NCBI GenBank assembly: GCA_017454765.1
Contig: JAFTCJ010000025.1
Location: 1-64,000, forward strand
DNA from: Erysipelotrichaceae bacterium
GTDB taxonomy: Bacteria; Bacillota_I; Bacilli_A; Erysipelotrichales; Erysipelotrichaceae
Direction of reading: 5' to 3'
Length of the DNA stretch: 64,000 nt
In this document: in pieces, positions 1 through 64,000 of the stretch
Layout of the letters: each line of letters starts with the position of its first letter
Position numbering within the stretch: position 1 is the first letter of the stretch
Translations under genes and position numbers: made by a program
The notes under the pieces: generated by a model
What the model saw: the letters and a program-made list of their open reading frames with translations, nothing else
What the model was told of the DNA's origin: nothing
Database searches by the model: none

Positions 1-1077
1 CAAAGCGAGCGCACAGGAAGCCGGCGAGATCCGGCAAGCCGAAGCGATCTCTTCGATCGATGCGGGTCCCTTTCTCTTGTAAAGGAAATAAAGGATGCCG
101 ATATCATTCCCGTCCAGTTCATTCTGATCGGCAATGGCTTTAAGCAGTTGTTCGAACATCACTTCAGAAAGCCTGTCGAACCGCAATTCAAAGGTCATTC
201 CATCATCAAACAGGATCGAAGAACCGTTCTCTTCACCAAGCTTTTTCGTTTCTTCAACGATAGGCAAGGCAAATGCATCGGTACTCACAGCGACCAGAAA
301 ACCGTATATGATCGGTTTTCTTGCCTCATAGACATCCTTATCCAGGATCTGTTTGTAGAAACTGTCATAATAGCGTATTACGCCTGTCTTCATCTTGACC
401 GTGCTCTGTATGTTTAGATTCTTTGCCACAAGGGAACCTTCGCTCTTAACGTAGTAATATACCGGCGATTTCAAAACAAAGATCTTATCCACATGCAGCA
501 GATACTGCAGATTGAATATCGCATCCTCGCTGAAAGATATATTTTCATCCATGATCAGATGATGATCATCGATGATCTTTTTGCGATAGAGCTTGTTCCA
601 GATGACACCATAATAGAAATCTGCCGGAGACAGAAGCATCTTGTCTGCATATTCGGCCAATGTCAGCACACCGCCTTTGCGGATCGAACCTTTTTTTGAG
701 ATCTTGTCATCGATCACCCTGTAGAAATCTGCGATGACCATGTCGGCATCTTCTTCTTCCATTGAACGGACAAGAAGTTTCGTGGAATCGAAAGGAAGCC
801 AGTCGTCGACATCGATGAACTGGATATAATCGCCCGTTGCCATCGAAAGACCGACGTTCCGTGTTGCAGAAACACCGCTGTTTTCCTTATGGATCGGTAT
901 GATCCTCTTATCCTTTTTGGCATACTCGCTTATGACCTTAAAAGAACCGTCCGTGCTGCCGTCATCGATAACGATGACCTCGATATCCTTATGATCCTGT
1001 GCCAATACAGAATCCAGACATCTGGGAATGGATTTTTCTCCGTTATAGACTGGAATGATGATGCTTACTTTGCTCAT
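1..1077 (-). CDS. GT2 glycosyltransferase with C-terminal winged-helix domain (3' end beyond window)
   Basis: Reading the minus strand from the ATG at 1077 gives 359 codons without a stop before the window edge. The start MSKVSIIIPVYNGEKSI and the DDGSTDGS and DVDD motifs in the first 110 residues are a classic family 2 glycosyltransferase fold (GT-A), which moves a nucleotide-activated sugar to a lipid or glycan acceptor at the membrane. After about residue 310 the protein does not end like a GT2. It runs into a stretch with MarR-like helix-turn-helix spacing (GILYFLYKRKGPASIEEIA, then CRISPASCALAL). The GtrA-like gene ends 8 bp upstream, so the two form one operon. The fusion is seen directly; its role and acceptor are unknown. 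Confidence 0.88.
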   Translation of the reverse strand, partial: MSKVSIIIPVYNGEKSIPRCLDSVLAQDHKDIEVIVIDDGSTDGSFKVISEYAKKDKRIIPIHKENSGVSATRNVGLSMATGDYIQFIDVDDWLPFDSTKLLVRSMEEEDADMVIADFYRVIDDKISKKGSIRKGGVLTLAEYADKMLLSPADFYYGVIWNKLYRKKIIDDHHLIMDENISFSEDAIFNLQYLLHVDKIFVLKSPVYYYVKSEGSLVAKNLNIQSTVKMKTGVIRYYDSFYKQILDKDVYEARKPIIYGFLVAVSTDAFALPIVEETKKLGEENGSSILFDDGMTFELRFDRLSEVMFEQLLKAIADQNELDGNDIGILYFLYKRKGPASIEEIASACRISPASCALAL

Positions 1078-1085
1078 AGATCCCC

Positions 1086-1610
1086 CTATTTAAACAATAT
1101 GTATTTTTCAAGTGGAAACAGAACGATCAGCTGTACGAAACCCGCCGCATACATCGCGACCGTACGGGCAAATGCCTTCAGATCCGTTTTCATCAATGCG
1201 GAAACGACCACGCCCTGCAGCCACGTCGTGAACAGGATCAGGGAAAACAGTATCAGACAGTATGCCGGAAGCGACCACTTTCTGCCCTTTCCTTTAAAGA
1301 CTGATCGCATGTTCAGAAAATAGCCGAATATATTGGCGATCAGATTAGACAGGAAAAACGGCAGTACATACCCCCAGGTGACGACACCGTCAACTACATA
1401 TTTGCTTGGGCTGTCAAACAACGCTTTCGCATCGAAAACGCCCCTCAATGCTTCCGGGAGTTTTTCGGTAAAACCGTCAAAAACAAAAGGAAGTACATTA
1501 GCCAGTATCAACTGTACCCCGGCGATCAGCATACCTGTCAGGTTAAATTTGACGAACTGCCAGATCGTATTTCCTTCGAATCTCTTATCCAGTTTTCCGA
1601 TCCACTTCAT
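1086..1610 (-). CDS. GtrA-like four-TM membrane protein
   Basis: 174 residues with about four hydrophobic segments (near 20-45, 80-100, 112-135, 145-168). The start WQFVKFNLTGMLIAG and the NIFGYFLNMRSVF segment match the GtrA-like family, whose members help flip or present polyprenyl-phosphate-linked sugars beside GT2 enzymes. It lies immediately before the GT2 gene, which fits a surface-polysaccharide or lipid glycosylation operon. The start has only a weak GGTG-type ribosome site. The protein is slightly longer than usual because of an extra loop at about 46-75. The transported substrate cannot be told. Confidence 0.75.
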   Translation of the reverse strand: MKWIGKLDKRFEGNTIWQFVKFNLTGMLIAGVQLILANVLPFVFDGFTEKLPEALRGVFDAKALFDSPSKYVVDGVVTWGYVLPFFLSNLIANIFGYFLNMRSVFKGKGRKWSLPAYCLILFSLILFTTWLQGVVVSALMKTDLKAFARTVAMYAAGFVQLIVLFPLEKYILFK

Positions 1611-1656
1611 TTTTCACCAACATTCTTATTATATGTCTTTATGATGCAAAAAAGAA

Positions 1657-1678
1657 AAGCGGGCTTTTCCTCCCGCTT
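1657..1678 (-). terminator. Rho-independent terminator of the lost GAPDH gene
   Basis: AAGCGGG and CCCGCTT form a seven-pair stem with an 8-nt loop, followed on the minus strand by TTCTTTTTT. It lies 22 bp past the stop of the GAPDH stub at 1701-1772, so it is best read as the terminator that belonged to that gene. Confidence 0.75.
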
Positions 1679-1700
1679 CGCTCTTTTATGAAAGGAACGA

Positions 1701-1772
1701 TTAACCTAATTCTGCGAAGTACTTGATCGTTCTTACCATCTGAAATGTGTAAGAGTTTTCGTTATCGTACAA
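1701..1772 (-). pseudogene. gap: 3' stub of glyceraldehyde-3-phosphate dehydrogenase
   Basis: The minus strand encodes LYDNENSYTFQMVRTIKYF followed by AELG and a TAA stop at 1701. This matches the conserved GAPDH C terminus (W-Y-D-N-E-x-S-Y, then M/L-V-R-T). Upstream, the invariant Ser-Trp is replaced by unrelated Lys-rich AT-rich sequence and a stop codon follows within about ten codons. Only the last 22 or so residues of a protein of about 335 remain, together with the terminator. The junction near 1772 therefore marks a recombination or deletion edge. The complete gap gene is presumably elsewhere in the genome. Confidence 0.8.
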
Positions 1773-2001
1773 TTTGTTTTTACGTTTTATCTTAATTAAT
1801 TATGCTGTATTATACCTTTGCTGTCTTATTCATTCTTTTTAAAATCTTCCTTTCTACTATGCTTTCTCTTAATCCTGTCTGTAAGCATAGAAATTTGTTG
1901 TCCTTCAGAAGGCTCCTGTTTATTTAGCTTTATTATATTCTATATTTTGAAACTCCATATGTTCGGATTGCTAGCGATTGTTCAAACCATATTATAAAAA
2001 A

Positions 2002-2071
2002 ACCATTCATATTGAAGTTGGTCTTCCTTTGACGACACAACATCAGGAGTCAACTTTACAGTTTGAATGGT
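2002..2071. other. Long imperfect hairpin upstream of the serpin
   Basis: Outer arms ACCATTCA (2002-2009) and TGAATGGT (2064-2071) pair perfectly. Inner arms AAGTTG and CAACTT continue the stem with bulges, leaving an apex of about 30 nt. It ends directly where the 26-bp palindrome begins. Possible readings are a structured leader, a recombination-site extension or a miniature element remnant. Confidence 0.5.
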
Positions 2072-2097
2072 GTTCATAAATCTATGGAATGATGAAC
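2072..2097. repeat. 26-bp palindromic module-boundary repeat, copy 1
   Basis: Arms GTTCATAAA and ATGATGAAC surround an 8-bp centre; in reverse complement the right-hand half reads TTTATGAAC like the consensus. It lies between the GAPDH stub and the serpin, at the left edge of the accessory zone. Confidence 0.7.
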
Positions 2098-2192
2098 GCT
2101 ATTCATATTGAATAGTGTTTTTATAAGTCACTCTTGTCACTTTTTTTGCGCAACATAATAGTTATCATGATGACGTACAAAGGAGACTAACT

Positions 2193-3281
2193 ATGAAAAA
2201 GAGTAATTCAGAAAGATACAACGAGATCACGAAAGATCTACTAATCCATTATGGGAAAAACAACAGTAATACTGTTCTCTCACCATTTTCTATTTTATCC
2301 TTGTTATGCATGGCTGCTGATTCCACCGATACAACGACAAAAGAAGAAGTCATTGAAATGATATGTAACGGCATGGATTATCAGGAGTTCAGACGTTTCG
2401 TGGTTGAACTGACTCATCGGTTTTCAAAATGCCACACACTGAAATCAGCCAATGCTCTATGTGTCAATGAAACGATCGGTGAATCGATCAAATCCGACTA
2501 TCTGATGATGCTTTCGTCAGATTATGATGCAAAAGTATTTGCTTCCGAAAATATCATTAACGATATCAATTCTTGGGTAAACAAAAAGACGAATGGTATG
2601 ATCGACAGAATTGCTGATGAATCGATGAAGAAAAGTGATCTTTTGGCTTGTCTGATGAATGCGGTCTGTTTCGATTCAAAGTGGCAGGAACCGTATGAAA
2701 CAAAAGACATCAGCGAGGATGAATTCCATAACGCAGATGGGACAACAAGCGAAGTGAAAATGCTGTCCAGTTCAGAGATCGAGTATATCAGCGATGATGC
2801 ATTCGAAGGCTTCGTCAAACCTTACAAGGGAAACGAATACTCTTTCATGGCTCTTCTTCCAAAGGATGATCAGAGCAGATCGATATCGGACAGTCTGAAA
2901 CAAATTGACTTCTCCGGGTTATTTGAGAACAGGAAACGCCAGGATGTCATAGTGGATATGCCAGAATTCAGTTATGATTTTTCGGAAGATCTTTCCGCAT
3001 ATCTACAGAGTTTGGGTGTAAAGAAGATATTCACTCCAGAAGCCTGTTTTTCGCCTATGACAGATGAATGGATCAAAGCGGATGGAATCATTCATAAGGC
3101 TCACATCGAACTAGACCGTAAAGGAACAAAAGCAGCTGCCGTTAGCACGATGATAATGGTAGCCGGATGTGCCGATATCTTTGAAACGCCGTATATCTGT
3201 CTGAACAGACCATTTGTTTATGCGATCATGCATAACGAAAGCGGATTGCCTGTGTTCGTTGGTATCACCAATGAATTATAA
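2193..3281 (+). CDS. Serpin-family serine/cysteine protease inhibitor
   Basis: 362 residues, the usual serpin core length. Seen features are the N-terminal NTVLSPFSILSLL block, the FDSKWQEPYE strand region, and near the C terminus the reactive-loop hinge GTKAAAVST followed by RPFVYAIMHNESGLPVFVG. Counting 15 residues from the hinge Gly puts the P1-P1' bond at about Gly-Cys, with one residue of uncertainty. The usual hinge Glu (P13) is Lys here. Serpins trap proteases by a suicide conformational change. No signal peptide is visible from the ATG with its strong AAAGGAG site, so the product may stay in the cytoplasm. Flanked on both sides by 26-bp palindromes, it looks like an acquired module. 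Confidence 0.93.
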   Translation: MKKSNSERYNEITKDLLIHYGKNNSNTVLSPFSILSLLCMAADSTDTTTKEEVIEMICNGMDYQEFRRFVVELTHRFSKCHTLKSANALCVNETIGESIKSDYLMMLSSDYDAKVFASENIINDINSWVNKKTNGMIDRIADESMKKSDLLACLMNAVCFDSKWQEPYETKDISEDEFHNADGTTSEVKMLSSSEIEYISDDAFEGFVKPYKGNEYSFMALLPKDDQSRSISDSLKQIDFSGLFENRKRQDVIVDMPEFSYDFSEDLSAYLQSLGVKKIFTPEACFSPMTDEWIKADGIIHKAHIELDRKGTKAAAVSTMIMVAGCADIFETPYICLNRPFVYAIMHNESGLPVFVGITNEL

Positions 3282-3296
3282 AATCAAAAAAGTCTA

Positions 3297-3322
3297 GTTC
3301 ATAAAAGTATAGATTTATGAAC
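3297..3322. repeat. 26-bp palindromic module-boundary repeat, copy 2 (best copy)
   Basis: Perfect 9-bp arms GTTCATAAA and TTTATGAAC around AGTATAGA. It lies between the convergent ends of the serpin (15 bp after its stop) and the PRD regulator (9 bp after its stop). With no promoters facing it, an operator role is unlikely here. Confidence 0.85.
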
Positions 3323-3331
3323 AAAATCCAA

Positions 3332-5227
3332 TTATTTTTGTATATTGGATAAAATCGTTTGGATTGTTTCAACCGTGTCGTTATAGGATCGACACTGACA
3401 TAAAGCGTTGATATTTGTTTCGTTGCTTAGCATATCAACTATATGATTGAAGACGAAACGAAAATCTTTTCTTTCAGCATAAGCGATTCCAAATAGAATC
3501 AAGAGTTGGATATCTTCATTTCCCCATTTTTGGGCGTGATCATATGTAACTATAGAAATGAAACTGCACGGTATGGTTTGGCCGATTGCGTGAGGTATTG
3601 CAACCTTCTTGATAAAGCAGGTTGAAGAGGCTTTTTCTCTGTTCAGGACACTCTCTGTAAAGCTGTCATCAAATAGACCTTTTTCTTTCAGCAAATCTGT
3701 CAGTTTACCAATCACCTCGTATTCGTCCTTTCCATGAACATCGGTAAAGAAATAGTCTTCTTTAAATAGTTTACTGAAAGATTGAATAAAAGCATCTGTT
3801 TCCTTTTTTTGAATTTTCGCTTTGATCATTGAATCAATGCTGTTGATTTGCTGTTCGGTGATAAAAGGAGAGACGATTATTGTCTGTGGTATATCGACTT
3901 CACTGATAAGCAGGTCAGGTTCCATCGTATCCGGATCATAGTCGTCTTCTGAAATTGTAAATAAAAGGTTCAGATCTTTATCGAATCTTGTCTGAATTTT
4001 ACTGATATTGTGCTGATAGAACTGATGATAGTCAGAATAGATGTAAATTGCGGATACTTTGTTTTTGTTCATGTCGCAGCTTTCAATAAAACTGCCGATA
4101 TGTAAAGCAATCAGGGAAATCTCATCCTGGTTGATTACATATTTCGTCTTTTCTTTGATCAGCTGAGCGGCATAGACGGCAATGTCAAAGATCAATGGAT
4201 AGGTCAGCTTGATATCCAGCAGCATAGGGTTATGAACGGAATGGTCGATTTTCTGTCTTTTCAGCAGGTTATCGATGTGAAGACAGAATCTGGCAAAGAA
4301 AACATCGTCAAAAGGATCCAACAGATAATAATCGGTTATCTTATCAAGGATATAGCCAACCAGATCGATTGTAGAATTTTCGATATAAGATGAGATGTTC
4401 TGCCGGTTTATCATCCGATAATCCAGTGTGGCGAGATTTGTCGCGAGGAAGGCAGCGATGTTATTTCTTTCGGTCTGATTGATTTCGATATCGTAGTTCT
4501 CTTCCAGATAGCTGCTGATTTGATCCGCAGCAGTTTTTTCAATTTCAGAGATATTTAATGCAATCTGTGTTTCTTCGATTGAATAGTGATTTCTGAGCCT
4601 GTCGATCGTAATTACCAGATGCAGAATGATATTATTCAGCGAATAGTCGTTGTAATAGAAGGAACAATCATTAAAAATCTTGATAAGACTTCTTTTCAGA
4701 TTATCTATCTGATAATCGTTGTCGAAGAAGCGGTTTCCTTCATCAGACATAAATGCTTTGTAGTGTGTATTGGTGATTATGTAACTAGCCAGAGAACGTT
4801 TATTCTTTTCTGTACCCTGCAAGGAAAGAAAAGAATCGTTATTTACTAATGAGAGATGAAATGGTTCAATACGGCGCCTGAGTTTTTTTAAATCGGTCTG
4901 AATCGTTGCTTCGGATACAAATAGTTCTTCGGCGATATCGAATATGTTTACATTTCCGTCTTCTGTAAGCAGACGTGAAATGACAAAGGCGACTCTTTCG
5001 CTGCTGTCGGTATTTCTGTTTAGAGAACCTGTTGAAGAATCACTGCCGAGATGATATTTTCCGTCAGATAAAATGATGATCTCTTTGGTTTCGTTGATCT
5101 GATTTATGTAGTTTCTGATCTGTCTTGCAGAAATGCCGAATTTGTCGGAAAGTTCCTGTGCCGAGTAAGAAGTCCCTTTATTTCGTTTAAGATGGTCAAG
5201 TATTTCTTCGGATCGGTTTTTCTTCAT
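3332..5227 (-). CDS. PRD-containing BglG/LicR-type transcriptional activator
   Basis: 631 residues with the full LicR/MtlR-like order: N-terminal HTH (about 5-60), second Mga-type HTH (about 80-140), PRD1 (about 175-270, with ILHLVITIDR), PRD2 (about 280-390, with ALHIGSFIE), an EIIB-like segment (about 395-480) and a C-terminal EIIA type-2 domain containing KVAIPHAIGQ with its phosphorylatable His. Such proteins sense sugar flux by PTS phosphorylation and switch on a neighbouring PTS operon. It is divergent from the EIIB-EIIC-EIIA-glycosidase operon across a 129-bp gap and is its obvious regulator. Both sides of regulator plus operon carry the 26-bp palindrome. Confidence 0.92.
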   Translation of the reverse strand: MKKNRSEEILDHLKRNKGTSYSAQELSDKFGISARQIRNYINQINETKEIIILSDGKYHLGSDSSTGSLNRNTDSSERVAFVISRLLTEDGNVNIFDIAEELFVSEATIQTDLKKLRRRIEPFHLSLVNNDSFLSLQGTEKNKRSLASYIITNTHYKAFMSDEGNRFFDNDYQIDNLKRSLIKIFNDCSFYYNDYSLNNIILHLVITIDRLRNHYSIEETQIALNISEIEKTAADQISSYLEENYDIEINQTERNNIAAFLATNLATLDYRMINRQNISSYIENSTIDLVGYILDKITDYYLLDPFDDVFFARFCLHIDNLLKRQKIDHSVHNPMLLDIKLTYPLIFDIAVYAAQLIKEKTKYVINQDEISLIALHIGSFIESCDMNKNKVSAIYIYSDYHQFYQHNISKIQTRFDKDLNLLFTISEDDYDPDTMEPDLLISEVDIPQTIIVSPFITEQQINSIDSMIKAKIQKKETDAFIQSFSKLFKEDYFFTDVHGKDEYEVIGKLTDLLKEKGLFDDSFTESVLNREKASSTCFIKKVAIPHAIGQTIPCSFISIVTYDHAQKWGNEDIQLLILFGIAYAERKDFRFVFNHIVDMLSNETNINALCQCRSYNDTVETIQTILSNIQK

Positions 5228-5266
5228 ACCATCATTCTAATATATAAGGAAGAAAAGGCTCGAGTT

Positions 5267-5295
5267 TTTTAATTACCTGATGAGGGAAATTAAAA
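5267..5295. promoter_or_regulatory. Dyad in the divergent PRD regulator / PTS promoter region
   Basis: TTTTAATT (5267-5274) and AATTAAAA (5288-5295) form an 8-bp inverted repeat with a 13-bp spacer, midway between the divergent starts. This is the best candidate binding site for the PRD activator in the gap; no direct proof. Confidence 0.4.
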
Positions 5296-5356
5296 GATTT
5301 GTGATAATAAGCATCTGAAAGATAAACTGAAAGCGTAAAGAAAAGGAGACTAACTT

Positions 5357-5665
5357 ATGGAACTGTTAATAGTCTGTGGCGGTGGTGCCTCAAGCAGCTT
5401 CATCGCACAGAATGTTCAGAAAGAAGGGGTTGCTAGAGGCTTGGATATAACAGTTGATGCAATCAGCGAAACCGAACTGGAGGATTACGCTGAAGGTAGA
5501 GCTGCCGTCCTGGCAGGACCGCACCTTAGATATCTGGAAGACAATCTTCGTGAGATCACAGAGGAATATGGTGTACCGTTTGATTTCATCGCAGATACTG
5601 ATTATTCGACAATGAATGGCAAAAATATCCTTGATCAGGCATTAGCCTTGGCAAACAAAGAATAG
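5357..5665 (+). CDS. PTS EIIB component, lactose/cellobiose family
   Basis: 102 residues, typical for a free-standing EIIB of the lactose/cellobiose (chitobiose) family. The start MELLIVCGGGASSSFIAQ contains the phosphoryl-accepting Cys7 in the P-loop-like turn. It takes phosphate from EIIA and passes it to the sugar during import by EIIC. The ribosome site AAAAGGAGACTAACTT is nearly identical to that before the serpin. First gene of the operon EIIB-EIIC-EIIA-6-phospho-beta-glucosidase, with 13 bp to EIIC. Confidence 0.93.
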   Translation: MELLIVCGGGASSSFIAQNVQKEGVARGLDITVDAISETELEDYAEGRAAVLAGPHLRYLEDNLREITEEYGVPFDFIADTDYSTMNGKNILDQALALANKE

Positions 5666-5678
5666 GGGGAAACTAAAA

Positions 5679-6914
5679 ATGAAGAAAATTATTGATTGGA
5701 TGACAAATGTTGTTGGCCCGAAAGCCAGCGCTATCGCAAAGAATCCCTGGATTGCTTCGATTCAGGAAACGATGATTGCTACTGTACCGGTTATGATCAT
5801 CAGTTCGTTTATTACCATTATTTCTATCCTGAATGAGTATATTCCGAATTTCCCGGATTTCTCATACTTCTCAACCTTCACGATGGGACTGAGCGCCCTG
5901 ATGGTTGCTTATCTTGTCCCGACATTTGTTCTTGAAAAACTTAGACTTCCCAAGTATAAGAGACAAGCTGGATTCATGGGTGCAGCTTTACTGCTTGCCA
6001 TGAGCCAGGCGTTTGTGAATGATGACTATTACTTTGCAGTTGCTGCTGACAGAGTCGGTGCTTCTGGAATGTTCGTGGCAATTGTTGCCGGTCTGTTTGT
6101 GGCTTTCATCATGAAGCTTTTCTCAAAGAGATCATTATTCAAGAAAGATACCAAGATGCCGAAGTTTCTGGTCGACAGCTTTGACTCCATGGCCCCGATC
6201 ATGGTCATCATGATCTGTGCATTCATCACCTGCAATCTGCTACATCTTGATCTGTATGAGATCGTCAACGTCATGGTGTCTCCATTGATCAACATCGCAC
6301 AGTCGTTGTTTGGATTCACTCTGATCAACTTCCTGATGGCATTCTTCTATTCCTTCGGTCTGAGCCCATGGCTGTTGACTCCCGTCTACTATACCGTAGG
6401 TATGGATGCGATCGCTAAGAATGCTGCTGCTGTTGCAGCCGGTGGCAAAGCTACACTGATTCTGACAAACGAAACATTGGGTGGCTGGATCTGGCTGGGC
6501 GGTACAGGCTGTACACTGATGCTTTGCATACTCTTCATGCTGTGCAAGTCTGAGAAACTCAAAGGCTTAGGCAGGACCTGCATCTTACCGGGTATCTTCA
6601 ACATCAATGAACCGATCGTCTTCGGATCCGTCGTGTTCAATCCATTGCTGATGATTCCGTTCTGGATCTGCCCGGTTGTTGTGTCTGTTATTACTTATCT
6701 GGTTATGAAGGCCGGTATGGTTACGATCCCTTCAACATCATTCCTGCTCTGGTATATGCCGATTCCAATTCAGACTTATCTGACAAACTATGACTTTAGA
6801 GGTGTCATCCTGGTATTGATTCTTCTGGCATTAACTGCTGTAATCTATTACCCGTTTGTTGTGGCTTATGATAAGCAGTGTCTTGAAGAAGAAGCAGCTG
6901 CGGATACAAAATAA
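5679..6914 (+). CDS. PTS EIIC permease, lactose/cellobiose family
   Basis: 411 residues with about ten membrane segments. The conserved GIFNINEPIVFG motif lies near residue 307, where EIIC proteins bind sugar, and the N-terminal SIQETMIATVPVMI block is also typical. It moves a beta-glucoside disaccharide across the membrane while EIIB phosphorylates it. Somewhat shorter than the usual 430-450 residues. The gene order with a 6-phospho-beta-glucosidase suggests cellobiose or a related beta-glucoside as substrate; the exact sugar is inferred, not shown. Confidence 0.93.
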   Translation: MKKIIDWMTNVVGPKASAIAKNPWIASIQETMIATVPVMIISSFITIISILNEYIPNFPDFSYFSTFTMGLSALMVAYLVPTFVLEKLRLPKYKRQAGFMGAALLLAMSQAFVNDDYYFAVAADRVGASGMFVAIVAGLFVAFIMKLFSKRSLFKKDTKMPKFLVDSFDSMAPIMVIMICAFITCNLLHLDLYEIVNVMVSPLINIAQSLFGFTLINFLMAFFYSFGLSPWLLTPVYYTVGMDAIAKNAAAVAAGGKATLILTNETLGGWIWLGGTGCTLMLCILFMLCKSEKLKGLGRTCILPGIFNINEPIVFGSVVFNPLLMIPFWICPVVVSVITYLVMKAGMVTIPSTSFLLWYMPIPIQTYLTNYDFRGVILVLILLALTAVIYYPFVVAYDKQCLEEEAAADTK

Positions 6915-6940
6915 ATTAGAAAAGACAAGGAGATTAACGT

Positions 6941-7267
6941 ATGACTCTTGATGAATTAAATGAAAAATCAATGGAAATGATTGTTGCTGCTGGTGCGGCG
7001 AGGACCGCTTTGAATCAGGCTTTAGATAATATCGATGATATTGAAAAGTATGATGAGCTAATGGAAGAGGCAAGAGTTCAGATCACAAAATCTCATACTG
7101 CTCAGACTAAGGTTCTGCAGGGTACCATTACTGATCCCGACTTCTATCCAAATATCCTGTTCACGCATGCTCAGGATACGCTGATGACAGTCATGAGCGA
7201 GATAAACACCGCAAAGGCGATCAGTAAGGTCTACAGGCATGTCCTGGAGAAGATCGATGAAAAATAA
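6941..7267 (+). CDS. PTS EIIA component, lactose/cellobiose family
   Basis: 108 residues, all-helical EIIA of the lactose family. His76 in NILFTHAQDTLMT is the expected phosphorylation site, with the nearby Asp expected to contribute to the trimer metal site. The start has a good AAGGAG site. Its last codons overlap the start of the next gene by 11 bp, which suggests translational coupling with the glycosidase. Confidence 0.93.
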   Translation: MTLDELNEKSMEMIVAAGAARTALNQALDNIDDIEKYDELMEEARVQITKSHTAQTKVLQGTITDPDFYPNILFTHAQDTLMTVMSEINTAKAISKVYRHVLEKIDEK

Positions 7268-8666
7268 ATTCTTCTATGGTGGGAGCATTGCCTCCCACCA
7301 GTGTGAAGGTGCCTATAACGAGGATGGAAAAGGCCTTGGAATCATGGATGTCGTTACTGTCGGCAGCAAAGATGTTCCCAGGCAATTCCATGATAATATC
7401 GATGAGAATACCTATTATCCTTCTCATAATGCAATCGATTTCTATCACACATACAAGGAAGATATCGCTTTATTCAAAGAGGCAGGTTTCAGTTGCCTAA
7501 GGATCTCTGTCGACTGGTCAAGGATCTATCCGAATGGCGATGATGAAGAGCCCAACAGAAAAGGGATTGAACACTATCGAAATGTAGCAAGAGAGTTAAA
7601 GAAAAACGATATTGAACCGATCATCACCCTCTTTCATTTCGAGATGCCTTTGAGTCTGGTAAAAAAATACGGTTCCTGGCAAAACAGGAAAGTTGTGGAT
7701 CTTTATCTGCGATACGCAAGGACAATGTTTGAAGAATTCAAGGGAGAAGTCACTTACTGGTCTACATTCAATGAGATGAATCATCTGGATTCGGATGTTG
7801 AACTGAACGACTTCTTCACGTACATGAATACAGGGCTCTGCTATTCGAAAGTAGAGGATCCGGCAAGGGTAATGGTCAACTGTGCCTACAATATGACTCT
7901 TGCTTCTGTTAAGGCGGTTAAGATTGGTCATGAAATCGATCCAGATTATCAGATTGGTTGTGTGTTTGGTCTAACCCCAATCTACGCCTACAGTGCTAAT
8001 CCTGAGGATTCATTAAAAGCATTCAAGGCAATGGACAGAGACTGGTATCAGATCGATGCGATGACAAAGGGTTCCTTCCCTGAATACAAGTTGAAAGCAT
8101 ATTGCGACAGAGGAGTTGATCTTGTTATCCCTGACGAAGACAAGCAAGCATTCAAAGAAGGAAAGATAGATTTCATCGGTATCAACTACTATTCTTCTGC
8201 TGTAGAAACAGCTCTGAATCTGAGTGACAAAGAAGGAAGCTTCTTCGGCGGACTAAACAACCCTTATTTGAAACAGAGCGACTGGGGATGGACAATCGAT
8301 CCAATTGGTTTGAGATATCTTCTGAATATGATAGATCGTAGATATGGCTTGCCGATGATCATTACAGAAAACGGTTTAGGCGCGTTTGATCATCTTGAAG
8401 ATGATGGAAGTGTCCACGATCCATATCGTATAGAATATATTGGGAGCCATTTGAAACAAATCAAACTGGCAATAAAAGAAGATTGCGTGAACTGTTTTGG
8501 ATACCTGATGTGGGGCCCGATCGATCTGGTATCGGCAACGACCGGAGAAATGAAAAAAAGATATGGCTTAATTTATGTCGATCGAAATGACGACGGCACA
8601 GGTTCTAATAAACGCTATAAGAAAGATTCGTTCTTTTGGTTCAAAGCTACAATTGAATCAGATTAA
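7257..8666 (+). CDS. GH1 6-phospho-beta-glucosidase
   Basis: 469 residues from the ATG at 7257, preceded by GGAG; an in-frame ATG 18 bp earlier lies deeper in the EIIA gene and lacks a good ribosome site. The N-terminal FYGGSIASHQCEGA and the WSRIYPNG block are GH1. The acid/base Glu173 sits in STFNEMNH, a form common in 6-phospho-beta-glucosidases, and the nucleophile Glu371 sits in ITENG. It hydrolyses the phosphorylated disaccharide delivered by the PTS to glucose and glucose-6-phosphate in the cytoplasm. Last gene of the operon, followed 13 bp later by a 26-bp palindrome. Confidence 0.94.
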   Translation: MKNKFFYGGSIASHQCEGAYNEDGKGLGIMDVVTVGSKDVPRQFHDNIDENTYYPSHNAIDFYHTYKEDIALFKEAGFSCLRISVDWSRIYPNGDDEEPNRKGIEHYRNVARELKKNDIEPIITLFHFEMPLSLVKKYGSWQNRKVVDLYLRYARTMFEEFKGEVTYWSTFNEMNHLDSDVELNDFFTYMNTGLCYSKVEDPARVMVNCAYNMTLASVKAVKIGHEIDPDYQIGCVFGLTPIYAYSANPEDSLKAFKAMDRDWYQIDAMTKGSFPEYKLKAYCDRGVDLVIPDEDKQAFKEGKIDFIGINYYSSAVETALNLSDKEGSFFGGLNNPYLKQSDWGWTIDPIGLRYLLNMIDRRYGLPMIITENGLGAFDHLEDDGSVHDPYRIEYIGSHLKQIKLAIKEDCVNCFGYLMWGPIDLVSATTGEMKKRYGLIYVDRNDDGTGSNKRYKKDSFFWFKATIESD

Positions 8667-8679
8667 TAAACATTTGACT

Positions 8680-8705
8680 GTTTATTAAAGTATAGATTTA
8701 TAAAC
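8680..8705. repeat. 26-bp palindromic module-boundary repeat, copy 3
   Basis: GTTTATTAA-AGTATAGA-TTTATAAAC. The 8-bp centre is identical to that of copy 2, and the arm change C to T on the left is matched by G to A on the right, a compensatory pair that keeps the stem. It lies 13 bp after the glycosidase stop. Confidence 0.8.
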
Positions 8706-8784
8706 GGAATTTAAAAACGATTTCATTCAGAGCTGATTTATAATTAAAAAGTAATATAGATCGATATTTACAGGGAGAGATGAT

Positions 8785-9339
8785 TTGAATAAAGCAGGAA
8801 CGCAAAAAATAGAAACTGACAGATTGATACTTCGAAGATTCAAATTAGAGGATGCAGAGGATATGTATGCAAACTGGGCGTCTGATCCAGAAGTCACAAG
8901 ATTCCTGACATGGCCGACACATACGAGTGTTGATGTAACAAAGAACCTTCTCGCTGATTGGATATCCAGATATGAAGATGGCGGATATTTTAACTGGGTT
9001 ATGGAGTATAAAGAAACAGAAAAGGCCATTGGCAATATTTCTGTCGTCAAGCTTAATGAGAATACTGAGGCGGCTGATATTGGCTATTGTATGAGCCGGG
9101 CATACTGGGGACAGGGATTAATGCCGGAAGCATTAATTTCTGTGATGGATTATCTTTTTGATGTTGCAGGACTGAACCGCGTTGCTGCGTGTCATGATGT
9201 AAATAATCCAAAATCAGGACGCGTTATGGAAAAAGCCGGAATGAAACAGGAAGGGATCCTTAGGGCTGCTGGAAAGAATAACCTCGGAATCTGTGACCAA
9301 GTCTGGTACGCGATGATCCGTAGTGACAGGAAAAAATGA
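8785..9339 (+). CDS. GNAT acetyltransferase, RimJ/RimL type
   Basis: 184 residues beginning at a TTG codon, supported by AGGGAGAG six bases upstream. The ETDRLILRRFKLEDAE start, the AIGNISV strand, and GYCMSRAYWGQGLMPEAL (acetyl-CoA pyrophosphate loop) followed by NPKSGRVMEKAGM are diagnostic for RimJ/RimL-like N-acetyltransferases, which acetylate protein N termini or small amines. The substrate is unknown. It stands alone between two 26-bp palindromes. Confidence 0.9.
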   Translation: MNKAGTQKIETDRLILRRFKLEDAEDMYANWASDPEVTRFLTWPTHTSVDVTKNLLADWISRYEDGGYFNWVMEYKETEKAIGNISVVKLNENTEAADIGYCMSRAYWGQGLMPEALISVMDYLFDVAGLNRVAACHDVNNPKSGRVMEKAGMKQEGILRAAGKNNLGICDQVWYAMIRSDRKK

Positions 9340-9394
9340 CCGAACAAACCGTTTACCACTGAAAAGAAATGTACAAATTCAAATCTGTATGGCA

Positions 9395-9420
9395 GTTCAT
9401 AATCGTATACTTTGTTAGCC
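9395..9420. repeat. 26-bp palindromic module-boundary repeat, copy 4 (one degenerate arm)
   Basis: Reads GTTCATAAT-CGTATACT-TTGTTAGCC, i.e. the reverse orientation of the consensus with a decayed right arm. It lies between the convergent ends of the GNAT and DUF4256 genes, 16 bp past the DUF4256 stop. Confidence 0.6.
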
Positions 9421-9436
9421 ATTATGGTAATATCAA

Positions 9437-9970
9437 TTATTTTTGTTTCAATTCCAGAACGCAACGGAAAGCACGAACACCGTAATAGGAATCTGCTCCG
9501 TTATGAAATGTAAAGACTCTGCCATAGCGACGTTCGCAGAAAATCGCTCCACCCTTCAGACGGATCTCGCCAGGCGTCAAGATCCAGCTGGAAGTCTTCA
9601 TATCAAACTCTCCCAGCGTCTGAAGATAGTAATATTCTTTCTCGCTGATCAGCCGCAGTCCCATCTTTTCTGCTTCTTCCACGGCGCTGGAAACCGGTGT
9701 GTTCTTTTTTCTGGCCAGTCTCGCCTCGCGATCATAACACAGGCTTCTGCGACCTGACGGAGTTTCTTTGGAACAGTCGCAGATAAGAAGTCTGCCTTCA
9801 TATTCGACCACATCGGGTTCTCCACCCGTTTCTTCCATCATCTCTACGGCAAAAAGATAGGCTTCATTGTCATGAAGAAGTCTCTTTACGCTCTCCCAGC
9901 TCGTATTGGGATGACGCTTGTGATTGTTTTCAAATCTTTCTTTCATATGCTCCAGCATAAGATCCTCCAT
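9437..9970 (-). CDS. DUF4256 family protein
   Basis: 177 residues. The C-terminal half SSWILTPGEIRLKGGAIFC, then RRYGRVFTFHNGADSYYGVRAF matches the conserved DUF4256 signature; the family has no known function and no membrane segment. Its ATG overlaps the stop of the upstream zinc-ribbon gene (TAATG), so the two are translationally coupled. It is the last gene of a four-gene minus-strand group (VOC, DUF2200, DUF1801-like, DUF4256), all tightly packed. Confidence 0.85.
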   Translation of the reverse strand: MEDLMLEHMKERFENNHKRHPNTSWESVKRLLHDNEAYLFAVEMMEETGGEPDVVEYEGRLLICDCSKETPSGRRSLCYDREARLARKKNTPVSSAVEEAEKMGLRLISEKEYYYLQTLGEFDMKTSSWILTPGEIRLKGGAIFCERRYGRVFTFHNGADSYYGVRAFRCVLELKQK

Positions 9971-10401
9971 TATGCATGATTTCCGGTTTCAGCACACCAC
10001 TTTGCGATCTCACCGATCAGTTTTAAAGGAAGATGATCGGAATAAGGGATCCTGACTGATCCCTTGGAAAAGTTTAAACCCGCCTCATCCAATTCCTTTG
10101 AAAAATGTGCGACAGCTTCCGGTCCGGGATAAAGACCGATATGCTTCTTTGAAGCTGCAAAATGAATGATATTATTCCCCTTCCAGAATGTCGGCATGGA
10201 CCAGGATATTCTTTCTTCCGCATCCGGGAGTTTCTCACGAATGGATTTCCTGACGCTTTCCAGCTGTTCCCTTATATTCTCGTCCTGACTCAGGATATAC
10301 TCATCGATCGTTTCCGGAGCCTTGCCACAGAAATGCGACTGATTTCTCTTTTTGAAAGAACGTCCGCATCTTGGACAGATCCACTTTTTTTCTTCTATCA
10401 T
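9970..10401 (-). CDS. DUF1801/YdhG-like protein with N-terminal zinc ribbon
   Basis: 143 residues. Residues 9-25 hold a Cys-x2-Cys...His-x-Cys zinc-binding motif (CPRCGRSF...HFCGK). The rest, with ISWSMPTFWKGNNIIHFAA and HIGLYPGPEAV, is the frataxin-like DUF1801 fold seen in YdhG-type proteins. Function is not established. Stop overlaps the DUF4256 start; it begins 2 bp after the DUF2200 stop. Confidence 0.82.
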   Translation of the reverse strand: MIEEKKWICPRCGRSFKKRNQSHFCGKAPETIDEYILSQDENIREQLESVRKSIREKLPDAEERISWSMPTFWKGNNIIHFAASKKHIGLYPGPEAVAHFSKELDEAGLNFSKGSVRIPYSDHLPLKLIGEIAKWCAETGNHA

Positions 10402-10403
10402 AT

Positions 10404-10733
10404 CTACCTCAGTATCTTCTCCATCGGCTTCCCCTTAGAGAGTTCATCAACCAGTTTATCCAGCTGTCGGATCTTCTTCATCAAAGGATCTTTAATGCTT
10501 TCTACCTTTATACCGCAAACGGAACCTTTGATCAGATCGGCACGGGGGTTGTATGCCGGTGCGTTTTCAAAAAACTGTGCATAACTCATTTCCTGATCAA
10601 CATGTTTCATATCATATCCTGTCAGCCATTCAATGATCTCATCGACTTCTTTCTTTGTGCGGCCTTTTCTTTCTGCCTTTGCCACAAGAAGCGGATAAAC
10701 TTTGGATACTTTCATTTCAAATACAGATGGCAT
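10404..10733 (-). CDS. DUF2200 family protein
   Basis: 109 residues. VYPLLVAKAERKGRTKKEV, EIIEWLTGYD and the C-terminal DPLMKKIRQLDKLVDELSKGK are the conserved blocks of DUF2200, a small cytoplasmic family of unknown function. It is packed between the VOC gene (9 bp) and the zinc-ribbon gene (2 bp). Confidence 0.85.
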   Translation of the reverse strand: MPSVFEMKVSKVYPLLVAKAERKGRTKKEVDEIIEWLTGYDMKHVDQEMSYAQFFENAPAYNPRADLIKGSVCGIKVESIKDPLMKKIRQLDKLVDELSKGKPMEKILR

Positions 10734-10742
10734 CTCAACCTC

Positions 10743-11135
10743 CTATACCGTGATCTCGATCTGGTTTCCCTCGATCGCAACGACACAGCTTTCATAGTAG
10801 CCATCGCCCGTGGTTCTGGGGCCGCTGAGCACTTCATATCCGTCTTCCTTCAGTCTGGCCGTCAGTTCATCGACATTCTCCCTGCTTCCGACAGAGAAAG
10901 CAATATGAACATAACCGGTACGATTGAGATCTTTTGGATCGTCGGCCATATTTGGCTTGTTCATGATCTCAAGCCATGTCGCATCACTGAATGAGATGAA
11001 ATAGGAACGGAAATCCGTTTTTGGGTTATGGTAGCCTTCGTTGGACCTTCCGTTCAGATACTTTATGAAGAAGTCTCTGGCTGCTTGAAGATCATTTACG
11101 TACATTGCGATATGTTCAATTCTTACATTCATCAT
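10743..11135 (-). CDS. VOC (glyoxalase/bleomycin-resistance) superfamily protein
   Basis: 130 residues with two beta-alpha-beta-beta-beta repeats. Residues RIEHIAMYVNDLQAARDFF begin repeat one, GYVHIAFSVGSRENVDEL begins repeat two, and NQIEITV ends it; His and Glu at these places are the usual metal ligands. VOC proteins range from glyoxalases to antibiotic-binding proteins, and the substrate cannot be named. First gene of the four-gene group. Confidence 0.85.
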   Translation of the reverse strand: MMNVRIEHIAMYVNDLQAARDFFIKYLNGRSNEGYHNPKTDFRSYFISFSDATWLEIMNKPNMADDPKDLNRTGYVHIAFSVGSRENVDELTARLKEDGYEVLSGPRTTGDGYYESCVVAIEGNQIEITV

Positions 11136-11183
11136 TCTTAAGTATTCTCCTTGCTGATCTCTTCAATATCATTGTAAATGAAA

Positions 11184-11212
11184 AAGACCTCGGTTTTTTC
11201 TACCGAAGTCTT
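11184..11212 (-). terminator. Terminator downstream of the methyltransferase
   Basis: AAGACTTCGG and CCGAGGTCTT arms on the minus strand with a 9-nt loop, followed by TTTCATT. It lies after the methyltransferase stop (11290) and the weak palindrome copy, before the VOC gene. Confidence 0.7.
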
Positions 11213-11217
11213 CAATC

Positions 11218-11243
11218 TTTGAATATCGTATGCAAATGTATAC
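11218..11243. repeat. Weak candidate copy of the 26-bp palindrome
   Basis: On the minus strand the centre and start of the right arm (GCATACGATATTCAA) resemble copy 4 (GTATACGATTATGAA), but the left arm is poorly conserved. It is listed because it occupies the expected place, 46 bp after the methyltransferase stop and just before a terminator. Confidence 0.3.
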
Positions 11244-11289
11244 AAAATTAATCATCTTTTACTTAACTAAGTTAAAGACAATATTTCTG

Positions 11290-12003
11290 TTATTTTTTTG
11301 CCCTAACAAGCAACATCATCGGACGTTCCATCTCTTCAGGCATCTTATCCCGCCATTGTTCGGGTGGAGCAACTTCTTGTACTGCTTCTATTATGAAACC
11401 CTGTTTCAGCAGGCCATCGATGATCTGCGTCAGAGTATGGTGATATTTTTCGACCTCATGGTTCAGAAAGATCGTTTTTCTTTTTCCCGGATGGAAGTAT
11501 CCGCTTACCGGCCAGCGGCCGCAATCACACCATTCCTGTTTATCGCATGAAGTAAATACAGGATGTTCGATGTTGAACAGAAATATGCCTTCATCTTTAA
11601 GCGTTTCATAAATCTTATGATATATGTCATCAAGATCTTCGATATAGTGTAATACCAGATTTGAGATCACAAGATCAAAAGAGCTTTTCGGATACTCGTA
11701 TTCCAAGAGTTCACATACCCTGTATGTGATACGATCATCGTTGGTCCTTCTTACAGCCTCTTCGATCATTTTTCGGCTTTGATCGATGCCTGTTATTTCT
11801 GCAGCGCCATTTTCCGCAGCATAACGGCAATGCCAGCCATAGCCGCAGCCCAGGTCAAGAACGTTCTTCTCCTTAAGATCCGGTATCAGCTGTTTGAATT
11901 GAGGCCATTCTCCTGCGCTTTCCAGCCCATATACACTTCTTTCCATCAAAGAGTAACTTTTAAAGAATTCATCGTTGTCGTAGACGTTACTATCTTTGTT
12001 CAT
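11290..12003 (-). CDS. Class I SAM-dependent methyltransferase
   Basis: 237 residues. NVLDLGCGYGWHCRYAAENG (about 49-68) is motif I that binds SAM, followed by ITGIDQS, then FDLVISNLVLHYI (motif IV) and LKDEGIFLFNIEHPVF. The fold is of the UbiE/BioC/Methyltransf_11 type; the methyl acceptor is unknown. The gene has no Shine-Dalgarno sequence. Instead an extended -10 box ends 7 nt before the ATG, so the mRNA may be leaderless. Stand-alone gene bounded by palindrome copies. Confidence 0.88.
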   Translation of the reverse strand: MNKDSNVYDNDEFFKSYSLMERSVYGLESAGEWPQFKQLIPDLKEKNVLDLGCGYGWHCRYAAENGAAEITGIDQSRKMIEEAVRRTNDDRITYRVCELLEYEYPKSSFDLVISNLVLHYIEDLDDIYHKIYETLKDEGIFLFNIEHPVFTSCDKQEWCDCGRWPVSGYFHPGKRKTIFLNHEVEKYHHTLTQIIDGLLKQGFIIEAVQEVAPPEQWRDKMPEEMERPMMLLVRAKK

Positions 12004-12019
12004 AGTTCTAATTATATCA
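12004..12019 (-). promoter_or_regulatory. Extended -10 promoter giving a probable leaderless mRNA
   Basis: TGATATAAT (12011-12019 on the minus strand) is a perfect extended -10 element (TG-n-TATAAT). It stands seven bases before the methyltransferase ATG, which places transcription start at or within a base or two of the start codon. No -35 match is evident, as is common with extended -10 promoters. Confidence 0.55.
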
Positions 12020-12040
12020 AGTCTGTTTTTATTGAGTACT

Positions 12041-12066
12041 GTACATAACTGTACACTTTAGTGAAC
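12041..12066. repeat. 26-bp palindromic module-boundary repeat, copy 5
   Basis: GTACATAAC-TGTACACT-TTAGTGAAC, reverse orientation, several arm changes. It lies 19 bp past the stop of the next VOC gene and upstream of the methyltransferase promoter. Confidence 0.6.
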
Positions 12067-12085
12067 GATTCCTATGAACCGGAAT

Positions 12086-12496
12086 TTACAAATCTTTTTC
12101 TTCGTAGGGCTTATTCCACGAACCTATTTCGATCAGATTGCCTTCAGGATCAGCAATATAACAGGTTCTTTGCCCCCATGGTTCAGTTGTTGGAACCAAT
12201 ACCGATACCGCACCCTTAGCTATTGCTTTTTCATATTCCGAATCTACTTCTTCAAAAGTATCCACATACAAAGCAATTTCAAAGTGCCCGTTATTCCCTT
12301 TGACATACTCATATTTCGCAGATGTCATTTTTTCAAAATCTTTTCTTCCAAACAAAAGAAATAATGTGCCATCTTTTACAAGATATACATTGTCGGCATT
12401 TTCACCCTCTTTGATTTCAAAACCAAGAACATCTCTATAAAACCGCACCATTGTTGCCATGTCATTTACGAACAATCCAAAACCATCTAGCCTCAT
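12086..12496 (-). CDS. VOC superfamily protein (glyoxalase-like)
   Basis: 136 residues. MRLDGFGLFVNDMATMVRFY, FYRDVLGFEI, the second repeat HFEIALYVDTFEEVDSEYEK and the end RTCYIADPEGNLIEIGSW follow the VOC fold used by glyoxalase I and bleomycin/fosfomycin resistance proteins; the final Glu is a usual metal ligand. Start supported by GGAGGAATAATAT. It forms a one-gene module between palindromes 5 and 6. It is different in sequence from the VOC gene at 10743, so not a recent duplicate. Confidence 0.87.
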   Translation of the reverse strand: MRLDGFGLFVNDMATMVRFYRDVLGFEIKEGENADNVYLVKDGTLFLLFGRKDFEKMTSAKYEYVKGNNGHFEIALYVDTFEEVDSEYEKAIAKGAVSVLVPTTEPWGQRTCYIADPEGNLIEIGSWNKPYEEKDL

Positions 12497-12543
12497 ATAT
12501 TATTCCTCCATATACCCGATTTCGTTCTCTTTCATTTTACAAA

Positions 12544-12574
12544 AAAGACTCCAGATTATGAACTTGGAGCCTTT
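12544..12574 (-). terminator. Terminator downstream of the SRPBCC gene
   Basis: On the minus strand AAAGGCTCCAA pairs with TGGAGTCTTT, followed by TTTTGT. It lies between palindrome copy 6 and the VOC promoter, the same order as seen beyond the nucleotidyltransferase gene. Confidence 0.65.
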
Positions 12575-12588
12575 AAAGATCGGATTGA

Positions 12589-12614
12589 GTTCGTAAGCCT
12601 ATACTTTTGTGAAC
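12589..12614. repeat. 26-bp palindromic module-boundary repeat, copy 6
   Basis: GTTCGTAAG-CCTATACT-TTTGTGAAC, reverse orientation. The A to G changes in both arms give C-G/G-T type substitutions that keep most pairs. It lies 16 bp after the SRPBCC stop. Confidence 0.72.
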
Positions 12615-12630
12615 TGTCCTAAGCGGCAGA

Positions 12631-13068
12631 TCATCTCATCGATTTAAGCAACTTGATCCATTTCTTCTGCCGGTGGGCATAGAAGGCTTTTGCCCATAGA
12701 TAGATGAATGGCGTCTTCCATCCTGCATCGATATCGACTTTATCTGTATATTCGGTTTGATTTCCTTTTTCCTTCAGATAGATGGTGTGATTCCATACCG
12801 GAACATGTTCGTTTTGCTCCTTGCTTATGACCATGTCCCTGTCAAACCGTTCGATATGGATCACATGTGTTCCAAAGGGAATGCACCCAAAAAGACGGAA
12901 ACGGTAGGAAGTGGTGCTTTCCATGGTCCAGACCATATTATTAGGATCTACCGGTGTAAATGTGGCATAAGGGGCAGCAATGTACTGCAGCGTTTTCAGT
13001 TCCTGCAGCCTGCTGAAAACGATATCTCTTGATGCCGGAAATACAGATGTCTTACAGACCGTCTTCAT
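12631..13068 (-). CDS. SRPBCC/polyketide-cyclase-like protein
   Basis: 145 residues. The opening CKTSVFPASRDIVFSRLQEL and the strand-rich middle (MVWTMESTTSYRFRLFG, HVIHIERFDRDMVISKEQ) with a C-terminal long helix fit the START-like SRPBCC fold, which forms a pocket for a hydrophobic ligand. No catalytic residues are recognisable, so the ligand is unknown. One-gene module between palindrome 6 and the weak copy at 13114. Confidence 0.75.
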   Translation of the reverse strand: MKTVCKTSVFPASRDIVFSRLQELKTLQYIAAPYATFTPVDPNNMVWTMESTTSYRFRLFGCIPFGTHVIHIERFDRDMVISKEQNEHVPVWNHTIYLKEKGNQTEYTDKVDIDAGWKTPFIYLWAKAFYAHRQKKWIKLLKSMR

Positions 13069-13113
13069 TTTATGTTGCCCTCTTTTCTTTTGATCAAACT
13101 CTTTCCTTACTGA

Positions 13114-13139
13114 AGATTGTAACTATCATGCTTATGAAC
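13114..13139. repeat. Weak candidate copy of the 26-bp palindrome
   Basis: The right arm CTTATGAAC matches the consensus in eight of nine positions, but centre and left arm are decayed. It sits 28 bp after the TfoX-domain gene stop, where a boundary repeat is expected. Confidence 0.35.
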
Positions 13140-13167
13140 TGTCTCTGCAAACCAGCATTCGTGTTTC

Positions 13168-13491
13168 TCATCTGGCTTTTGCTGTTTTCTTTTCCGGAAG
13201 CTCTGCATACATGCCATCCAGAAGTTCCTGGATCAGAGCCTTGTCATCAAAACGATCAAATATATGCATCAGCGACTTTGATCCTTCATACGGATAAGCC
13301 AGTTCGGAATCTGCAAGCAATCTGTCCGATGTCGGGGTTCTCTTGAGAAACAGTACATTATCACAGATATCACCTATCAGCTTGCCGTTGAAGTATACAA
13401 GATATCCGCCCATCATGGATCTTATGGCGATATCACCGGCTGGGGAAAAAACCTCGCGGACATATTCGTTAAATTCGTTCACCATGTTCAT
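13168..13491 (-). CDS. TfoX/Sxy N-terminal domain protein
   Basis: 107 residues. VREVFSPAGDIAIRSMMGGYLVYF (about 12-35, given as a run of conserved positions) with IGDICDNVLFLKRTPTSDRLL is the TfoX N-terminal domain. In proteobacteria TfoX is a competence regulator; in Bacillota such single-domain proteins are of unknown role. A start at the third codon (13485) is favoured because GGGG lies seven bases before it. Pairs with the DUF4177 gene 18 bp upstream. Confidence 0.8.
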   Translation of the reverse strand: MNMVNEFNEYVREVFSPAGDIAIRSMMGGYLVYFNGKLIGDICDNVLFLKRTPTSDRLLADSELAYPYEGSKSLMHIFDRFDDKALIQELLDGMYAELPEKKTAKAR

Positions 13492-13509
13492 TCCCCAATA
13501 AATATGGAT

Positions 13510-13710
13510 TCATCCATTCTTCTTCCGCTTGAATATACAGACGATGCTTCTGGATGAACCATAGCTTTGGTTTGTGGAAGTGCAGCTTACCAGCTCCCAC
13601 CCATCATAGCCAAGAAGATTGAGCTGGTTTTCAAGCTGATCTGGCTCAACGTTTCCACCAAAAAAACCTTTTGTATCATACGTGACTACTTTATACTCGA
13701 AATTATCCAT
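13510..13710 (-). CDS. DUF4177 small protein
   Basis: 66 residues from the ATG at 13710, chosen because TAGGAGGAAAAAT precedes it; the open frame extends 30 bp further upstream without a ribosome site. FEYKVVTYDTKGFFGG, LLGYDGWELVSCTS and the basic end FKRKKNG are the DUF4177 pattern, a small two-strand/helix protein of unknown function. A TTTATAATG box overlaps the end of the upstream terminator and serves as promoter. Confidence 0.8.
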   Translation of the reverse strand: MDNFEYKVVTYDTKGFFGGNVEPDQLENQLNLLGYDGWELVSCTSTNQSYGSSRSIVCIFKRKKNG

Positions 13711-13756
13711 ATTTTTCCTCCTAAGCGATTTGCCTTTCACATTTCATTATAAACAA

Positions 13757-13786
13757 AAGGCTCCGGATTTATGAATTCAGAGCCTT
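13757..13786 (-). terminator. Terminator downstream of the nucleotidyltransferase gene
   Basis: AAGGCTC and GAGCCTT arms, followed on the minus strand by TTGTTTAT. It follows palindrome 7 and is itself followed by the -10 box of the DUF4177 gene, showing the repeated order gene, palindrome, terminator, next promoter. Confidence 0.7.
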
Positions 13787-13801
13787 CAGAGATTGTATTC
13801 T

Positions 13802-13827
13802 GTTCATAAAAGTACACATTTATGAAC
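13802..13827. repeat. 26-bp palindromic module-boundary repeat, copy 7
   Basis: GTTCATAAA-AGTACACA-TTTATGAAC. Arms are identical to copy 2; the centre differs at three positions. It begins 6 bp after the nucleotidyltransferase stop. Confidence 0.85.
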
Positions 13828-13833
13828 AATAAA

Positions 13834-14631
13834 CTAATTCTTTGCATTGAATAATGTCTTTATGAAGAAAGCGTTCAACTCATCCCAATCTGTCTGTTCT
13901 TTGTTCAATGAGTCGACTTCGTTTTTCATCAGGACAAGCTCTTTCTGTATGTAGTCATTCAAAACCGGAATCCTCCTGGCGATGCCAAGTTCCGGTGTGT
14001 TCTTCTTCGCATCCAGAAGTCTTTCAACTTCTCTTTTTACGGCATCATTATCCAGCTCCGCTTCCACAAGTTTTTCAAATAGCATCGGCGGATTGGTCCT
14101 GTTATGCAGGACGTATTTCAATGCCAAGATCGGCCGCAAAACATAGAAATACTTCTTGAGCTTGACTTTCTCGTCGTTCAGATACATTTCATAGTTCCGT
14201 TCTGCCATATGCAGGTAGTGATGTGCTCCTTTGATTGTCATGAAGTAGGGCTTTATGAATTGCCGGAATTCTTCATAGAATGGTGTTTCCTTGTAAACGA
14301 TCGGCGAATCCGCCCATTCGAAGATGACGGGATTCGAACCGTGAACCAGTTTCAGAGTTTTATCCAGATCCCAACCATTGATGTCATAGATATCATTCAG
14401 TTCCCATTCGATAACATCCCGGATGCCTTCCAGCTTCAGATAATCATTGATGTCATTTCTTTTATAGACGAATCGGACATCGAAATCTGAATCCGGTGAA
14501 GCGAAGCCCCATGCCCTGGATCCGGATTCCACCGCAAAAAGGATCGTCACATTTTCTTTTTCCTCGATCTCTTCAAGTTTCCGCTTTATTTCTTCAATAA
14601 TCTTTATCTCATCCATATTTGCATTCTTCAA
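13834..14631 (-). CDS. RlaP-like nucleotidyltransferase (DNA polymerase beta superfamily)
   Basis: 265 residues if the TTG at 14631 is used; the ATG at 14616 (MDEIKII) is an equal candidate because neither has a clear ribosome site. VESGSRAWGFASPDSDFDVRF (about 35-54) is the GS-x...D-x-D signature of the polymerase-beta fold, and the following all-helical half matches the RlaP/PF10127 family. RlaP-type enzymes have been linked to RNA repair, but many homologues stand alone. It forms a one-gene module between palindromes 7 and 8. Its substrate is not known. Confidence 0.85.
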   Translation of the reverse strand: MKNANMDEIKIIEEIKRKLEEIEEKENVTILFAVESGSRAWGFASPDSDFDVRFVYKRNDINDYLKLEGIRDVIEWELNDIYDINGWDLDKTLKLVHGSNPVIFEWADSPIVYKETPFYEEFRQFIKPYFMTIKGAHHYLHMAERNYEMYLNDEKVKLKKYFYVLRPILALKYVLHNRTNPPMLFEKLVEAELDNDAVKREVERLLDAKKNTPELGIARRIPVLNDYIQKELVLMKNEVDSLNKEQTDWDELNAFFIKTLFNAKN

Positions 14632-14653
14632 TAATCCATCTAGCTTTGAAAAT

Positions 14654-14679
14654 GCTCAATAACTTATAGTTTTATGAAC
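14654..14679. repeat. 26-bp palindromic module-boundary repeat, copy 8
   Basis: GCTCAATAA-CTTATAGT-TTTATGAAC; one intact arm and one with four changes. It is the last copy seen and lies between the divergent nucleotidyltransferase and hydrolase genes, at the right edge of the accessory zone. Confidence 0.6.
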
Positions 14680-14826
14680 TATACTCTTCAATTATATACA
14701 AGATAAAAAACGAAAACATCAGCTTATTGATATGCATATGATCCGATAAAAAGAAAGCGAAACTCTCCTGTGATAGAATAAGTATTGGTTAGAAAACGCT
14801 AACTTAACAGCGATGAAGGAGCAGAT

Positions 14827-15747
14827 ATGAAAGCAGAACGATATTTCTCAGTGGACCAAGACGGATTCTACGGTGCCTATTTCCCACATGATCATTCCGA
14901 TCACGCATTTATCGTCATGCTGGGAGACGACATCGACGATCTTCTGGCAAAAACAGGAGTCAAATGGCTGCAGGAGGCAGGATACAGCTGTCTGACGATG
15001 GCTCCCTCCAAAAAAGATTACGGTCATCACAATTACCCTCTGGAGCGTTTCGGAAAAGCGATCGGCTTCCTGAAAGAAAAAGGCTATCAGAAGATCGGCA
15101 TCATCGGTGCTTCCACCACCGGCATGCTGGCACTGATCGCTGCATCCTATTATCCGGACATCACGATGACGCTGGCTTTCTCTCCATGCGATTTTGTGAT
15201 GGAAGGCTTCTATCGCGACGGCAAGGACGGTGCGACAGAACGTCCGGGTGACAACGAATCGACTGTTTCCTATGAAGGGAAACCGCTGCCTTATCTGCCT
15301 TTTGCCTACCGTCATCCCGAATACTGGGAAAAGATACAGGAAGAGAGCAAGGGGAGCGGCAACTTCATCAGTTCGGTCCATATGTTTGAGGAAAGCGAAA
15401 AACGCCATCCGCTTCAAGAGGAAGAAAAGATTAAAGTCGAAAAGATCAGAGGACACATCGTTTTCATCGGCGCTGAGGACGATGTCCTCTGGGATACCTG
15501 CCGTTATATCCGCCGCATGGAAGAAAGGCTCTCACAGAAAGAACATTCCTGTACATACGATGTATTGTCATACAAATACGGAACACATTTCATCTTCCCC
15601 GAAAGCATGTTGAAGATGATGCTGCCGGTCGCATCAAAGCTGATTTTAGGTCTGATGTTTGCTTCTGCAAAGAAACATTCAAAAGAATGTAAAGAGACCA
15701 GGATCGATATCGACCGCAGACTCAGAGAGATCCTCAGCAAGTGGTGA
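14827..15747 (+). CDS. Alpha/beta hydrolase with BAAT C-terminal domain (acyl-CoA thioesterase-like)
   Basis: 306 residues. The nucleophile elbow IGIIGASTTGMLAL carries Ser near residue 99; Asp in GAEDDVLWD and His in YGTHFIF complete the triad. Length and C-terminal part match the acyl-CoA thioester hydrolase/bile acid-CoA:amino acid N-acyltransferase C-terminal family. Bacterial members of this group have been tied to acyl-CoA or lactam/antibiotic turnover, so the substrate stays open. Start supported by GAAGGAGCAGAT. The natural terminator after this gene is split by the IS. Confidence 0.85.
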   Translation: MKAERYFSVDQDGFYGAYFPHDHSDHAFIVMLGDDIDDLLAKTGVKWLQEAGYSCLTMAPSKKDYGHHNYPLERFGKAIGFLKEKGYQKIGIIGASTTGMLALIAASYYPDITMTLAFSPCDFVMEGFYRDGKDGATERPGDNESTVSYEGKPLPYLPFAYRHPEYWEKIQEESKGSGNFISSVHMFEESEKRHPLQEEEKIKVEKIRGHIVFIGAEDDVLWDTCRYIRRMEERLSQKEHSCTYDVLSYKYGTHFIFPESMLKMMLPVASKLILGLMFASAKKHSKECKETRIDIDRRLREILSKW

Positions 15748-15845
15748 TCCCAAACGGAATATCTTTGAATGCCAGACATAAAAACGGTCAGATGATTCTG
15801 ATATGTACCCCCTAAACTGGACAAACCAGTAAAGGGGGTTTTTAA

Positions 15846-16409
15846 ATGAAGTACAGCTGGGAATTCAAACTTGAATGTGTGGAAGAATATCTGAAAGGAA
15901 GATGGAAGGAAAAGCCTGAGTACGCAAAGTGCAGCGATCTGCGGTTTCATCACAGCATCAATGAATGGGTACGTACTTATAAGCTTCACGGAGTTGAGGG
16001 TTTGAAACATGTTCGGACGAGTAAAGACTGGACAACCGAAGAAAGATATGAACTTATCGTACGCGTTCTGGCAGGAGAAACCAGAACATCTGTGGCTTTC
16101 GATGCGGGAATAAATCCGGGTCTGCTTTACCAGTGGATAAGAAAATACAGGACAGAAGGCTATGACGGGTTAAAATTAAGAAAAGGAAGAAAACCCAAAG
16201 GACCCGTTATGAGTATAGAAGACAGGAAACTCACAGGAAGCGAAAAAGAGGAGCTGATCCTGCTTAGAAAACAGAACGAATATCTGAAAGCAGAGAACGC
16301 CTACCTAAAAAAATTGAGAGCCTTGATTGTAAGGAAAAAGGCGGAGTCGTCAGTCAAGGCGAAAAAGCAGCCATCGTCAAAGGGCTCCGAACAGAAGGAT
16401 ACAGACTGA
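15846..16409 (+). CDS. IS3 transposase OrfA (helix-turn-helix subunit)
   Basis: 187 residues. Two helix-turn-helix stretches (KLECVEEYLKGRWKEKP and RTSVAFDAGINPGLLYQWI) recognise the inverted repeats, and a C-terminal leucine-zipper-like helix (LILLRKQNEYLKAENAYLKK) is typical for OrfA dimerisation. At 16307-16313 the heptamer A AAA AAA lies in the correct phase for -1 slippage into the OrfB frame, which has no stop from 16268 onward. OrfA alone ends at 16409. Confidence 0.92.
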   Translation: MKYSWEFKLECVEEYLKGRWKEKPEYAKCSDLRFHHSINEWVRTYKLHGVEGLKHVRTSKDWTTEERYELIVRVLAGETRTSVAFDAGINPGLLYQWIRKYRTEGYDGLKLRKGRKPKGPVMSIEDRKLTGSEKEELILLRKQNEYLKAENAYLKKLRALIVRKKAESSVKAKKQPSSKGSEQKDTD

Positions 16410-16501
16410 GTGATCTTCTGAAGATCTCGAAACTTCCAAGATCTACTTATTATTTCGAAGAAGCCAGGCTAGACATCGACGGACTGAAGAATAAGTCTCT
16501 T

Positions 16502-17245
16502 ATGATTGAAATCAGAGCCGTTTATGAGGAAAACAAAGGAAGATACGGCGTAAGGAGAGTTCATCAGGAGCTGCTCAGCAGAGGACACAGGATCAACCAC
16601 AAGAAAGTCCAGAGACTGATGAAAAAGATGGATCTGAAGGGAAAGCGTCCGAAGCAGAAATATCATTCCTACAGGGGAGAGGTCGGAAAGATCGCGGATA
16701 ACGTCATAGACAGGAACTTTGAAGCTTCAAAGCCCGACGAGAAATGGACCACCGACGTATCACAATTCTCTCTGTCCTTCGGGAAGTGCTACCTCTCTCC
16801 CATTCTGGACATGTATACCAACGAGATCATCTCCTACGACCTTTCTCTGAGTCCCAACTATGAACAGATCACCAGGATGGTCAGCAGAGCATTTGAATCG
16901 CATCCGGATCTTGAAGGTCTGATCTTCCACTCCGATCAGGGCTGGCAGTACCAGATGAAACAGTACAGCGAAACCCTGAAGGACAAAGGCATCATCCAGT
17001 CCATGTCCAGGAAAGGAAACTGCATCGACAACTGCATCATGGAGACTTTCTTTGGCAGGATGAAGAACGAGATGTATTATGGGCACGAACAGGAATTCGA
17101 TACCTTCGAACAGTTCTCTCTGGCAGTAGACGAATACATCGATTACTACAACAACAGGCGTATCCATAAGAAAACAAAATGGATGCCTCCCTCTGTGTTC
17201 AGGGAGACATCCATCTGTGCCAATTCTGTGATACAGTCTGATTAA
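16502..17245 (+). CDS. IS3 transposase OrfB (DDE integrase), reached by -1 frameshift
   Basis: The frame is open from 16268; the first ATG is at 16502, but the conserved OrfB N terminus (EKAAIVKGLRTEGYRLSDLL) lies upstream of it, so the active product is probably the OrfAB fusion made by slippage at 16307-16313. DDE residues are visible: Asp in KWTTDVSQF, Asp in FHSDQGWQYQ, and Glu in NCIMETFFGRMK. The end YYNNRRIHKKTKWMPP is the usual rve core end. No truncation. Confidence 0.92.
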   Translation: MIEIRAVYEENKGRYGVRRVHQELLSRGHRINHKKVQRLMKKMDLKGKRPKQKYHSYRGEVGKIADNVIDRNFEASKPDEKWTTDVSQFSLSFGKCYLSPILDMYTNEIISYDLSLSPNYEQITRMVSRAFESHPDLEGLIFHSDQGWQYQMKQYSETLKDKGIIQSMSRKGNCIDNCIMETFFGRMKNEMYYGHEQEFDTFEQFSLAVDEYIDYYNNRRIHKKTKWMPPSVFRETSICANSVIQSD

Positions 17246-17301
17246 TTAATATGTCCAGGATAATGGGTACATATCAGATTCATCTGATCGTTTTTTATTT
17301 C

Positions 17302-18426
17302 TTATTCTTCCGCGAAATCCGTATCCATCGTGATCTGGAAACTGTGATCCGGGAAAGCCTGTTTCACTGCCTGCAGCACCTGATCATATACCTTCTTCCT
17401 GTCCGGTGCATCAAAGCTGACGACGATATCAAAACGAATCGTTTTACTTTCCTTCACCAGATAGAATCCGTGCATCTGCAATACATGATCGATCGACAGT
17501 ACGATATCCTCGATCTTTTTCTTGGCATCAATGATCTGCTTATCCTTCGTATTGACCGAGTAGACACCGATTGCCGTCAGAAAGACATTGTGTTTCTGAT
17601 AGACCTTCATTGTGATCTCACGGATCAGCTGATCCAGAGAGTCGGCCGAATAAGTGTCCGGTACTTCGATATGGATGGAACCGTTCCAGGTATCGGGTCC
17701 GTAATTGTTCAGCACCAGATCATAAGCACCTTCCACATCTTTGAAGGAAGTGACTGTCTCTTTGATCTGTCTGACCAGTTCGCTGTCATTTCTTTCTCCG
17801 AGTATCTGGGAGATCGTCGATCCTAACATTTCGATCCCCGATCTGATGATGACAGCTGAGATGGCCAGGCCTAGCCAGGCTTCCAGGGACACATGAAATT
17901 TCAGGAATATTGCAGCAGCCAGCAGCGTGGACGCCGAAATGACCGCGTCCAGTCTGGCATCTTCACCGGAATTGATCAGGGATTCGGAATTAATCCTGAC
18001 ACCCGTGTTTTTCACATAAGTTCCCAGCAGGATCTTGACCGCCACCGCAACAGCCACGATGATCAGAGATATTGTGCTGTATTCCGGTGTATTGGGATGG
18101 ATGATCTGTTTTGCGGACTCAATGAAAGAAGTGATGCCTGCATACAGGATCAGTATAGCGATGATCATCGCGCTCAGATACTCGATACGCCGATAGCCGA
18201 AGGGATGTTTTTTGTCAGGCTCCCTTGAAGCCAGTCTGACGCCGAGTATCGTGATCAGGGAACTTCCGGCGTCGGAGATGTTGTTGACCGCATCCAGCAC
18301 AATGGCGATGGAATTGCTTAAAAGGCCGATCGCCGCTTTGAATGCCGCAAGAAAAACATTGGCAATGATGCCGATGATACTGGTCCTGATGATCATTTTT
18401 TCACGGGAAATATCTTTCATATTCAT
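17302..18426 (-). CDS. Cation diffusion facilitator (CDF) transporter
   Basis: 374 residues with six membrane helices in the first 210 residues and a cytoplasmic metal-sensing C domain. Helix 2 carries IVLDAVNNISDAGSS and helix 5 NSGEDARLDAVIS, the two metal-site motifs; these Asp/Asn-rich forms are closer to manganese or iron exporters than to the His-Asp zinc type, but this is only a hint. HPFGYRRIEYLSA is the conserved loop. The upstream small membrane protein overlaps its start by 4 bp (ATGA). Confidence 0.9.
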   Translation of the reverse strand: MNMKDISREKMIIRTSIIGIIANVFLAAFKAAIGLLSNSIAIVLDAVNNISDAGSSLITILGVRLASREPDKKHPFGYRRIEYLSAMIIAILILYAGITSFIESAKQIIHPNTPEYSTISLIIVAVAVAVKILLGTYVKNTGVRINSESLINSGEDARLDAVISASTLLAAAIFLKFHVSLEAWLGLAISAVIIRSGIEMLGSTISQILGERNDSELVRQIKETVTSFKDVEGAYDLVLNNYGPDTWNGSIHIEVPDTYSADSLDQLIREITMKVYQKHNVFLTAIGVYSVNTKDKQIIDAKKKIEDIVLSIDHVLQMHGFYLVKESKTIRFDIVVSFDAPDRKKVYDQVLQAVKQAFPDHSFQITMDTDFAEE

Positions 18427-18812
18427 ACCTTCTTGTAGAGAATCATAATCTCAAAGATGACAGCGATAAGCGCCCCCAGCATCAGATACCAGGCGGGCAT
18501 GAACCGTTTGAACAGAAACATCCAGACGAACATCCCGGGACTGAGCATCAGTATCAGCATGACGCTCGGCCAATAGGCCCCGTTTCCCAGCTGTATGTTG
18601 ATAAAAGCGATGCCGATCGCCAGGATAAAATCGATGATGAGCCAGATCGAAGTCCTTCTGTCCGACTTGTCTTCGATCTGTTTCTCATAATCATCCTGAT
18701 CAAAAGCCCAGGGTGTCAGTTTCTTCTCTCTGCCCAGCTCCTTCGACATCCAGTCATCCTGTCTGCCAGATTGTGCAACTTCATTGTTGATCACATCATC
18801 TTTTCTCTTCAT
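18423..18812 (-). CDS. Small membrane protein of unknown function
   Basis: 129 residues: a charged N-terminal 55-residue part, then three hydrophobic helices (about 57-75, 80-100, 108-127). I do not recognise a family. The last four bases overlap the CDF start, so it is co-translated with the metal transporter and may modulate it; this is inference from position only. Confidence 0.65.
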   Translation of the reverse strand: MKRKDDVINNEVAQSGRQDDWMSKELGREKKLTPWAFDQDDYEKQIEDKSDRRTSIWLIIDFILAIGIAFINIQLGNGAYWPSVMLILMLSPGMFVWMFLFKRFMPAWYLMLGALIAVIFEIMILYKKV

Positions 18813-18837
18813 CCTCTACATTATTCTACCAACAATT

Positions 18838-19374
18838 TTAAAGCAGTGACCTGATAAAAGCCTCCACATCCGCCATATCGGCAGTCGGTTCAAATCTTTT
18901 CACGACATTTCCTTCCCTGTCGATGACAAACTTGGTGAAGTTCCAGTGGATGTCGTCTTTCTTCAGATTCTTGGTAAATGGTTTCAGGGCTTTTTCCAGA
19001 GCCTTAGCCTTCAGACCTTTTCCGAAACCTTTAAAACCTTTTTCCGATTTCAGATAAGTATACAGAGGCAGCTCATTCTCACCATTGACATCGGCCTTCT
19101 TCATCTGCGGGAAAGTCGTATTGTAGTGAAGCGTGCAGAACTCGTGGATCTCATCGTCAGTACCGGGCGCCTGATTGCCGAACTGGTTGCAGGGGATATC
19201 CAGGATCTCCAGTCCCTGCTCATGATAATCTCTGTACATCTGTTCGATGGGTTCGTACTGCGGTGTGAAGCCGCAGCCTGTGGCGGTATTCACCACCATG
19301 ATGACCTTACCCTTATAATCCGCAAGATCAACTGTTTCGCCGTTTCCGGCTGCTATCTTGTAGTCATAAATCAT
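18838..19374 (-). CDS. Glutathione peroxidase family thiol peroxidase
   Basis: 178 residues from the ATG at 19374, which follows GAAGGAGAAACAA. The longer frame has no ribosome site. VVNTATGCGFTPQYEP holds the catalytic Cys (not selenocysteine), DIPCNQFGNQAPG the Gln, and IHWNFTKF the Trp-Asn pair of the catalytic tetrad. Bacterial members mostly use thioredoxin to reduce peroxides in the cytoplasm. Single gene with a terminator on its upstream side. Confidence 0.93.
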   Translation of the reverse strand: MIYDYKIAAGNGETVDLADYKGKVIMVVNTATGCGFTPQYEPIEQMYRDYHEQGLEILDIPCNQFGNQAPGTDDEIHEFCTLHYNTTFPQMKKADVNGENELPLYTYLKSEKGFKGFGKGLKAKALEKALKPFTKNLKKDDIHWNFTKFVIDREGNVVKRFEPTADMADVEAFIRSLL

Positions 19375-19440
19375 ATTTTGTTTCTCCTTCGGTTTTATTC
19401 TATATGAGGCGGCAGGCAGAAACAATTGAGATGCTCATAC

Positions 19441-19473
19441 AAAAACGCCATCCGTTTTCGGGATGACGTTTTT
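19441..19473 (-). terminator. Terminator downstream of the 19491 membrane gene
   Basis: AAAAACG-CATCC and GGGATG-CGTTTTT arms form a strong stem with T-runs on both strands; placed 18 bp past the minus-strand stop at 19491. Confidence 0.75.
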
Positions 19474-19490
19474 CTATATTTCAGATCTTC

Positions 19491-20108
19491 TTAATTGTCT
19501 TTGATCATCTCCAGGATGATATCCTCATCATCCCTGATCTGCAGATAAGTTCCGCCGATATTGTCTCCCAGCTGCTTTTTCGTTGTCAGATCATACTTGA
19601 CGACATCCTTCAGACAGAGCTCTTTCCTGCCTGTCAGCGATGCCGAATACCTCTCGACATATCCGTCATAATAGACCCCCTGATCCTTCAGGATGACCCT
19701 CACATGACCGTCATATCCGTCCTCTTCATCGAAAAGATCGTCCCATACCGACATGCGTACTTTTTTGTTTCTTTCATTTCTCTTCCTGTTGAGCTTCATC
19801 GTCTCTCTGACGGACTGTGCCTCAAGGAATCCGAGAACGACCGATATCAGACTGGCAGTCATGATCTCGGTCACGCTGATCTTCACACCGGAATCCAGCA
19901 GCGCATCAAGAAAGGAAGTTCCTCCTCCCAGCAGCTTGAAGATCACATAGGTGATGGAATACGATATAAAAGCGCTTAAAACGACATTGATGACAAAGTC
20001 TCTGTTGTTCATGTCGTTTCTGTTCTGACAGATCTCATAGATAAATGTGGCGATGATGCCCGGTATGAACAGAATGATCAGTCTTACAGTCAGTTCGGTA
20101 GATTCCAT
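19491..20108 (-). CDS. Membrane protein of unknown function (possibly DUF6338-like)
   Basis: 205 residues from the ATG at 20108, placed after GGGGGATCG; the longer frame starts at 20153. Three hydrophobic helices lie in the first 100 residues (LIILFIPGIIATFIYEI, VVLSAFISYSITYVIF, EIMTASLISVVLGFL), followed by a basic linker and a cytoplasmic beta-rich part with SVWDDLF, HVRVILKDQGVYYDGYVE and TYLQIRDDEDIILEM. The last part resembles the small beta domain of DUF6338-type proteins, but this match is tentative. No partner genes nearby. Confidence 0.6.
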   Translation of the reverse strand: MESTELTVRLIILFIPGIIATFIYEICQNRNDMNNRDFVINVVLSAFISYSITYVIFKLLGGGTSFLDALLDSGVKISVTEIMTASLISVVLGFLEAQSVRETMKLNRKRNERNKKVRMSVWDDLFDEEDGYDGHVRVILKDQGVYYDGYVERYSASLTGRKELCLKDVVKYDLTTKKQLGDNIGGTYLQIRDDEDIILEMIKDN

Positions 20109-20216
20109 TTTCGATCCCCCCGTTTGATTCATTTCTGAATCATCAGTACGCATTAATCATAACACATCTTCAGATCAGGGAATGAAGCGGAAAGTCCGAG
20201 GTCTCTTCCCCGAATC

Positions 20217-20236
20217 AAAAGAGGCCTTCAGGCCTC
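20217..20236 (-). terminator. Terminator after the ABM monooxygenase gene
   Basis: GAGGCC-TTCA-GGCCTC hairpin followed on the minus strand by TTTTGATT, 14 bp past the stop at 20250. Confidence 0.75.
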
Positions 20237-20249
20237 TGATATACAATGC

Positions 20250-20582
20250 TTATTTTCTGATGAACTTCTCATCTGTTTCGGGAACACCGCCCTCATCGGA
20301 AACATATCTTTCGATCGTCATGTGAAGATCGTATTTCTCTCTCAGCTGAGCGATCGTTTTCATCATGTCCGACGCATGGTGGGCATCGATGGCTTCCTGA
20401 TCGCTCCAGCTGTCGATCAGCAGGATCGTTTCCGGATCATCCAACGGAATGTAGTACTCATAGCGCAGATTTCCTTTTTCCGCCCGTATCGCGGCAACCG
20501 TTCCGCTTTCCGTCATCTCTTTCGCAAACTTCCGTGCATTCCCGTTGATACCGGTATATCTCAGATTGACTGTAATACTCAT
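20250..20582 (-). CDS. ABM/YgiN-like monooxygenase
   Basis: 110 residues with the ferredoxin-like alpha-beta fold of antibiotic biosynthesis monooxygenases: TVNLRYTGINGNARKF at the start, GNLRYEYYIPLDDPETILLI and SWSDQEAIDAHHASDMM in the middle. YgiN-like members act on quinols or protect against reactive intermediates. It begins 20 bp after the CotH-like gene and may be co-transcribed with it. The substrate is unknown. Confidence 0.85.
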   Translation of the reverse strand: MSITVNLRYTGINGNARKFAKEMTESGTVAAIRAEKGNLRYEYYIPLDDPETILLIDSWSDQEAIDAHHASDMMKTIAQLREKYDLHMTIERYVSDEGGVPETDEKFIRK

Positions 20583-20601
20583 GATTATTCTTTCCTTTTT
20601 C

Positions 20602-22893
20602 TTATTCGATCCCTGTCATCGGCAGTCTGTAGGCGCTGTTTTTTTCTTCCGGTCCTGGAGCCGGTGATGGTGCCGGTGCCGGTTCAGGTTCTTCTCCTTT
20701 TACAATGACTGTCGTATAGGTCTCCAGCCAGAATTCATTTTCGTGTTCATCCCGGGCCTTGATCCTGACGCGGACTTTGGTCCTGCCCGGTCCGACAGCT
20801 GTCAGGACGCCGCAATCTCCGACTGTCACGACACTTGGATCTTCCGATTCATATTCGTATGTCTGGATCTTGGTGTTGGGCGGATCGGTATCGATGATGA
20901 AGGGACTCTGTTCTCCTTCGTCCAGTGTGATCTCTTCTTTTTCCGGGAACACCGATGTCGGGAAAGGATAAGGATCATCGTTCATCTCCACGATCGTCAG
21001 CGTGAAGCTCCTGTCGGTTCCGTGCTTCAGCTGCGCCGTAAAGGTGACCTGACCCGTACCGTTATATTTCACGTAACCGTAATCATCGACACTGGCGAGA
21101 TCGCTGTCGGAAGAGATCCAGTGGATCCTCTGGTCTTCCGCATCTTCCGGGATCAGAACGTAGGGGATCTGATAAGACTTCATGAAAAAAGAATTGCGGA
21201 TGACATCGGATGCCTTATTGAAGGCGATATCGGTGACATGGGTCATGGAGTCATCACTCACATATTTCGCCGTAATGGTCATGTCTTTTGTGATGTTGAT
21301 CTGTGAATCGATGATATTGCCCTCTTCATCCATCCAGCCCAGGAATGTCTGTCCTTCGATCTCGGGATAAGGCTCCTTCCCGTCGATGTAATCCGAGGCC
21401 TCCATGAAGTCATAGGCATAGACCTTCCCGTCTGCCATGAATGTGACCCTGTGCACCAGATCGTCCAGGGAAGAGATATTCGCATCGACCCAGTCGATCC
21501 TGTTTCTGATCCATTGTTTCAGTTCTGCGACCGATGCATCAAACGTGAAGTCTTCCTTCCTGTGGTTCTGATCATGATCCGCTTTTGCGGATACTCTTGT
21601 TTCAGCGGCATACTGATCGATCAGACCGTCCTGCGCGATCATATATTCCAGCTTTTCCTTCATGATCGGCCACTGCTGGTAGACTTCCTGCAGGAATCCG
21701 CCGTCCTCTTTGTCATAAAGCATCGGCTTCATCCACTTGTGACCGGCATTGATGCCTGTCACGGTCTTGTTTCTGGTCCAGGCAAAATCAAAATCCCAGA
21801 GCGGGCCCCAGTAAAGTGTGTCTGATCCTCTGTCTTTATAAATATAGGTACTTCCGGTCGCGAAGGCATCATTGTTCATGGAGACTTCGTTGACCAGCCA
21901 GTACTTGGCGGCATTTTCTACATCGAAGAGATCGCGATAGCCCGTCGTACCGTCAAACAATACATCCTCGGCATGCCGCATGAAATCCTGGATATATTCC
22001 TGCTGGACATGGTTCTCATATCCGTCATTCAGTTCACGTCCGAAGAAAGTATCTTCTCTCTCTTCCGGTGCATCGGACAAAGCATCCGCTTCCGTATCAA
22101 AAGATGGCGTATGGGTCGCCCAGTCGACACCGCGGTCGGTATAGAATCTGTCGGGTGAACCGTCACGTACCTGCATGGCATTCTGTAAGAGATAGCCGCC
22201 GGTGATCTTGTCGGGATCGGTATCATCCTCTTTCAGTTTCTCGATGCTGACGCGGTTCTTGTCGACCCTGACGTTTTCGCTCAGATAATAACTTCCCAGA
22301 TAATGGGTCCCGTAGAATTCACCGGACATGATCACATCCACAGGTACGCCGCGGGGCGTAAAGTCAAAACCCATCTCATCTCCCAGCCAGGCCGTGATCC
22401 GGTCTTTCATCAGAGTGGCATCAAAGTCGTTGGCGACCAGGACCCAGTGCTTGTTTTCACCCAGGCCCAGAACATCCGCCGCAGCATCTTCCAGCTTGAT
22501 CTTGTAAGGCTTCTTGTTGGTCATCCTCCAGGTGGAGTTGCCCCGGCCGCGGATTGAGATCGTGAGATCAGTCAGATCCTGAAGATCAAGATCGGGAAAA
22601 TCCGCATAATGAAAATTCTCGGGAACGGAGATACTCATGGTCCCGTGGCAATAATCGCTGTGATCGGTGCTATCATGCATCTTCTTGATCGTTCCCTGTG
22701 ATTCATCGATATTCAGATAAAGGATGGGTATTCCGTAGCCGACCTCAGTCGGATCGATAGCATCAGATTCCTCTTCTTCAGCCTGCGTATACGCAGACAG
22801 CGAAAACATCGATAGCACAACAAACAATATCAGAAACAATGCAGATATCCTGTATCTTTTCCTATGAGCGATCATTGATTTTGATTTTTCCAT
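20602..22893 (-). CDS. CotH-kinase domain surface protein with C-terminal LPMTGIE
   Basis: 763 residues from the ATG at 22893 (GATGAGGAAAACC upstream; the longer frame would cover the neighbouring gene's -35 box). A signal peptide (SALFLILFVVLSMFSLSAY) is followed by the CotH domain: SIRGRGNSTW, KPYKIKLED, HWVLVANDFDATLMKDRI, and WGPLWDFDFAWTR, the D-x-D catalytic region. CotH proteins are secreted protein kinases. Then come an InlB-like repeat (about 490-540), Ig-like Big2 repeats and a Pro-rich linker. The very end SAYRLPMTGIE has an LPxTG-like box but no hydrophobic anchor or basic tail after it, so classical sortase anchoring is not expected. Confidence 0.88.
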   Translation of the reverse strand: MEKSKSMIAHRKRYRISALFLILFVVLSMFSLSAYTQAEEEESDAIDPTEVGYGIPILYLNIDESQGTIKKMHDSTDHSDYCHGTMSISVPENFHYADFPDLDLQDLTDLTISIRGRGNSTWRMTNKKPYKIKLEDAAADVLGLGENKHWVLVANDFDATLMKDRITAWLGDEMGFDFTPRGVPVDVIMSGEFYGTHYLGSYYLSENVRVDKNRVSIEKLKEDDTDPDKITGGYLLQNAMQVRDGSPDRFYTDRGVDWATHTPSFDTEADALSDAPEEREDTFFGRELNDGYENHVQQEYIQDFMRHAEDVLFDGTTGYRDLFDVENAAKYWLVNEVSMNNDAFATGSTYIYKDRGSDTLYWGPLWDFDFAWTRNKTVTGINAGHKWMKPMLYDKEDGGFLQEVYQQWPIMKEKLEYMIAQDGLIDQYAAETRVSAKADHDQNHRKEDFTFDASVAELKQWIRNRIDWVDANISSLDDLVHRVTFMADGKVYAYDFMEASDYIDGKEPYPEIEGQTFLGWMDEEGNIIDSQINITKDMTITAKYVSDDSMTHVTDIAFNKASDVIRNSFFMKSYQIPYVLIPEDAEDQRIHWISSDSDLASVDDYGYVKYNGTGQVTFTAQLKHGTDRSFTLTIVEMNDDPYPFPTSVFPEKEEITLDEGEQSPFIIDTDPPNTKIQTYEYESEDPSVVTVGDCGVLTAVGPGRTKVRVRIKARDEHENEFWLETYTTVIVKGEEPEPAPAPSPAPGPEEKNSAYRLPMTGIE

Positions 22894-22946
22894 AACGGTT
22901 TTCCTCATCTCACATTTTAACTTATTTGCATGTAAAACGTCACTTT

Positions 22947-22976
22947 TTGACAAGCCTGTTTTCCAACCGTTACAAT
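22947..22976 (+). promoter_or_regulatory. Sigma-A promoter of the MFS gene
   Basis: TTGACA (22947-22952) and TACAAT (22971-22976) with an 18-bp spacer, 24 bp before the MFS start. It overlaps the unused N-terminal extension of the CotH frame. Confidence 0.75.
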
Positions 22977-22999
22977 GAAAAACGAAGGGGTTTTAACTT

Positions 23000-24316
23000 A
23001 TGAAAAACAATTCATCAAAACTGCGTTTCTGGATACTGGTATGGGGCTTAGGCATCATCGGCCAGTTATGCTGGAACATTGAAAACCAGTGGTTCAATAC
23101 CTTTGTATACGCCAAGATCGCCAAAGATCCGACAATCATCTCCTGGATGGTGGCAGTCTCCGCCATCGCCACGACGATCTCGACCTTCCTGTTCGGCACG
23201 ATGTCCGACCGCAAAGGCAGGCGCAAACCGTTCCTGGCCTACGGCTACATCCTCTGGGGCATCTTCACGATCCTGTTCGGAACGACGGAATTCATCGCCA
23301 AAGGAAAAAGCGGCATGCTCTTGTTTGCAGCGACAGCCGTCGTCCTGGCAGATGCCCTGATGTCTTTCTTCGGTTCCATGGGCAACGACGCCAGCTTCAA
23401 CGCCTGGCTCAATGACATGATGAACGACGAAAACAGGGGCAGTATCGGTGCCGCCCTGGCGACACAGCCCATCATCGGCACGATCATCGGCACGATATTA
23501 GGCGGCCTGCTGATCGGATCCGATGACAACTACATGCGCCTGTTCATTGCCTTCGGCGGACTGGCGATCGTCTTCGGTGTGCTTTCCCTGATCTTCGTGA
23601 AAGACGCCGATGATCTCAAGGTCAACAAGCAGGGATCCTTCTTCTCCCAGCTGTTCAGCGCCTTTGATTTCAGGGAACTGCTGAAACACAGGGAACTGGT
23701 ATGGGTCTTCCTGACACTGACGGTCTACTTTGTTACCTTCAACGTCTACTATCCCCATGTCGGCAACTACATGATCTACTACCTGGGCTTCACTGCCGAT
23801 GACATCGGCATCATCCAGGGTATTGCTCTAATATTAGGCATGCTGTCGGTCATCCCGGCGACAAAGCTTCTGAACAAGAACAAGTTCGTCACGGCCGCTT
23901 CCGTATCGGTCATCCTTTCCATGATCGGCGTCGGGATGCTGGGTATCTTCGGCCGTCCGCAGTACATCGATCCTTCGACGATCTTCAACTGGCCTTTGCT
24001 GATCGGCCTGTTCTTCTTCGGCTGCGGCTACATCATGTTCATGCAGGTCACATCGGTCTGGATGAAGCAGCTCTTCCCGGAAGAAGCCAAGGGACAGTTT
24101 GAAGGATTCCGTATCATCTTCTTCGTATTGATCCCCTGGATCGTTTCTCCGTTCATCGCCAATCCGATCATCAAGAACAACGGCGAGATCCTCGACAGTA
24201 ACGGTCTGACGGCCTATCTGCCGACCCACGTCCTGTTCTTAGTCTCTACACTGCTGATCCTGGCGACCTTTGTTCCGTTATTCTTTGCCGCGAAGCAGAG
24301 AAAGACAAGGAGCTGA
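23000..24316 (+). CDS. MFS transporter (sugar/glycoside-type)
   Basis: 438 residues with twelve predicted helices. FGTMSDRKGRRKPFLAYGYI is the loop 2-3 motif of the major facilitator superfamily, and the spread WNIENQWFNTF in helix 1 and NDASFNAWLNDM resemble SLC45/GPH-like sugar carriers. Preceded by a strong promoter and GAAGGGG. Its stop overlaps closely with the hydrolase start 1 bp later, and a ROK sugar kinase follows, so the operon likely imports and phosphorylates a sugar; which sugar is unknown. Confidence 0.88.
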   Translation: MKNNSSKLRFWILVWGLGIIGQLCWNIENQWFNTFVYAKIAKDPTIISWMVAVSAIATTISTFLFGTMSDRKGRRKPFLAYGYILWGIFTILFGTTEFIAKGKSGMLLFAATAVVLADALMSFFGSMGNDASFNAWLNDMMNDENRGSIGAALATQPIIGTIIGTILGGLLIGSDDNYMRLFIAFGGLAIVFGVLSLIFVKDADDLKVNKQGSFFSQLFSAFDFRELLKHRELVWVFLTLTVYFVTFNVYYPHVGNYMIYYLGFTADDIGIIQGIALILGMLSVIPATKLLNKNKFVTAASVSVILSMIGVGMLGIFGRPQYIDPSTIFNWPLLIGLFFFGCGYIMFMQVTSVWMKQLFPEEAKGQFEGFRIIFFVLIPWIVSPFIANPIIKNNGEILDSNGLTAYLPTHVLFLVSTLLILATFVPLFFAAKQRKTRS

Positions 24317-24317
24317 A

Positions 24318-25223
24318 ATGATATTCCTCATCATCATAGTGATCCTGGCCCTGGCCGCCGAGATCTTCATCGCTGAAAAATGTCTGCAGATGATCGTTCA
24401 TCCCATTCGTCAGGACTACGCCCGTTCACGCAAGGTGACGATTGACGAAGGCTTCGGTGATTGTCTCGATGCCTATGACAAGAAGTGGGACAGGGAAGAC
24501 TTTTCGATCGACAGAAACGGCGTCATCATCCGCGGCGAGATCATCAGAAACCCCGATGCCGGAAATAAAGTAGCGATCATCGCCCACGGCCATACGGCCA
24601 ACCGTATCTCCGCAGTCAAGTATGCGGATCTCTTCTACCGCAGAGGCTATCATGCGGTGATCTATGACGAGCGCTATTTCGGCGAATCAGGCGGCGATTT
24701 CTGCACGCTGGGCGAAAGAGAAGCCGAAGACCTGGCAGCGATCATCGGATATGTCAGAGGCATCTTCAAGGACTGCTTCATCGCCTTGCACGGTGAGTCC
24801 ATGGGTGCGGCCACCGTACTGCTGGTGCAGAACCTGACAAAAACCGATCTGGTCGTTGCCGACTGTCCGTTTTCCGACAGCGAGCGTCTATTCAACGAAT
24901 ACATCGTCAGAAACATGTCCATCCCGCCCGTCCTGGTCATCCCGGTCATGAAACTGCTGGCACTGCTTCAGTACAACTATCACATCAGAAAGACCTCTCC
25001 GATACAAGCGGTGAAACAGACCGATGTTCCGATCTGCTTCATGCACGGCATCGCTGACACGCTGATCGTCTGTGACCACTCCAAAGTGATGTATGAAGTC
25101 TGCAGGAACCCTCTTTCAGAACTTCATCTGTTTGAAAACGCCAAGCACGCCATGTCGATCGTCACCGACAGAAAGAAATATGAAAAGATCCTCGATGAAT
25201 TCATCAGAAAATGCGGAGGCTAG
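24318..25223 (+). CDS. Membrane-anchored alpha/beta hydrolase
   Basis: 301 residues from the ATG at 24318 (AAGGAG upstream). The first 22 residues form one membrane anchor. AIIAHGHTANR is the oxyanion region, ALHGESMGAATVLL carries the nucleophile Ser, and DTLIVCDHSK and ENAKHAMSI carry the Asp and His of the triad. This is the serine-hydrolase type often called prolyl-oligopeptidase-like or monoacylglycerol-lipase-like. Middle gene of the MFS-hydrolase-ROK operon; it might deacylate the imported sugar, but this is only context. Confidence 0.87.
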   Translation: MIFLIIIVILALAAEIFIAEKCLQMIVHPIRQDYARSRKVTIDEGFGDCLDAYDKKWDREDFSIDRNGVIIRGEIIRNPDAGNKVAIIAHGHTANRISAVKYADLFYRRGYHAVIYDERYFGESGGDFCTLGEREAEDLAAIIGYVRGIFKDCFIALHGESMGAATVLLVQNLTKTDLVVADCPFSDSERLFNEYIVRNMSIPPVLVIPVMKLLALLQYNYHIRKTSPIQAVKQTDVPICFMHGIADTLIVCDHSKVMYEVCRNPLSELHLFENAKHAMSIVTDRKKYEKILDEFIRKCGG

Positions 25224-25226
25224 AAA

Positions 25227-26141
25227 ATGAAACAATACTTTGTACTGGATATGGGCGGGACCTTTGTCAAATACGCCCTGATGAATGAAAACAAAGAGAT
25301 CCTGGAACAGGGAAAACTCCCCTCTGTCCTCTCGGACATGGATTCCTTTCTCGCTTCTCTGGATGAACACATCAAACCCTTCCTGGGCAGATTTGAAGGT
25401 ATTGCCGTCTCCATGCCCGGCAGGATCGATACAGCAAACGGCATCGCCTACAACGGCGGAGCCTTCGTCTTTTTCGTGGACTCTCCCTTTGAGAAGATCC
25501 TGGAAGAAAGATACGGCGTACCGGCTACGATCGCCAACGACGGCAAGTGCGCTGCGGAAGCTGAAGCTACAAGCGGTGCCCTGAAAGACGTCGGCAGCGG
25601 TGCAGTCGTGATCATCGGTACCGGTATCGGCGGAGGCATCGTCCTTGATCACAAGGTATGGATGGGCAGCCAGGATGCGGCCGGTGAATTCTCCTATCTC
25701 ATTTCCGATTACGAAAGATTCATCCATTCCTCGTTCACCGATTTCTCTTCATTCCGCTGTGCCTGGACAGCCGGTTCCAGTACCACGGCACTGATCAGGG
25801 AATATGCCGCGCGCAAACAGAAAGATCCCTCGGAATTTGACGGAGTGAAATTCTTTGAAGCCTATGATGAGGGCGATCCCGATGCGGCTGCAACGTTGGA
25901 ACACTTCGGACAGTACACTGCTTCCGGTATCTTCGCCATTCAGGCCGTACTCGATCTTGAAAGGATCGCCATCGGCGGAGGCATCTCGGCCCGCAAGGAA
26001 GTGACCGATGTGATCAGAGACAGTCTGGAGAAAAAGTTCGACATGCCGTTCATTCCTTTCCGCAAACCGGAGGTCGTACGCTGCGTCTACGGCAGTGACG
26101 CTAATCTGATCGGCGCCCTGGAATTCCATCTGAACAGATAA
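25227..26141 (+). CDS. ROK-family sugar kinase
   Basis: 304 residues. VLDMGGTFVKYALMNE is the N-terminal ATP-phosphate loop, ATIANDGKCAAEAEA holds the catalytic Asp, and VVIIGTGIGGGIVLDHKVW the second phosphate loop. The usual ROK zinc motif of clustered Cys is missing; the segment reads AWTAGSSTTALI instead, as in beta-glucoside-kinase-type members. It phosphorylates a hexose or beta-glucoside in the cytoplasm. 3 bp after the hydrolase; a strong two-way terminator follows. Confidence 0.9.
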   Translation: MKQYFVLDMGGTFVKYALMNENKEILEQGKLPSVLSDMDSFLASLDEHIKPFLGRFEGIAVSMPGRIDTANGIAYNGGAFVFFVDSPFEKILEERYGVPATIANDGKCAAEAEATSGALKDVGSGAVVIIGTGIGGGIVLDHKVWMGSQDAAGEFSYLISDYERFIHSSFTDFSSFRCAWTAGSSTTALIREYAARKQKDPSEFDGVKFFEAYDEGDPDAAATLEHFGQYTASGIFAIQAVLDLERIAIGGGISARKEVTDVIRDSLEKKFDMPFIPFRKPEVVRCVYGSDANLIGALEFHLNR

Positions 26142-26170
26142 AAAACCGCTGAGTAATCAGCGGTTTTTTT
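26140..26170. terminator. Bidirectional terminator
   Basis: AAAAAACCGCTGA-GTAA-TCAGCGGTTTTTTT, a perfect 13-bp A/T-flanked stem between the convergent ROK and lipoprotein genes. Confidence 0.9.
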
Positions 26171-26182
26171 ACATCTTCATGA

Positions 26183-26665
26183 CTAAACTGATTCTGCCAG
26201 CTGTTCGCAGAAAGCTTCAAACGCCAGTCTTTTCTCGTAGGAAGCAAATGAGAATTCCTGGTACTCTGATCTGTCACCTTTCCAGTAGAGATAGAACCAG
26301 GGGCCGGAATCGCCGTCTTCCAATGATTCTTCTCTTTTTCTGACTGTTCCCTCTTTCAGGAAGTCAAAGAACTCTTCCCACTGTTCATCACTCAGTTCAA
26401 TGGTGCCGCTCTTCACGGTATCTTTTTCCGTTGCCGGACCGTAGCCGTCTTCCACCTGTCTTGTCTCATGGAAAAACATGTGCCTTCCTTCTTCGACATA
26501 AAAGTGATAACGCTGATAGAAGGCGTTGTAGTTGATATTGTCATAGGTATAATAAAACTCACTGATCTCATCGATCCCGATATTCTTTCCGACGATCTTT
26601 TCCCCAGCACAGCCTGCCAGCAGTCCTGCCAGAGAAAGCAGAGTCATTATCCGCATCACTTTCAT
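26183..26665 (-). CDS. Lipoprotein of unknown function
   Basis: 160 residues. The signal MRIMTLLSLAGLLAGCAG has a good lipobox with Cys at 19. The mature part contains EFYYTYDNINYNAFYQRYHF and a tail WFYLYWKGDRSEYQEFSFA, which look like a small beta-rich domain found in uncharacterised Bacillota lipoproteins. No recognisable family. Single gene facing the ROK terminator. Confidence 0.75.
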   Translation of the reverse strand: MKVMRIMTLLSLAGLLAGCAGEKIVGKNIGIDEISEFYYTYDNINYNAFYQRYHFYVEEGRHMFFHETRQVEDGYGPATEKDTVKSGTIELSDEQWEEFFDFLKEGTVRKREESLEDGDSGPWFYLYWKGDRSEYQEFSFASYEKRLAFEAFCEQLAESV

Positions 26666-26720
26666 ACAACACCTCCAAAGACAATTCCATCATACCATCT
26701 TTCCCCTGAATACAAAAAAG

Positions 26721-26742
26721 CAGCCTCCTTTCGAAGACTGCA
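26721..26742 (-). terminator. Terminator after the 26747 gene
   Basis: GCAGTCTTCGAAAGGAGGCTGC on the minus strand folds with a GAAA-type loop and is followed by TTTTTTGT. Confidence 0.75.
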
Positions 26743-26746
26743 TCTT

Positions 26747-27526
26747 TCAGAACGGATTCTTACAGATCTTCACATCGATTGACAGGGCATAAGGAAATTC
26801 ATCGTTTTTCTCAGCCACTTCCGCCAGGATCAGATGGTCCTCATCGAAATACTTCAGCAATTCCTTCGCGTTCTTCCCGCTGATATAGCCGCTGATGGAA
26901 ACGTGATCGATGCTGCAGAAGATCCTGCTTCCCGCTTTCCTTAACAGTACGCCTTCACCGATACGGCAGTAATCGATCGCTTCCGAAAGATCTTCATTGC
27001 CGATATCGACCAGACGGCATCTTTTCTCATTCAGACATTTCAATGAAGCGGTATCGATGTCGCAGTAGACACCGATCAGATAGCGGATCTCTCCTTCCTC
27101 TTCGTCTCCGTAGATGAATTCGACTCTGCTTTCGATCTTGAGATCTTCATTCTTCTTTCGAAAGAGACTCAGTTCCTCGTCCTGATCCATCAGGATCTCC
27201 GAGAAAGCGTCCATCCTGTCGGCTGAAAACAGTTTTGCGAAACTGACGACGGAAAAATCGATGTCGATGCTTCGTCTGAATACTTTGACCAAGGGCATCC
27301 CGTCGACTCTTGCATCAAGCTGACGGAAGCGGAAATAGGCTTCCTCCTCAAAACGCAAGCGCTGTCTGATCTCTTCCCTGGTGATGAAACAGGAAGAGAG
27401 AAACTGCTTCTCGAAACTGTCGGGATCTGTCTTTTTGATCCTGTCACAGAGTTCTTCGTAGAGTCTTTTCTCCTGTTTCCGGTCATAATGAAAAACAGTG
27501 CCGAAAGGCGATAAGATTGGAATCAT
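26747..27526 (-). CDS. Hypothetical cytoplasmic protein
   Basis: 259 residues, no signal or membrane segment, rich in acidic and basic residues. It starts MIPILSPFGTVFHYDRKQEK and has a helical first half and a beta-rich second half (RVEFIYGDEEEGEIRYLIGVY, GEGVLLRKAGSRIFCSIDHV). I do not recognise a family. It has its own terminator and lies between the lipoprotein and the broken CotH gene. Confidence 0.55.
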   Translation of the reverse strand: MIPILSPFGTVFHYDRKQEKRLYEELCDRIKKTDPDSFEKQFLSSCFITREEIRQRLRFEEEAYFRFRQLDARVDGMPLVKVFRRSIDIDFSVVSFAKLFSADRMDAFSEILMDQDEELSLFRKKNEDLKIESRVEFIYGDEEEGEIRYLIGVYCDIDTASLKCLNEKRCRLVDIGNEDLSEAIDYCRIGEGVLLRKAGSRIFCSIDHVSISGYISGKNAKELLKYFDEDHLILAEVAEKNDEFPYALSIDVKICKNPF

Positions 27527-27568
27527 TGTTTTTTTACCTCCGGGTTCTTACAGCTCCATCATATAAAA

Positions 27569-27590
27569 AACATATCGTTTCCGATATGTT
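27569..27590 (-). terminator. Terminator after the broken CotH gene
   Basis: AACATATCG-GAAA-CGATATGTT on the minus strand, followed by TTTTATATG; 16 bp past the stop at 27607. Confidence 0.8.
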
Positions 27591-27606
27591 CAGATGAAGA
27601 CTGTGA

Positions 27607-29010
27607 TCAGTTCATGTCCAGCAGATCGATACCGGAGGCATCGGCCCAATCGGATGGATCCTGTTCGCTGCTGTGGGTCGAAAGCGTTCCGTTCAGCTGT
27701 TTCTGTATGCTTGCGGCCCTGACGAAACAGAACTGTTTCATGGCTTCATAGCCCTTCTCAAACTGTTTGGTCGTAAAGAAGGCAGTCGGATCTTTTTCCA
27801 CATACTCTCTTAACATCGCATGGATCCTGTCGGCTTCTGTTTCAAAATCACCGGAAGCGATATAATCAACGATCGCATCGAATTACTCGTGGTATCTATT
27901 AAAATATTCCTCACTCTTCACGATCCAGCTCCACATCGGACGCTCTTCCTCGCCAGTCAGATACAAGGGCGTATCGATGCCTTGATTGATCAGCCTGCCC
28001 GGATCGGCATAATCCGTTTCAGGGATCAGGATCGATGCGGTCGCAAAGGCGAGATTGTAATCCCACGGAAGCATCGCCAGCTTTCCTTCATTCTCATAGA
28101 GATAATAGTTGTGCAGCATCGGTCCGATATAACCGTCATAGTTGAGCAGGAAGACGTTGGCCGCAAAATATCTGATGATCTCATCGGTATCAAGATACTG
28201 TTCCAGGTCCCTGTTTTTACTCAGTGCCTGAAGTGCCTCGATGACTCTTCTGTAATCTTCCTCTTCCGCCTTGGTCTCCGCATTGTCAAAGATGGCTGAA
28301 TAACTGTCGATCTCATCGTCTCTGTATACGAGATCGGCGCCCGCTGCCTCACCGGTCGACACCGGAGCGCCGTTCAGGATCGCTTCGATATCTTCCAGTG
28401 ACAATGAAACGCCTTCGCTTTCCGGTTTGTAGAGGACTCCCTTGCCTTTGTAATTCCGTTTCAGGAAACTCTTTCCGATATCTTCAACGGCGCCATAGAG
28501 GCCGTGGTCTTTGCCGTTGATCCTGAGCCATACATAGCTGTACAAAGGAGCGTTGACATCTGCCTTCCTGAAGATCTCATAACTGAGAAAATCCTTCATA
28601 TAAGCGGTATCCGAAAACAGATTGTTGAGACTCAGTTTGCTGAGACCGTGGTATGTCTGGCCGTCTATGTTCTTGCCGAAATTGACCTTGAAACTGTAGC
28701 GGTCACTGTTTTCATCGTTCGCCACAAACATCAGACTGGAGTTGCCTTTGGTGCTGAAAGAAACATCCTGATATGTCTCGCCGTCGATCGTGATATCCGC
28801 TGTATATTTGCTCTTGTCGGCGGGATGTGAGAGAAGGTCGTTCCAGTCTTCCTCACTGATGGAAACATCGATCTCATGGACATAGGAGGTATCAAAAAGA
28901 TACTGTTCGTAATCGGATATCGTTTCCTGTTTCTTCTCTTCTTCCTTCTTTCCGCATCCGGAAAGGATCAGCAGCAGTGTCATGATAACCAGGCAGATTT
29001 TTGTTTTCAT
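27607..29010 (-). pseudogene. CotH-family lipoprotein interrupted by an in-frame TAA
   Basis: From the ATG at 29010 the frame gives a lipoprotein signal (ICLVIMTLLLILSGCGKK, lipobox Cys at about 20) and a CotH kinase domain (VSFSTKGNSSLMFVAN, LSKLSLNNLFSDTAYMKDFL, MLPWDYNLAFA). At 27883-27885 a TAA follows YFNRYHE. Reading on in the same frame gives FDAIVDYIASGDFETEADRI and then the conserved EKDPTAFFTTKQFEKGYEAM and FCFVRAASIQKQLNG to the true stop at 27607. One base change (for example from AAA or GAA) explains it. The product is either truncated by about 90 residues or made by readthrough. Confidence 0.85.
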
Positions 29011-29113
29011 AAGGCTCACCGTATCTTTATGTTTTATTATACCCGAATATGTAACAACAAAAACGGATCCGCTTCCGTTGGCCCATCGGTTACAATAAGG
29101 ATGAAGAAACAGA

Positions 29114-29668
29114 ATGATCAGGATCAGATCCGCAAAGAAAGAAGACCTCAGAGAGATACAGCTGATCAATCAGCTCAACTCTTCCCATCCCGACAAGCCG
29201 CAGAATGAGAAAGAATTCTGTCTTTATCTTTATACCGGCTATTATATGAAATTTGAAACGGAAAACTGCTTTGTTGCAGTCGATGACGATAATGATGAGA
29301 TCGCCGGATACATCCTGGCCGCAGCAGACTGTGACGATTATCTTTCGCAGATCGAAAACGACTATCACGCAGAAGCGATCAAACTGGGATTTGAACAGAG
29401 GTTCCTGGAAGAGATCCGCACCTATGAAAAATACAAGGCGGAATACCCTGCCCATTTCCACATTGATGTCAAACCCGGATATCAGCGAAAAGGCATCGGT
29501 TCCATGCTGCTGAATGCTCAGATCGCAAACCTGAAAGATCAGGGTGTCAGGGGACTGATGCTGAGCGTCGGAAAGAATAAAAGATCAGGAAACCGTTTCT
29601 ATGAGAAAAACGGTTTCCTGATCATCGATGAAAACGATGATTCCTATATCAGGGGAAAGAAACTGTAA
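29114..29668 (+). CDS. GNAT acetyltransferase
   Basis: 184 residues. MIRIRSAKKEDLREIQLI opens a GNAT domain; FHIDVKPGYQRKGIGSMLL is the acetyl-CoA loop (R/Q-x2-G-x-G/A), and NKRSGNRFYEKNGFLII is motif B. Between them a long variable insert (about 45-110) is unlike RimI and may set the substrate. Divergent from the broken CotH gene, followed by a strong two-way terminator. Substrate unknown. Confidence 0.87.
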   Translation: MIRIRSAKKEDLREIQLINQLNSSHPDKPQNEKEFCLYLYTGYYMKFETENCFVAVDDDNDEIAGYILAAADCDDYLSQIENDYHAEAIKLGFEQRFLEEIRTYEKYKAEYPAHFHIDVKPGYQRKGIGSMLLNAQIANLKDQGVRGLMLSVGKNKRSGNRFYEKNGFLIIDENDDSYIRGKKL

Positions 29669-29678
29669 GACTTGAAAT

Positions 29679-29710
29679 AAAATGGTTTGCGGTCATCCGC
29701 AAACCATTTT
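29679..29710. terminator. Bidirectional terminator
   Basis: AAAATGGTTTGCGG-TCAT-CCGCAAACCATTTT, a perfect 14-bp stem between the convergent GNAT and GH13 genes, with T-runs on both sides. Confidence 0.92.
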
Positions 29711-29713
29711 TTC

Positions 29714-31204
29714 TTAGTTTTCTTTTCTGATCAGTACCGCAGATCCTGCAGGCAGATATTGTTCAAACGCTGCAGAAGCGATGATCATCTTTCCTTTAGC
29801 TTCATATTTCTTTCCTGAGAGATTCATGATCAGCTGATGCTTTCCTCTGTCAAAGAAGAAGACCCTGTTTTTCTCAGAGATATCCACATGAGGATCGGAC
29901 AGATCCCTGATCTTCTTTCGCAATGCGATCAGCCGGCAGATGAAGTGGTAGAGGGAATCCTCATCTTCTTTCGCCTGCTTCACTGAAACAGTATTCTTCG
30001 GGTCAAACGGAAGATAAGGATCCTTGCCCATGGTGAAGCCGTGATACGGTTTTCTCTCATCCCAGATCATGGGAGTCCTGGTACCTGTGCGCTGATAGCC
30101 TCCGTCTTTGGAAGGAAGATCGGATGTCTTCATCGCAATCTCGTCTCCGTACAGGATAAAGGGGATGCCCGGAAGACAGAACAGGAACATGTAGAACACT
30201 TTCAGTTCATCCTGATCCAGATAATTGGCGATGCGCCAGGTGTCGTGGTTACCGGAGATCAGAGCCAGATAAGCCTTCTGTTTCTCTGCCTCTTCAAAAC
30301 GCTGTCTCATGTCTTTCAGGGTGAAGGCAACGTCATTGTTTCCATGGATCACGGAAATGCCTCTTGTCGATGCATCGCTGCGGAAGAAGCGGTGATAGAA
30401 ATTGTCCCAATGATCCAGTACGAAGTCGGAATCAAAACCCGCCTCAAAGGAGCGTTTCGGATCAGACCATTCACTCACCAGGAAAACATCGGGATATTCT
30501 TTTCTGATCCTTGCGAAGATCCATTTCCAGACGGTAACGGTGGCCGATCTGTCATCGTCGTTTTTCACCAAGGAATCCGCCATATCCACACGGAAGCCGT
30601 CGGCACCCTTACTCAGCCAGAAGCGCATGACCTTCAGCATGTATTCTCTTGCCCGATAGGTCCTCTTGTCTTTGTAGGACATCTGCCACTCAGGGTGATC
30701 GATGCGGTTGAAACCGTAATTGAAAGCCGGCTGATGGCCGAAGAAATTCACCATGTAGCAGCCATGCCGGTCAAACATGCCTGAGATCAGATTGTTTCCC
30801 TTGTCCCAGGGATTGTCGTTCCAGATGAAGAGATCGCTGTATTCATTCCTTTCCGCCTTCGCGCTTTTTAGGAAATCGGGATTACTTAGGGCGGCATGTC
30901 CGGCCACCAGATCGAGGATGATCCGGATATCCCTGCGATGTGCCTCTTTGCACAATTCCGTGAAATCCTTCATCGTACCGAAACGGGGATCGACATCGAA
31001 AAAATCTTCCACATCATAGCCGCCGTCCTTAAACGGGGAGACATAAAAAGGATTGAGCCATACCGCATTGAAGCCCATCTCCTGTATATGATCCAGTCTT
31101 GAGATGATGCCTTTCAGATCGCCGATGCCGTCATTGTTGCTGTCGGCAAAAGAAGTCGGATAGATCTCATAGACGATCAGATCCCTGAATTTACGTTTGC
31201 TCAT
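29714..31204 (-). CDS. GH13 alpha-glycosidase
   Basis: 496 residues. The barrel motifs are clear: DLVAGHAA (region I), GFRVDMAD (nucleophile Asp), LVSEWSD (acid/base Glu) and SGNHDTWR (transition-state Asp). YEIYPTSFADSNNDGIGDLKG is the usual GH13 start. Members of this size act on alpha-glucans, trehalose or sucrose-type sugars; the specificity cannot be fixed. No signal peptide, so it works in the cytoplasm. Sits 39 bp downstream of the MazG-like gene; start supported by GGGGG upstream. Confidence 0.9.
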   Translation of the reverse strand: MSKRKFRDLIVYEIYPTSFADSNNDGIGDLKGIISRLDHIQEMGFNAVWLNPFYVSPFKDGGYDVEDFFDVDPRFGTMKDFTELCKEAHRRDIRIILDLVAGHAALSNPDFLKSAKAERNEYSDLFIWNDNPWDKGNNLISGMFDRHGCYMVNFFGHQPAFNYGFNRIDHPEWQMSYKDKRTYRAREYMLKVMRFWLSKGADGFRVDMADSLVKNDDDRSATVTVWKWIFARIRKEYPDVFLVSEWSDPKRSFEAGFDSDFVLDHWDNFYHRFFRSDASTRGISVIHGNNDVAFTLKDMRQRFEEAEKQKAYLALISGNHDTWRIANYLDQDELKVFYMFLFCLPGIPFILYGDEIAMKTSDLPSKDGGYQRTGTRTPMIWDERKPYHGFTMGKDPYLPFDPKNTVSVKQAKEDEDSLYHFICRLIALRKKIRDLSDPHVDISEKNRVFFFDRGKHQLIMNLSGKKYEAKGKMIIASAAFEQYLPAGSAVLIRKEN

Positions 31205-31243
31205 GATGATACCCCCGTCAGTGAAAAACAGGTCTGTGACCTG

Positions 31244-31570
31244 TCATTTCAGTTTGTCATATTTGACGCTGCTGCCCCTTGCCTTGTCAACAGGATACTT
31301 CAGCGCATTCTTGTCCATCTTGCGGTCTGTGATCTCAATCAGATCGACACCCAGTGCTTCACTCAGATCCAGCAGATAGGTGTAGACATCAGCCATCTCT
31401 TCGCATACCGCTTCCTTGTCAAAGTCTTCGCTCCATTGAAAACACTCCAGCAGCTCTCCGGCTTCGATGGCGATCGATTTGGCAAGATTCTGTGGAGAAT
31501 GGAACTGCATCCAGTCCCGTTCTTCATTGAAGTCATGGATCTTTTGTTTCAATTGTTTGAGATCTGTCAT
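31244..31570 (-). CDS. MazG-like nucleotide pyrophosphohydrolase
   Basis: 108 residues from the ATG at 31570 (CAGGGGAAATAAT). The EAGELLECFQW and EEMADVYTYLLDL blocks give the E-x2-E...E-x2-D metal sites of the all-alpha NTP-PPase (MazG/RS21-C6) superfamily, which hydrolyse non-canonical or damaged dNTPs. It follows the MscS gene with one base between stop and start, so the two are co-translated. Confidence 0.9.
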   Translation of the reverse strand: MTDLKQLKQKIHDFNEERDWMQFHSPQNLAKSIAIEAGELLECFQWSEDFDKEAVCEEMADVYTYLLDLSEALGVDLIEITDRKMDKNALKYPVDKARGSSVKYDKLK

Positions 31571-31571
31571 A

Positions 31572-32417
31572 TTATTTCCCCTGATGTACGACGATCTGCG
31601 TGAACGGGATCTCGATCTTTTCTTTCTCAAAACCTTCCTTGATCAGAAGCTTGAGTTCTCTTTCCGCCTTCCAGTGCATCATCGGCACGGTCTCGACGCG
31701 GATCGTCAGATTGACACTGCTGTCACCGAAACTGCCGATGCCCAGAACCTGCGGTTCATTCACCAGGATCTCCTGATTTTCATCATAATACTTCTTGCAG
31801 ATCTTCTGCAGTACGGCCATGACTTTTCTGGTATCCGCATCATAGGCTGTCGGGATCGACATGAAAGTCACGATATTGTTTCTTGAATAATTGACCACGT
31901 CTGTGATCGAACCGTTGGGGATGATGATCTTCTTGCCCCTGCTGGAAAGATAGGTGACTCTAAGGGCGATCGAAGTGACCGTTCCTTCATATTCGCCGAT
32001 CTTGACATAGTCGCCGACATAGAACTGTCTTTCAAACAGGATGAACATGCCTGCCAGGATATCCTTGATGATGGATTGGGCACCGAAGGAGATAATAAGT
32101 CCGCCGACTCCGGCGGCAACGACTGCCGAGGAGATCTCATCGGACATGCCGATCTGGGCCAGACAAAGGATGATCGCGATCAGATAGACCACATAGCGGG
32201 CCACCGAATGAAAGACCGTCATCGACGTCTTCACTTCCTGAGCCTTCACGCTGTCGGAGATCTTTCCCGCCTTCTTCATCGCTCTTGCCGTGAAGGTGGA
32301 GACGATGTTCATGAGCAGTTTCGCCAGCAGCAGGATGATCGCGATGCAGATGATGTTGACGATTATTGATAAGAGGTCGGCCTTGGCCTGTTCCAGTAAA
32401 TCATTCAGCCATTTCAT
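31572..32417 (-). CDS. MscS-family mechanosensitive channel
   Basis: 281 residues. Three N-terminal helices are followed by the pore helix and MscS domain: GVGGLIISFGAQSIIKDILAG is the Gly/Ala-rich TM3, and FERQFYVGDYVKIGEYEGTV and IIPNGSITDVVNYSR are the conserved beta-domain. The channel opens when membrane tension rises in hypo-osmotic shock. Upstream of the MazG-like gene. Confidence 0.93.
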   Translation of the reverse strand: MKWLNDLLEQAKADLLSIIVNIICIAIILLLAKLLMNIVSTFTARAMKKAGKISDSVKAQEVKTSMTVFHSVARYVVYLIAIILCLAQIGMSDEISSAVVAAGVGGLIISFGAQSIIKDILAGMFILFERQFYVGDYVKIGEYEGTVTSIALRVTYLSSRGKKIIIPNGSITDVVNYSRNNIVTFMSIPTAYDADTRKVMAVLQKICKKYYDENQEILVNEPQVLGIGSFGDSSVNLTIRVETVPMMHWKAERELKLLIKEGFEKEKIEIPFTQIVVHQGK

Positions 32418-32443
32418 AGTTCCATTATAATCCTTTCAGCCCT

Positions 32444-33304
32444 TCAGCAGTTTCCGGTATAGACGTAATTGAGATTTTCCCTGGCAGTTTCAGCCAGCTC
32501 ATAGACCTTCCTTACATCAGTCGCATCCCGATCCGTCATATGGAAACGCGGAAAGAAACGCGATACGTGAAGGACGATGTCCTTTCCGATCGTGTTACCG
32601 TCTTTGTCCTTGAGTTTCGATACCCACTCTGACAGCTGTTTCATTTCTTCTTGCGTATCGTTTTCACCGGGTACGATCAGTGTGGTCAGCTCCACATGGC
32701 AATACTTCACGGCTTCCTCAATGAAGTCCATGACCATCTTCCGGTTTCCTTTCAGTATATCTTCATAATAATGATCGCTGAAACCCTTGAGGTCAATGTT
32801 CATCGCATCGATATAGGGGATGATCTCATGCAGGATCTGTAGTTCAGCTGTACCGTTGGAGACCAGGACGTTCTTCATGCCCGCCTCATGAACGAGCTTT
32901 GCGCAGTCTCTTACAAACTCATAGCCGATCAGCGGTTCATTGTAGGTATAGGCGATGCCGATATTGCCTTTGGCTTCATAGCGCCTGGCGATCATCACCA
33001 GCTCTTCCGGAGAAACGGATTCCGCCTTGTCCGCATAGGCAAAAGCCTCTTTCGACCAGGAGATGTCGTAGTTCTGACAGAAGGGACAGCGCAGGTTGCA
33101 GCCGAAGCTGCCCAGCGACAGGATGATGCTTCCGGGGAAGAAATGCCTCAGGGGTTTCTTCTCGATCGGATCGAAAGCCAGCCCGGTGATCTTCCCGTAG
33201 TTGAAAGCCTCGCTCTTTCCGTTCCTGCAGATCCTGCCGCCGCAGAAACCGATCGCTCCTTCTTTCAGTTGACAATGTCTGAAACAGACCTCACATCTTG
33301 CCAT
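32444..33304 (-). CDS. amrS: AmmeMemoRadiSam system radical SAM enzyme
   Basis: 286 residues. CNLRCPFCQNYDISWSKEA (about 73-91) has the C-x3-C-x2-C iron-sulfur motif with the adjacent F/N of the AmrS type. An N-terminal CEVCFRHCQLKEGAIGFCG Cys cluster is also family-typical. It is adjacent to the Memo-AMMECR1 fusion, one base after that gene's stop, the usual partnership. The reaction is not settled. Confidence 0.92.
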   Translation of the reverse strand: MARCEVCFRHCQLKEGAIGFCGGRICRNGKSEAFNYGKITGLAFDPIEKKPLRHFFPGSIILSLGSFGCNLRCPFCQNYDISWSKEAFAYADKAESVSPEELVMIARRYEAKGNIGIAYTYNEPLIGYEFVRDCAKLVHEAGMKNVLVSNGTAELQILHEIIPYIDAMNIDLKGFSDHYYEDILKGNRKMVMDFIEEAVKYCHVELTTLIVPGENDTQEEMKQLSEWVSKLKDKDGNTIGKDIVLHVSRFFPRFHMTDRDATDVRKVYELAETARENLNYVYTGNC

Positions 33305-33305
33305 A

Positions 33306-34688
33306 TCAGTAATGCCTGATCACCTCAAAACGCTGCAGGGTGTAGGGATCGTTCTTGCCGATATTCCCCTTTTCCCTGGCGATCTCTATCTGCTGATCGA
33401 CGCTGTCGACACCGTCCAGATCCGGCAGCAGCAGTCCTCTTCTGTTTCCGCAGCTGACGATGACGCCGTACCTCTTCACGTCCAGCATCTCCTTGGAATC
33501 GATGTCTTCGATCTCCCCCAGGACATCCACGGAGATATCCAGATATTTCAGCTCATCGCTTCTGATCGGATCGAAACGCGGATCCCTGGAACAGGCAGAG
33601 ATCGCGTTGGAGATGATCTCTTCTTTGACATTCTCTTCACAGGGACCGATCGTTCCGATACAGCCTCTGAGCCGGCCGAACTTGTGGATCGACACAAAGG
33701 TCCCCGCTTTTCTCTTCAGCAGTTCCTCCTCACAATCATCTTCTTTCAGACGCTTGTGATGAAGCACATAGTATTCAACAGCTTTCCTTGCCAGTTTCAC
33801 ATAAGGATCGCTTCTGTTTTCTTTTTCTTCCAGTTCCCTGACGATTCTTTTTTCATACGCATCCAGAAAATGACGCGTTTCATCTTTTCCCTGAGGATAA
33901 AAGGTGCAGATCCCGTAGCCGACACCGGTCACATCCTCATGCGACAGCTTTTCCGCTTTCACAGCGATGCCGTCAAATCCACCGGCCATCATCACAAAAG
34001 AACGGTGACCGCATTCCGCCGCTTTTTCCAGAAACGCCTCATCAAAATCAAAGAGCTCATTGAATGCCGCCCTGGACATCACATCCATGATCCGCTCATC
34101 ATATACCGGACCTTCTTCCGCAAAACCGTAGGGACCGTAATCCTGCAGCTTGTGCGAGAGATCGCCGCTGGCGATCCAGACGACATTCTTTCCCGATTCT
34201 TCGACCGCCTCTTTGATTATCATGCCCAGTTTATAATGATCGCTCAGGGAGAGTCCCGAAAGGCCGATCCTGATGATCTTTCCTTCCTGAAATCTCTTTC
34301 TGACAAACCACAGAGGCACCATCGTTCCGTGATCCAGCGAGGCATCTCTTTCACCCAGCGTACCGGCAGGAAAATCATTCAGCTTCGCCAGTTCACAGAT
34401 CCTGTCTCTGAGTTCAATGTCATATTCTTCATCAAAAGATACCTCATCCGCCCCGAAACGGGAAAAAGAACCTCTGGCCTTCTTTCCCGGTGAGATATGA
34501 AAATAGTCCGAATACATCACGCTGTGCGGAGAAGAAATGATGATGGTATCGGGTCTCAGTCTTTCAATTTCATCTGCCGTCTTTTCATACGCCCCGATCG
34601 TATCTTCGATCTGTTTTTCGGATCCTTTTCCGATCTCGGGAATGATCATCGGCGGATGAGGAACCATAAATGCAGCTGTCAGTGACAT
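33306..34688 (-). CDS. Memo-like (LigB) and AMMECR1 fusion protein
   Basis: 460 residues. Residues 1-270 are a Memo/class III extradiol-dioxygenase-like domain (AAFMVPHPPMIIPEIG, IIISSPHSVMYSDYFHI, ASLDHGTMVPLWF, WIASGDLSHKL with metal-type His). Residues 285-455 are AMMECR1 (FVSIHKFGRLRGCIGTIGP, the L-R-G-C-I-G box). In many genomes these are separate genes; here they are fused and coupled to AmrS. The function of the system is unknown. Start preceded by GGAGGGAAC. Confidence 0.92.
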   Translation of the reverse strand: MSLTAAFMVPHPPMIIPEIGKGSEKQIEDTIGAYEKTADEIERLRPDTIIISSPHSVMYSDYFHISPGKKARGSFSRFGADEVSFDEEYDIELRDRICELAKLNDFPAGTLGERDASLDHGTMVPLWFVRKRFQEGKIIRIGLSGLSLSDHYKLGMIIKEAVEESGKNVVWIASGDLSHKLQDYGPYGFAEEGPVYDERIMDVMSRAAFNELFDFDEAFLEKAAECGHRSFVMMAGGFDGIAVKAEKLSHEDVTGVGYGICTFYPQGKDETRHFLDAYEKRIVRELEEKENRSDPYVKLARKAVEYYVLHHKRLKEDDCEEELLKRKAGTFVSIHKFGRLRGCIGTIGPCEENVKEEIISNAISACSRDPRFDPIRSDELKYLDISVDVLGEIEDIDSKEMLDVKRYGVIVSCGNRRGLLLPDLDGVDSVDQQIEIAREKGNIGKNDPYTLQRFEVIRHY

Positions 34689-34743
34689 AAGAGTTCCCTC
34701 CTTTCTTTCATTATAAACCGAAAGAAAAAACTTCTTTTTTCAG

Positions 34744-36081
34744 TTACAGAACATACAGAGCCATGGGAACGGCTCTTTCATTTTCACTCAGGTCATCCTT
34801 GTTCCGATCGGAGATCATGAGTTCTCTTTTTCCGTTGAGCAGGATCTGTGCAGATCCGCCTCCGTCCAGATGAATGCCGTTGTACATGCCCAGTTCTTGG
34901 GCGATCTGCGCACATTCGCTCAATGATGCACCGACACTGTCTTTTGAAGGATCATGGCCGAATTTGGCTGCTCCTTCAAACCACAGAAGCATCGGTCTTC
35001 CGCTTTGATCGGCGCCCAGGATGATCCTCGGTGCCCGGTCTTTGCGGTAATTCAGCGGATACATGGAAGGCGGATAGGACACATCGCGGAAATGCAGGAA
35101 ATTGTAGAACGGTGATTCAAACTTCTCTGTCATCTTTCCATCCTTCACTGCGCTGTTTCCAACCTGCAGGGCAAAAGAGATGTCTTCCAGGCCACGATAA
35201 GTGACAGAAGTATCTTTGATCCAGACCGATTCATTCAGATGGATGAGGAAGCCGGAAGAAGGGATCTGACAGTTTCCCCCTTCTTTATATGCGACGACCC
35301 GGTCGCCGATCACTACGATATCAAAACCGCCTTCTTTGCTTCTTTGCTGCTGCGGGCGGCTGCAGAAACAGGCGTTTTCATTGTCCTTGTAAGATACACC
35401 GTCAATGATGACTTCGATCTGACTTAAGGGAATGTGTTCAACGCTGACTGTTCCGTCCCTGATAATCAGCACTTCCCTGTCAAACAAAGGCGGTTGCAGG
35501 ATCTTTCCGTCTCTGACGCTTAGTCCGAAAGGTGTAAATACCTGATCATAGACGCTTCCCAGATCAAAAAGATCCATCAGGAAGAAATTCGCATTGACTT
35601 TCAGTTTTGCCTGTGTCATGTTCCGGCTCAGGAGACCGGAATTCTTCCCCACCGGCAGAAAGGACAGTTTCTTTCGTTTCCCTTTTGCGATACGAAGACA
35701 GCCCTTTTCCTTCAGTGATTCAAACAAGGTCTTCACTCTCTCATCATCAAATACGATCTCACCGTCTTTCAAAGATGCATGTTTTTGAAACAGGATATTG
35801 CACAGAACTGTCTGATCAAAGATCTTTCCGTATTCCCCGTCTTCATCAGTAAAGGGAACACCCATGCCTTCAGGCAGATAAAAATGAACCAGGGTACCGA
35901 ATACCCGGGAATACTTCGGAATAATGAAGTCACGGTAAAGATCGCAGAGCCTTTCAAAAGACGAAGGATCAAAATCAGGTTTCAGATAATTCAGTTCATC
36001 AAAACTGTCAAAACAGACAGCCTGAACATTCAGTTTCTTCTTGTCATGCAATGTATAGTGAAAGATCTCCGATCTCATCAT
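34744..36081 (-). CDS. Phosphodiester glycosidase (NAGPA-like) domain protein
   Basis: 445 residues. The C-terminal third (about 270-445) carries ILGADQSGRPMLLWFEG and YNGIHLDGGGSAQILLNG, the DGGGS signature of the phosphodiester glycosidase/NAGPA family, which cleaves GlcNAc-phosphodiesters. The first 250 residues do not match a family I recognise. No signal peptide is apparent. Its ATG overlaps the stop of the MFS gene, so the two act together, probably on an imported sugar. Confidence 0.82.
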   Translation of the reverse strand: MMRSEIFHYTLHDKKKLNVQAVCFDSFDELNYLKPDFDPSSFERLCDLYRDFIIPKYSRVFGTLVHFYLPEGMGVPFTDEDGEYGKIFDQTVLCNILFQKHASLKDGEIVFDDERVKTLFESLKEKGCLRIAKGKRKKLSFLPVGKNSGLLSRNMTQAKLKVNANFFLMDLFDLGSVYDQVFTPFGLSVRDGKILQPPLFDREVLIIRDGTVSVEHIPLSQIEVIIDGVSYKDNENACFCSRPQQQRSKEGGFDIVVIGDRVVAYKEGGNCQIPSSGFLIHLNESVWIKDTSVTYRGLEDISFALQVGNSAVKDGKMTEKFESPFYNFLHFRDVSYPPSMYPLNYRKDRAPRIILGADQSGRPMLLWFEGAAKFGHDPSKDSVGASLSECAQIAQELGMYNGIHLDGGGSAQILLNGKRELMISDRNKDDLSENERAVPMALYVL

Positions 36082-37466
36082 TCTCCCGCAGGGCCGTGTT
36101 TATCAGCTAAGCGTGTTTCTGCTTCTTGTTTACTGATCATGCCGTTGTTGTATTTCGCCATGACATCGACATCCTTGTCCCGCAGATGATAGAAACAAAG
36201 CAGGATCACGATGCAGAAGATACTGCCGATGGCCGGCATCAGATTATAGACGGCCCAGATCCCTTTGACGACCGATTCGCTCTGACGGACACTTTCGCCC
36301 AGTGAGGAATCATAACCGAAAAGACCCAGTGCAAATAAAGAGATCGAACCGATCAGGGCATTCTTCATTTTGACCGCGAAAGCCTGTAAAGAGAACGTGA
36401 TGCCGTTCGCTCTGGTACCGGTCTTGTAGGTCCCGTATTCGACCGAATCCGCGGTCAGGATATAACTCAGGATCAGGAAGAAAGAAATACCGGTCCCCTT
36501 GATCGCCATAAAGAAAGTGATCAGATAGAAATGATCATAGCCGGTCACAAACAAAGCCAGCGAGGAAAACAAAGAGAGGATCAGTCCGATCAGGATCAGT
36601 CTGGTCTTGTCGTATTTCTCTGTCAGTTTCGGCACCATCAGAGCCATCAGGAAAGTCGGGACCAGGGCAATGGCTGTCAGTAAAGTCGCCTTGGATTCTC
36701 CTCCCAGGCAGTTTCTGGCAGCGATCAGGGAAAGGACCGATTCCACCGAGGTGACACCCTGCACAAAGATCAGCAGCAGGGAGATCAGCAGATATCTGTT
36801 GTGCAGAACATAGGAGATCATCTGGGAGAAAGTATATCCTTTATCTTGTTTCTCGTCGCTCAGGATCCTTTCTTTTCCCTTGAGCAGGAACGGGATCATG
36901 AGAAGCACACTGATCACAGACAGTATCAAGGCCGTCACAAACCAGCCCAGTTTCGGTCTGATCATAGGGATGATCACGGTCGCGATGATGCTTCCGAAAA
37001 TACCGCAGAAACGGTTGGCGGAGATCAGCGAGGCCCTCTCCTGCATGTCGGCGCTCATGACCGTAGGCATCGCAAACATCGGTGCGTCCATCAGCGTGTA
37101 GGCGCCGTCCATCAGCAGATAGCCGAGCACGAACCACACGATCTTCACCTTCTCGTTTTTCAGATCATAAGGGATCGCATACATGAAAAGCACGGTCAGG
37201 GAGATCAGAATGCTTCCGGCTTTGATCCAGGGCATGAATTTCTCCCTGCTTCTGAATCTTGTCTTATCTACGATGAAACCGAACAATGTATCGTTGACCG
37301 CATCCCAGATCTTGGGACCGAAGAGGATCGCCGAAGCCAGTGTCGCATCGATGCCGATATCCAGAAGAAAAGTCGGTGCGAGTATCACATAAGCCCAGAT
37401 GATATTCTCACCGAGAAACCACAATCCGTAATACAGTCTGTCTCTTTTTCCGATCCGATGATCCAT
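36078..37466 (-). CDS. GPH/MelB-type MFS sugar transporter
   Basis: 462 residues, twelve helices. WGLWFLGENIIWAYVI-like helix 1, AVNDTLFGFIVDKTRFRSRE and GAYTLMDAPMFAMP follow the glycoside-pentoside-hexuronide:cation symporter layout (MFS_2), where the helix 2 Asp residues couple cation to sugar. The glycoside cannot be named. It is followed by the NAGPA-like gene with overlapping stop and start codons. Confidence 0.88.
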   Translation of the reverse strand: MDHRIGKRDRLYYGLWFLGENIIWAYVILAPTFLLDIGIDATLASAILFGPKIWDAVNDTLFGFIVDKTRFRSREKFMPWIKAGSILISLTVLFMYAIPYDLKNEKVKIVWFVLGYLLMDGAYTLMDAPMFAMPTVMSADMQERASLISANRFCGIFGSIIATVIIPMIRPKLGWFVTALILSVISVLLMIPFLLKGKERILSDEKQDKGYTFSQMISYVLHNRYLLISLLLIFVQGVTSVESVLSLIAARNCLGGESKATLLTAIALVPTFLMALMVPKLTEKYDKTRLILIGLILSLFSSLALFVTGYDHFYLITFFMAIKGTGISFFLILSYILTADSVEYGTYKTGTRANGITFSLQAFAVKMKNALIGSISLFALGLFGYDSSLGESVRQSESVVKGIWAVYNLMPAIGSIFCIVILLCFYHLRDKDVDVMAKYNNGMISKQEAETRLADKHGPAGE

Positions 37467-37647
37467 TTTCTTTTTTACTCACCTTCATTATAACTTTTAT
37501 CGGTTTATCTTTTGTTTCCATTTGATCTGTCCTGGCTGTCTCAAAAACACCGAAAACATTCCTTTTTCATAAAAAACAGCATTTTTCTCAAAAAAAAGTT
37601 AGGATTTCGGCATTTTCCGGCGAATAAAGATATGAAGGAGGTGAAAC

Positions 37648-38559
37648 ATGTTTGAAAAAGACATCGTCACCAAGAAACTGTTCCAGAACAACCACAGATT
37701 TGCGGATGTATTCAATCGTCTGCTGTTTCATGGTGAAGTCATCGACCCCGGACAGCTGCAGGAAATGAACACCGATCAGATCGCTGTGCTTTTTGACAGA
37801 CTCTTTGCCAAAGAGAAATACAGAGACATTCTCAAAGCAGCCTGTGTCAAACACGACAGTCAGTCGATCTATCTGTATCTGGGAATCGAAAATCAGTCGG
37901 ATACAGACTTTACCATGCCTGTAAGAACGATGCTGTATGATGCCATCAATTATCAGGATCAGATCCAGTCGCTCGCTGAAAGAAACCGGAAGGAAAAGAA
38001 ACTGACACCTTCACGCTTCCTCAGCGGCATGACGGAAAACGACCGCCTGATCCCGGTCATCACCCTGGTCATCTGCTGGAATCCGGATGGATACAAGGGG
38101 CCGAAGCGGATCTATGACATGATGGATCCCGAAGCAATCAGGGAATTCGGTCGTTTCATTCCCGATTACCGCTGCAACCTGATATCAGTGGCTGAGCTTT
38201 CCGATGCAGACATTCGTTCCATGGATGACGATCTGTCACTTCTGATGGAGATCATGAAGTATTCAAAAAAGGAGGAAAAAATGAGAGAATTAAGTAAAGA
38301 TGAACGGATCAAAGACATATCATATGAAGTCGCAGAATCAATCAAGTTCTTAACAGATATCCCTGTCGATCTAAGCAAGAAAGGGAAGAAAGGAAATGTC
38401 GATATGAGCGAAGGATTCAGGCTCTGGGCAGAAGCAGAAAGAAAAGAAGGCAAGACTGAAGGAATCGATGAATCAAAAGAAAAATTCATTCAGTATCTGA
38501 TCGAAAACGGAAAAACGAAAGAAGAAGCAGTTTCCGAGATCGATAAACTGTTTTCATGA
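37648..38559 (+). CDS. rpn: Rpn-family PD-(D/E)XK nuclease with an internal start
   Basis: 303 residues. KKLFQNNHRFADVFNRLLFHG, then YLYLGIENQSDTDFTMPVRT and MLYDAINYQDQI are the Rpn/YhgA-like nuclease core (E-N-Q is the catalytic triad region), and LIPVITLVICWNP follows. Rpn proteins cut DNA and have been tied to horizontal transfer and phage defence. At 38404 an internal ATG (MSEGFRLWAEAERKEG) is preceded by GAAAGGAAATG, which may yield a C-terminal short protein of 51 residues. The same tail is duplicated as the next gene. Start has GAAGGAGGTG. Confidence 0.9.
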   Translation: MFEKDIVTKKLFQNNHRFADVFNRLLFHGEVIDPGQLQEMNTDQIAVLFDRLFAKEKYRDILKAACVKHDSQSIYLYLGIENQSDTDFTMPVRTMLYDAINYQDQIQSLAERNRKEKKLTPSRFLSGMTENDRLIPVITLVICWNPDGYKGPKRIYDMMDPEAIREFGRFIPDYRCNLISVAELSDADIRSMDDDLSLLMEIMKYSKKEEKMRELSKDERIKDISYEVAESIKFLTDIPVDLSKKGKKGNVDMSEGFRLWAEAERKEGKTEGIDESKEKFIQYLIENGKTKEEAVSEIDKLFS

Positions 38560-38813
38560 TTCTTTACCCTGATAAATCACAGAAAGGAAGCAACACTATG
38601 AGCGAAGGATTCAGGCTTTGGGCAGAAACGGAAAGAAAAGAAGGCAAGCTCGAAGGAATGGCTGAAGGCAAAGCAGAAGGAATAGCAGAAGGCATAGCTG
38701 AGGGAAGAATCAAAGGAATCGATGAATCAAAAGAAAAATTCATTCAGTACCTGATCGAAAACGGAAAGACAAAAGAAGAAGCGGTTTCCGAGATCAACAA
38801 ACTGTTTTCTTAA
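38404..38813 (+). repeat. Direct repeat: Rpn tail and the stand-alone tail gene
   Basis: 38404-38559 and 38598-38813 encode nearly the same peptide (MSEGFRLWAE...FIQYLIENGKTKEEAVSEI-KLFS). The second copy carries about 60 extra bases coding for EGMAEGKAEGIAEGIAEGR repeats. The rest is close to 90% identical at DNA level by eye. Confidence 0.88.
38598..38813 (+). CDS. Small stand-alone copy of the Rpn C-terminal tail
   Basis: 71 residues from the ATG at 38598, with AGAAAGGAAGC upstream. It starts MSEGFRLWAETERKEG, carries AEG-type repeats, and ends with the same FIQYLIENGKTKEEAVSEI tail as the Rpn nuclease 38 bp upstream. Rpn genes are known to make small internal products that bind and block the nuclease; here such a product would come from an independent gene. 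This role is inferred. Confidence 0.72.
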   Translation: MSEGFRLWAETERKEGKLEGMAEGKAEGIAEGIAEGRIKGIDESKEKFIQYLIENGKTKEEAVSEINKLFS

Positions 38814-38840
38814 CAGTGTTTCAATGGCTTGGTGATAACG

Positions 38841-38868
38841 ACGGCATCTATATCCGGATGCCGTTTTC
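38841..38868 (+). terminator. Terminator after the Rpn pair
   Basis: ACGGCATC and GATGCCGT arms followed by TTTCATTT, 28 bp after the small tail gene. Confidence 0.7.
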
Positions 38869-38881
38869 ATTTATTCAGTTT

Positions 38882-39829
38882 TCAGATCACTTTATTCAGC
38901 TGATCCCCGTCAAGCCATGCGCGCAGATTATCAAAGACGATTTCCGCACGAAGTGACATGGATTCCTTTGTCGCAAAAGCGATATGCGGTGTCAGCAACG
39001 TGTTGGGTGCCTTCAGCATCTGTGTGTTCGCAGGCAAAGGCGGTTCCTTTGTGAAGACATCGACAGCTGCTCCGGCAATGATTCCTTCCGACAAAGCACG
39101 GGCAAGATCGTCTTCGTTGGTGACTGGACCTCTTGCCAGATTGATCAGGATGGCTGATCTTTTCATCAGACAGAGTTTTTCATAATCGATCATACCGCGG
39201 GTCGAATCATTCAAAGGACAGTGCAGGATGACGATATCGCTTTCTTTCAGAAGTTCATCCAGCGATACCTGTTTCACATAATCAGGATACTCGGAGTGAT
39301 AAGACCTGCTGTGGGCAAGGATATTGCAGTCAAACGCATGCATCAGTTCCCCGGTACGGCTACCGATATTGCCGTAGCCGATGATACCGACTGTCTTGTT
39401 TCTTAACTCGCGTCCGACCAGACCGTCCTTTGTCCCTCCTGAATGTACACGCTCCTGCACCTGCGGGATATTCCTGAACATGCTGATAGCCATGCCGACA
39501 GCCAGTTCGGCAACAGCCTCGTTGGAATAACCGGAAGCATTCGACACCTTGATGCCCTTCTCCTTTGCCGCATTTAATCCGACGTGATCCACACCGGTAA
39601 AAGCCACATCGATGAATTCAAGCTTCTCACAGGCCATGATCACTTCCTCCGGCATCGGCATGTTGGTAATGATCATGGCATCCGCATCCTTTGCCTCTTC
39701 GATCAGTTTCAAGGTATCTGTTGTTTTATCATACTCATAAAACTCCGCTTCATCTTTGAATTCTTCTTCGTGTTTCTTAAGTTCTTCTTCCGGGATCCCC
39801 AGAGATTCAAGAATGACGACTTTTTTCAT
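38882..39829 (-). CDS. D-isomer 2-hydroxyacid dehydrogenase
   Basis: 315 residues from the ATG at 39829 (GAAGGGGAAAACAG). VGIIGYGNIGSRTGEL is the NAD loop; Arg in NLARGPVTNED, Glu in FTKEPPL and His in LLTPHIAFATKE are the catalytic triad. The family includes phosphoglycerate, glycerate and lactate dehydrogenases; ours is too divergent to name a substrate. Stands alone, convergent with the Rpn pair. Confidence 0.92.
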   Translation of the reverse strand: MKKVVILESLGIPEEELKKHEEEFKDEAEFYEYDKTTDTLKLIEEAKDADAMIITNMPMPEEVIMACEKLEFIDVAFTGVDHVGLNAAKEKGIKVSNASGYSNEAVAELAVGMAISMFRNIPQVQERVHSGGTKDGLVGRELRNKTVGIIGYGNIGSRTGELMHAFDCNILAHSRSYHSEYPDYVKQVSLDELLKESDIVILHCPLNDSTRGMIDYEKLCLMKRSAILINLARGPVTNEDDLARALSEGIIAGAAVDVFTKEPPLPANTQMLKAPNTLLTPHIAFATKESMSLRAEIVFDNLRAWLDGDQLNKVI

Positions 39830-39843
39830 ACTGTTTTCCCCTT

Positions 39844-40212
39844 CTAAAAACGATTCCCGCATTTGGGACAGAACTCAAAATCTTCTTCTGTCTCGTAACC
39901 GCAGTTCATACACCTTTTCACATGAGACTGACTTCCTCTGATCAGCGTCAGATCGGATTCCTTTATAACAGAGAGCGTTCCTCTTTCAATTTCTCTGCCG
40001 ACCTCTTCATTCAGTTCATATAACGAATGACAGCAGCTCATTTCCACATAATAATGCCTGTTCCATTTCCATACCGGAATGAAAAACAGAGACAATACCG
40101 TATAGATCACATACACGTTGTAATGGCCATAAGCCTCACAAACATCACAGATCACAGTCTGATCAAAATCGATATCTTCTCTTTTCTGCGTCACACCCAT
40201 CATGAAAAACAT
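39844..40212 (-). CDS. Zinc-ribbon protein with N-terminal zinc-ribbon-15-like region
   Basis: 122 residues. The N half (VICDVCEAYGHYNVYVIYTV, SLFFIPVWKWNRHYYVEMSCC) looks like the zinc_ribbon_15 type with a short hydrophobic stretch, and the end RCMNCGYETEEDFEFCPKCG is a C-x2-C...C-x2-C ribbon. Function unknown. It stops 14 bp before the dehydrogenase start and may share its promoter. Confidence 0.78.
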   Translation of the reverse strand: MFFMMGVTQKREDIDFDQTVICDVCEAYGHYNVYVIYTVLSLFFIPVWKWNRHYYVEMSCCHSLYELNEEVGREIERGTLSVIKESDLTLIRGSQSHVKRCMNCGYETEEDFEFCPKCGNRF

Positions 40213-40349
40213 AGCTGATTTCCTCTTTCATCTTAATCTAATCATAAACACTGAAGATTGTGAAACTGTTTTTCTGTAACTGTATTCATATGAATGAAAA
40301 CAGCAGTCTTTCTGAAACTGCAGAACGACTGAAAAATCCGTTGCCGCTA

Positions 40350-41012
40350 CTATTTTCTGATTCTTCCAATCCGGTAAAGAACATAAGAAACCGCATAGGC
40401 AAGCAGCACAAAACCCGGCAGCACAATGATCGCTGATTTCAGACCGAAGGCAAAGAATCCATACCAGTCATAACCAGGCATGATGATGCCGTCTTTCGTA
40501 TGTCTTAAGACCTCAATGACATAATAAAGTGCATACAGCAGCGTCGGTGCTGTTGCAGGAAGCACATCATTTGAAGACAGAAGATCGTTCTTCTCAAAAC
40601 GGATCCAGGTAAAGATGGCCGCAAGCGGATTGAGCAGATGCAGGAACAGATTGCTGTAGGCAAACAGAGCCAGATAACCGAAGATCCTGCCCATCGTCGG
40701 TTCCAGAAAGAATACCGTCACCAGCATCGTCACAGTCACGGCTGCCGTTGCTGAAAGCTTCAGCAGATACACAGACGACGGAATTTCTTTTCTCTTCCCT
40801 GTCATGACGCGGTGATCTTCCAGTGCTGTGATAAAAGATGCGATCCCGAGATAGATGTTGGAATCGATCGTGAAATACTTCAGGACTCTCAGACCCACAC
40901 CGGACAGGATCCCGCCGCTTAATCCTGACATCATCCAGGAAACAGAAAACAGCTCAAGCAGCGTGAGGATGATGTTGGCGATAAACCCTTTTCTGATATG
41001 ACTGTTTCTCAT
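40350..41012 (-). CDS. Pr6Pr/FAR-17a-like membrane protein
   Basis: 220 residues with six hydrophobic helices. The YFTIDSNIYLGIASF, NLFLHLLNPLAAIF and TLLYALYYVIEVLRH blocks with conserved His and Tyr resemble the Pr6Pr/FAR-17a/AIG1-like family, whose eukaryotic cousins hydrolyse fatty-acid esters; the bacterial role is unknown. Single gene with upstream ATG in a good purine context. Confidence 0.68.
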   Translation of the reverse strand: MRNSHIRKGFIANIILTLLELFSVSWMMSGLSGGILSGVGLRVLKYFTIDSNIYLGIASFITALEDHRVMTGKRKEIPSSVYLLKLSATAAVTVTMLVTVFFLEPTMGRIFGYLALFAYSNLFLHLLNPLAAIFTWIRFEKNDLLSSNDVLPATAPTLLYALYYVIEVLRHTKDGIIMPGYDWYGFFAFGLKSAIIVLPGFVLLAYAVSYVLYRIGRIRK

Positions 41013-41090
41013 TGTCTTTAGTATAACAATTCCGTCTCTGATACATCATCATAATGATCCTGACAGCCGTTTCAGAATCAGGATAAGAAA

Positions 41091-41111
41091 AAGACAGGTC
41101 CGACCTGTCTT
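41091..41111 (-). terminator. Terminator after the flavodoxin gene
   Basis: AAGACAGGT-CGG-ACCTGTCTT on the minus strand, followed by TTTCTTATCC; about 32 bp past the stop. Confidence 0.8.
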
Positions 41112-41143
41112 TCATGTCTTATAACGATAATAAACGTTCTTTC

Positions 41144-41767
41144 TTACTCTGAAAGATTCAGTGCTTCAAGCCAGTCAGCGATCTCTTCTTTGCTCATTTC
41201 GACTTCCAATCTGATCCCTTCATCCCATCTTGCTTCCGGTTTTAATGCCTCAAGATTCAAGGCGCTGCTTCCGACCGGACTTTCCGCAGAGGTACAGAAC
41301 GGAATGATCCGCTTTCCGCTCACATCAACACTTTCCAGAAATGTATAACAGATCTTCGGTGCTTCTGAGTGCCAGATCGGATAACCAAGGAATACCGTGT
41401 CATATCCGCTCAGATCCGGCAGCTGTCCCTCAATCTCCGGTCTGCAGTCAGGATCATGCTGCTCTTTGTAGGCACGTGTATCCGCATCATACCTGGTGTC
41501 GTCTTCCGTATAAGGATCTGCCGCTGTGATTTCATAGAGATCTCCTTCACACAGCCCGGCAATGTACTCTGCCAGTATCTTCGTATTCCCCGTATAGGAG
41601 AAGTAAACCACCATCACTTTGCCGGTCTCTGTTTCCTGTGTTTCGGATGTATCGGGGACAGTAGGCTCCTCCGCAGGTTCCTCTTTTTTTGCGCAAGCAC
41701 AGACAAGCAAAAGCAGGACTGTCATCATCAGTATCAGTATGCTTTTATTCTTTATTTTTCCGAACAT
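41144..41767 (-). CDS. Flavodoxin-like lipoprotein
   Basis: 207 residues. A lipoprotein signal (ILILMMTVLLLLVCACAKK) precedes a Glu/Thr-rich linker and a flavodoxin domain: VVYFSYTGNTKILAEYI is the FMN-phosphate loop, and DTVFLGYPIWHSEAPKICY and FCTSAESPVGSSA surround the isoalloxazine. It is thus an extracytoplasmic flavodoxin, likely in electron transfer at the membrane surface. 30 bp downstream of the surface-protein gene. Confidence 0.9.
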   Translation of the reverse strand: MFGKIKNKSILILMMTVLLLLVCACAKKEEPAEEPTVPDTSETQETETGKVMVVYFSYTGNTKILAEYIAGLCEGDLYEITAADPYTEDDTRYDADTRAYKEQHDPDCRPEIEGQLPDLSGYDTVFLGYPIWHSEAPKICYTFLESVDVSGKRIIPFCTSAESPVGSSALNLEALKPEARWDEGIRLEVEMSKEEIADWLEALNLSE

Positions 41768-41796
41768 CTTATATTCTCCTTCATCAAGATATCATT

Positions 41797-43314
41797 TTAT
41801 CTGTCGATCCCTGTTTTCGGGATAGAATAAGCGGAAGTGCTGCTTCCGGAATCAGGTATCACGATCTTATCAGCAATGAAAGTTGCGGTATAAACAGCGT
41901 CACCGCTGACTATAGTGATCTCAGGATCCCATCCCGCAAATGTATAAGTATACTTTCCGTCTGCTTTCCTTTGGGGTGTATCTCCATCATAGGAAGGCAT
42001 TTCGCCGTAATCCACTTCATTGCTTTGAAGGATCGTTTCATCATAGTTCTGGAAAGTGACAGTGCCTACCTGCTGGAACACGGCTTTCAGATTGGTGTCT
42101 TTTCTCAATATGAAAGTATACGGATTTTCTTTGCTGACGATCTTTCCGTCTTTCATCCATCCGGCAAAACGATATCCTGGCTGAACTTTCGCACTGACTG
42201 TGACCTCAGAAAGCGCATTGTAAGTATCTCCGCCGGAAACCGAACCGCCTTCTCCTGCAGTAACAGTAAGAGAATAAGGCTTTCCGATGAGTACCTTCAG
42301 TGCCGGGTCGGAAGAACCAGGCTCACTGATAAAACAACCGTTTTCGACCTTCGTGATCTCTGCGTTTTCCGGTTCCAGAACGGAAACTTTATTTATAGTA
42401 ATTTCCCGTTCGGCAGAGACCGCACACTCTGAAGCATTATCCACCAGAACATTGCTGGCAGAAACAGTCAGATCCCCTGCCGAGGCAATACCATCCTTGC
42501 AATTCCTGACGATGACAGAAGAACCGTTTTCAATCGAAAGATTACCATTAACATAAGTAAAGATGCCGATACGTGCACCATCGATATCTATTATTGAGTT
42601 GGAGATTTTGAGGCTGCCTTCATCACTGTCCATGGCAACTTCCGGTGTCTTGCATATAACAGTACTGTCACTGATCGAAAGATCTTCAACTGCGTAGACA
42701 GCACCATCCGTACCTTGCGCTGTGACCTTGGAACCATTCTCAATGATCACATCCCCGCTTACATTACCGGATCCTGCGTGATTGGCAAAGACCGCATATC
42801 CGTTTTTCCCGGTAGCCGTTACCTCGCTGCCGGAAATCGTGATCTTGCCGTACTCCGTGTTGCAGCGGATGGCAGTATAATCACTTGTGGCAGTCAGGGT
42901 GGTATCTTTGATCAGGATATTCCCCCAGCCGAAAATACACCTCCCGCTGCTTTTAATATCCAGTGTGCCGTCTCCCTTGATTGTAAGATCATCAAAAGAA
43001 TAGATTCCGCTTTCACCGCCGCTGATGAAAGAATCCCCGATCAGTTCGATCGTCAGAGAAATACCGGAAACACTAATATTCTCACCGGAATTATTCGTTT
43101 CCGTGATGTTTGCATTATTGAGCGTCAGTACATGAGTATCCGGATTGAAACTGACAGATCCTCCGTCATCCAACACATCACCGGCATTTTCGTTTGTGAC
43201 CCATTTGCCTCCGACCGAGATATAATGCTCTTCCTCTTCTTCAGCTGAAACTGCCATCGGTAACAGATTCCAGACGACCATCACAGCCAATAATATTGTT
43301 AACAACTTTTTCAT
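41797..43314 (-). CDS. Secreted surface protein with InlB-type repeats and IPKTGIDR end
   Basis: 505 residues. A signal peptide (LLTILLAVMVVWNLLPMAVS) is followed by a beta-helix-like carbohydrate-binding part (about 30-320, with HVLTLNNANITE and many short G-x-L-x-I turns), then InlB B-type repeats (about 340-470, YRFAGWMKDGKIVSK and YTFAGWDPEI). The protein ends SAYSIPKTGIDR without a membrane anchor. The same SAY-x2-P-x-TGI tail closes the CotH-like protein at 20602. Its ligand and anchoring are unknown. Confidence 0.82.
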   Translation of the reverse strand: MKKLLTILLAVMVVWNLLPMAVSAEEEEEHYISVGGKWVTNENAGDVLDDGGSVSFNPDTHVLTLNNANITETNNSGENISVSGISLTIELIGDSFISGGESGIYSFDDLTIKGDGTLDIKSSGRCIFGWGNILIKDTTLTATSDYTAIRCNTEYGKITISGSEVTATGKNGYAVFANHAGSGNVSGDVIIENGSKVTAQGTDGAVYAVEDLSISDSTVICKTPEVAMDSDEGSLKISNSIIDIDGARIGIFTYVNGNLSIENGSSVIVRNCKDGIASAGDLTVSASNVLVDNASECAVSAEREITINKVSVLEPENAEITKVENGCFISEPGSSDPALKVLIGKPYSLTVTAGEGGSVSGGDTYNALSEVTVSAKVQPGYRFAGWMKDGKIVSKENPYTFILRKDTNLKAVFQQVGTVTFQNYDETILQSNEVDYGEMPSYDGDTPQRKADGKYTYTFAGWDPEITIVSGDAVYTATFIADKIVIPDSGSSTSAYSIPKTGIDR

Positions 43315-43326
43315 AGAAAGCCCCCG

Positions 43327-44073
43327 TCAATCATCAAAGATAACATCATTTATACCAATTGATCCCAGATAATCGTTAGTTTCACTGATACTTCCATCCA
43401 AAAGCGCAATTAACTGATCGATGTCTTTCGCTGGATATTCACCATCATCACCTTCACCATAATCACGAAGAGCTTCTCTCATGTATTTGAACACATTGAC
43501 ATAATCTACGATAATACCTGCTGGTTTGTTCGGAAATACACGATTTGCTCTAGCAATAGCTTGCATTAATGTATGGGACTTCATTGGCTTATCCAAATAT
43601 AATGTTGAAAGGCTTGGCACATCAAAACCAGTCAGCCACATTGCACAGACAAATACAAGTCTGAATGGATTGTCTGGATCCTTAAATCTGTCTTCAATGT
43701 CATTTCCGTTCACATCAATCCGATTCATTTCAGCACGATGCTTTGAGATGTCCAGGCCTTGAGCAGCAAACTTGTCGTCGTCATTGCTGTCAGAGATAAC
43801 AACCGCCATCTTAGTTTCCTGCATATATTTGATGATGCTATCATATTCTGCTTTTTTATCTGGTGAGGCATTATTTCTTTCTTTAATGAGTTCTTGAATC
43901 TCCAGTTTCCAGTACTTCTGGACCTTATCGTACATTTTTACAGTTGTAAACTTATCAACGGACACCACCATTGCTTTGCCTAAGAATCCTCTTCTAGGGA
44001 AATGATGAGCGATATCTTTTGCTACAGTTTCAAGTCTTTCATGTCTCCTTTCAGAAAAAACCATTCTTATCAA
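43327..44073 (-). pseudogene. hsdR: Fragment of type I restriction enzyme HsdR
   Basis: About 240 residues. RLETVAKDIAHHFPRRGFLG, VSVDKFTTVKMYDKVQ, VFVCAMWLTGFDVPSLSTLY and MQAIARANRVFPNK are from the second helicase domain of HsdR. Intact HsdR is about 1000 residues. The nuclease and first ATPase domain are absent, and so is the C-terminal part. The left junction lies inside the terminator at 44056-44084, the other end 12 bp before the surface-protein gene. No hsdM or hsdS is nearby. Confidence 0.88.
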
Positions 44074-44084
44074 GAATGGTTTTT
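44056..44084 (-). terminator. Terminator after the 44131 gene
   Basis: AAAAACCATTCTT and AAGAATGGTTTTT arms with a 3-nt loop. The HsdR fragment begins at its edge. Confidence 0.8.
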
Positions 44085-44130
44085 CATTTCAGGAATATGA
44101 TCTGTTCTGTATCAGAACAGATTCATGTAA

Positions 44131-44550
44131 TTACCGGATGATCCTGAGTTCCTTAACATAGTAATCAGGATTTGCGTAATCTCTGTCCTTGAACCGGATA
44201 CTCGCTGCCGGGATACCGTTTTTGAAACGCATCGCCATGTCTTTGAACAGAGACAGATAGAGAACTGTCTCTTTCTTCCCTTCCTTCTTGCACACGGCAT
44301 AGGCGTAAGAGAAGACGTGTGAACTGAGTTCTGAAACAAGTTCCTTGGACATCCCCGGTAGAAGATGCATTCCAAGGACTTCATCGAAACAGTAACGGGA
44401 GATCACTCTTTCGGAAGTGTTGAGTTTTCTTGCCAGTTTTTCAACAGTCTCTTTCTCTTCATCACCTTCTTTTTTCCAGGTGAATCCTTCACAGCATAAC
44501 TCGCCTGTAACCAGGTTTTCCCTTTTGATAATACTGAATGCTTTTGCCAT
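44131..44550 (-). CDS. Hypothetical cytoplasmic protein
   Basis: 139 residues from the ATG at 44550 (AAGGAGCC upstream). It has a mainly helical middle with LARKLNTSERVISRYCFDEV, which looks helix-turn-helix-like, and VLYLSLFKDMAMRFKNGI. No family recognised. It stands alone with its own terminator. Confidence 0.55.
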   Translation of the reverse strand: MAKAFSIIKRENLVTGELCCEGFTWKKEGDEEKETVEKLARKLNTSERVISRYCFDEVLGMHLLPGMSKELVSELSSHVFSYAYAVCKKEGKKETVLYLSLFKDMAMRFKNGIPAASIRFKDRDYANPDYYVKELRIIR

Positions 44551-44589
44551 AAGGCTCCTTTCCGGCCAATAAAAAAGGCCATTACTCAT

Positions 44590-44985
44590 ATCAGAAAAAA
44601 GAGTTACTCTTTTTTTCCAATACTTTCATTCACCTATTTCAGTACTATCCTGCGCTTTTGCGCAATACAATGATAACATATTTTATTAACGATTCAACAC
44701 AAATACATATAGAAAAGACCGCTGCATTATACGCAACAGTCTTTTCCTTCAGGAAGCCATCCATAAAAGAAAGGAGATCAGAAGGATGTATATGATTCAT
44801 CCTTCGTTTTCATCATAGCCTCCATTTCTGTCTCTGCATATGTCCGGATATGAAAAAAGAGCGGAAGCCCCGGGAGTTAATATCGGAATCTATTATGGGG
44901 CTTCAGCTCATTTCAATCATATCATCTTTAAACCAGGTTAACAAATAAAAGATCGGGGATCGGATCCGGATCCTCCGGTCTTCAT
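44590..44985. other. Intergenic region with three hairpins
   Basis: No protein gene of normal size. Hairpins: GAAAAGAC...GTCTTTTC near 44713-44748, GAAGGATG...CATCCTTC near 44782-44800, and GAAGCCCC (44866-44873)...GGGGCTTC (about 44899-44906). A ten-codon frame (MYMIHPSFSS) with AAAGGAGATCAGAAGG before it starts at 44786; whether it is translated is unknown. Confidence 0.4.
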
Positions 44986-45216
44986 TCATTCTTCTACTAC
45001 AGTCACGACGATCTCTACGATCTTCTTGATATCTTTCACACCTAGCATCCCCATCAGGTCCATGATCGTCATCAGTGTCATATTCTTGTTGTGTCTGAGA
45101 CGGTCCATGACGGCTGTGGAAAGCTCATTGTCCAGCATGAATTTATTCTGGGAGATACCCTTTTCCTTCAGTGTTTCGAAAAAGGGCTTGTATGTGAACG
45201 AATAGATCTTTCTCAT
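44986..45216 (-). CDS. Small XRE/HTH_26-type DNA-binding protein
   Basis: 76 residues. ETLKEKGISQNKFMLDNELS and MDRLRHNKNMTLMTIMDLM have the helix-turn-helix spacing of the Cro/C1 HTH_26 group, and a hydrophobic C-terminal tail follows. The nearest purine-rich site (GAGGTAATT) is a little far from the ATG. It lies downstream of rtcB but after its terminator, so a link with the repair genes is possible but unproven. Confidence 0.72.
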   Translation of the reverse strand: MRKIYSFTYKPFFETLKEKGISQNKFMLDNELSTAVMDRLRHNKNMTLMTIMDLMGMLGVKDIKKIVEIVVTVVEE

Positions 45217-45342
45217 AAAAAATCAAATTACCTCTTTTCCATGAAGTATTCTGACCGCTTCATCCGGCGGGAAGCCTTCTGTCCGTGTATGGACAGATTT
45301 CGGCAGATCACGTGATTTCTTTCTCTTCCTGATTTCATATTA

Positions 45343-45368
45343 ACGTATGTCAAAGCCTTTGCATACGT
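45343..45368. promoter_or_regulatory. Dyad upstream of the HTH gene
   Basis: ACGTATG (45343-45349) and CATACGT (45362-45368) form a 7-bp inverted repeat between rtcB and the HTH gene. It is a candidate autoregulatory operator. Confidence 0.4.
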
Positions 45369-45392
45369 CCGTATATTGTAATTTTATCAAAA

Positions 45393-45421
45393 AAAGCTGA
45401 TGCTTTTTATTCATCAGCTTT
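45393..45421 (-). terminator. Terminator overlapping the rtcB stop codon
   Basis: AAAGCTGATG and CATCAGCTTT arms, followed on the minus strand by TTTTTGAT. The stem includes the last rtcB codons. Confidence 0.85.
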
Positions 45422-46612
45422 GAAGTTGTAAATCGGCTTGATGACTCTGATGATGTCTGCGGTCGGCCCGATGTTGTCGACGATATCCTTCATATCCTTG
45501 TAAGCCATGGGACTTTCATCCAAAGTCTTTTTGTTTACAGTCGTGGAGTAGATGCCTTCCATCTGCTTCTCAAACTCTTCGACAGATAAGGATCTGAAGG
45601 CTTCCTTTCTCGACATGATCCTGCCGGCACCGTGAGGTGCAGAGAAGTTCCAGTCGGGATTGCCTTTTCCCATACAGATCAGCGATCCGTCTTTCATGTT
45701 GATGGGGATCAGCAGCTTTTCACACTTCTGAGCCGAGACAGATCCTTTTCTTAAGATCATGTTTTCCGTATCGATGTAGTTGTGGATCGTCGTGAACTGA
45801 TCAGTCACAGTAAAGTCCATTCCTTCGACAATGATCTGCATCATCGTCTTTCTGTTGATGTCCGCAAACTCCTGCATGATCTTCATGTCATGGATGTAGT
45901 CATCAAACAGTGTTCCGCTCACATAGGCCAGATCTTTCGGGATGTCGTTTTTCACATCCTTCTTCATCTCTTCGATCATCTTCGAGATCTCTTTTTCCCT
46001 GCCCTGGGATTTAAGATCATTGATCCTTTTCTGGATCTCTTCTTTGGTGATCCCGTTGCACTGTCTGTAAGCCAGATCCTGGTAGATCTCTGCGACTTCC
46101 TTGCCCAGGTGTCTGGAACCGGAGTGGATGACGATGTATAAGTGATCTTCGTCATCTTTATCCACTTCGATGAAGTGGTTGCCTCCGCCCAGGGTACCGA
46201 TTGCCTTTAATTCTTTTTCAATATGGTTAACCTTACCGATACATCTTAAACTGAAGACATCCGTCTGATCGGCATTTTCATGTTTTCTGCTTCTGACACT
46301 CATGCCGGAAGGGATCTTCTTTCTGATCAGCTGATCCAGCTTTTCAAAATCGATCTGCTTCTCTTCGATCATGACCGTCTCCATGCCGCAGCCGATATCG
46401 ACACCGACCATGTTGGGCGTGACCGCACCATGTAAGGTCATGGTCGTGCCGATCGTGCAGCCGGCTCCCGCATGGACATCCGGCATGATGCGGATCTGAC
46501 AGTCTTTGTAGACCTCCATATCACATAAGGTCTTTAACTGATCGATCGCTTCCGCTTCGGCGTTTGAAGCATACACGATCGCTTCGTTGTATTCTCCTGT
46601 GATTCTGTACAT
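45407..46612 (-). CDS. rtcB: RtcB RNA-splicing ligase
   Basis: 401 residues. IRIMPDVHAGAGCTIGTTM and PNMVGVDIGCGMETV hold the first metal ligands (Asp, Cys), LGGGNHFIEVDKD and HLYIVIHSGSRHLGKE further His ligands, and SAPHGAGRIMSRKEAF the GMP-linked His. RtcB joins 2',3'-cyclic phosphate or 3'-phosphate RNA ends to 5'-OH ends, repairing tRNAs cut by anticodon nucleases. It lies 46 bp downstream of the DUF2828/TROVE gene in the same operon, the well-known Ro-RtcB pairing. Length is close to that of short bacterial RtcB. Confidence 0.95.
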   Translation of the reverse strand: MYRITGEYNEAIVYASNAEAEAIDQLKTLCDMEVYKDCQIRIMPDVHAGAGCTIGTTMTLHGAVTPNMVGVDIGCGMETVMIEEKQIDFEKLDQLIRKKIPSGMSVRSRKHENADQTDVFSLRCIGKVNHIEKELKAIGTLGGGNHFIEVDKDDEDHLYIVIHSGSRHLGKEVAEIYQDLAYRQCNGITKEEIQKRINDLKSQGREKEISKMIEEMKKDVKNDIPKDLAYVSGTLFDDYIHDMKIMQEFADINRKTMMQIIVEGMDFTVTDQFTTIHNYIDTENMILRKGSVSAQKCEKLLIPINMKDGSLICMGKGNPDWNFSAPHGAGRIMSRKEAFRSLSVEEFEKQMEGIYSTTVNKKTLDESPMAYKDMKDIVDNIGPTADIIRVIKPIYNFKADE

Positions 46613-46657
46613 ATCATGTTCTCTCTTTCATCCGTCCGATCAGGGACAAAGCCCCGA

Positions 46658-48106
46658 TCAGACGATTATTTTTTCGTAACGTTCATTGTTCAGCACCGTC
46701 AGCATGTATTCGTACGGCGTCAGATTCACACCTTTCACAAGGGATTCAAACACAGCGACCGACTGGCCGGAAGCCAGCTGCACGCCTTTGCGGTCATAGG
46801 AAGCGTGATACGTGTTGTGACGCGAATTCACGTTCCAGAAGACGACATTGGGCATGTCGTAGCCGTTGTTTTTGAATTGTTGTTTCATCATATCGTAGAA
46901 GAGCCAGTCACCGGTTACGCAGCGGTCGATTTCCATATCGGTGATGATGACGATGGATGTCGGCATTTCCGATTTCGGTGTGTCATATTTGACCGCGGTG
47001 TACAGCAGCAGCCGGAAGGCCGCTTCCAGGTCCGTGTTCATCGACCAGTGGGCATTGGTGACGTTCCACAGTTTTTCGAAGAGGTTTTCACCTTTGATCG
47101 TCACCAGTTCCGGTTTTTCGGAGAAAGTCATGAAGGTATTTGCGAAAGGGCCTTTGTTCCTTTCGGCGAAATACATTGCCAGACCCACCGATGTCGCCAT
47201 CGGTCTTCCCGACATGGAACCGGACACGTCCGCCATGACCAGGAAATTGTTTTCACCGTCGATGTAGTCGGGGAGAGCCTTCCACTGCTCCTCCAGAACC
47301 GGATCGACACCGTTTGACTGGTAAAGGTATTTTTCAACGATGTCGTAGGGATACAGGACAGAGGAATTGATTTTTTCCTCGCCCTTTTCCACTTTGGTCA
47401 GGAATTCATTGAAACGGATTCCGTCGTGACGCCTGAAGGCGTTGCGGTAATTGTTCATCGCCTTGGAAGGCACCTCGGGATAAACGATGTCGCCGTAATG
47501 ATTCGAAGACATGTTCACCTCGACCACATTCAGATAATGACGCAGGGCCGCCAGCGTTTTACGGTATGTCTTTTCAGACATACCGAAACGTTTTGCCAGA
47601 TATCTGCCCCTACGGACAGTATCCGCATTGGACGTATTGACGGAAGGAAGCCATTTCGCCAGCAGGGATACCGGTTTCATGTTTTTCATATTGCGGATGT
47701 CGTCATCCAGTTGTTTTTTCAGAAACGGAACGATGACATCGGCCGCATCGTCAAGCAGCCATACCAGGTCGTCCCACCTGCCGTATTCGGCGATGTGTTC
47801 CAGGTTTTTGTTGAAGATGTCGGGATAATGGTCAGCCAGGAATTTGAACATCAGACGTCCGGTGCGTCTTTCACCCAGACCGCCCCTTACATCACGGGTA
47901 TAGAATGCAAGTTTCGTAGCCAGGAGGTGATCCGCCCCCATGGCTTTGGCAAACATGGAAGTGATTTCAAAGTCACTTCTCTGACGCAAGGCACCGGAAA
48001 CAGCGAAAAGATCGGTCAGCGCATCGGAAGTATGATCCAGAGCCAGCGCTCCGTTTTCCGTCAGCGTAAAGTTTTGTTCGGTTTTGATGTTATCCAGTAA
48101 AGTCAT
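46658..48106 (-). CDS. DUF2828/TROVE-like vWA protein (Ro60/Rsr-like)
   Basis: 482 residues. The first 280 are a helical ring-type TROVE/DUF2828 region (GALRQRSDFEITSMFAKAM, FYTRDVRGGLGERRTG, HIAEYGRWDDLVWLLDD). From about 285 a von Willebrand A domain follows with the MIDAS box VMADVSGSMSG and VIITDMEIDR. Ro proteins bind Y RNAs and misfolded RNA and hand it to nucleases or repair. A strong GGAGGTG lies before the ATG. The 400 bp upstream carry structured RNAs, and rtcB follows. Confidence 0.85.
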   Translation of the reverse strand: MTLLDNIKTEQNFTLTENGALALDHTSDALTDLFAVSGALRQRSDFEITSMFAKAMGADHLLATKLAFYTRDVRGGLGERRTGRLMFKFLADHYPDIFNKNLEHIAEYGRWDDLVWLLDDAADVIVPFLKKQLDDDIRNMKNMKPVSLLAKWLPSVNTSNADTVRRGRYLAKRFGMSEKTYRKTLAALRHYLNVVEVNMSSNHYGDIVYPEVPSKAMNNYRNAFRRHDGIRFNEFLTKVEKGEEKINSSVLYPYDIVEKYLYQSNGVDPVLEEQWKALPDYIDGENNFLVMADVSGSMSGRPMATSVGLAMYFAERNKGPFANTFMTFSEKPELVTIKGENLFEKLWNVTNAHWSMNTDLEAAFRLLLYTAVKYDTPKSEMPTSIVIITDMEIDRCVTGDWLFYDMMKQQFKNNGYDMPNVVFWNVNSRHNTYHASYDRKGVQLASGQSVAVFESLVKGVNLTPYEYMLTVLNNERYEKIIV

Positions 48107-48135
48107 GGTGATCCACCTCCTTCATTCTCAATGTC

Positions 48136-48161
48136 ACGGCACTTTTTATCGGAAGTGCCGT
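48136..48161 (-). other. Hairpin before the DUF2828/TROVE ribosome site
   Basis: ACGGCACT and AGTGCCGT form an 8-bp stem with a 10-nt loop, 30 bp before the ATG. It lacks a clear T-run, so it could be a processing site or weak attenuator rather than a full terminator. Confidence 0.45.
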
Positions 48162-48165
48162 ATGC

Positions 48166-48217
48166 AAGATGCCTTCGTTTTTGTCTGACACACGTAGTGG
48201 TTTGCTGCGGGCATCTT
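48166..48217 (-). ncRNA. Structured leader module with CAGCAAACC box
   Basis: On the minus strand AAGATGC pairs with GCATCTT, enclosing CCGCAGCAAACCACTACG and a purine-rich loop. The box CAGCAAACC recurs in the tRNA-like module and, as CAGCAAAACC, in the module at 48359. Confidence 0.55.
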
Positions 48218-48220
48218 TTC

Positions 48221-48316
48221 AAGACGTTGTTTCAACGGGATTCGAACCCGTAACACCGGTCCGATACCGGCTGCATTTCCATTCGCCAGATCCTGATGGT
48301 TTGCTGTAAACGTCTT
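48221..48316 (-). ncRNA. tRNA-like RNA (candidate Y-RNA/YrlA-type)
   Basis: 96 nt. AAGACGTT and AACGTCTT close the module. Inside are a perfect T-arm (ACGGG-TTCGAAT-CCCGT), an anticodon-like hairpin (CCGG-TATCGGA-CCGG) and a D-arm-like part containing GGATCTGGCGAATGG. It cannot be a working tRNA: six bases separate T-arm and acceptor, no CCA or discriminator is in place, and the loop lacks U33. Bacterial Y RNAs (YrlA) that bind Rsr carry just such a tRNA-like module, and an Rsr-like gene follows directly. Confidence 0.68.
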
Positions 48317-48329
48317 TCTTCCTTTCTGC

Positions 48330-48356
48330 GTACGGGGCCATGATACAGCCCCGTAC
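48330..48356 (-). ncRNA. Strong GC hairpin between leader modules
   Basis: GTACGGGGC and GCCCCGTAC pair over nine bases around a 9-nt loop, directly before the tRNA-like module and after the 48359 module. No T-run, so more likely a processing or separator stem than a terminator. Confidence 0.55.
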
Positions 48357-48358
48357 CT

Positions 48359-48418
48359 AGACACCGAATTTTTACCGTTTATTAGTCGGAAGCCCTCTGG
48401 GTTTTGCTGCAGGTGTCT
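48359..48418 (-). ncRNA. Structured leader module with CAGCAAAACC box
   Basis: AGACACC and GGTGTCT close a 60-nt module whose 5' side reads TGCAGCAAAACCCAGAGGG. It has the same design (closing stem, then CAGCAAA-CC box) as the modules at 48166 and 48221. Confidence 0.52.
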
Positions 48419-48422
48419 GTAC

Positions 48423-48490
48423 CAGGCACATCTTTCTTACGAGCACGCAGGTCTCGTAACACTCATCTTGAAGACTGCTGTCAGTGCCTG
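48423..48490 (-). ncRNA. First structured leader module of the repair operon
   Basis: CAGGCAC and GTGCCTG close a 68-nt module containing an inner hairpin TTACGAG-ACCTGCGTG-CTCGTAA (7 bp). The 5' side holds GACAGCAGTC, a shorter form of the box in the other modules. It is the promoter-proximal part of the leader. Confidence 0.5.
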
Positions 48491-48504
48491 AGCTGTCCTC
48501 TCGG

Positions 48505-48547
48505 GACAATTTCATGATATCAGCTATAAATATCGGATAAAATTGTC
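48505..48547. promoter_or_regulatory. Dyad in the promoter region of the repair operon
   Basis: GACAATTT (48505-48512) and AAATTGTC (48540-48547) form an 8-bp inverted repeat with a 27-bp spacer, in the gap between the divergent WYL gene and the leader RNAs. AT-rich TATTTATAG lies within. A candidate operator/promoter. Confidence 0.42.
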
Positions 48548-48564
48548 AGATTAAATAACTATTC

Positions 48565-48629
48565 GACCACTGATTAACCTTTATTTTTCAGTCATTTTGA
48601 ATAATACAGTTCATTTTCTGACCACTTAT
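48565..48629. promoter_or_regulatory. Direct repeats GACCACT-n-AT upstream of the WYL regulator
   Basis: GACCACTGAT (48565-48574) and GACCACTTAT (48620-48629) are 55 bp apart, start to start, about five helical turns, in the divergent promoter region. They are candidate sites of the RHH-WYL regulator. Confidence 0.42.
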
Positions 48630-48659
48630 GGTGTACTATCAAGGTATGGAGGCATCTTT

Positions 48660-49712
48660 ATGGAAGAAAAAATCAAGATCTACATACCCGAAAGCGTCAA
48701 TAGTATCCTTCTGAAAGACATGGAACGCTTCGAATTCTTCAAGAAAGACGGTTCCTTGAACAAGAACGAGTTCTATAACACCCTGATCGTCAATTACTAC
48801 GAACAGTATGAAGAAAATCAGAGCGATATCTTTTCCCATATCAAGGAATCGATCGAAAGCAGGACCTCCTTAAAAGATCAGGACATCAGCGATATCGCTG
48901 CCGATATCCTGCAGTATGTCGATATCAGGACCTATCAGCTCGACAGGGAAAGATTCGATGTTGCGATCGCCATGAAACCGACAAAGAAGTCGTCCGATGA
49001 CATCGACTACATCCAGAACTGTCTCTTGGGAAACTCCACTCTGTCCAATTACTTCCGCAACATGTTTGCCTCCTATTCCCTGCTTCCCCAGGACAAGAGA
49101 GAGACCATCATCTTCCGGCAGAACTTTGAACTGATCAGACAAGCTATCGACAATGACCGCAAGATCTACTTCACTACCACAAACAACAATGCCCCTCATA
49201 TCGTATCTCCCTACACGATAGCCAATTCCAAGGAAGAACTGTTCAACTATGTCCTGTGCAAGTACAACAATTTCCCCTACAGTTTCCGTATCGGCCGCAT
49301 CAAACAGATCAAGATCCTCAACGAATCCAGAGATCTTACCGGCCCAATCATCGAAGTATTTGACAGGATGGCCAGGTTCGGACCGCAGTTCTCCTATGAA
49401 GTGAAGAAACCGCATGTACCGATCAAAGTGAAATTCTCCGAAAGAGGCAAGAGACAATACAGATCGATGTATCTGCACCGTCCCCAGTACTTCAAAGAAG
49501 AAGACGATATCTACTACTTTGACTGTTCCAGATCTCAGGCCTTCCAGTATTTCTCAAGATTCGGATCCAATGCGGTCGTACTGGAACCGGAAGATCTGAG
49601 ATCCGATCTGCAGAAGTTCTTCTCGATCGCCGACAGGAAATACCGCCGGATCGACAAGGCACTAAGCAAAGAAGAAGACGCAGAGATCGCATCAGAAGAA
49701 GACTGGCGCTGA
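48660..49712 (+). CDS. Ribbon-helix-helix/WYL-domain transcriptional regulator
   Basis: 350 residues from the ATG at 48660 (TGGAGGCATCTTT). The start KIKIYIPESVNSILLKDMER with NKNEFYNTLIVNYYE is a ribbon-helix-helix DNA-binding domain. Residues about 160-225 (RKIYFTTTNNNAPHIVSPYT, FPYSFRIGRIKQIKIL) form a WYL domain, which binds nucleic acid or nucleotide signals, and 255-335 is the WYL C-terminal extension. It is divergent from the leader-RNA/Ro/RtcB operon. In proteobacteria this place is held by the sigma-54 activator RtcR, so a WYL protein may be the sensor here. Its stop is 10 bp from the 3' end of the convergent tRNA array. Confidence 0.82.
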   Translation: MEEKIKIYIPESVNSILLKDMERFEFFKKDGSLNKNEFYNTLIVNYYEQYEENQSDIFSHIKESIESRTSLKDQDISDIAADILQYVDIRTYQLDRERFDVAIAMKPTKKSSDDIDYIQNCLLGNSTLSNYFRNMFASYSLLPQDKRETIIFRQNFELIRQAIDNDRKIYFTTTNNNAPHIVSPYTIANSKEELFNYVLCKYNNFPYSFRIGRIKQIKILNESRDLTGPIIEVFDRMARFGPQFSYEVKKPHVPIKVKFSERGKRQYRSMYLHRPQYFKEEDDIYYFDCSRSQAFQYFSRFGSNAVVLEPEDLRSDLQKFFSIADRKYRRIDKALSKEEDAEIASEEDWR

Positions 49713-49722
49713 TTTTCAAAAA

Positions 49723-49797
49723 TGGTACCACCGGTCAGATTTGAACTGACGGCCTATCGCTTATCAAGCGATTGCTCTGCCGCTGAGCTATGGTGGT
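49723..49797 (-). tRNA. tRNA-Ile(GAU)-like
   Basis: Acceptor ACCACCA/CGGTGGT (last pair A-C mismatched), A73 and encoded CCA. D-stem AGCTC/GAGC, anticodon arm ATCGC-TTGATAA-GCGAT, T-arm GTCAG-TTCAAAT-CTGAC. The 5' end A and the mismatch differ from the usual G-start tRNA-Ile. Last tRNA of the array. Confidence 0.8.
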
Positions 49798-49800
49798 ATA

Positions 49801-49876
49801 TGGCTTCTATGCTGTGACTTGAACACAGATTGTCGGTGTCAAAGACCGATGTCCTTACCATTTGAACGACAAAGAA
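49801..49876 (-). tRNA. tRNA-Gln(UUG)-like
   Basis: Acceptor TTCTTTG/CATAGAA with one U-U mismatch, G73, CCA encoded. Anticodon arm TCGGT-CTTTGAC-ACCGA gives UUG. T-arm CTGTG-TTCAAGT-CACAG. 3-nt spacer to the previous gene. Confidence 0.78.
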
Positions 49877-49883
49877 ATAAATA

Positions 49884-49960
49884 TGGTGGCCCGGGTGGGA
49901 TTCGAACCCACAGATGACTGATTCTAAGTCAGCCAGATATACCGGTTCTCGTACCGGGCC
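49884..49960 (-). tRNA. Atypical tRNA, anticodon probably UAG (Leu codon CUA)
   Basis: Acceptor GGCCCGG/CCGGGCC, A73, CCA. Anticodon arm GCTGA-CTTAGAA-TCAGT gives UAG; an alternative fold (TGACT/AGTCA) shifts the loop and loses U33. The variable region is short, unlike normal class II tRNA-Leu, and the D-arm is poor. Identity is therefore uncertain. Confidence 0.6.
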
Positions 49961-49965
49961 TTTTC

Positions 49966-50051
49966 TGGTGGGCAGAGAAGGAATTTGCACCTTCACAGAC
50001 TTGATGCGGCGGTTTTACGGACCGGTGAGCTCACTCATGCTCAGTCTGCCC
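49966..50051 (-). tRNA. tRNA-Tyr(GUA)-like with C33
   Basis: 86 nt with a long variable arm as expected for Tyr. Acceptor GGGCAGA/TCTGCCC, A73, CCA. D-stem GAGC/GCTC. Anticodon arm CGGT-CCGTAAA-ACCG; position 33 is C instead of the near-invariant U. The T-loop reads TGCAAAT. Confidence 0.75.
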
Positions 50052-50053
50052 AT

Positions 50054-50128
50054 TGGCACCCCGCAGATGAATCGAACATCTATCGTAAAGATCGCAGCTT
50101 TACATTCTTTCCTTTGAACTAACGAGGT
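50054..50128 (-). tRNA. tRNA-Arg(GCG)-like
   Basis: Acceptor ACCTCGT/GCGGGGT with G-U pairs, G73, CCA. Anticodon arm TAAAG-CTGCGAT-CTTTA gives GCG, which is rare in bacteria because CGN codons are normally read by an ACG (inosine) tRNA. T-arm AGATG-TTCGATT-CATCT. Confidence 0.72.
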
Positions 50129-50130
50129 AT

Positions 50131-50207
50131 TGGTCAGTGTGGAAGGATTCGAACCTTCGGCCTCATGCTTCCAGGTCACGCGGACTGCCAAACTGTCCTA
50201 CACACTG
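50131..50207 (-). tRNA. Atypical tRNA, anticodon probably UGG (Pro)
   Basis: Acceptor CAGTGTG/CACACTG, A73, CCA. D-stem GGAC/GTCC, T-arm GAAGG-TTCGAAT-CCTTC. The anticodon stem CGTGA/GCATG has one mismatch and the loop CCTGGAA has C at 33; reading it one base further would give GGA (Ser) but then the stem fails. Identity uncertain. Confidence 0.58.
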
Positions 50208-50211
50208 ATAT

Positions 50212-50285
50212 TGGAGGTTCCGGTGAGAATCGAACTCACGCTCGGGGCGTTGCAGGCCCCTGCCTTTCCTCTTGGCTACGGAATC
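50212..50285 (-). tRNA. tRNA-Cys(GCA)
   Basis: 74 nt, usual for Cys. Acceptor GATTCCG/CGGAACC with one A-C mismatch, discriminator U73 as required by CysRS, CCA. Anticodon arm GGGGC-CTGCAAC-GCCCC gives GCA. T-arm GTGAG-TTCGATT-CTCAC. Confidence 0.85.
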
Positions 50286-50289
50286 ATTC

Positions 50290-50365
50290 TGGTGGTCTAT
50301 ACGGGTAACGCTCCCGTTATCTCCACGTTGACAGCGCGGCAAGTTTACTTATCCTCCAATAGACC
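50290..50365 (-). tRNA. tRNA-Asp(GUC)-like
   Basis: Acceptor GGTCTAT/ATAGACC, A73, CCA. Anticodon arm CCGCG-CTGTCAA-CGTGG gives GUC. The T-loop AGCGTTA departs strongly from TTCRANY, and the D-arm is weak, so interaction between D- and T-loops may be lost. Confidence 0.65.
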
Positions 50366-50367
50366 AT

Positions 50368-50443
50368 TGGTTCCGGATCAGGGAGTCGAACCCTGTTGAC
50401 ACGGCTTATGAAACCGGACCAGATAACCGACCTTCCACCCGGA
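50368..50443 (-). tRNA. tRNA with CAU anticodon (Met or Ile2)
   Basis: Acceptor TCCGGGT/ATCCGGA, A73, CCA. Anticodon arm CGGT-TTCATAA-GCCG gives CAU; one outer pair is missing. T-arm CAGGG-TTCGACT-CCCTG. Without more data elongator Met, initiator and lysidine-modified Ile cannot be separated. Confidence 0.72.
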
Positions 50444-50450
50444 ATATAAC

Positions 50451-50525
50451 TGGTGATGTCACTGGGAATCGAACCCAGATTGCGAGGTTGAAAACCTCGT
50501 TTCCTGACCGTTAGAAGATGACACC
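50451..50525 (-). tRNA. tRNA-Glu(UUC)
   Basis: Acceptor GGTGTCA/TGACATC with one G-U pair, A73, CCA. Anticodon arm CGAGG-TTTTCAA-CCTCG gives UUC. T-arm CTGGG-TTCGATT-CCCAG. The most normal tRNA of the array. Confidence 0.85.
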
Positions 50526-50526
50526 A

Positions 50527-50601
50527 TGGCAGAAGCTGATGGACTTGAACCAGCCAACTGACGATTATAAGTCGCCTGTTTTACCTTTAAACTAAGCTTC
50601 C
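50527..50601 (-). tRNA. tRNA-Ile(UAU)-like
   Basis: Acceptor GGAAGCT/AGCTTCT, G73, CCA. Anticodon arm GGCGA-CTTATAA-TCGTC gives UAU, reading AUA. Most bacteria read AUA with a lysidine-modified CAU tRNA and avoid UAU. The T-stem has one mismatch. Confidence 0.72.
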
Positions 50602-50604
50602 ATT

Positions 50605-50681
50605 TGGGCTGAAAGATGGGAATCGAACCCATTCACATCCGGGCCACGACCGGACCGCTCACCTTTTTGCGTTCTTTCAAC
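50605..50681 (-). tRNA. tRNA-His(GUG) with C33
   Basis: Acceptor TTGAAAG/CTTTCAG, discriminator C73 and an encoded G at -1, the His identity marks. Anticodon arm TCCGG-TCGTGGC-CCGGA gives GUG, but position 33 is C. D-stem CGC/GCG, T-arm AATGGG-TTCGATT-CCCAT. First tRNA of the array. Confidence 0.82.
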
Positions 50682-50689
50682 ATTTCCCT

Positions 50690-50717
50690 GAGGCCTGATT
50701 CCAGCTGATCAGGCCTC
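50690..50717 (-). other. Hairpin between the XRE gene and the tRNA array
   Basis: GAGGCCTGAT and ATCAGGCCTC pair over ten bases starting at the XRE stop codon. It has no T-run and is followed at once by tRNA-His. It may be a weak terminator or a processing site between the regulator and tRNA parts of one transcript. Confidence 0.55.
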
Positions 50718-50922
50718 ACTTCTCCTTCACGACGATCTCCTCGATCGCTGTATTGAACAACTCGGATAAAACAACGATGTTGTCCAAGGTAGGCATCGTC
50801 TCGCCCCTCTGCCATTTGAATATGGCCTGAGGCGTATTGAAACCCATTGCCTCCTGGATCTGCCTCACTGTTATTCCCTTCTCTTTTCTTAAACGGGCTA
50901 TGTTGTTACCCGTCTCGATCAT
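50716..50922 (-). CDS. XRE-family helix-turn-helix regulator
   Basis: 68 residues from the ATG at 50922 (AAGGATCAAT upstream; the frame extends 33 bp further). NIARLRKEKGITVRQIQEAM and NTPQAIFKWQRGETMPTLDN form the full Cro/C1 helix-turn-helix, followed by LFNTAIEEIVV. It lies directly upstream of, and in the same direction as, the tRNA array and may control it; this is inferred from position. Confidence 0.85.
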   Translation of the reverse strand: MIETGNNIARLRKEKGITVRQIQEAMGFNTPQAIFKWQRGETMPTLDNIVVLSELFNTAIEEIVVKEK

Positions 50923-50966
50923 ATTGATCCTTGTCGTCGTGCACAACGCAATCACTTCCTTTCAAA

Positions 50967-51009
50967 CAAAAACCGCCTGTCTTACTTCATTTCTGTTTCA
51001 GACAAGCGG
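50967..51009 (-). terminator. Terminator after the 44-residue gene
   Basis: On the minus strand CCGCTTGTCT and AGACAGGCGG pair across a 17-nt loop and are followed by TTTTTGTTTG. It ends the transcript of the small gene at 51044. Confidence 0.78.
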
Positions 51010-51043
51010 TCATTATCATCCGGAAAATATTCAGGATCGGTTT

Positions 51044-51178
51044 CTACACAATAAACCTCAAACACTCTGAAGCAGAAAGTACACTAAAAATCTGGTCATC
51101 CCAAATCGGGAGGTCGATCAGTCGTTCTTCGTGCATATAGCTTATCTGTGAGAATAAGTTTAACTTTGCAGAATTCAT
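51044..51178 (-). CDS. Small hypothetical protein (44 residues)
   Basis: Translation from the ATG at 51178 gives MNSAKLNLFSQISYMHEERL and then IDLPIWDDQIFSVLSASECL, RFIV, stop. The ribosome site TAAAGGAGAACACG is strong, and a terminator follows the stop. Too short for most ORF callers. No family recognised; acidic-aromatic middle, no membrane helix. Confidence 0.55.
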   Translation of the reverse strand: MNSAKLNLFSQISYMHEERLIDLPIWDDQIFSVLSASECLRFIV

Positions 51179-51250
51179 CGTGTTCTCCTTTACGTTAACT
51201 AATATAACAGACATATTTCAAAAATAAAAGTATACCTGTAGTATATTTTT

Positions 51251-52273
51251 TTATTCATGGAAATGACCGAACATGGCCTGTTTCTCATAACAGATATGTT
51301 TCATGTCCAGTTCATCGATGATGTGTCTGGGTTCAGCCCTAACATACATCTGTTCTTCAGGTTGGAGATTGCCTTTGTCCGAATCGATGTAGATCGCCAA
51401 CGGTCTTCGTAGACCAATCGCATAAGACAACTGCACCTCACACCATTTGAGATCATGTTTCTTCAATAACTCTTTCGCAAAGACTCTGGCCATGTAGGCA
51501 CCGGAAAGATCCACCTTGGAAGGATCCTTCCCATTCATGCATCCGCCTCCAACATTGGAGAAAGACTGATAGGAATCTACGACGATCTTCCTTCCCGTCA
51601 ATCCCGCATCACCTTCGAATCCGCCGATCAGGAACCTTCCGGTCGGGTTGATCAGGAAGCGTTCCACCTTTAATCCGTAGTTCTCACATAACTCAGTCAC
51701 ATAGTCCTTCAGAATCCTATCTGTTTCTTCCCTGTTTGTTTCAGAATTGTTGTAGGAGATCGTAAAATCTTTGATAGATACGATGTTGAAATCGTCATCA
51801 TAGACACCTGTGATCTGCGCTTTCCCATCTGGATAGAAATCCTGATGTGTATGAACCAGTTCATCATAATATCTTGCCAGTTTCTGTAATATGACCATGG
51901 CCGTCGGTAACAGTTCTGGAGTATCGTTACAGGCATAGCCGAACATCATGCCCTGATCTCCTGCACCGGACACTTCGTCGTTCGTGCCTAAGGCGATATC
52001 AGCTGACTGCTTGCCGATATTGTCGATGATCTCATAATCGTCTCTGTAGCCGATATCTCTGAGAACTCTCCTTGCGATATCCTGTGCACTGAACACTGCT
52101 TTGCTCGTGATCTCACCGGTAATGAAGATCTTCCCCTTTCCACCGACTGTCTCGATACCACATCTGCTGTACTCATCCTGTTTCAGACACTCATCCAGTA
52201 TTGCTGCCGATATCTGATCGCAGACCTTATCCGGATGTCCTCTGAAGACGATTTCATTAGAAAATAACTTCAT
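51251..52273 (-). CDS. metK: S-adenosylmethionine synthetase, short form
   Basis: 340 residues against about 385-400 in the usual enzyme. RGHPDKVCDQISAAILDE, the GAGDQGMMFGYACND loop, FLINPTGRFLIGGFEGD and VGGGCMNGKDPSKVDLSGAY are the conserved ATP/methionine and triphosphate loops. It makes SAM from ATP and methionine in the cytoplasm. The C-terminal part is shortened and partly divergent. A SAM-I riboswitch lies directly upstream, so feedback control is intact. Confidence 0.92.
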   Translation of the reverse strand: MKLFSNEIVFRGHPDKVCDQISAAILDECLKQDEYSRCGIETVGGKGKIFITGEITSKAVFSAQDIARRVLRDIGYRDDYEIIDNIGKQSADIALGTNDEVSGAGDQGMMFGYACNDTPELLPTAMVILQKLARYYDELVHTHQDFYPDGKAQITGVYDDDFNIVSIKDFTISYNNSETNREETDRILKDYVTELCENYGLKVERFLINPTGRFLIGGFEGDAGLTGRKIVVDSYQSFSNVGGGCMNGKDPSKVDLSGAYMARVFAKELLKKHDLKWCEVQLSYAIGLRRPLAIYIDSDKGNLQPEEQMYVRAEPRHIIDELDMKHICYEKQAMFGHFHE

Positions 52274-52295
52274 CCTTCCTTCTTTCTAACCTAAG

Positions 52296-52428
52296 AAAAA
52301 GTCCCACCACCTATGATGAGACTTCACTTCAAACAATGTTACCCATCGTTCAAGCATTAGCACCTTGTCTTCTGACAGGTTGCTGCACGATCATCAGGCT
52401 TGTCCCTCCCGTGCTCTTCATAGGTATC
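52296..52428 (-). promoter_or_regulatory. SAM-I (S-box) riboswitch with terminator
   Basis: On the minus strand the aptamer holds CACGGGAGGGACAAGCCTGA, GCAGCAACCTG, AAGGTGCTAATGC and GATGGGTAACA, matching the S-box core (AGGGA, GCAACC, GGTGC-AA). It is followed by AGTCTCATCA...TGGTGGGACT with TTTTTC, the expression-platform terminator. SAM binding should stop transcription before metK, 23 bp downstream. Confidence 0.9.
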
Positions 52429-52449
52429 TATAATATATTACAGTATCGA

Positions 52450-52812
52450 TTATTTTTCAACGATCCCGATATTTCTGGCAGCACAGATATAGACGTTCTG
52501 ATAAATTTTTGCTATCGTCCCATCCTTTGCCATAACAACACCTGAGAGAAAATCTATCATTCTCTGTTTATCTTCAGGCACCATTTTTTCAAAATTCAAC
52601 AGAACGGCTCTTCCTTGTTTAATATACTTGCAAAGTTTTTCAACCTCTTCAGAATGAACAGGCTTTGCAACAATGATAAAAGCATTGATTCCTTCAACTG
52701 AATTCTCTGTCTGATAATCTCTCTGGTATCCGTTATCCGGATCTTCAATCGGATCATCGGTATCTGGATCTGGTTCAAAGAGCCATGTTTTGATTTGCTC
52801 TATAAAGTTCAT
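52450..52812 (-). CDS. sepF: Cell division protein SepF
   Basis: 120 residues. After an acidic linker (FEPDPDTDDPIEDPDNGYQ), the SepF core reads VEGINAFIIVAKPVHSEEVE, AVLLNFEKMVPEDKQRMIDF and LSGVVMAKDGTIAKIYQNVY. SepF polymerises with FtsZ at the septum. The N-terminal amphipathic helix MNFIEQIKTWLF fits membrane binding. Lies just upstream of the SAM riboswitch; no ylm cluster beside it. Confidence 0.9.
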   Translation of the reverse strand: MNFIEQIKTWLFEPDPDTDDPIEDPDNGYQRDYQTENSVEGINAFIIVAKPVHSEEVEKLCKYIKQGRAVLLNFEKMVPEDKQRMIDFLSGVVMAKDGTIAKIYQNVYICAARNIGIVEK

Positions 52813-52850
52813 TGTGACTTTAAGTTATCCTTCTTTTTTGATTTCTGTAT

Positions 52851-53909
52851 TTACTCTTCTTCACCATTGATTTCCAAATCAATAATATCTGTATCGTCAT
52901 TCAATTCAGGATTTGCAAGTCTGGTTTCTTTTAATGAATCCTTCAGTCTATCACAACATGGTTTGAATGTAGCAAAAGTCAGACCTCCACCAATAATGGC
53001 TCCGGCAATAGGAATTGAATTTTTTGCAAACTCTCCTAACATTTTTTTGGTTAAACTTACGTTAAACCATTTAACAATAGCTTTTATAGTTGGATATAAT
53101 TTCCCTTTTGTAAGAGCAGTGCTGATGATCTTTTTTTCTACTCCAGCTGCCAATGCTTTTGATAACGACTTTAATGCGTTGTTTGCTCCTGCTACACCAT
53201 ACATGGTTCCTAAACAAATGGTTATTAGATTTAACGTTTCAGAGTCAAGAACGGAACCGTTATTGTCAACATTGATTTGAGGGAATCCGTAAAGATAAAG
53301 TTCTTCCTGCATAACCCTCAACATACATCCATAGTATTGTGCAACATCTGCTGGAATTGTTGCCAACATTGCTGCTCCACCCGGAATTCCCAAAGCAGCC
53401 GAAACTCCAGAAACAACGTTTCTCTCCTTCTTAATAACTTCATCACAGATTTTATCAAGGTCTTCTGGTTTGATACCTGCTTTAGCTGGTGTTTCTTCTA
53501 TTGCTTTATCAATTACGTTTTCTGGATAGTATCTGGATAATTCTCTCTTTAAGAAATCTTTTCTATCAATTTTAACACCAGGGGTGTTGATTCCTATAAT
53601 GATGATATCTTCTATATCAATCTCTCCATTGCCGTTTTTATCTAGTGCTTTTGTTAATTCCTGTTTTCCCTTTTCTGCCAGTTCAAGGCCTGCATCTTTA
53701 GCGGCGGTTGCTTTCTCTCCTGCCTTCTGCAAAACAGGTTTACTAGCATTTGCTGCCTTTTTAGCAGCTTCGCTTGTTTTGGATGCAACATTTTTTGCAA
53801 AAGACATAGCATCCTTAAGGTTAATTTTTCCAGATTTTTTTGTTCCTTTTACATCATCAGGATCGTTCTCGATTTCTTCGAAAATCTCTTTCTTATTATT
53901 CTGTTCCAT
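52851..53909 (-). CDS. EcsC-like protein with EF-hand-like loop
   Basis: 352 residues. An Ala/Lys-rich helical N part (KKAANASKPVLQKAGEKA) precedes LDKNGNGEIDIEDIIII (about 90-106), a D-x-N-x-N-G-x-I-D calcium-loop-like motif. The rest (SAALGIPGGAAMLATIPADV, LYLYGFPQIN, SIPIAGAIIGGGLTFATF) is like EcsC-family proteins with hydrophobic membrane-associating segments. Function unknown. 38 bp upstream of sepF. Confidence 0.68.
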   Translation of the reverse strand: MEQNNKKEIFEEIENDPDDVKGTKKSGKINLKDAMSFAKNVASKTSEAAKKAANASKPVLQKAGEKATAAKDAGLELAEKGKQELTKALDKNGNGEIDIEDIIIIGINTPGVKIDRKDFLKRELSRYYPENVIDKAIEETPAKAGIKPEDLDKICDEVIKKERNVVSGVSAALGIPGGAAMLATIPADVAQYYGCMLRVMQEELYLYGFPQINVDNNGSVLDSETLNLITICLGTMYGVAGANNALKSLSKALAAGVEKKIISTALTKGKLYPTIKAIVKWFNVSLTKKMLGEFAKNSIPIAGAIIGGGLTFATFKPCCDRLKDSLKETRLANPELNDDTDIIDLEINGEEE

Positions 53910-53947
53910 GGAATACTTACCTCACTAACACCATTATACAATCGTTT

Positions 53948-54748
53948 CTATAAGCCTACTGCCGGACTTATCTCTTTCATGGACTCGATACAGCTCAACA
54001 GATAATCATCCAGATAGCTTCTTGCCTGATTCACCATATCTTCCTCTATTCCGTAATAAGCTTCCGCGATGCTTCCTGTCATGGCTGCAATCGTATCGGA
54101 ATCTCCGCCGATCGATATCGCATTTCTGATCGCATCTTCAAAGGAATCAGATTCCAGGAATGCCTCTATTGCCTGGGGAACGGATCCCTGACAGGTCTCA
54201 TTGAATCTGTATACCGGTCTGATCTCGTCCAGTGTAAAGTCGAGTTTATAATATCTGCTTTCTGTATATTCCCTGATCTCTTCTTTTGTTTTTCCTTTTC
54301 TTGCCAGATAGATGCAGGCTGTGACCGCCTGCGCTCCTTTGATCCCTTCCGGATGATTGTGTGTCACGGCAGCGCATCTTTCCGCCAGTTTCAAAGAATC
54401 AGAAAGAGAATTTGCGATCCATGCGCACTCCGATGTCCTCATGCCGGAACCGTTTCCGAAGGAGTTGTATGGCCTGCTGTCATCAGACATGATCCAATGC
54501 GCGAAATTGCCGCCATAGCCGCAGTCCGGATATCTTCTTCCGATCTCTTTCATCCAATAAACAAGTTTTTCTTCCAGATCCGTATAATCGTTCTTCTTTG
54601 ACTCGTGAAGCGCTTTTGCTACAGCTATGGTCATCACGGTATCGTCTGTGAAAAAATCCCATTGTGTAAACAGCTTAAATTCCTTTGATCTGTGATTATT
54701 GAATTCAAATCTTGAACCGGCAATATCGCCGATGATCGCTCCGTACAT
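53948..54748 (-). CDS. ADP-ribosylglycohydrolase (DraG family)
   Basis: 266 residues from the ATG at 54748 (AGGGAGAGAATCA). MYGAIIGDIAGSRFEF at the start, WDFFTDDTVMTIAVA, AVTHNHPEGIKGAQAV and SIGGDSDTIAAMTGSIAEAY hold the acidic residues that bind two magnesium ions. The enzyme removes ADP-ribose from proteins or nucleic acids. Near the RNA-repair locus but separated by housekeeping genes, so no link is claimed. Confidence 0.92.
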   Translation of the reverse strand: MYGAIIGDIAGSRFEFNNHRSKEFKLFTQWDFFTDDTVMTIAVAKALHESKKNDYTDLEEKLVYWMKEIGRRYPDCGYGGNFAHWIMSDDSRPYNSFGNGSGMRTSECAWIANSLSDSLKLAERCAAVTHNHPEGIKGAQAVTACIYLARKGKTKEEIREYTESRYYKLDFTLDEIRPVYRFNETCQGSVPQAIEAFLESDSFEDAIRNAISIGGDSDTIAAMTGSIAEAYYGIEEDMVNQARSYLDDYLLSCIESMKEISPAVGL

Positions 54749-54873
54749 ATTGATTCTCTCCCTGACTGATATCATTTGAAGTCATTCTACCATTAAATCT
54801 GTTAAAACTGTGCAAAGCTTTCATTCGATTGATTTTTTACTTTACCGGTACTCTTTTCCAAATCTTTTTGTAT

Positions 54874-54879
54874 TATAAT
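54874..54879 (+). promoter_or_regulatory. -10 box of the ABC importer operon
   Basis: TATAAT in the AT-rich gap, 40 bp before the solute-binding protein start. The -35 is poor (ACTCTT-like). Confidence 0.5.
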
Positions 54880-54918
54880 TGAGTTAAGATCAAAAGGTCT
54901 TAAGAAAGGATAATTTAA

Positions 54919-56145
54919 ATGAAAAAACTGTTAATGATTTTACTGGCTGTGCTGATGTGCCTGTCACTTGCAGCATGCTCAGGCGGCGGTGAAGAAGCTG
55001 CTCCTGCTGACAACCAGGGCGGTGAAACCACAGAAGTAGACACTGCCACGTTTGAAGAGCTGCTGGCTGCCGGCATCGAGAACGGCAACAAGCTGACGAT
55101 CTACTCGACGCACTCTGTTGCTGTCAGTGCTCTGGAAGCTTTCATGATCAAGTATGCTCCGGATATCGAATACGAAGGAACACAGATCGGCGATACCAAC
55201 CAGGTCACTCAGGTTGCTCAGGAAGTCAAGGAAGGCGTCAGCGGCGCTGACATCATCTTCATTCAGGATGGTGCTCGTGTCCTGACAGACCTCGTTGAAG
55301 AAGGCTATGTCTACAACTGGTACAACCAGGAGATCAAGGATATGGTCGGCGATGACTGCGAACCTCTGCTTGTATGGGATTACTGCAACAAGGTCATCAT
55401 GTACAACAATGGTGCCGACAACACTTACAACGAAGGCGATATCAACAACATCTGGTACTGCACTGATCCGGCCAACAAGGGTGCCTTCTGCATGAAGGAT
55501 CCGACAACGGAAGGTGTCAACATGAACTTCTTAGTCAACCTGGTAGCTGATGAAAACGCTGCAGCACTGGAAGCTGCATACAAAGAATACTACGGAACAG
55601 ACCTCGTTCTTGACGACGACTGCCCGAATGCTGGCTATCAGTTCATCAAGATGATGTATGCCAACGAGATGGTCTTAGGTTCATCCGACTCAACGATCGC
55701 CAAGGATATCGCAGCTGCTGAAAAACCGATGAGCGGTCTGCTGACTCTGAACAAGTATCTGAAGTCCCGCGGTCTGCGTGATGACGGCGTCACTTACAAC
55801 CTCTTATACACGACCAACGATGTCAACCCGGTTGCCGGATTCATCTATCCGATCTACGGTCTGCAGGTCCAGAACGCTGACAACCCCGAACTCGCAAAGG
55901 CATTCCTGATCTGGTTATACTCCAAGGAAGGATGGGTCGGTGACGGTGAAATGACGATCGCTGACGGTTCTGTATACAAAGGCATGCAAAACAGATACGG
56001 CGACTACTCAGGCAACACTTCCAACCCGGTCGCTGACGGCGATATGAGCGTTGTTGAATGGAAGAAGATCCTCATTCAGGAAGACGCTGTTCAGGCAGCT
56101 GAATACAGAGCTGATGTAGAAGACTTCATCCAGCTGATCAAATAA
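54919..56145 (+). CDS. ABC solute-binding lipoprotein (ferric/phosphonate type)
   Basis: 408 residues. The signal LLMILLAVLMCLSLAACSGG ends in a lipobox. The mature part (KLTIYSTHSVAVSALEAFM, VKEGVSGADIIFIQDGARV, GAFCMKDPTTEGVN, NPVAGFIYPIYGLQVQN) follows the SBP type of FbpA/AfuA and phosphonate importers. It feeds the permease and ATPase encoded next. A GC stem at 56168 lies between it and the permease, consistent with higher expression of this gene. Substrate unknown: iron, phosphonate or an anionic sugar. Confidence 0.9.
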   Translation: MKKLLMILLAVLMCLSLAACSGGGEEAAPADNQGGETTEVDTATFEELLAAGIENGNKLTIYSTHSVAVSALEAFMIKYAPDIEYEGTQIGDTNQVTQVAQEVKEGVSGADIIFIQDGARVLTDLVEEGYVYNWYNQEIKDMVGDDCEPLLVWDYCNKVIMYNNGADNTYNEGDINNIWYCTDPANKGAFCMKDPTTEGVNMNFLVNLVADENAAALEAAYKEYYGTDLVLDDDCPNAGYQFIKMMYANEMVLGSSDSTIAKDIAAAEKPMSGLLTLNKYLKSRGLRDDGVTYNLLYTTNDVNPVAGFIYPIYGLQVQNADNPELAKAFLIWLYSKEGWVGDGEMTIADGSVYKGMQNRYGDYSGNTSNPVADGDMSVVEWKKILIQEDAVQAAEYRADVEDFIQLIK

Positions 56146-56167
56146 GTTTCAACAATCATTCAATCAT

Positions 56168-56196
56168 AAGGGCTTGGGCTACACGCCCAATCCCTT
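56168..56196 (+). terminator. Intercistronic hairpin after the solute-binding gene
   Basis: AAGGGCTTGGGC and GCCCAATCCCTT arms followed by TTTTATT. It probably stops part of the transcripts, giving excess binding protein over permease. Confidence 0.75.
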
Positions 56197-56219
56197 TTTT
56201 ATTAGAAAGGACAAAGGAT

Positions 56220-58013
56220 ATGAAAAAACGCTGGAATAAGATCAAAACATTTTTCAGTAAGCCTTACAATGTTCTTCTGGTCCTCTTTCTTGTCGTATTG
56301 AGCTTCCTTGTCGTGATCCCGCTGATCTCGATCATCAGAGATACGTTCATCGTACACTCTTCTGAAAAATCAAGAGTCCATCAGGCAGTCGGCACCTTCA
56401 CGACCTATCACTGGAACAGACTGTTCAATTCGGAGTTCTCCAAGTCGCTTCTGTGGGATCCTCTCAGAAACAGCCTCGTCACCAGCATCTGGAGCTGTGT
56501 CGTTTCGATCTTCGTCGGCGGCAGCTTCGCCTGGCTGGTCTCCAGGAGCGATATGCGATGGAAGAAACTGCTGACGAAACTGTTCATCTTCCCCTACATC
56601 ATGCCCAGCTGGACGCTGGCGCTGGCCTGGAAGAACTTTTTCAAGAACATTGACGTTACCGGTTCCAACGGCATCTTCTATTCGCTGACGGGTATCCAGG
56701 TACCGACCTGGTTCGCGTACGGCGAATTCCCGATCATCGTCGTTACCGGCATGCATTACGCACCGTTTGCCTATATCCTGATCGGCGGTATCCTGCATAA
56801 CATGGACGCCAACCTCGAAGAAGCGGCCGTCATCCTCAAGACCAACCGTCTGAGAATGTTCTTCCGCATCACGATCCCGATCGTCATGCCGGCGGTGCTG
56901 TCAACGATCATCCTGGTCTTCTCAGGCGCGATGGCATCCTTCGCGACGCCGCAGTTCCTCGGACTGCCCGTACGGTATTACGTTCTGACCACGGAGCTCT
57001 ATGCTTCGATCAACGGAACCAATCCGGGCGTAGGCTACATCCTGGCGATGCTGATGATCGCGATCAGTGTCGTCATCATGTTCATCAATCAGAAGATGAT
57101 CGGCAACCGCAAATCCTATGCGACCGTTACCGGAAAGAGTGCCAATATATCGATCTTCCATCTCGGTGTATGGAGGACGCCGATCTCCCTGATCGCCTTT
57201 GCCGTCGTCATGTGCATGTCGGTCATCCCGCTTGTCACCTTTGCTCTGGAATCCCTGTTAAGCTATACCGGTGTCTATGATTTCAGCAATCTGACCCTCA
57301 GCTTCTGGATCGGCCAGGCACAGGGACATGACACCTGGCAATCCGAATCAGGCATCCTGCGCAATGCGGAAGTATACAGGACTTTGTGGAACTCCATCAA
57401 GTTATCCTTCACCTGTTCTCTGGGTGCAGGAACGCTGGGCTTCCTGGCCGGATACTGCATCGTCAGAAGAAGAGGCAGTCTTCTGTCAAAGACTGTCGAG
57501 AACCTGACCTTCATTCCGTATCTGATCCCGTCGATGGCCTTCTCCGCGATCTATCTGTCGATGTTCGCGACCAAGAGAGGCATCATCCCGTCACTCTACG
57601 GATCCTTCGCGATCCTGGCCCTGATCGGTACCATCAAGTATCTGCCGATGGCATCCAGAAGCGGCGTCAACTCGATGCTGCAGCTGTCACCGGAGATCGA
57701 AGAAGCCGGTATCATCATGGGCGTTCCGTGGGTCAAGCGAATGACGAGGATCATTGTTCCGATCGAAAAGACGACGATCGTTTCCGGTTACCTGCTGCCG
57801 TTCATCTCGGCCATGAGAGAACTGAGCCTCTTCGTCATCCTGGTCACGGCAAACAACAGAGTGCTTACTACTCTATTGCTGTTCTACGATGAGAAAGGTT
57901 ACACACAGTTTTCCAACGCAGTCAACCTGCTGATCATCATTGTCGTCCTGTTCATCAACTTCACAGTCGAGAGACTGACAGGCGCTTCGATCGAGAAAGG
58001 TGTGGGAGGATAA
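56220..58013 (+). CDS. ABC permease, double (FbpB-type)
   Basis: 597 residues with about twelve helices in two homologous halves, the fused form seen in ferric and related importers. Each half has an EAA loop: NLEEAAVILKTNRLRMFFRI and SPEIEEAGIIMGVPWVKRM. It forms the membrane channel for the solute delivered by the upstream lipoprotein. 3 bp before the ATPase gene. Confidence 0.92.
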   Translation: MKKRWNKIKTFFSKPYNVLLVLFLVVLSFLVVIPLISIIRDTFIVHSSEKSRVHQAVGTFTTYHWNRLFNSEFSKSLLWDPLRNSLVTSIWSCVVSIFVGGSFAWLVSRSDMRWKKLLTKLFIFPYIMPSWTLALAWKNFFKNIDVTGSNGIFYSLTGIQVPTWFAYGEFPIIVVTGMHYAPFAYILIGGILHNMDANLEEAAVILKTNRLRMFFRITIPIVMPAVLSTIILVFSGAMASFATPQFLGLPVRYYVLTTELYASINGTNPGVGYILAMLMIAISVVIMFINQKMIGNRKSYATVTGKSANISIFHLGVWRTPISLIAFAVVMCMSVIPLVTFALESLLSYTGVYDFSNLTLSFWIGQAQGHDTWQSESGILRNAEVYRTLWNSIKLSFTCSLGAGTLGFLAGYCIVRRRGSLLSKTVENLTFIPYLIPSMAFSAIYLSMFATKRGIIPSLYGSFAILALIGTIKYLPMASRSGVNSMLQLSPEIEEAGIIMGVPWVKRMTRIIVPIEKTTIVSGYLLPFISAMRELSLFVILVTANNRVLTTLLLFYDEKGYTQFSNAVNLLIIIVVLFINFTVERLTGASIEKGVGG

Positions 58014-58016
58014 AAT

Positions 58017-59132
58017 ATGCCAAATATCAAATTAGTCAATATCACAAAACAATTCGGCAAGGGATCCCTGGCCGTTGATAATCTGAACATGGAGATCAGA
58101 AACAACGAATTCGTCTCACTGCTGGGTCCTTCGGGCTGCGGCAAGACGACGACGCTGAGGATGATCGCCGGACTCGAAACGCCGACAGAAGGCGAGATCT
58201 ATTTCGACGACGTCTGTGTCTTCTCCGACGAGAAAGGCATCAACCTTTCCCCGGACAAGAGAAACATCGGTTTCCTGTTCCAGAACTACGCTCTTTGGCC
58301 GCACATGACCGTCAGGAAGAACATCTCCTTCGGTCTGGAAAACATGAAGTGGTCCAAGGAAGACATCGAAAAACGCGTCGATGAGATCTGTCAGACGATG
58401 CGTATCGAGGAATACAAAGACCGTTATCCGGCAGAACTCTCCGGCGGTCAGCAGCAGCGTGTCGCCATCGCCAGAACACTGGCACCCAATCCCAATGTCC
58501 TGCTGATGGATGAGCCGCTGTCCAACCTGGATGCGAAACTCAGGAACGATATGAGAGCGGAGCTCAAGAGACTGCATCTGAACACCGGATCGACCTTCGT
58601 CTATGTCACGCACGACCAGTCGGAAGCCATGACACTGTCCACCAAGGTCGCCCTGATCAAGGAAGGCGTCCTGCAGCAGTATTGCCCGCCGCTGGAACTT
58701 TACGGTGAGCCGGCAAACATCTTCTGCGCCGACTTCATGGGCAACCCCAGCATGAACTTCGTCGACTGCCGCGGTGTGAAGAAAGGCGACAAGATCCTGC
58801 TTGACTGCAAGAGCTTCAAGTGTGAGTTCACACCTAATGACAAGATCGAAGTACCTGAAGAAAACGAATACGTACTGGGTATCAGACCTGAGTTCGTCAA
58901 CATCACCGACAAGGGTCTGAAAGCCACAGTCATTTCTTCATTGCCTTCCGGCATGGAGACGACTCTGTCTTTAGCCATCGGTGATGTGAACCTGTCGGCC
59001 GTCGTATTCGGCAGCGTCGACTTTGCGATGGACTCTGAAGTCACATGCAATTTCAGCGGCGACAGATATGTTCTGTTTGACAAAGCTTCTACAAAGATGC
59101 TGAGTCTCGGTTCTCTCAAGGTCACTGACTGA
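58017..59132 (+). CDS. ABC transporter ATPase (MalK/FbpC type)
   Basis: 371 residues. LLGPSGCGKTTTLRMIAGLE is Walker A, LSGGQQQRVAIARTLAP the signature, LLMDEPLSNLDAKLR Walker B, and YVTHDQSEAMTLS the switch His. A TOBE-like end (VLGIRPEFVNITD, GMETTLSLAIGDVNLSA) fits the MalK/FbpC/PotA group. It drives the importer. Confidence 0.95.
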   Translation: MPNIKLVNITKQFGKGSLAVDNLNMEIRNNEFVSLLGPSGCGKTTTLRMIAGLETPTEGEIYFDDVCVFSDEKGINLSPDKRNIGFLFQNYALWPHMTVRKNISFGLENMKWSKEDIEKRVDEICQTMRIEEYKDRYPAELSGGQQQRVAIARTLAPNPNVLLMDEPLSNLDAKLRNDMRAELKRLHLNTGSTFVYVTHDQSEAMTLSTKVALIKEGVLQQYCPPLELYGEPANIFCADFMGNPSMNFVDCRGVKKGDKILLDCKSFKCEFTPNDKIEVPEENEYVLGIRPEFVNITDKGLKATVISSLPSGMETTLSLAIGDVNLSAVVFGSVDFAMDSEVTCNFSGDRYVLFDKASTKMLSLGSLKVTD

Positions 59133-59134
59133 TT

Positions 59135-59770
59135 ATGAGAGAGGAAGAGAACTTTAACGACATTCTGACAAAAACAGCAGGACGGTTGACCAATATCGTC
59201 CTGCTCGGCTTTTTCACGGTCTTATGCAGTCTGCCTGTCGTCACTGCGGGAGCCGCTTTCACTGCCTTGAACAGCGCAACCAAAGCCTATCTCTACAAAA
59301 ACGAAGACAAGGCGCTGCGGGTCTTTTTCGCCGTATTCAAAAAACACTTCAAGATCTCGACCATCGTCTGGCTGATCAATCTTGCTGCGATCGCCGTCCT
59401 TGTCTGGGATCTGGTTTACTACCGTACCGGTTCCTCGACGATCGACATCCTGGCTTCCTCCGCTGTCTTCACATTGCTCTTATTTGTGATGTATGAGATC
59501 TCGCTGATCTTCGTCATAATCGGCGAAGAAGTCAGCAATGACGTTGTGGACTGTTTCAAAATGTCCTTACGTATGGCGATGCATCATTTCTGGAGGACAT
59601 CCTGTCTGATCCTGATCACAGGGGCAGTCTTCTCCACAGTTTACTATTTCTTCAGGGGCCTGCTTCCCTTCTCGCCCGGACTCATCGCTTATCTGTCCTG
59701 GCAGATCATTCCGGAAATATTCAAAGCGGAAAAGAAAAGACTGAAAGCTCTCGAAAATCAAAACCAATAA
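59135..59770 (+). CDS. YesL/DUF624 family membrane protein
   Basis: 211 residues with four to five helices. MREEENFNDILTKTAGRLTN, LGFFTVLCSLPVVTAGAAFT and ALNSATKAYLYKNEDKALRV are the usual DUF624 start. YesL-type proteins are often encoded beside carbohydrate ABC importers, which weakly favours a sugar or sugar acid rather than iron as substrate here. 2 bp after the ATPase; terminator follows. Confidence 0.88.
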   Translation: MREEENFNDILTKTAGRLTNIVLLGFFTVLCSLPVVTAGAAFTALNSATKAYLYKNEDKALRVFFAVFKKHFKISTIVWLINLAAIAVLVWDLVYYRTGSSTIDILASSAVFTLLLFVMYEISLIFVIIGEEVSNDVVDCFKMSLRMAMHHFWRTSCLILITGAVFSTVYYFFRGLLPFSPGLIAYLSWQIIPEIFKAEKKRLKALENQNQ

Positions 59771-59798
59771 AAAAGGATATCGGTCAGCCGATATCCTT
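59771..59798. terminator. Bidirectional terminator
   Basis: AAAGGATATCGG-TCAG-CCGATATCCTTT with T-runs on both strands between the convergent YesL and PPC genes. Confidence 0.92.
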
Positions 59799-59808
59799 TT
59801 TTCAATCT

Positions 59809-60228
59809 TTAGAAACGGAAGAGATTCAGTCCGGTCTCTTCATCTTTATAACGGTCAACTGTTCCGTCGATCACCTGTATGAACATCTCACAGGTCGCGG
59901 AAATGTGTGCCTCATTGAGATGGCCGCCCACCGTCTTTCCGGTCTCGTCTGAACAGGCCATATGCAGATGGGAATAATATTCTCCGTTCATCGTATTGAT
60001 GCTGCCGGTCAACGAAACGATCTCGTAGACACCCTCAAAACGGTTGGAGTTGTATTTCTTCTCATTCACATCATAGGCACCGACCGTGAAGTCATTGACT
60101 GCGCCCAGGGCATTGACGTTTGCCAGTTTTATATTTTCTTTTAAAGCCACTTCCTTCAGCCTGGCCACGATCTCTTCACCTCTGTCCATACGGACGACGA
60201 TCATATCATCGAATCTTCTGTATTCCAT
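59809..60228 (-). CDS. PPC/DUF296 domain protein
   Basis: 139 residues from the ATG at 60228 (CAGGAGTTCTGAT upstream). The whole protein is one PPC (DUF296) domain: MIVVRMDRGEEIVARLKEVA, VNALGAVNDFTVGAYDV, YYSHLHMACSDET and GGHLNEAHISATCEMFIQVI, with His and other metal-type ligands. In bacteria these act as small metal-binding regulators or lyase-like proteins. One base after the isomerase stop; last gene of the catabolic operon. Confidence 0.85.
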   Translation of the reverse strand: MEYRRFDDMIVVRMDRGEEIVARLKEVALKENIKLANVNALGAVNDFTVGAYDVNEKKYNSNRFEGVYEIVSLTGSINTMNGEYYSHLHMACSDETGKTVGGHLNEAHISATCEMFIQVIDGTVDRYKDEETGLNLFRF

Positions 60229-60229
60229 A

Positions 60230-61018
60230 TCAGAACTCCTGTTCATGAAGCCAGAGATATCTCTCATCTTCGTTCCTTGTCGTCTGCAGCCAGGGATTGC
60301 CGTCAAGATGACGGATCATCCAGCAGGTGTACATCTGGAAACCGGGGGCGGCAGATTGCGGATGCAGCGCTTCCGGTGTGATGGCTGAGAAAGAATTGTC
60401 GACGCTCTTGAAGACATGGTCATCGATAAAACTGGCACCGAAGCCCTCGGGACGGTCGAACTTGAAATAATAAAGCTCAGGCTGCGGATGACGGTGCGGC
60501 AGATAGCCGGACCAGTTGCCGCGGTCATTGAGCACTTCACCCAGGACCATGTTGGAAGAAGGAGCGATCTGCTTGTCAAAGATCGTGTTGACTCTTCTCT
60601 TGGCGACATTGCCGAATTTGCCCACACAGGAATAACCCCAGGGCGCATCCTCCGGTTTATAAAGTTTCGCTTCAAACACGGTATCATTCTTCGTACACTG
60701 TACGAGGATCTCCGCTTCACTCAATGCCTTTACAATTGCTTTTGTGCCTGTGCATACATGAAGGGCATAGGGGCCGTCAGTGAAGACGTCCCTGCGGAAA
60801 GCTTCTTCTTCCCTGTCTTCCCACCTGTAGACGACCTTGCCTTCCAACAGCAGGATCGCCGTCTCTTCGCCTTCCCTGAAGAAAGTCCTCTCTTCATCTT
60901 CCTTCATACGGTAGACTCTGACATCCATCATCATCTCGCTGTACTCATTGTCGTAAGTCGTCAGGATCTCCTCGCCGTTTTCATCAAACTGCGGATAACC
61001 GAACAATTTCTTTTCCAT
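60230..61018 (-). CDS. iolB: 5-deoxy-glucuronate isomerase (IolB-like)
   Basis: 262 residues with two cupin halves. NWSGYLPHRHPQPELYYFKF is the metal-site block (His-x-His...Glu), and MYTCWMIRHLDGNPWL the later His. The family includes IolB, which isomerises 5-deoxy-glucuronate in inositol breakdown, and is related to KduI. Without iolC, iolD or iolE in view it may act on another uronate. Followed by the PPC gene, preceded 5 bp by the transketolase C subunit. Confidence 0.85.
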   Translation of the reverse strand: MEKKLFGYPQFDENGEEILTTYDNEYSEMMMDVRVYRMKEDEERTFFREGEETAILLLEGKVVYRWEDREEEAFRRDVFTDGPYALHVCTGTKAIVKALSEAEILVQCTKNDTVFEAKLYKPEDAPWGYSCVGKFGNVAKRRVNTIFDKQIAPSSNMVLGEVLNDRGNWSGYLPHRHPQPELYYFKFDRPEGFGASFIDDHVFKSVDNSFSAITPEALHPQSAAPGFQMYTCWMIRHLDGNPWLQTTRNEDERYLWLHEQEF

Positions 61019-61023
61019 ATCTT

Positions 61024-61992
61024 CTATCCTTTCCTGTCTATCGCTCTTAACGCGGCAGCGGCGATATCATCCGCTGTCATGTGATATTCTCTTTCCAGAT
61101 CGGCCTGCGGACCGCACTGACCGAAACGTCCCTGATTGCCGATGAATTCCTGCGGAACAGGGAGTTTTCTGATCAGCACATTGGCGACTGCCGAGCCAAG
61201 ACCGCAGGATACCTGGTGATTCTCCGCTGTCACGACCGCACCGGTCTTTGCCACATCTTTGAGAAGCAGATCCTCATCCAGCGGTTTCCAGGTATGCATA
61301 TCGATCAGGGAAGCGGAGATGCCCATCGCTTCCAGTTTCTCAGCTGCGACAAGCGCATTGTATACCAGGATACCGGATGCGATGATCGTCACATCTGTTC
61401 CCTCTTTCAGCAGGATGCCCTTGCCGATCTCAAATTCCGACCCGTCTTCATATACCTGTATATGATCCCTGCGGATCAGTCTCATGTAGGTGACATATTT
61501 TTCGTTCAAAAGCTTCCTGCTTAAACTGAACGCTTCATTATAATCACAGGGATCGATCACGGTCGCGTTGGGGATATCGAGATAGAGACCCGCATCCTCA
61601 AAAGGCATATGGGTCGCACCGTTGAAAGCTGCCGTGACGCCCGGATCGGAACCGATCACATGGACCGGCCATCTCGAATAGCCGGCTGAGAGATACGCCT
61701 GATCAAACGCTCTTCTCGAGGCGAAGACACCGAAACTGTGGACAAAGGGGATCATGCCTGTGGCCGCCATGCCGGCGGCAACGCCGATCGCGTTGGCTTC
61801 GGCGATACCGGCATTTAGCACCCTGTCAGGGAAAACGGCCTTCACTTTTCCGACATCGATGCAGCCCATGAGGTCGCAGTCGATATGGATGACCTTGTCG
61901 TTTTCCTTCATCATCTCCAGCAGGGCATCCGCATATCCGTCGCAGCAGGGGCGCAGATCTTTTTCATGTTTTTCTGAGAGTCTGTACATCAT
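61024..61992 (-). CDS. Transketolase, C-terminal (pyrimidine-binding) subunit
   Basis: 322 residues from the ATG at 61992 (TGGAGGGATCGTT). DCDLMGCIDVGKVKAVFPDR, NAGIAEANAIGVAAGMAA and PFVHSFGVFASRRAFDQ form the pyrimidine domain, and TVITAENHQVSCGLGSA-type residues close the C domain. With the adjacent N subunit it makes one split transketolase. Its start overlaps the stop of that gene (ATGA). Confidence 0.93.
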   Translation of the reverse strand: MMYRLSEKHEKDLRPCCDGYADALLEMMKENDKVIHIDCDLMGCIDVGKVKAVFPDRVLNAGIAEANAIGVAAGMAATGMIPFVHSFGVFASRRAFDQAYLSAGYSRWPVHVIGSDPGVTAAFNGATHMPFEDAGLYLDIPNATVIDPCDYNEAFSLSRKLLNEKYVTYMRLIRRDHIQVYEDGSEFEIGKGILLKEGTDVTIIASGILVYNALVAAEKLEAMGISASLIDMHTWKPLDEDLLLKDVAKTGAVVTAENHQVSCGLGSAVANVLIRKLPVPQEFIGNQGRFGQCGPQADLEREYHMTADDIAAAALRAIDRKG

Positions 61993-62837
61993 AACGATCC
62001 CTCCATTGCCGCAAGTTTCTCTTTCGCTTCCTTCAGCATCTCTGCCCATTCCTCTTTGCTGGGTTTGGAGGAATGCGCTCCGGTCTTTTCGACATAGGTC
62101 ACGCCCTTGCCTTTCACGGTATGCAAGATCACGGCGCTCGGCCCTTCCTGTTTCTTTGCCAGTAGGAGGGCATCACAGATCTCATCAACATCGTTTCCGT
62201 CTTTGACCTCGATGACGTTCCAGCCGAAGGCATCGAACTTGGCGGCAATGCCCCTGCCGTGGCTCATGACCTCATCGCAGCTGCCGTCCAGCTGTCTTCC
62301 GTTCTCATCGATCAGGGCGATCAGATGATCCAGCTTATAATGAGCCGCAAACTGCGCCGCTTCCCAGACCTGACCCTCATCCGCTTCGCCGTCCCCGACA
62401 AAGACATAGACATAGCTTTTTATCCCCTGCATCTTGTTTCCCAGCGCCGCTCCGGCAGCTTCAGAGATCCCCTGTCCCAGAGAACCGGTCGTCAGATCCA
62501 CGCCTCTGGTGAGACTTCTGTCGGTATGGGATGGGAAATGACTTCGATAGTCATTGAGCGTATACGCCTCTTCGATCGGAAAATAACCCTTCAGACCCAA
62601 AGCCGCATACATCGCCGGTCCGGCATGTCCCTTGGACAGGACACACCAGTCTCTGTCTTTCTTCAAAGGATCCTTGGGATCCACATTCAAAACTTCGCCA
62701 TAGAGTACTGCCAGTGCATCGGCGATCGACATGGATCCGCCGATATGGCCGTTGCCCCGCGAAGCGATGATCTTCAGTGTCTCCAATCGGATCTTCTGCG
62801 CCAGCAGTTTCAGTTCTCTGCTTCTTGTTTCTTCCAT
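61989..62837 (-). CDS. Transketolase, N-terminal (TPP-binding) subunit
   Basis: 282 residues. GNGHIGGSMSIADALAVLYG, LTTGSLGQGISEAAGAALG and the TPP-pyrophosphate motif VFVGDGEADEGQVWEAAQFA with LIALIDENG are clear. Split transketolases of this kind are often dedicated to sugar or uronate routes separate from the pentose-phosphate enzyme. 8 bp after the reductase gene. Confidence 0.93.
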   Translation of the reverse strand: MEETRSRELKLLAQKIRLETLKIIASRGNGHIGGSMSIADALAVLYGEVLNVDPKDPLKKDRDWCVLSKGHAGPAMYAALGLKGYFPIEEAYTLNDYRSHFPSHTDRSLTRGVDLTTGSLGQGISEAAGAALGNKMQGIKSYVYVFVGDGEADEGQVWEAAQFAAHYKLDHLIALIDENGRQLDGSCDEVMSHGRGIAAKFDAFGWNVIEVKDGNDVDEICDALLLAKKQEGPSAVILHTVKGKGVTYVEKTGAHSSKPSKEEWAEMLKEAKEKLAAMEGSL

Positions 62838-62845
62838 TGTGTTAC

Positions 62846-64000
62846 CTATACATATTTCCGGAGCGTCTTTCTGACAGCTCCCTTTTCCTTCAGCAGCTCA
62901 TTGAGATAAGCTGTCACTTTATCTCCAAGATTGTTTTCTTCCAGATCGATGCCGAAGATCCTGTCATTCTTTAAGATCGGCAAAATATCTTTCTTCTCGA
63001 CGGTATCTCCCAGCTGATACTTCGACATCATCGGGACCAGCTGCTCCAGCAGCGGATCGGAAGACAATTCAAATCTATCTCCGTCATCATTGATGCCGGT
63101 CAGATATCTGAGCCATCCCGCAAAGACCAGAGGGATATAAACCAGTTCATTCAGATCTTTTCCCTGTTTCAGATAAGCTTTCAAAGTCTCGCCGAACCTG
63201 ACCGGGATCTTCTGGGAAGTATCCATGGCGATGCGCTGCGGCGCATCGGGCATGAAGGGATTCTTCAGTCTGACTTCGATCACCGTGTCGATGAATTCCT
63301 TCGGATCGATGATCCCCGGGTCAACAACGACCGGAAGACCCTCGTCATAGCCGACGTGTTTTGCGAGCTTACAGAGTTCCTCATCCTTCATCTCCTCGCA
63401 GATCAGATGATGTCCCAGCAGACAGCCGTAGATGGCAAGTGAAGTATGGACCGGATTGAGACAGGTACAGACTTTCATCTTTTCGACCTTGTCGACAGTC
63501 TCCCTGTCCGTGAAGATGACGCCGGTTTTCTCCCAGTCAGGTCTGCCGTTGCGGAAGTCGTCTTCAATGACCAGATACTCGCTTTCCTCCGCATTGACGA
63601 AACAGTTCATATAATAATCCGGATCCAGAGCATCGAGATCCTCGACACCGTCTTCTCTTAAGATCTGCGCCACCTTCTTGTCAGGACGGGGCGTGATCTT
63701 GTCGATCATCGAGATCGGGAAGGATACCTTTTCCTCCAGGTATGTTTCGAAGCCCTCATCGCCCCAGGCATCCGCAAATGTCAGGATGCTTCTTTTTAAG
63801 ACATCGCCGTTGCGGGAACAGTTGTCATGGCTGCTCATAGTCAAAGGACAGGCACCGCTTTGATAACGGTGATACAGCAACGCTGCGATCCTGCCGAGAT
63901 AACTCTGTGCCTCTTCAGGTCTTCTGTTCAGGTCGGGCTCATTTTCTTTGACCCGATAACCCTTTTCGGTGATCGTGAAGGTGACAACCTTCAGGGTAGG
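62846..64000 (-). CDS. Mannitol dehydrogenase/fructuronate reductase family (5' end beyond window)
   Basis: The frame stays open to the right edge (384 codons), entering at PTLKVVTFTITEKGYRVKEN. MSSHDNCSRNGDVLKRSILT, FPISMIDKITPRPDKK, CLNPVHTSLAIYGCLLGHH and the substrate-site Lys/Asn region match the UxuB/MtlD long-chain polyol dehydrogenase family. The N-terminal NAD domain is cut off by the edge. Likely reduces a keto-uronate or keto-sugar in the operon with the split transketolase and IolB. Confidence 0.9.
   Translation of the reverse strand, partial: PTLKVVTFTITEKGYRVKENEPDLNRRPEEAQSYLGRIAALLYHRYQSGACPLTMSSHDNCSRNGDVLKRSILTFADAWGDEGFETYLEEKVSFPISMIDKITPRPDKKVAQILREDGVEDLDALDPDYYMNCFVNAEESEYLVIEDDFRNGRPDWEKTGVIFTDRETVDKVEKMKVCTCLNPVHTSLAIYGCLLGHHLICEEMKDEELCKLAKHVGYDEGLPVVVDPGIIDPKEFIDTVIEVRLKNPFMPDAPQRIAMDTSQKIPVRFGETLKAYLKQGKDLNELVYIPLVFAGWLRYLTGINDDGDRFELSSDPLLEQLVPMMSKYQLGDTVEKKDILPILKNDRIFGIDLEENNLGDKVTAYLNELLKEKGAVRKTLRKYV

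Follow-up and report, generated by a model that had tools for sequence, protein, structure and literature searches.

Twelve closely packed tRNA genes in the genome of an Erysipelotrichaceae bacterium probably constitute a conditional backup operon under ribosome-mediated transcription attenuation, a reading that we base on comparison of related sequences. The array lies in a 64,000-nucleotide stretch of contig JAFTCJ010000025.1 (the window), and belongs to a unit in which a palindromic operator and promoter, a leader ORF of 36–45 codons, an intrinsic terminator, the gene of a Cro/C1-type HTH protein and a tRNA array follow each other on one strand.

About 18 bacterial loci hold this unit. Its architecture is also seen on plasmid pRUMAL01 of Ruminococcus albus 7 (HTH protein RUMAL_RS17135; leader at 101197–101334, terminator at 101364–101404) and in MT835533, a phage record from faeces. 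Most units come from metagenome-assembled genomes (MAGs) of a single family and are not fully independent. At one locus (L246, 8257–10296) two complete leader-HTH-array units occur in tandem; their tRNA sets differ, and their leader peptides differ accordingly.

A search with the array DNA yielded about 10 further arrays, located at unrelated loci; in nearly all cases a homologue of the window's HTH_3 protein is encoded immediately 5' on the same strand, so that HTH gene and array represent the core of the unit. Among HTH homologues across the taxonomic order, nearly all of the strong ones (above about 107 bits) precede tRNA arrays while the weaker ones are encoded behind RtcB or Ro genes, which ties this regulator family to RNA repair. 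No leader-controlled tRNA array was found in the literature searched, the coverage of which was partial.

The leader peptide names the tRNAs of its own array

The leader ORF (51044..51178, minus strand) encodes 44 residues, MNSAKLNLFSQISYMHEERLIDLPIWDDQIFSVLSASECLRFIV, and resembles a checklist of codons. It is preceded by the Shine-Dalgarno sequence AAAGGAG (51185..51191, minus strand), and ribosome-binding site, start and stop codon are found in 14 of 14 units, with a dN/dS for the closest pairs of 0.42 and 0.26, which is only moderately below 1. In 15 complete units (the set omits the truncated L248 and L249, the near-duplicate L270 and the one-tRNA unit L271), the amino acid is present in the unit's own leader peptide for 126 of 127 array isotypes, while it is missing for 40 of the 173 isotypes that the arrays lack (Mantel-Haenszel odds ratio 61, p<5e-5; p=0.0008 when each leader cluster is represented by a single unit).

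The association extends to codons. Under assumed wobble rules, the leader of the same unit offers a cognate codon for 151 of 154 array tRNAs, compared to 130.5 ± 3.8 when leaders are permuted. The effect is absent from frames +1 and +2 and from the flanking 126 nt, and codon coverage is also seen in unrelated units (p=1e-4). As the signal persists when the last 12 codons are left out (148/154 vs 120.3 ± 4.5), the codons concerned lie mostly upstream of the antiterminator element A described below, as attenuation requires. Individual units illustrate the correspondence: the arrays of L251 and L252 additionally contain Gly, Thr, Lys and Asn tRNAs and their leaders contain these residues, while Gly, Met, Pro, Thr and Trp are absent from array and leader alike in L255. 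The window's leader has a single Cys codon, located after element A, and tRNA-Arg(GCG) has no strict cognate codon there, the CGA of the leader fitting the ACG anticodon of its orthologues.

Terminator and antiterminator

The intrinsic terminator (ACCGCTTGTCTG...AGACAGGCGGTTTTTG; 50967..51010, minus strand) is located directly before the HTH gene. It is found in every unit, with compensatory changes, and begins 31–36 nt after the leader stop codon (43 nt in one unit). Element A (TTTCTGCTTCAGAG; 51065..51078, minus strand), which lies at the end of the leader ORF, can pair with the 5' arm and loop of the terminator (element B, TCTGAAACAGAA) and is the predicted 5' half of an antiterminator. The complementarity co-varies between units, with a mean energy of -19.6 kcal/mol for a unit's own A:B pairs versus -16.3 ± 0.7 for permuted ones, the former being reached in none of 20000 permutations.

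In most units the overlap between element B and the terminator stem is restricted to the upper part of the latter. The terminator is the thermodynamic minimum for 11 of 14 leaders, so that antitermination must be kinetic; in the other three the free RNA is predicted to fold into the antiterminator, or the antiterminator competes strongly. Element A lies about 24–33 nt before the leader stop codon, and the sign of regulation, with stalling switching the operon on, is thus inferred from a model of coupled translation. T-box control was rejected, as no Rfam T-box match was obtained at E<=1 over 48000–51300.

Attenuation is recognised by a leader ORF with control codons, an intrinsic terminator before the structural genes and an alternative antiterminator overlapping it. 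All of these are found here, the overlap being mostly partial and translation of the leader, whose codons track the array in a frame-specific manner, being predicted. The trp, his and ilv operons and pheST are controlled by ribosome-mediated attenuation through leader peptides, and share with our unit control codons in a leader ORF, an antiterminator and a terminator that exclude each other, and stalling as the signal. Their leaders, however, are enriched for a single codon or a few, where ours samples many, and they control biosynthesis or a synthetase whereas the products here are the tRNAs themselves.

These results bear on one alternative, a horizontally acquired array that supplements codons, either constitutively or in the manner of phages, and aids translation of foreign genes, with leader and HTH gene being incidental. 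Phage contigs do carry large tRNA arrays that enclose Ro-like genes and an HTH homologue, and the loop oddities described below are common to array and phage tRNAs. Yet this explanation predicts neither a frame-specific leader naming the isotypes of its own array nor a co-varying antiterminator, and a Pfam scan of ten neighbouring ORFs revealed no phage structural gene. We consider it unlikely. A prophage origin of the locus was rejected, as the scanned neighbours include no phage gene.

A divergent second set of tRNAs

The twelve genes span 959 bp (49723–50681, minus strand), all encode CCA and are separated by 1–7 nt, as the original prediction had stated. A cloverleaf scanner in which loop sequence does not count towards the score finds all twelve, while ARAGORN finds ten and misses tRNA-His and tRNA-Tyr, the former being recovered by Rfam at 36.3 bits.

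In order of transcription, all on the minus strand, the array starts with tRNA-His(GUG) (50605..50681), which carries C33. It continues with tRNA-Ile(UAU) (50527..50601), tRNA-Glu(UUC) (50451..50525), tRNA-Met(CAU) with a small D-loop (50368..50443), tRNA-Asp(GUC) (50290..50365), tRNA-Cys(GCA) (50212..50285), tRNA-Pro(UGG) with C33 (50131..50207) and tRNA-Arg(GCG) (50054..50128), the last having ACG in orthologues of other units. The final four are tRNA-Tyr(GUA) with C33 and a long variable arm (49966..50051), a tRNA with the Leu anticodon UAG (49884..49960), tRNA-Gln(UUG) (49801..49876) and tRNA-Ile(GAU) (49723..49797). The array thus covers 11 identities, with two genes for Ile, as had been counted before. 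A tRNA array unit is defined by at least 20 tRNA genes, and the set described here is smaller (12 genes, with 3–22 in related units), though it is a dense cluster, and several of its members are redundant with chromosomal genes.

The peculiarities noted in the original prediction are borne out. C33 is present in the anticodon loops of tRNA-His (TCGTGGC), tRNA-Tyr (CCGTAAA) and tRNA-Pro(UGG) (CCTGGAA), the T-loop of tRNA-Asp reads AGCGTTA (D-loop GATAAGTAAA), and the unusual anticodons UAU and GCG both occur. The UAG tRNA lacks the long arm typical of Leu, its variable region being 5 nt, with the anticodon loop framed according to orthologues and Rfam, as the loop-neutral scanner mis-frames it. 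Two features had escaped notice: the elbow of tRNA-Tyr is also altered (D-loop ATGAGTGA, T-loop TGCAAATT), and tRNA-His retains the identity pair G-1:C73.

The source genome is a MAG of 72% completeness with named relatives among rumen and gut Erysipelotrichaceae. It holds normal chromosomal genes for Ile-GAU, Asp, Glu and His, with only 62–66% identity to the array copies, and a congener of 99% completeness that lacks the array has 37 tRNAs. The array thus represents a second tRNA set, redundant and divergent, which agrees with the earlier view that it is not a housekeeping operon.

The suggestion that it is decaying does not hold. The proposed comparison of bit scores did give lower values for the array (Rfam median 53 vs 63.5 bits for other class I tRNAs of the genome; Mann-Whitney p=5e-5, two below-threshold array members being entered at 28 bits), as would fit a decaying or duplicated housekeeping operon. 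Against this, stem pairs compared with related arrays show 585 compensatory and 28 broken changes, a ratio that is biased upward because the scanner accepts only foldable sequences; the array recurs in many genomes; and its unusual loops are coordinated and recurrent. Judged by these patterns the array tRNAs are under selection, decay was rejected, and we attach next to no weight to this explanation.

The coordination is most evident in the elbow. The unusual type seen in tRNA-Asp and tRNA-Tyr recurs in Phe, His, Ile, Gln and Trp tRNAs of other arrays. G55 is found in 21 of 137 unique array tRNAs, and in all 21 of these A18-G19 replaces G18-G19 (two also hold a later GG); in 13 of the 137 the T54-A58 pair is swapped to A54-T58. 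The elbows of all 28 chromosomal tRNAs are canonical. Among phage tRNAs, 13 of 286 have G55, mostly together with A18, and the alternative elbow was noted in L167, L176, L187, L202, L204, L208 and L225. From its sequence the A18/G55 elbow looks rewired yet intact.

C33 is likewise enriched, occurring in 23 of 137 array tRNAs compared to 13 of 286 phage tRNAs (p=6e-5) and 1 of 28 chromosomal tRNAs (p=0.08), the single chromosomal case being Gly-UCC. Anticodon loops altered relative to the host copies are what a nuclease-resistant set should have, and such loops are seen here. The original prediction had offered a decoy or a nuclease-resistant set as explanations; of these, resistance to anticodon nucleases is possible. 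A decoy array of uncharged tRNA-like RNAs that soak up such nucleases would account for C33, the altered elbows and a Leu anticodon without long arm. Against it, loops in the chromosomal copies are canonical, and the array tRNAs retain anticodon and CCA as well as most of the identity elements for charging that were inspected by eye (His G-1:C73, Gln U1:A72 and G73, Cys U73, Pro A73, Arg A20). A decoy is very improbable because the leader lists codons read by the array, so that feedback needs decoding-competent tRNAs. One array elsewhere (L057), which has lost the HTH gene, contains a Pro-type tRNA with anticodon UCA and C33 (12107–12183), a possible UGA suppressor.

Operator, promoter and HTH protein

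A -10-like box, TGTTATATTA (51200..51209, minus strand), has a position conserved in 14 units. Beside the promoter lies an operator-like palindrome, TATACTACAGGTATA (51231..51245, minus strand), which has a single match in the window, without mismatch, where 0.04 are expected. Related units share it, with the exact sequence TATACCACAGGTATACT in MT835533, and the palindrome TATACYACAGGTATA is found 5' of the array-linked HTH genes examined in the family, being degenerate in L054 and L255.

The HTH protein (50716..50946, minus strand; Pfam HTH_3, 5e-11) has 76 residues from a TTG start, or 79 from a GTG at 50955. With homologues directly 5' of about 18 arrays, it is a candidate autoregulator of the unit. 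Between its stop codon and the first tRNA is a hairpin without T-run (50690..50717, minus strand), and comparable hairpins were seen by eye in most related units. Members of this HTH family are also encoded directly behind RtcB or Ro-like genes (L273, L274, L277–L279, L282–L292, L329, L331), where except for L277 and L331 there is no tRNA array and where some genes have a TTAAAC...GTTTAA palindrome upstream.

In Anabaena, the repressor TrcR silences a 26-tRNA operon and also controls rtcB, and its level falls under chloramphenicol (PMC10272220). As described there, the likeness to our unit consists in a silent array beside housekeeping tRNAs, induction by translational stress and a repressor that also acts on rtcB; the Anabaena operon differs in being located on a megaplasmid and in having a ribbon-helix-helix repressor acting at a distance, and no leader peptide is described in the passages of that report considered here. 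This precedent, the perfect palindrome at the promoter and the pairing of HTH homologues with RtcB or Ro genes elsewhere would suit a stress operon controlled by repression alone, in which a labile HTH repressor is lost upon translational failure and the leader is a coupling device. Such a scheme leaves checklist and antiterminator unexplained, and we regard it as quite improbable, although HTH repression may well act in addition to attenuation.

RNA repair genes next to the array

Next to the array, and divergent from the Ro-like and RtcB genes, is the gene of a WYL-domain regulator (48657..49712, plus strand; Pfam WYL, 1.4e-4). By eye, its N-terminus resembles a ribbon-helix-helix domain. 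Homologues adjoin RtcB in many genomes of the family, with or without Ro. Between the WYL and Ro-like genes are tandem Y-RNA-like hairpins (48110..48545, minus strand) with a conserved (A/G)CAGCAA motif, one of which has a tRNA-like T-arm domain; an alignment shows their conservation in nine loci, and they match no Rfam family. The Ro-like protein (46658..48106, minus strand) carries DUF2828 (6e-36) and DUF7788 (2e-39) instead of the TROVE family PF05731, for which no match was found in its own genome. RtcB, the ligase expected of a Ro/Y RNA/RtcB repair system, is encoded at 45407..46612 (minus strand; Pfam, 1e-62).

Members of the genus share this cassette, in most cases without the array. 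It was rejected as a defining partner, as arrays mostly lie at other loci and the majority of Ro/RtcB/WYL loci lack one. On viral contigs (L149–L225), DUF2828 Ro-like genes often occur inside large phage tRNA arrays; in L294/L295 the HTH homologue, too, lies inside such an array, of 26 tRNAs. The window also contains a type I restriction-modification-like locus near the repair genes (33306–44073, minus strand; by eye) and an ordinary SAM riboswitch before metK (52340–52426, minus strand).

The rsr-yrlBA-rtcBA operon of Salmonella, an RNA repair operon induced by cleaved tRNA (PMC7790460), has in common with this locus a Ro-like protein and RtcB, and its Y RNAs have putative counterparts in the Y-RNA-like hairpins. 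It is controlled by RtcR/sigma54 and has no tRNA array, while here there are a WYL regulator and a Ro-like protein of DUF2828 type. The tRNA array units of Firmicutes, mycobacteria, phages and plasmids resemble our array as dense, redundant and divergent sets at mobile loci, and have been proposed to serve antidefence; unlike here, a dedicated leader, terminator or HTH regulator is not described in the passages of these reports considered here (PMC5966550, PMC12803027). Phage tRNAs with changes in the anticodon loop are thought to be backups resistant to host anticodon nucleases (PMC10264068, PMC11555353), whereas our array is chromosomal, has a built-in sensor and is altered in the elbow too.

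Proposed mechanism and implications

In the attenuation model that we favour, ribosomes would trail RNA polymerase through the leader as long as all tRNAs are available, A would be kept from B, and the terminator would form and leave the array off. Cleavage or absence of any listed tRNA would stall the ribosome upstream of A and let the A:B antiterminator form, so that HTH gene and array would be transcribed up to the point at which translation is restored. By binding to the palindrome, the HTH protein probably restricts or adjusts expression, a second layer of control that would be comparable to Anabaena TrcR.

The array tRNAs would be charged and used in translation, their divergent loops helping them to escape whatever destroyed the housekeeping tRNAs, while cleaved tRNAs would be repaired or sorted by RtcB, the Ro-like protein and the putative Y RNAs encoded nearby. 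By analogy, anticodon nucleases of phage-defence or toxin systems are likely triggers, because in Salmonella cleaved tRNA acts on operons of the RtcB/Ro type (PMC7790460) and because phage tRNAs with altered loops have been proposed to evade such nucleases (PMC10264068).

More broadly, we lean towards the view that these units represent a new class of translation-integrity sensor. A leader with one codon per tRNA would serve as a checklist, and loss of any listed tRNA would call up divergent replacements with rewired elbows and anticodon loops that work with a Ro/RtcB module. The system would be common to gut Firmicutes, plasmids and phages as a means of defence or counter-defence against anticodon nucleases.

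The shared HTH regulator family links tRNA arrays to Ro/Y RNA/RtcB repair, and the debated function of tRNA arrays becomes testable in the cultured R. albus 7, with its plasmid of the same architecture. The model provides a concrete mechanism for detecting tRNA loss in general, beyond the shortage of one amino acid, and offers a reason why arrays of odd-looped spare tRNAs are retained. If it is correct, these bacteria would have a new route for sensing and repairing damage to translation, in which spare tRNAs are made only when the normal ones fail.
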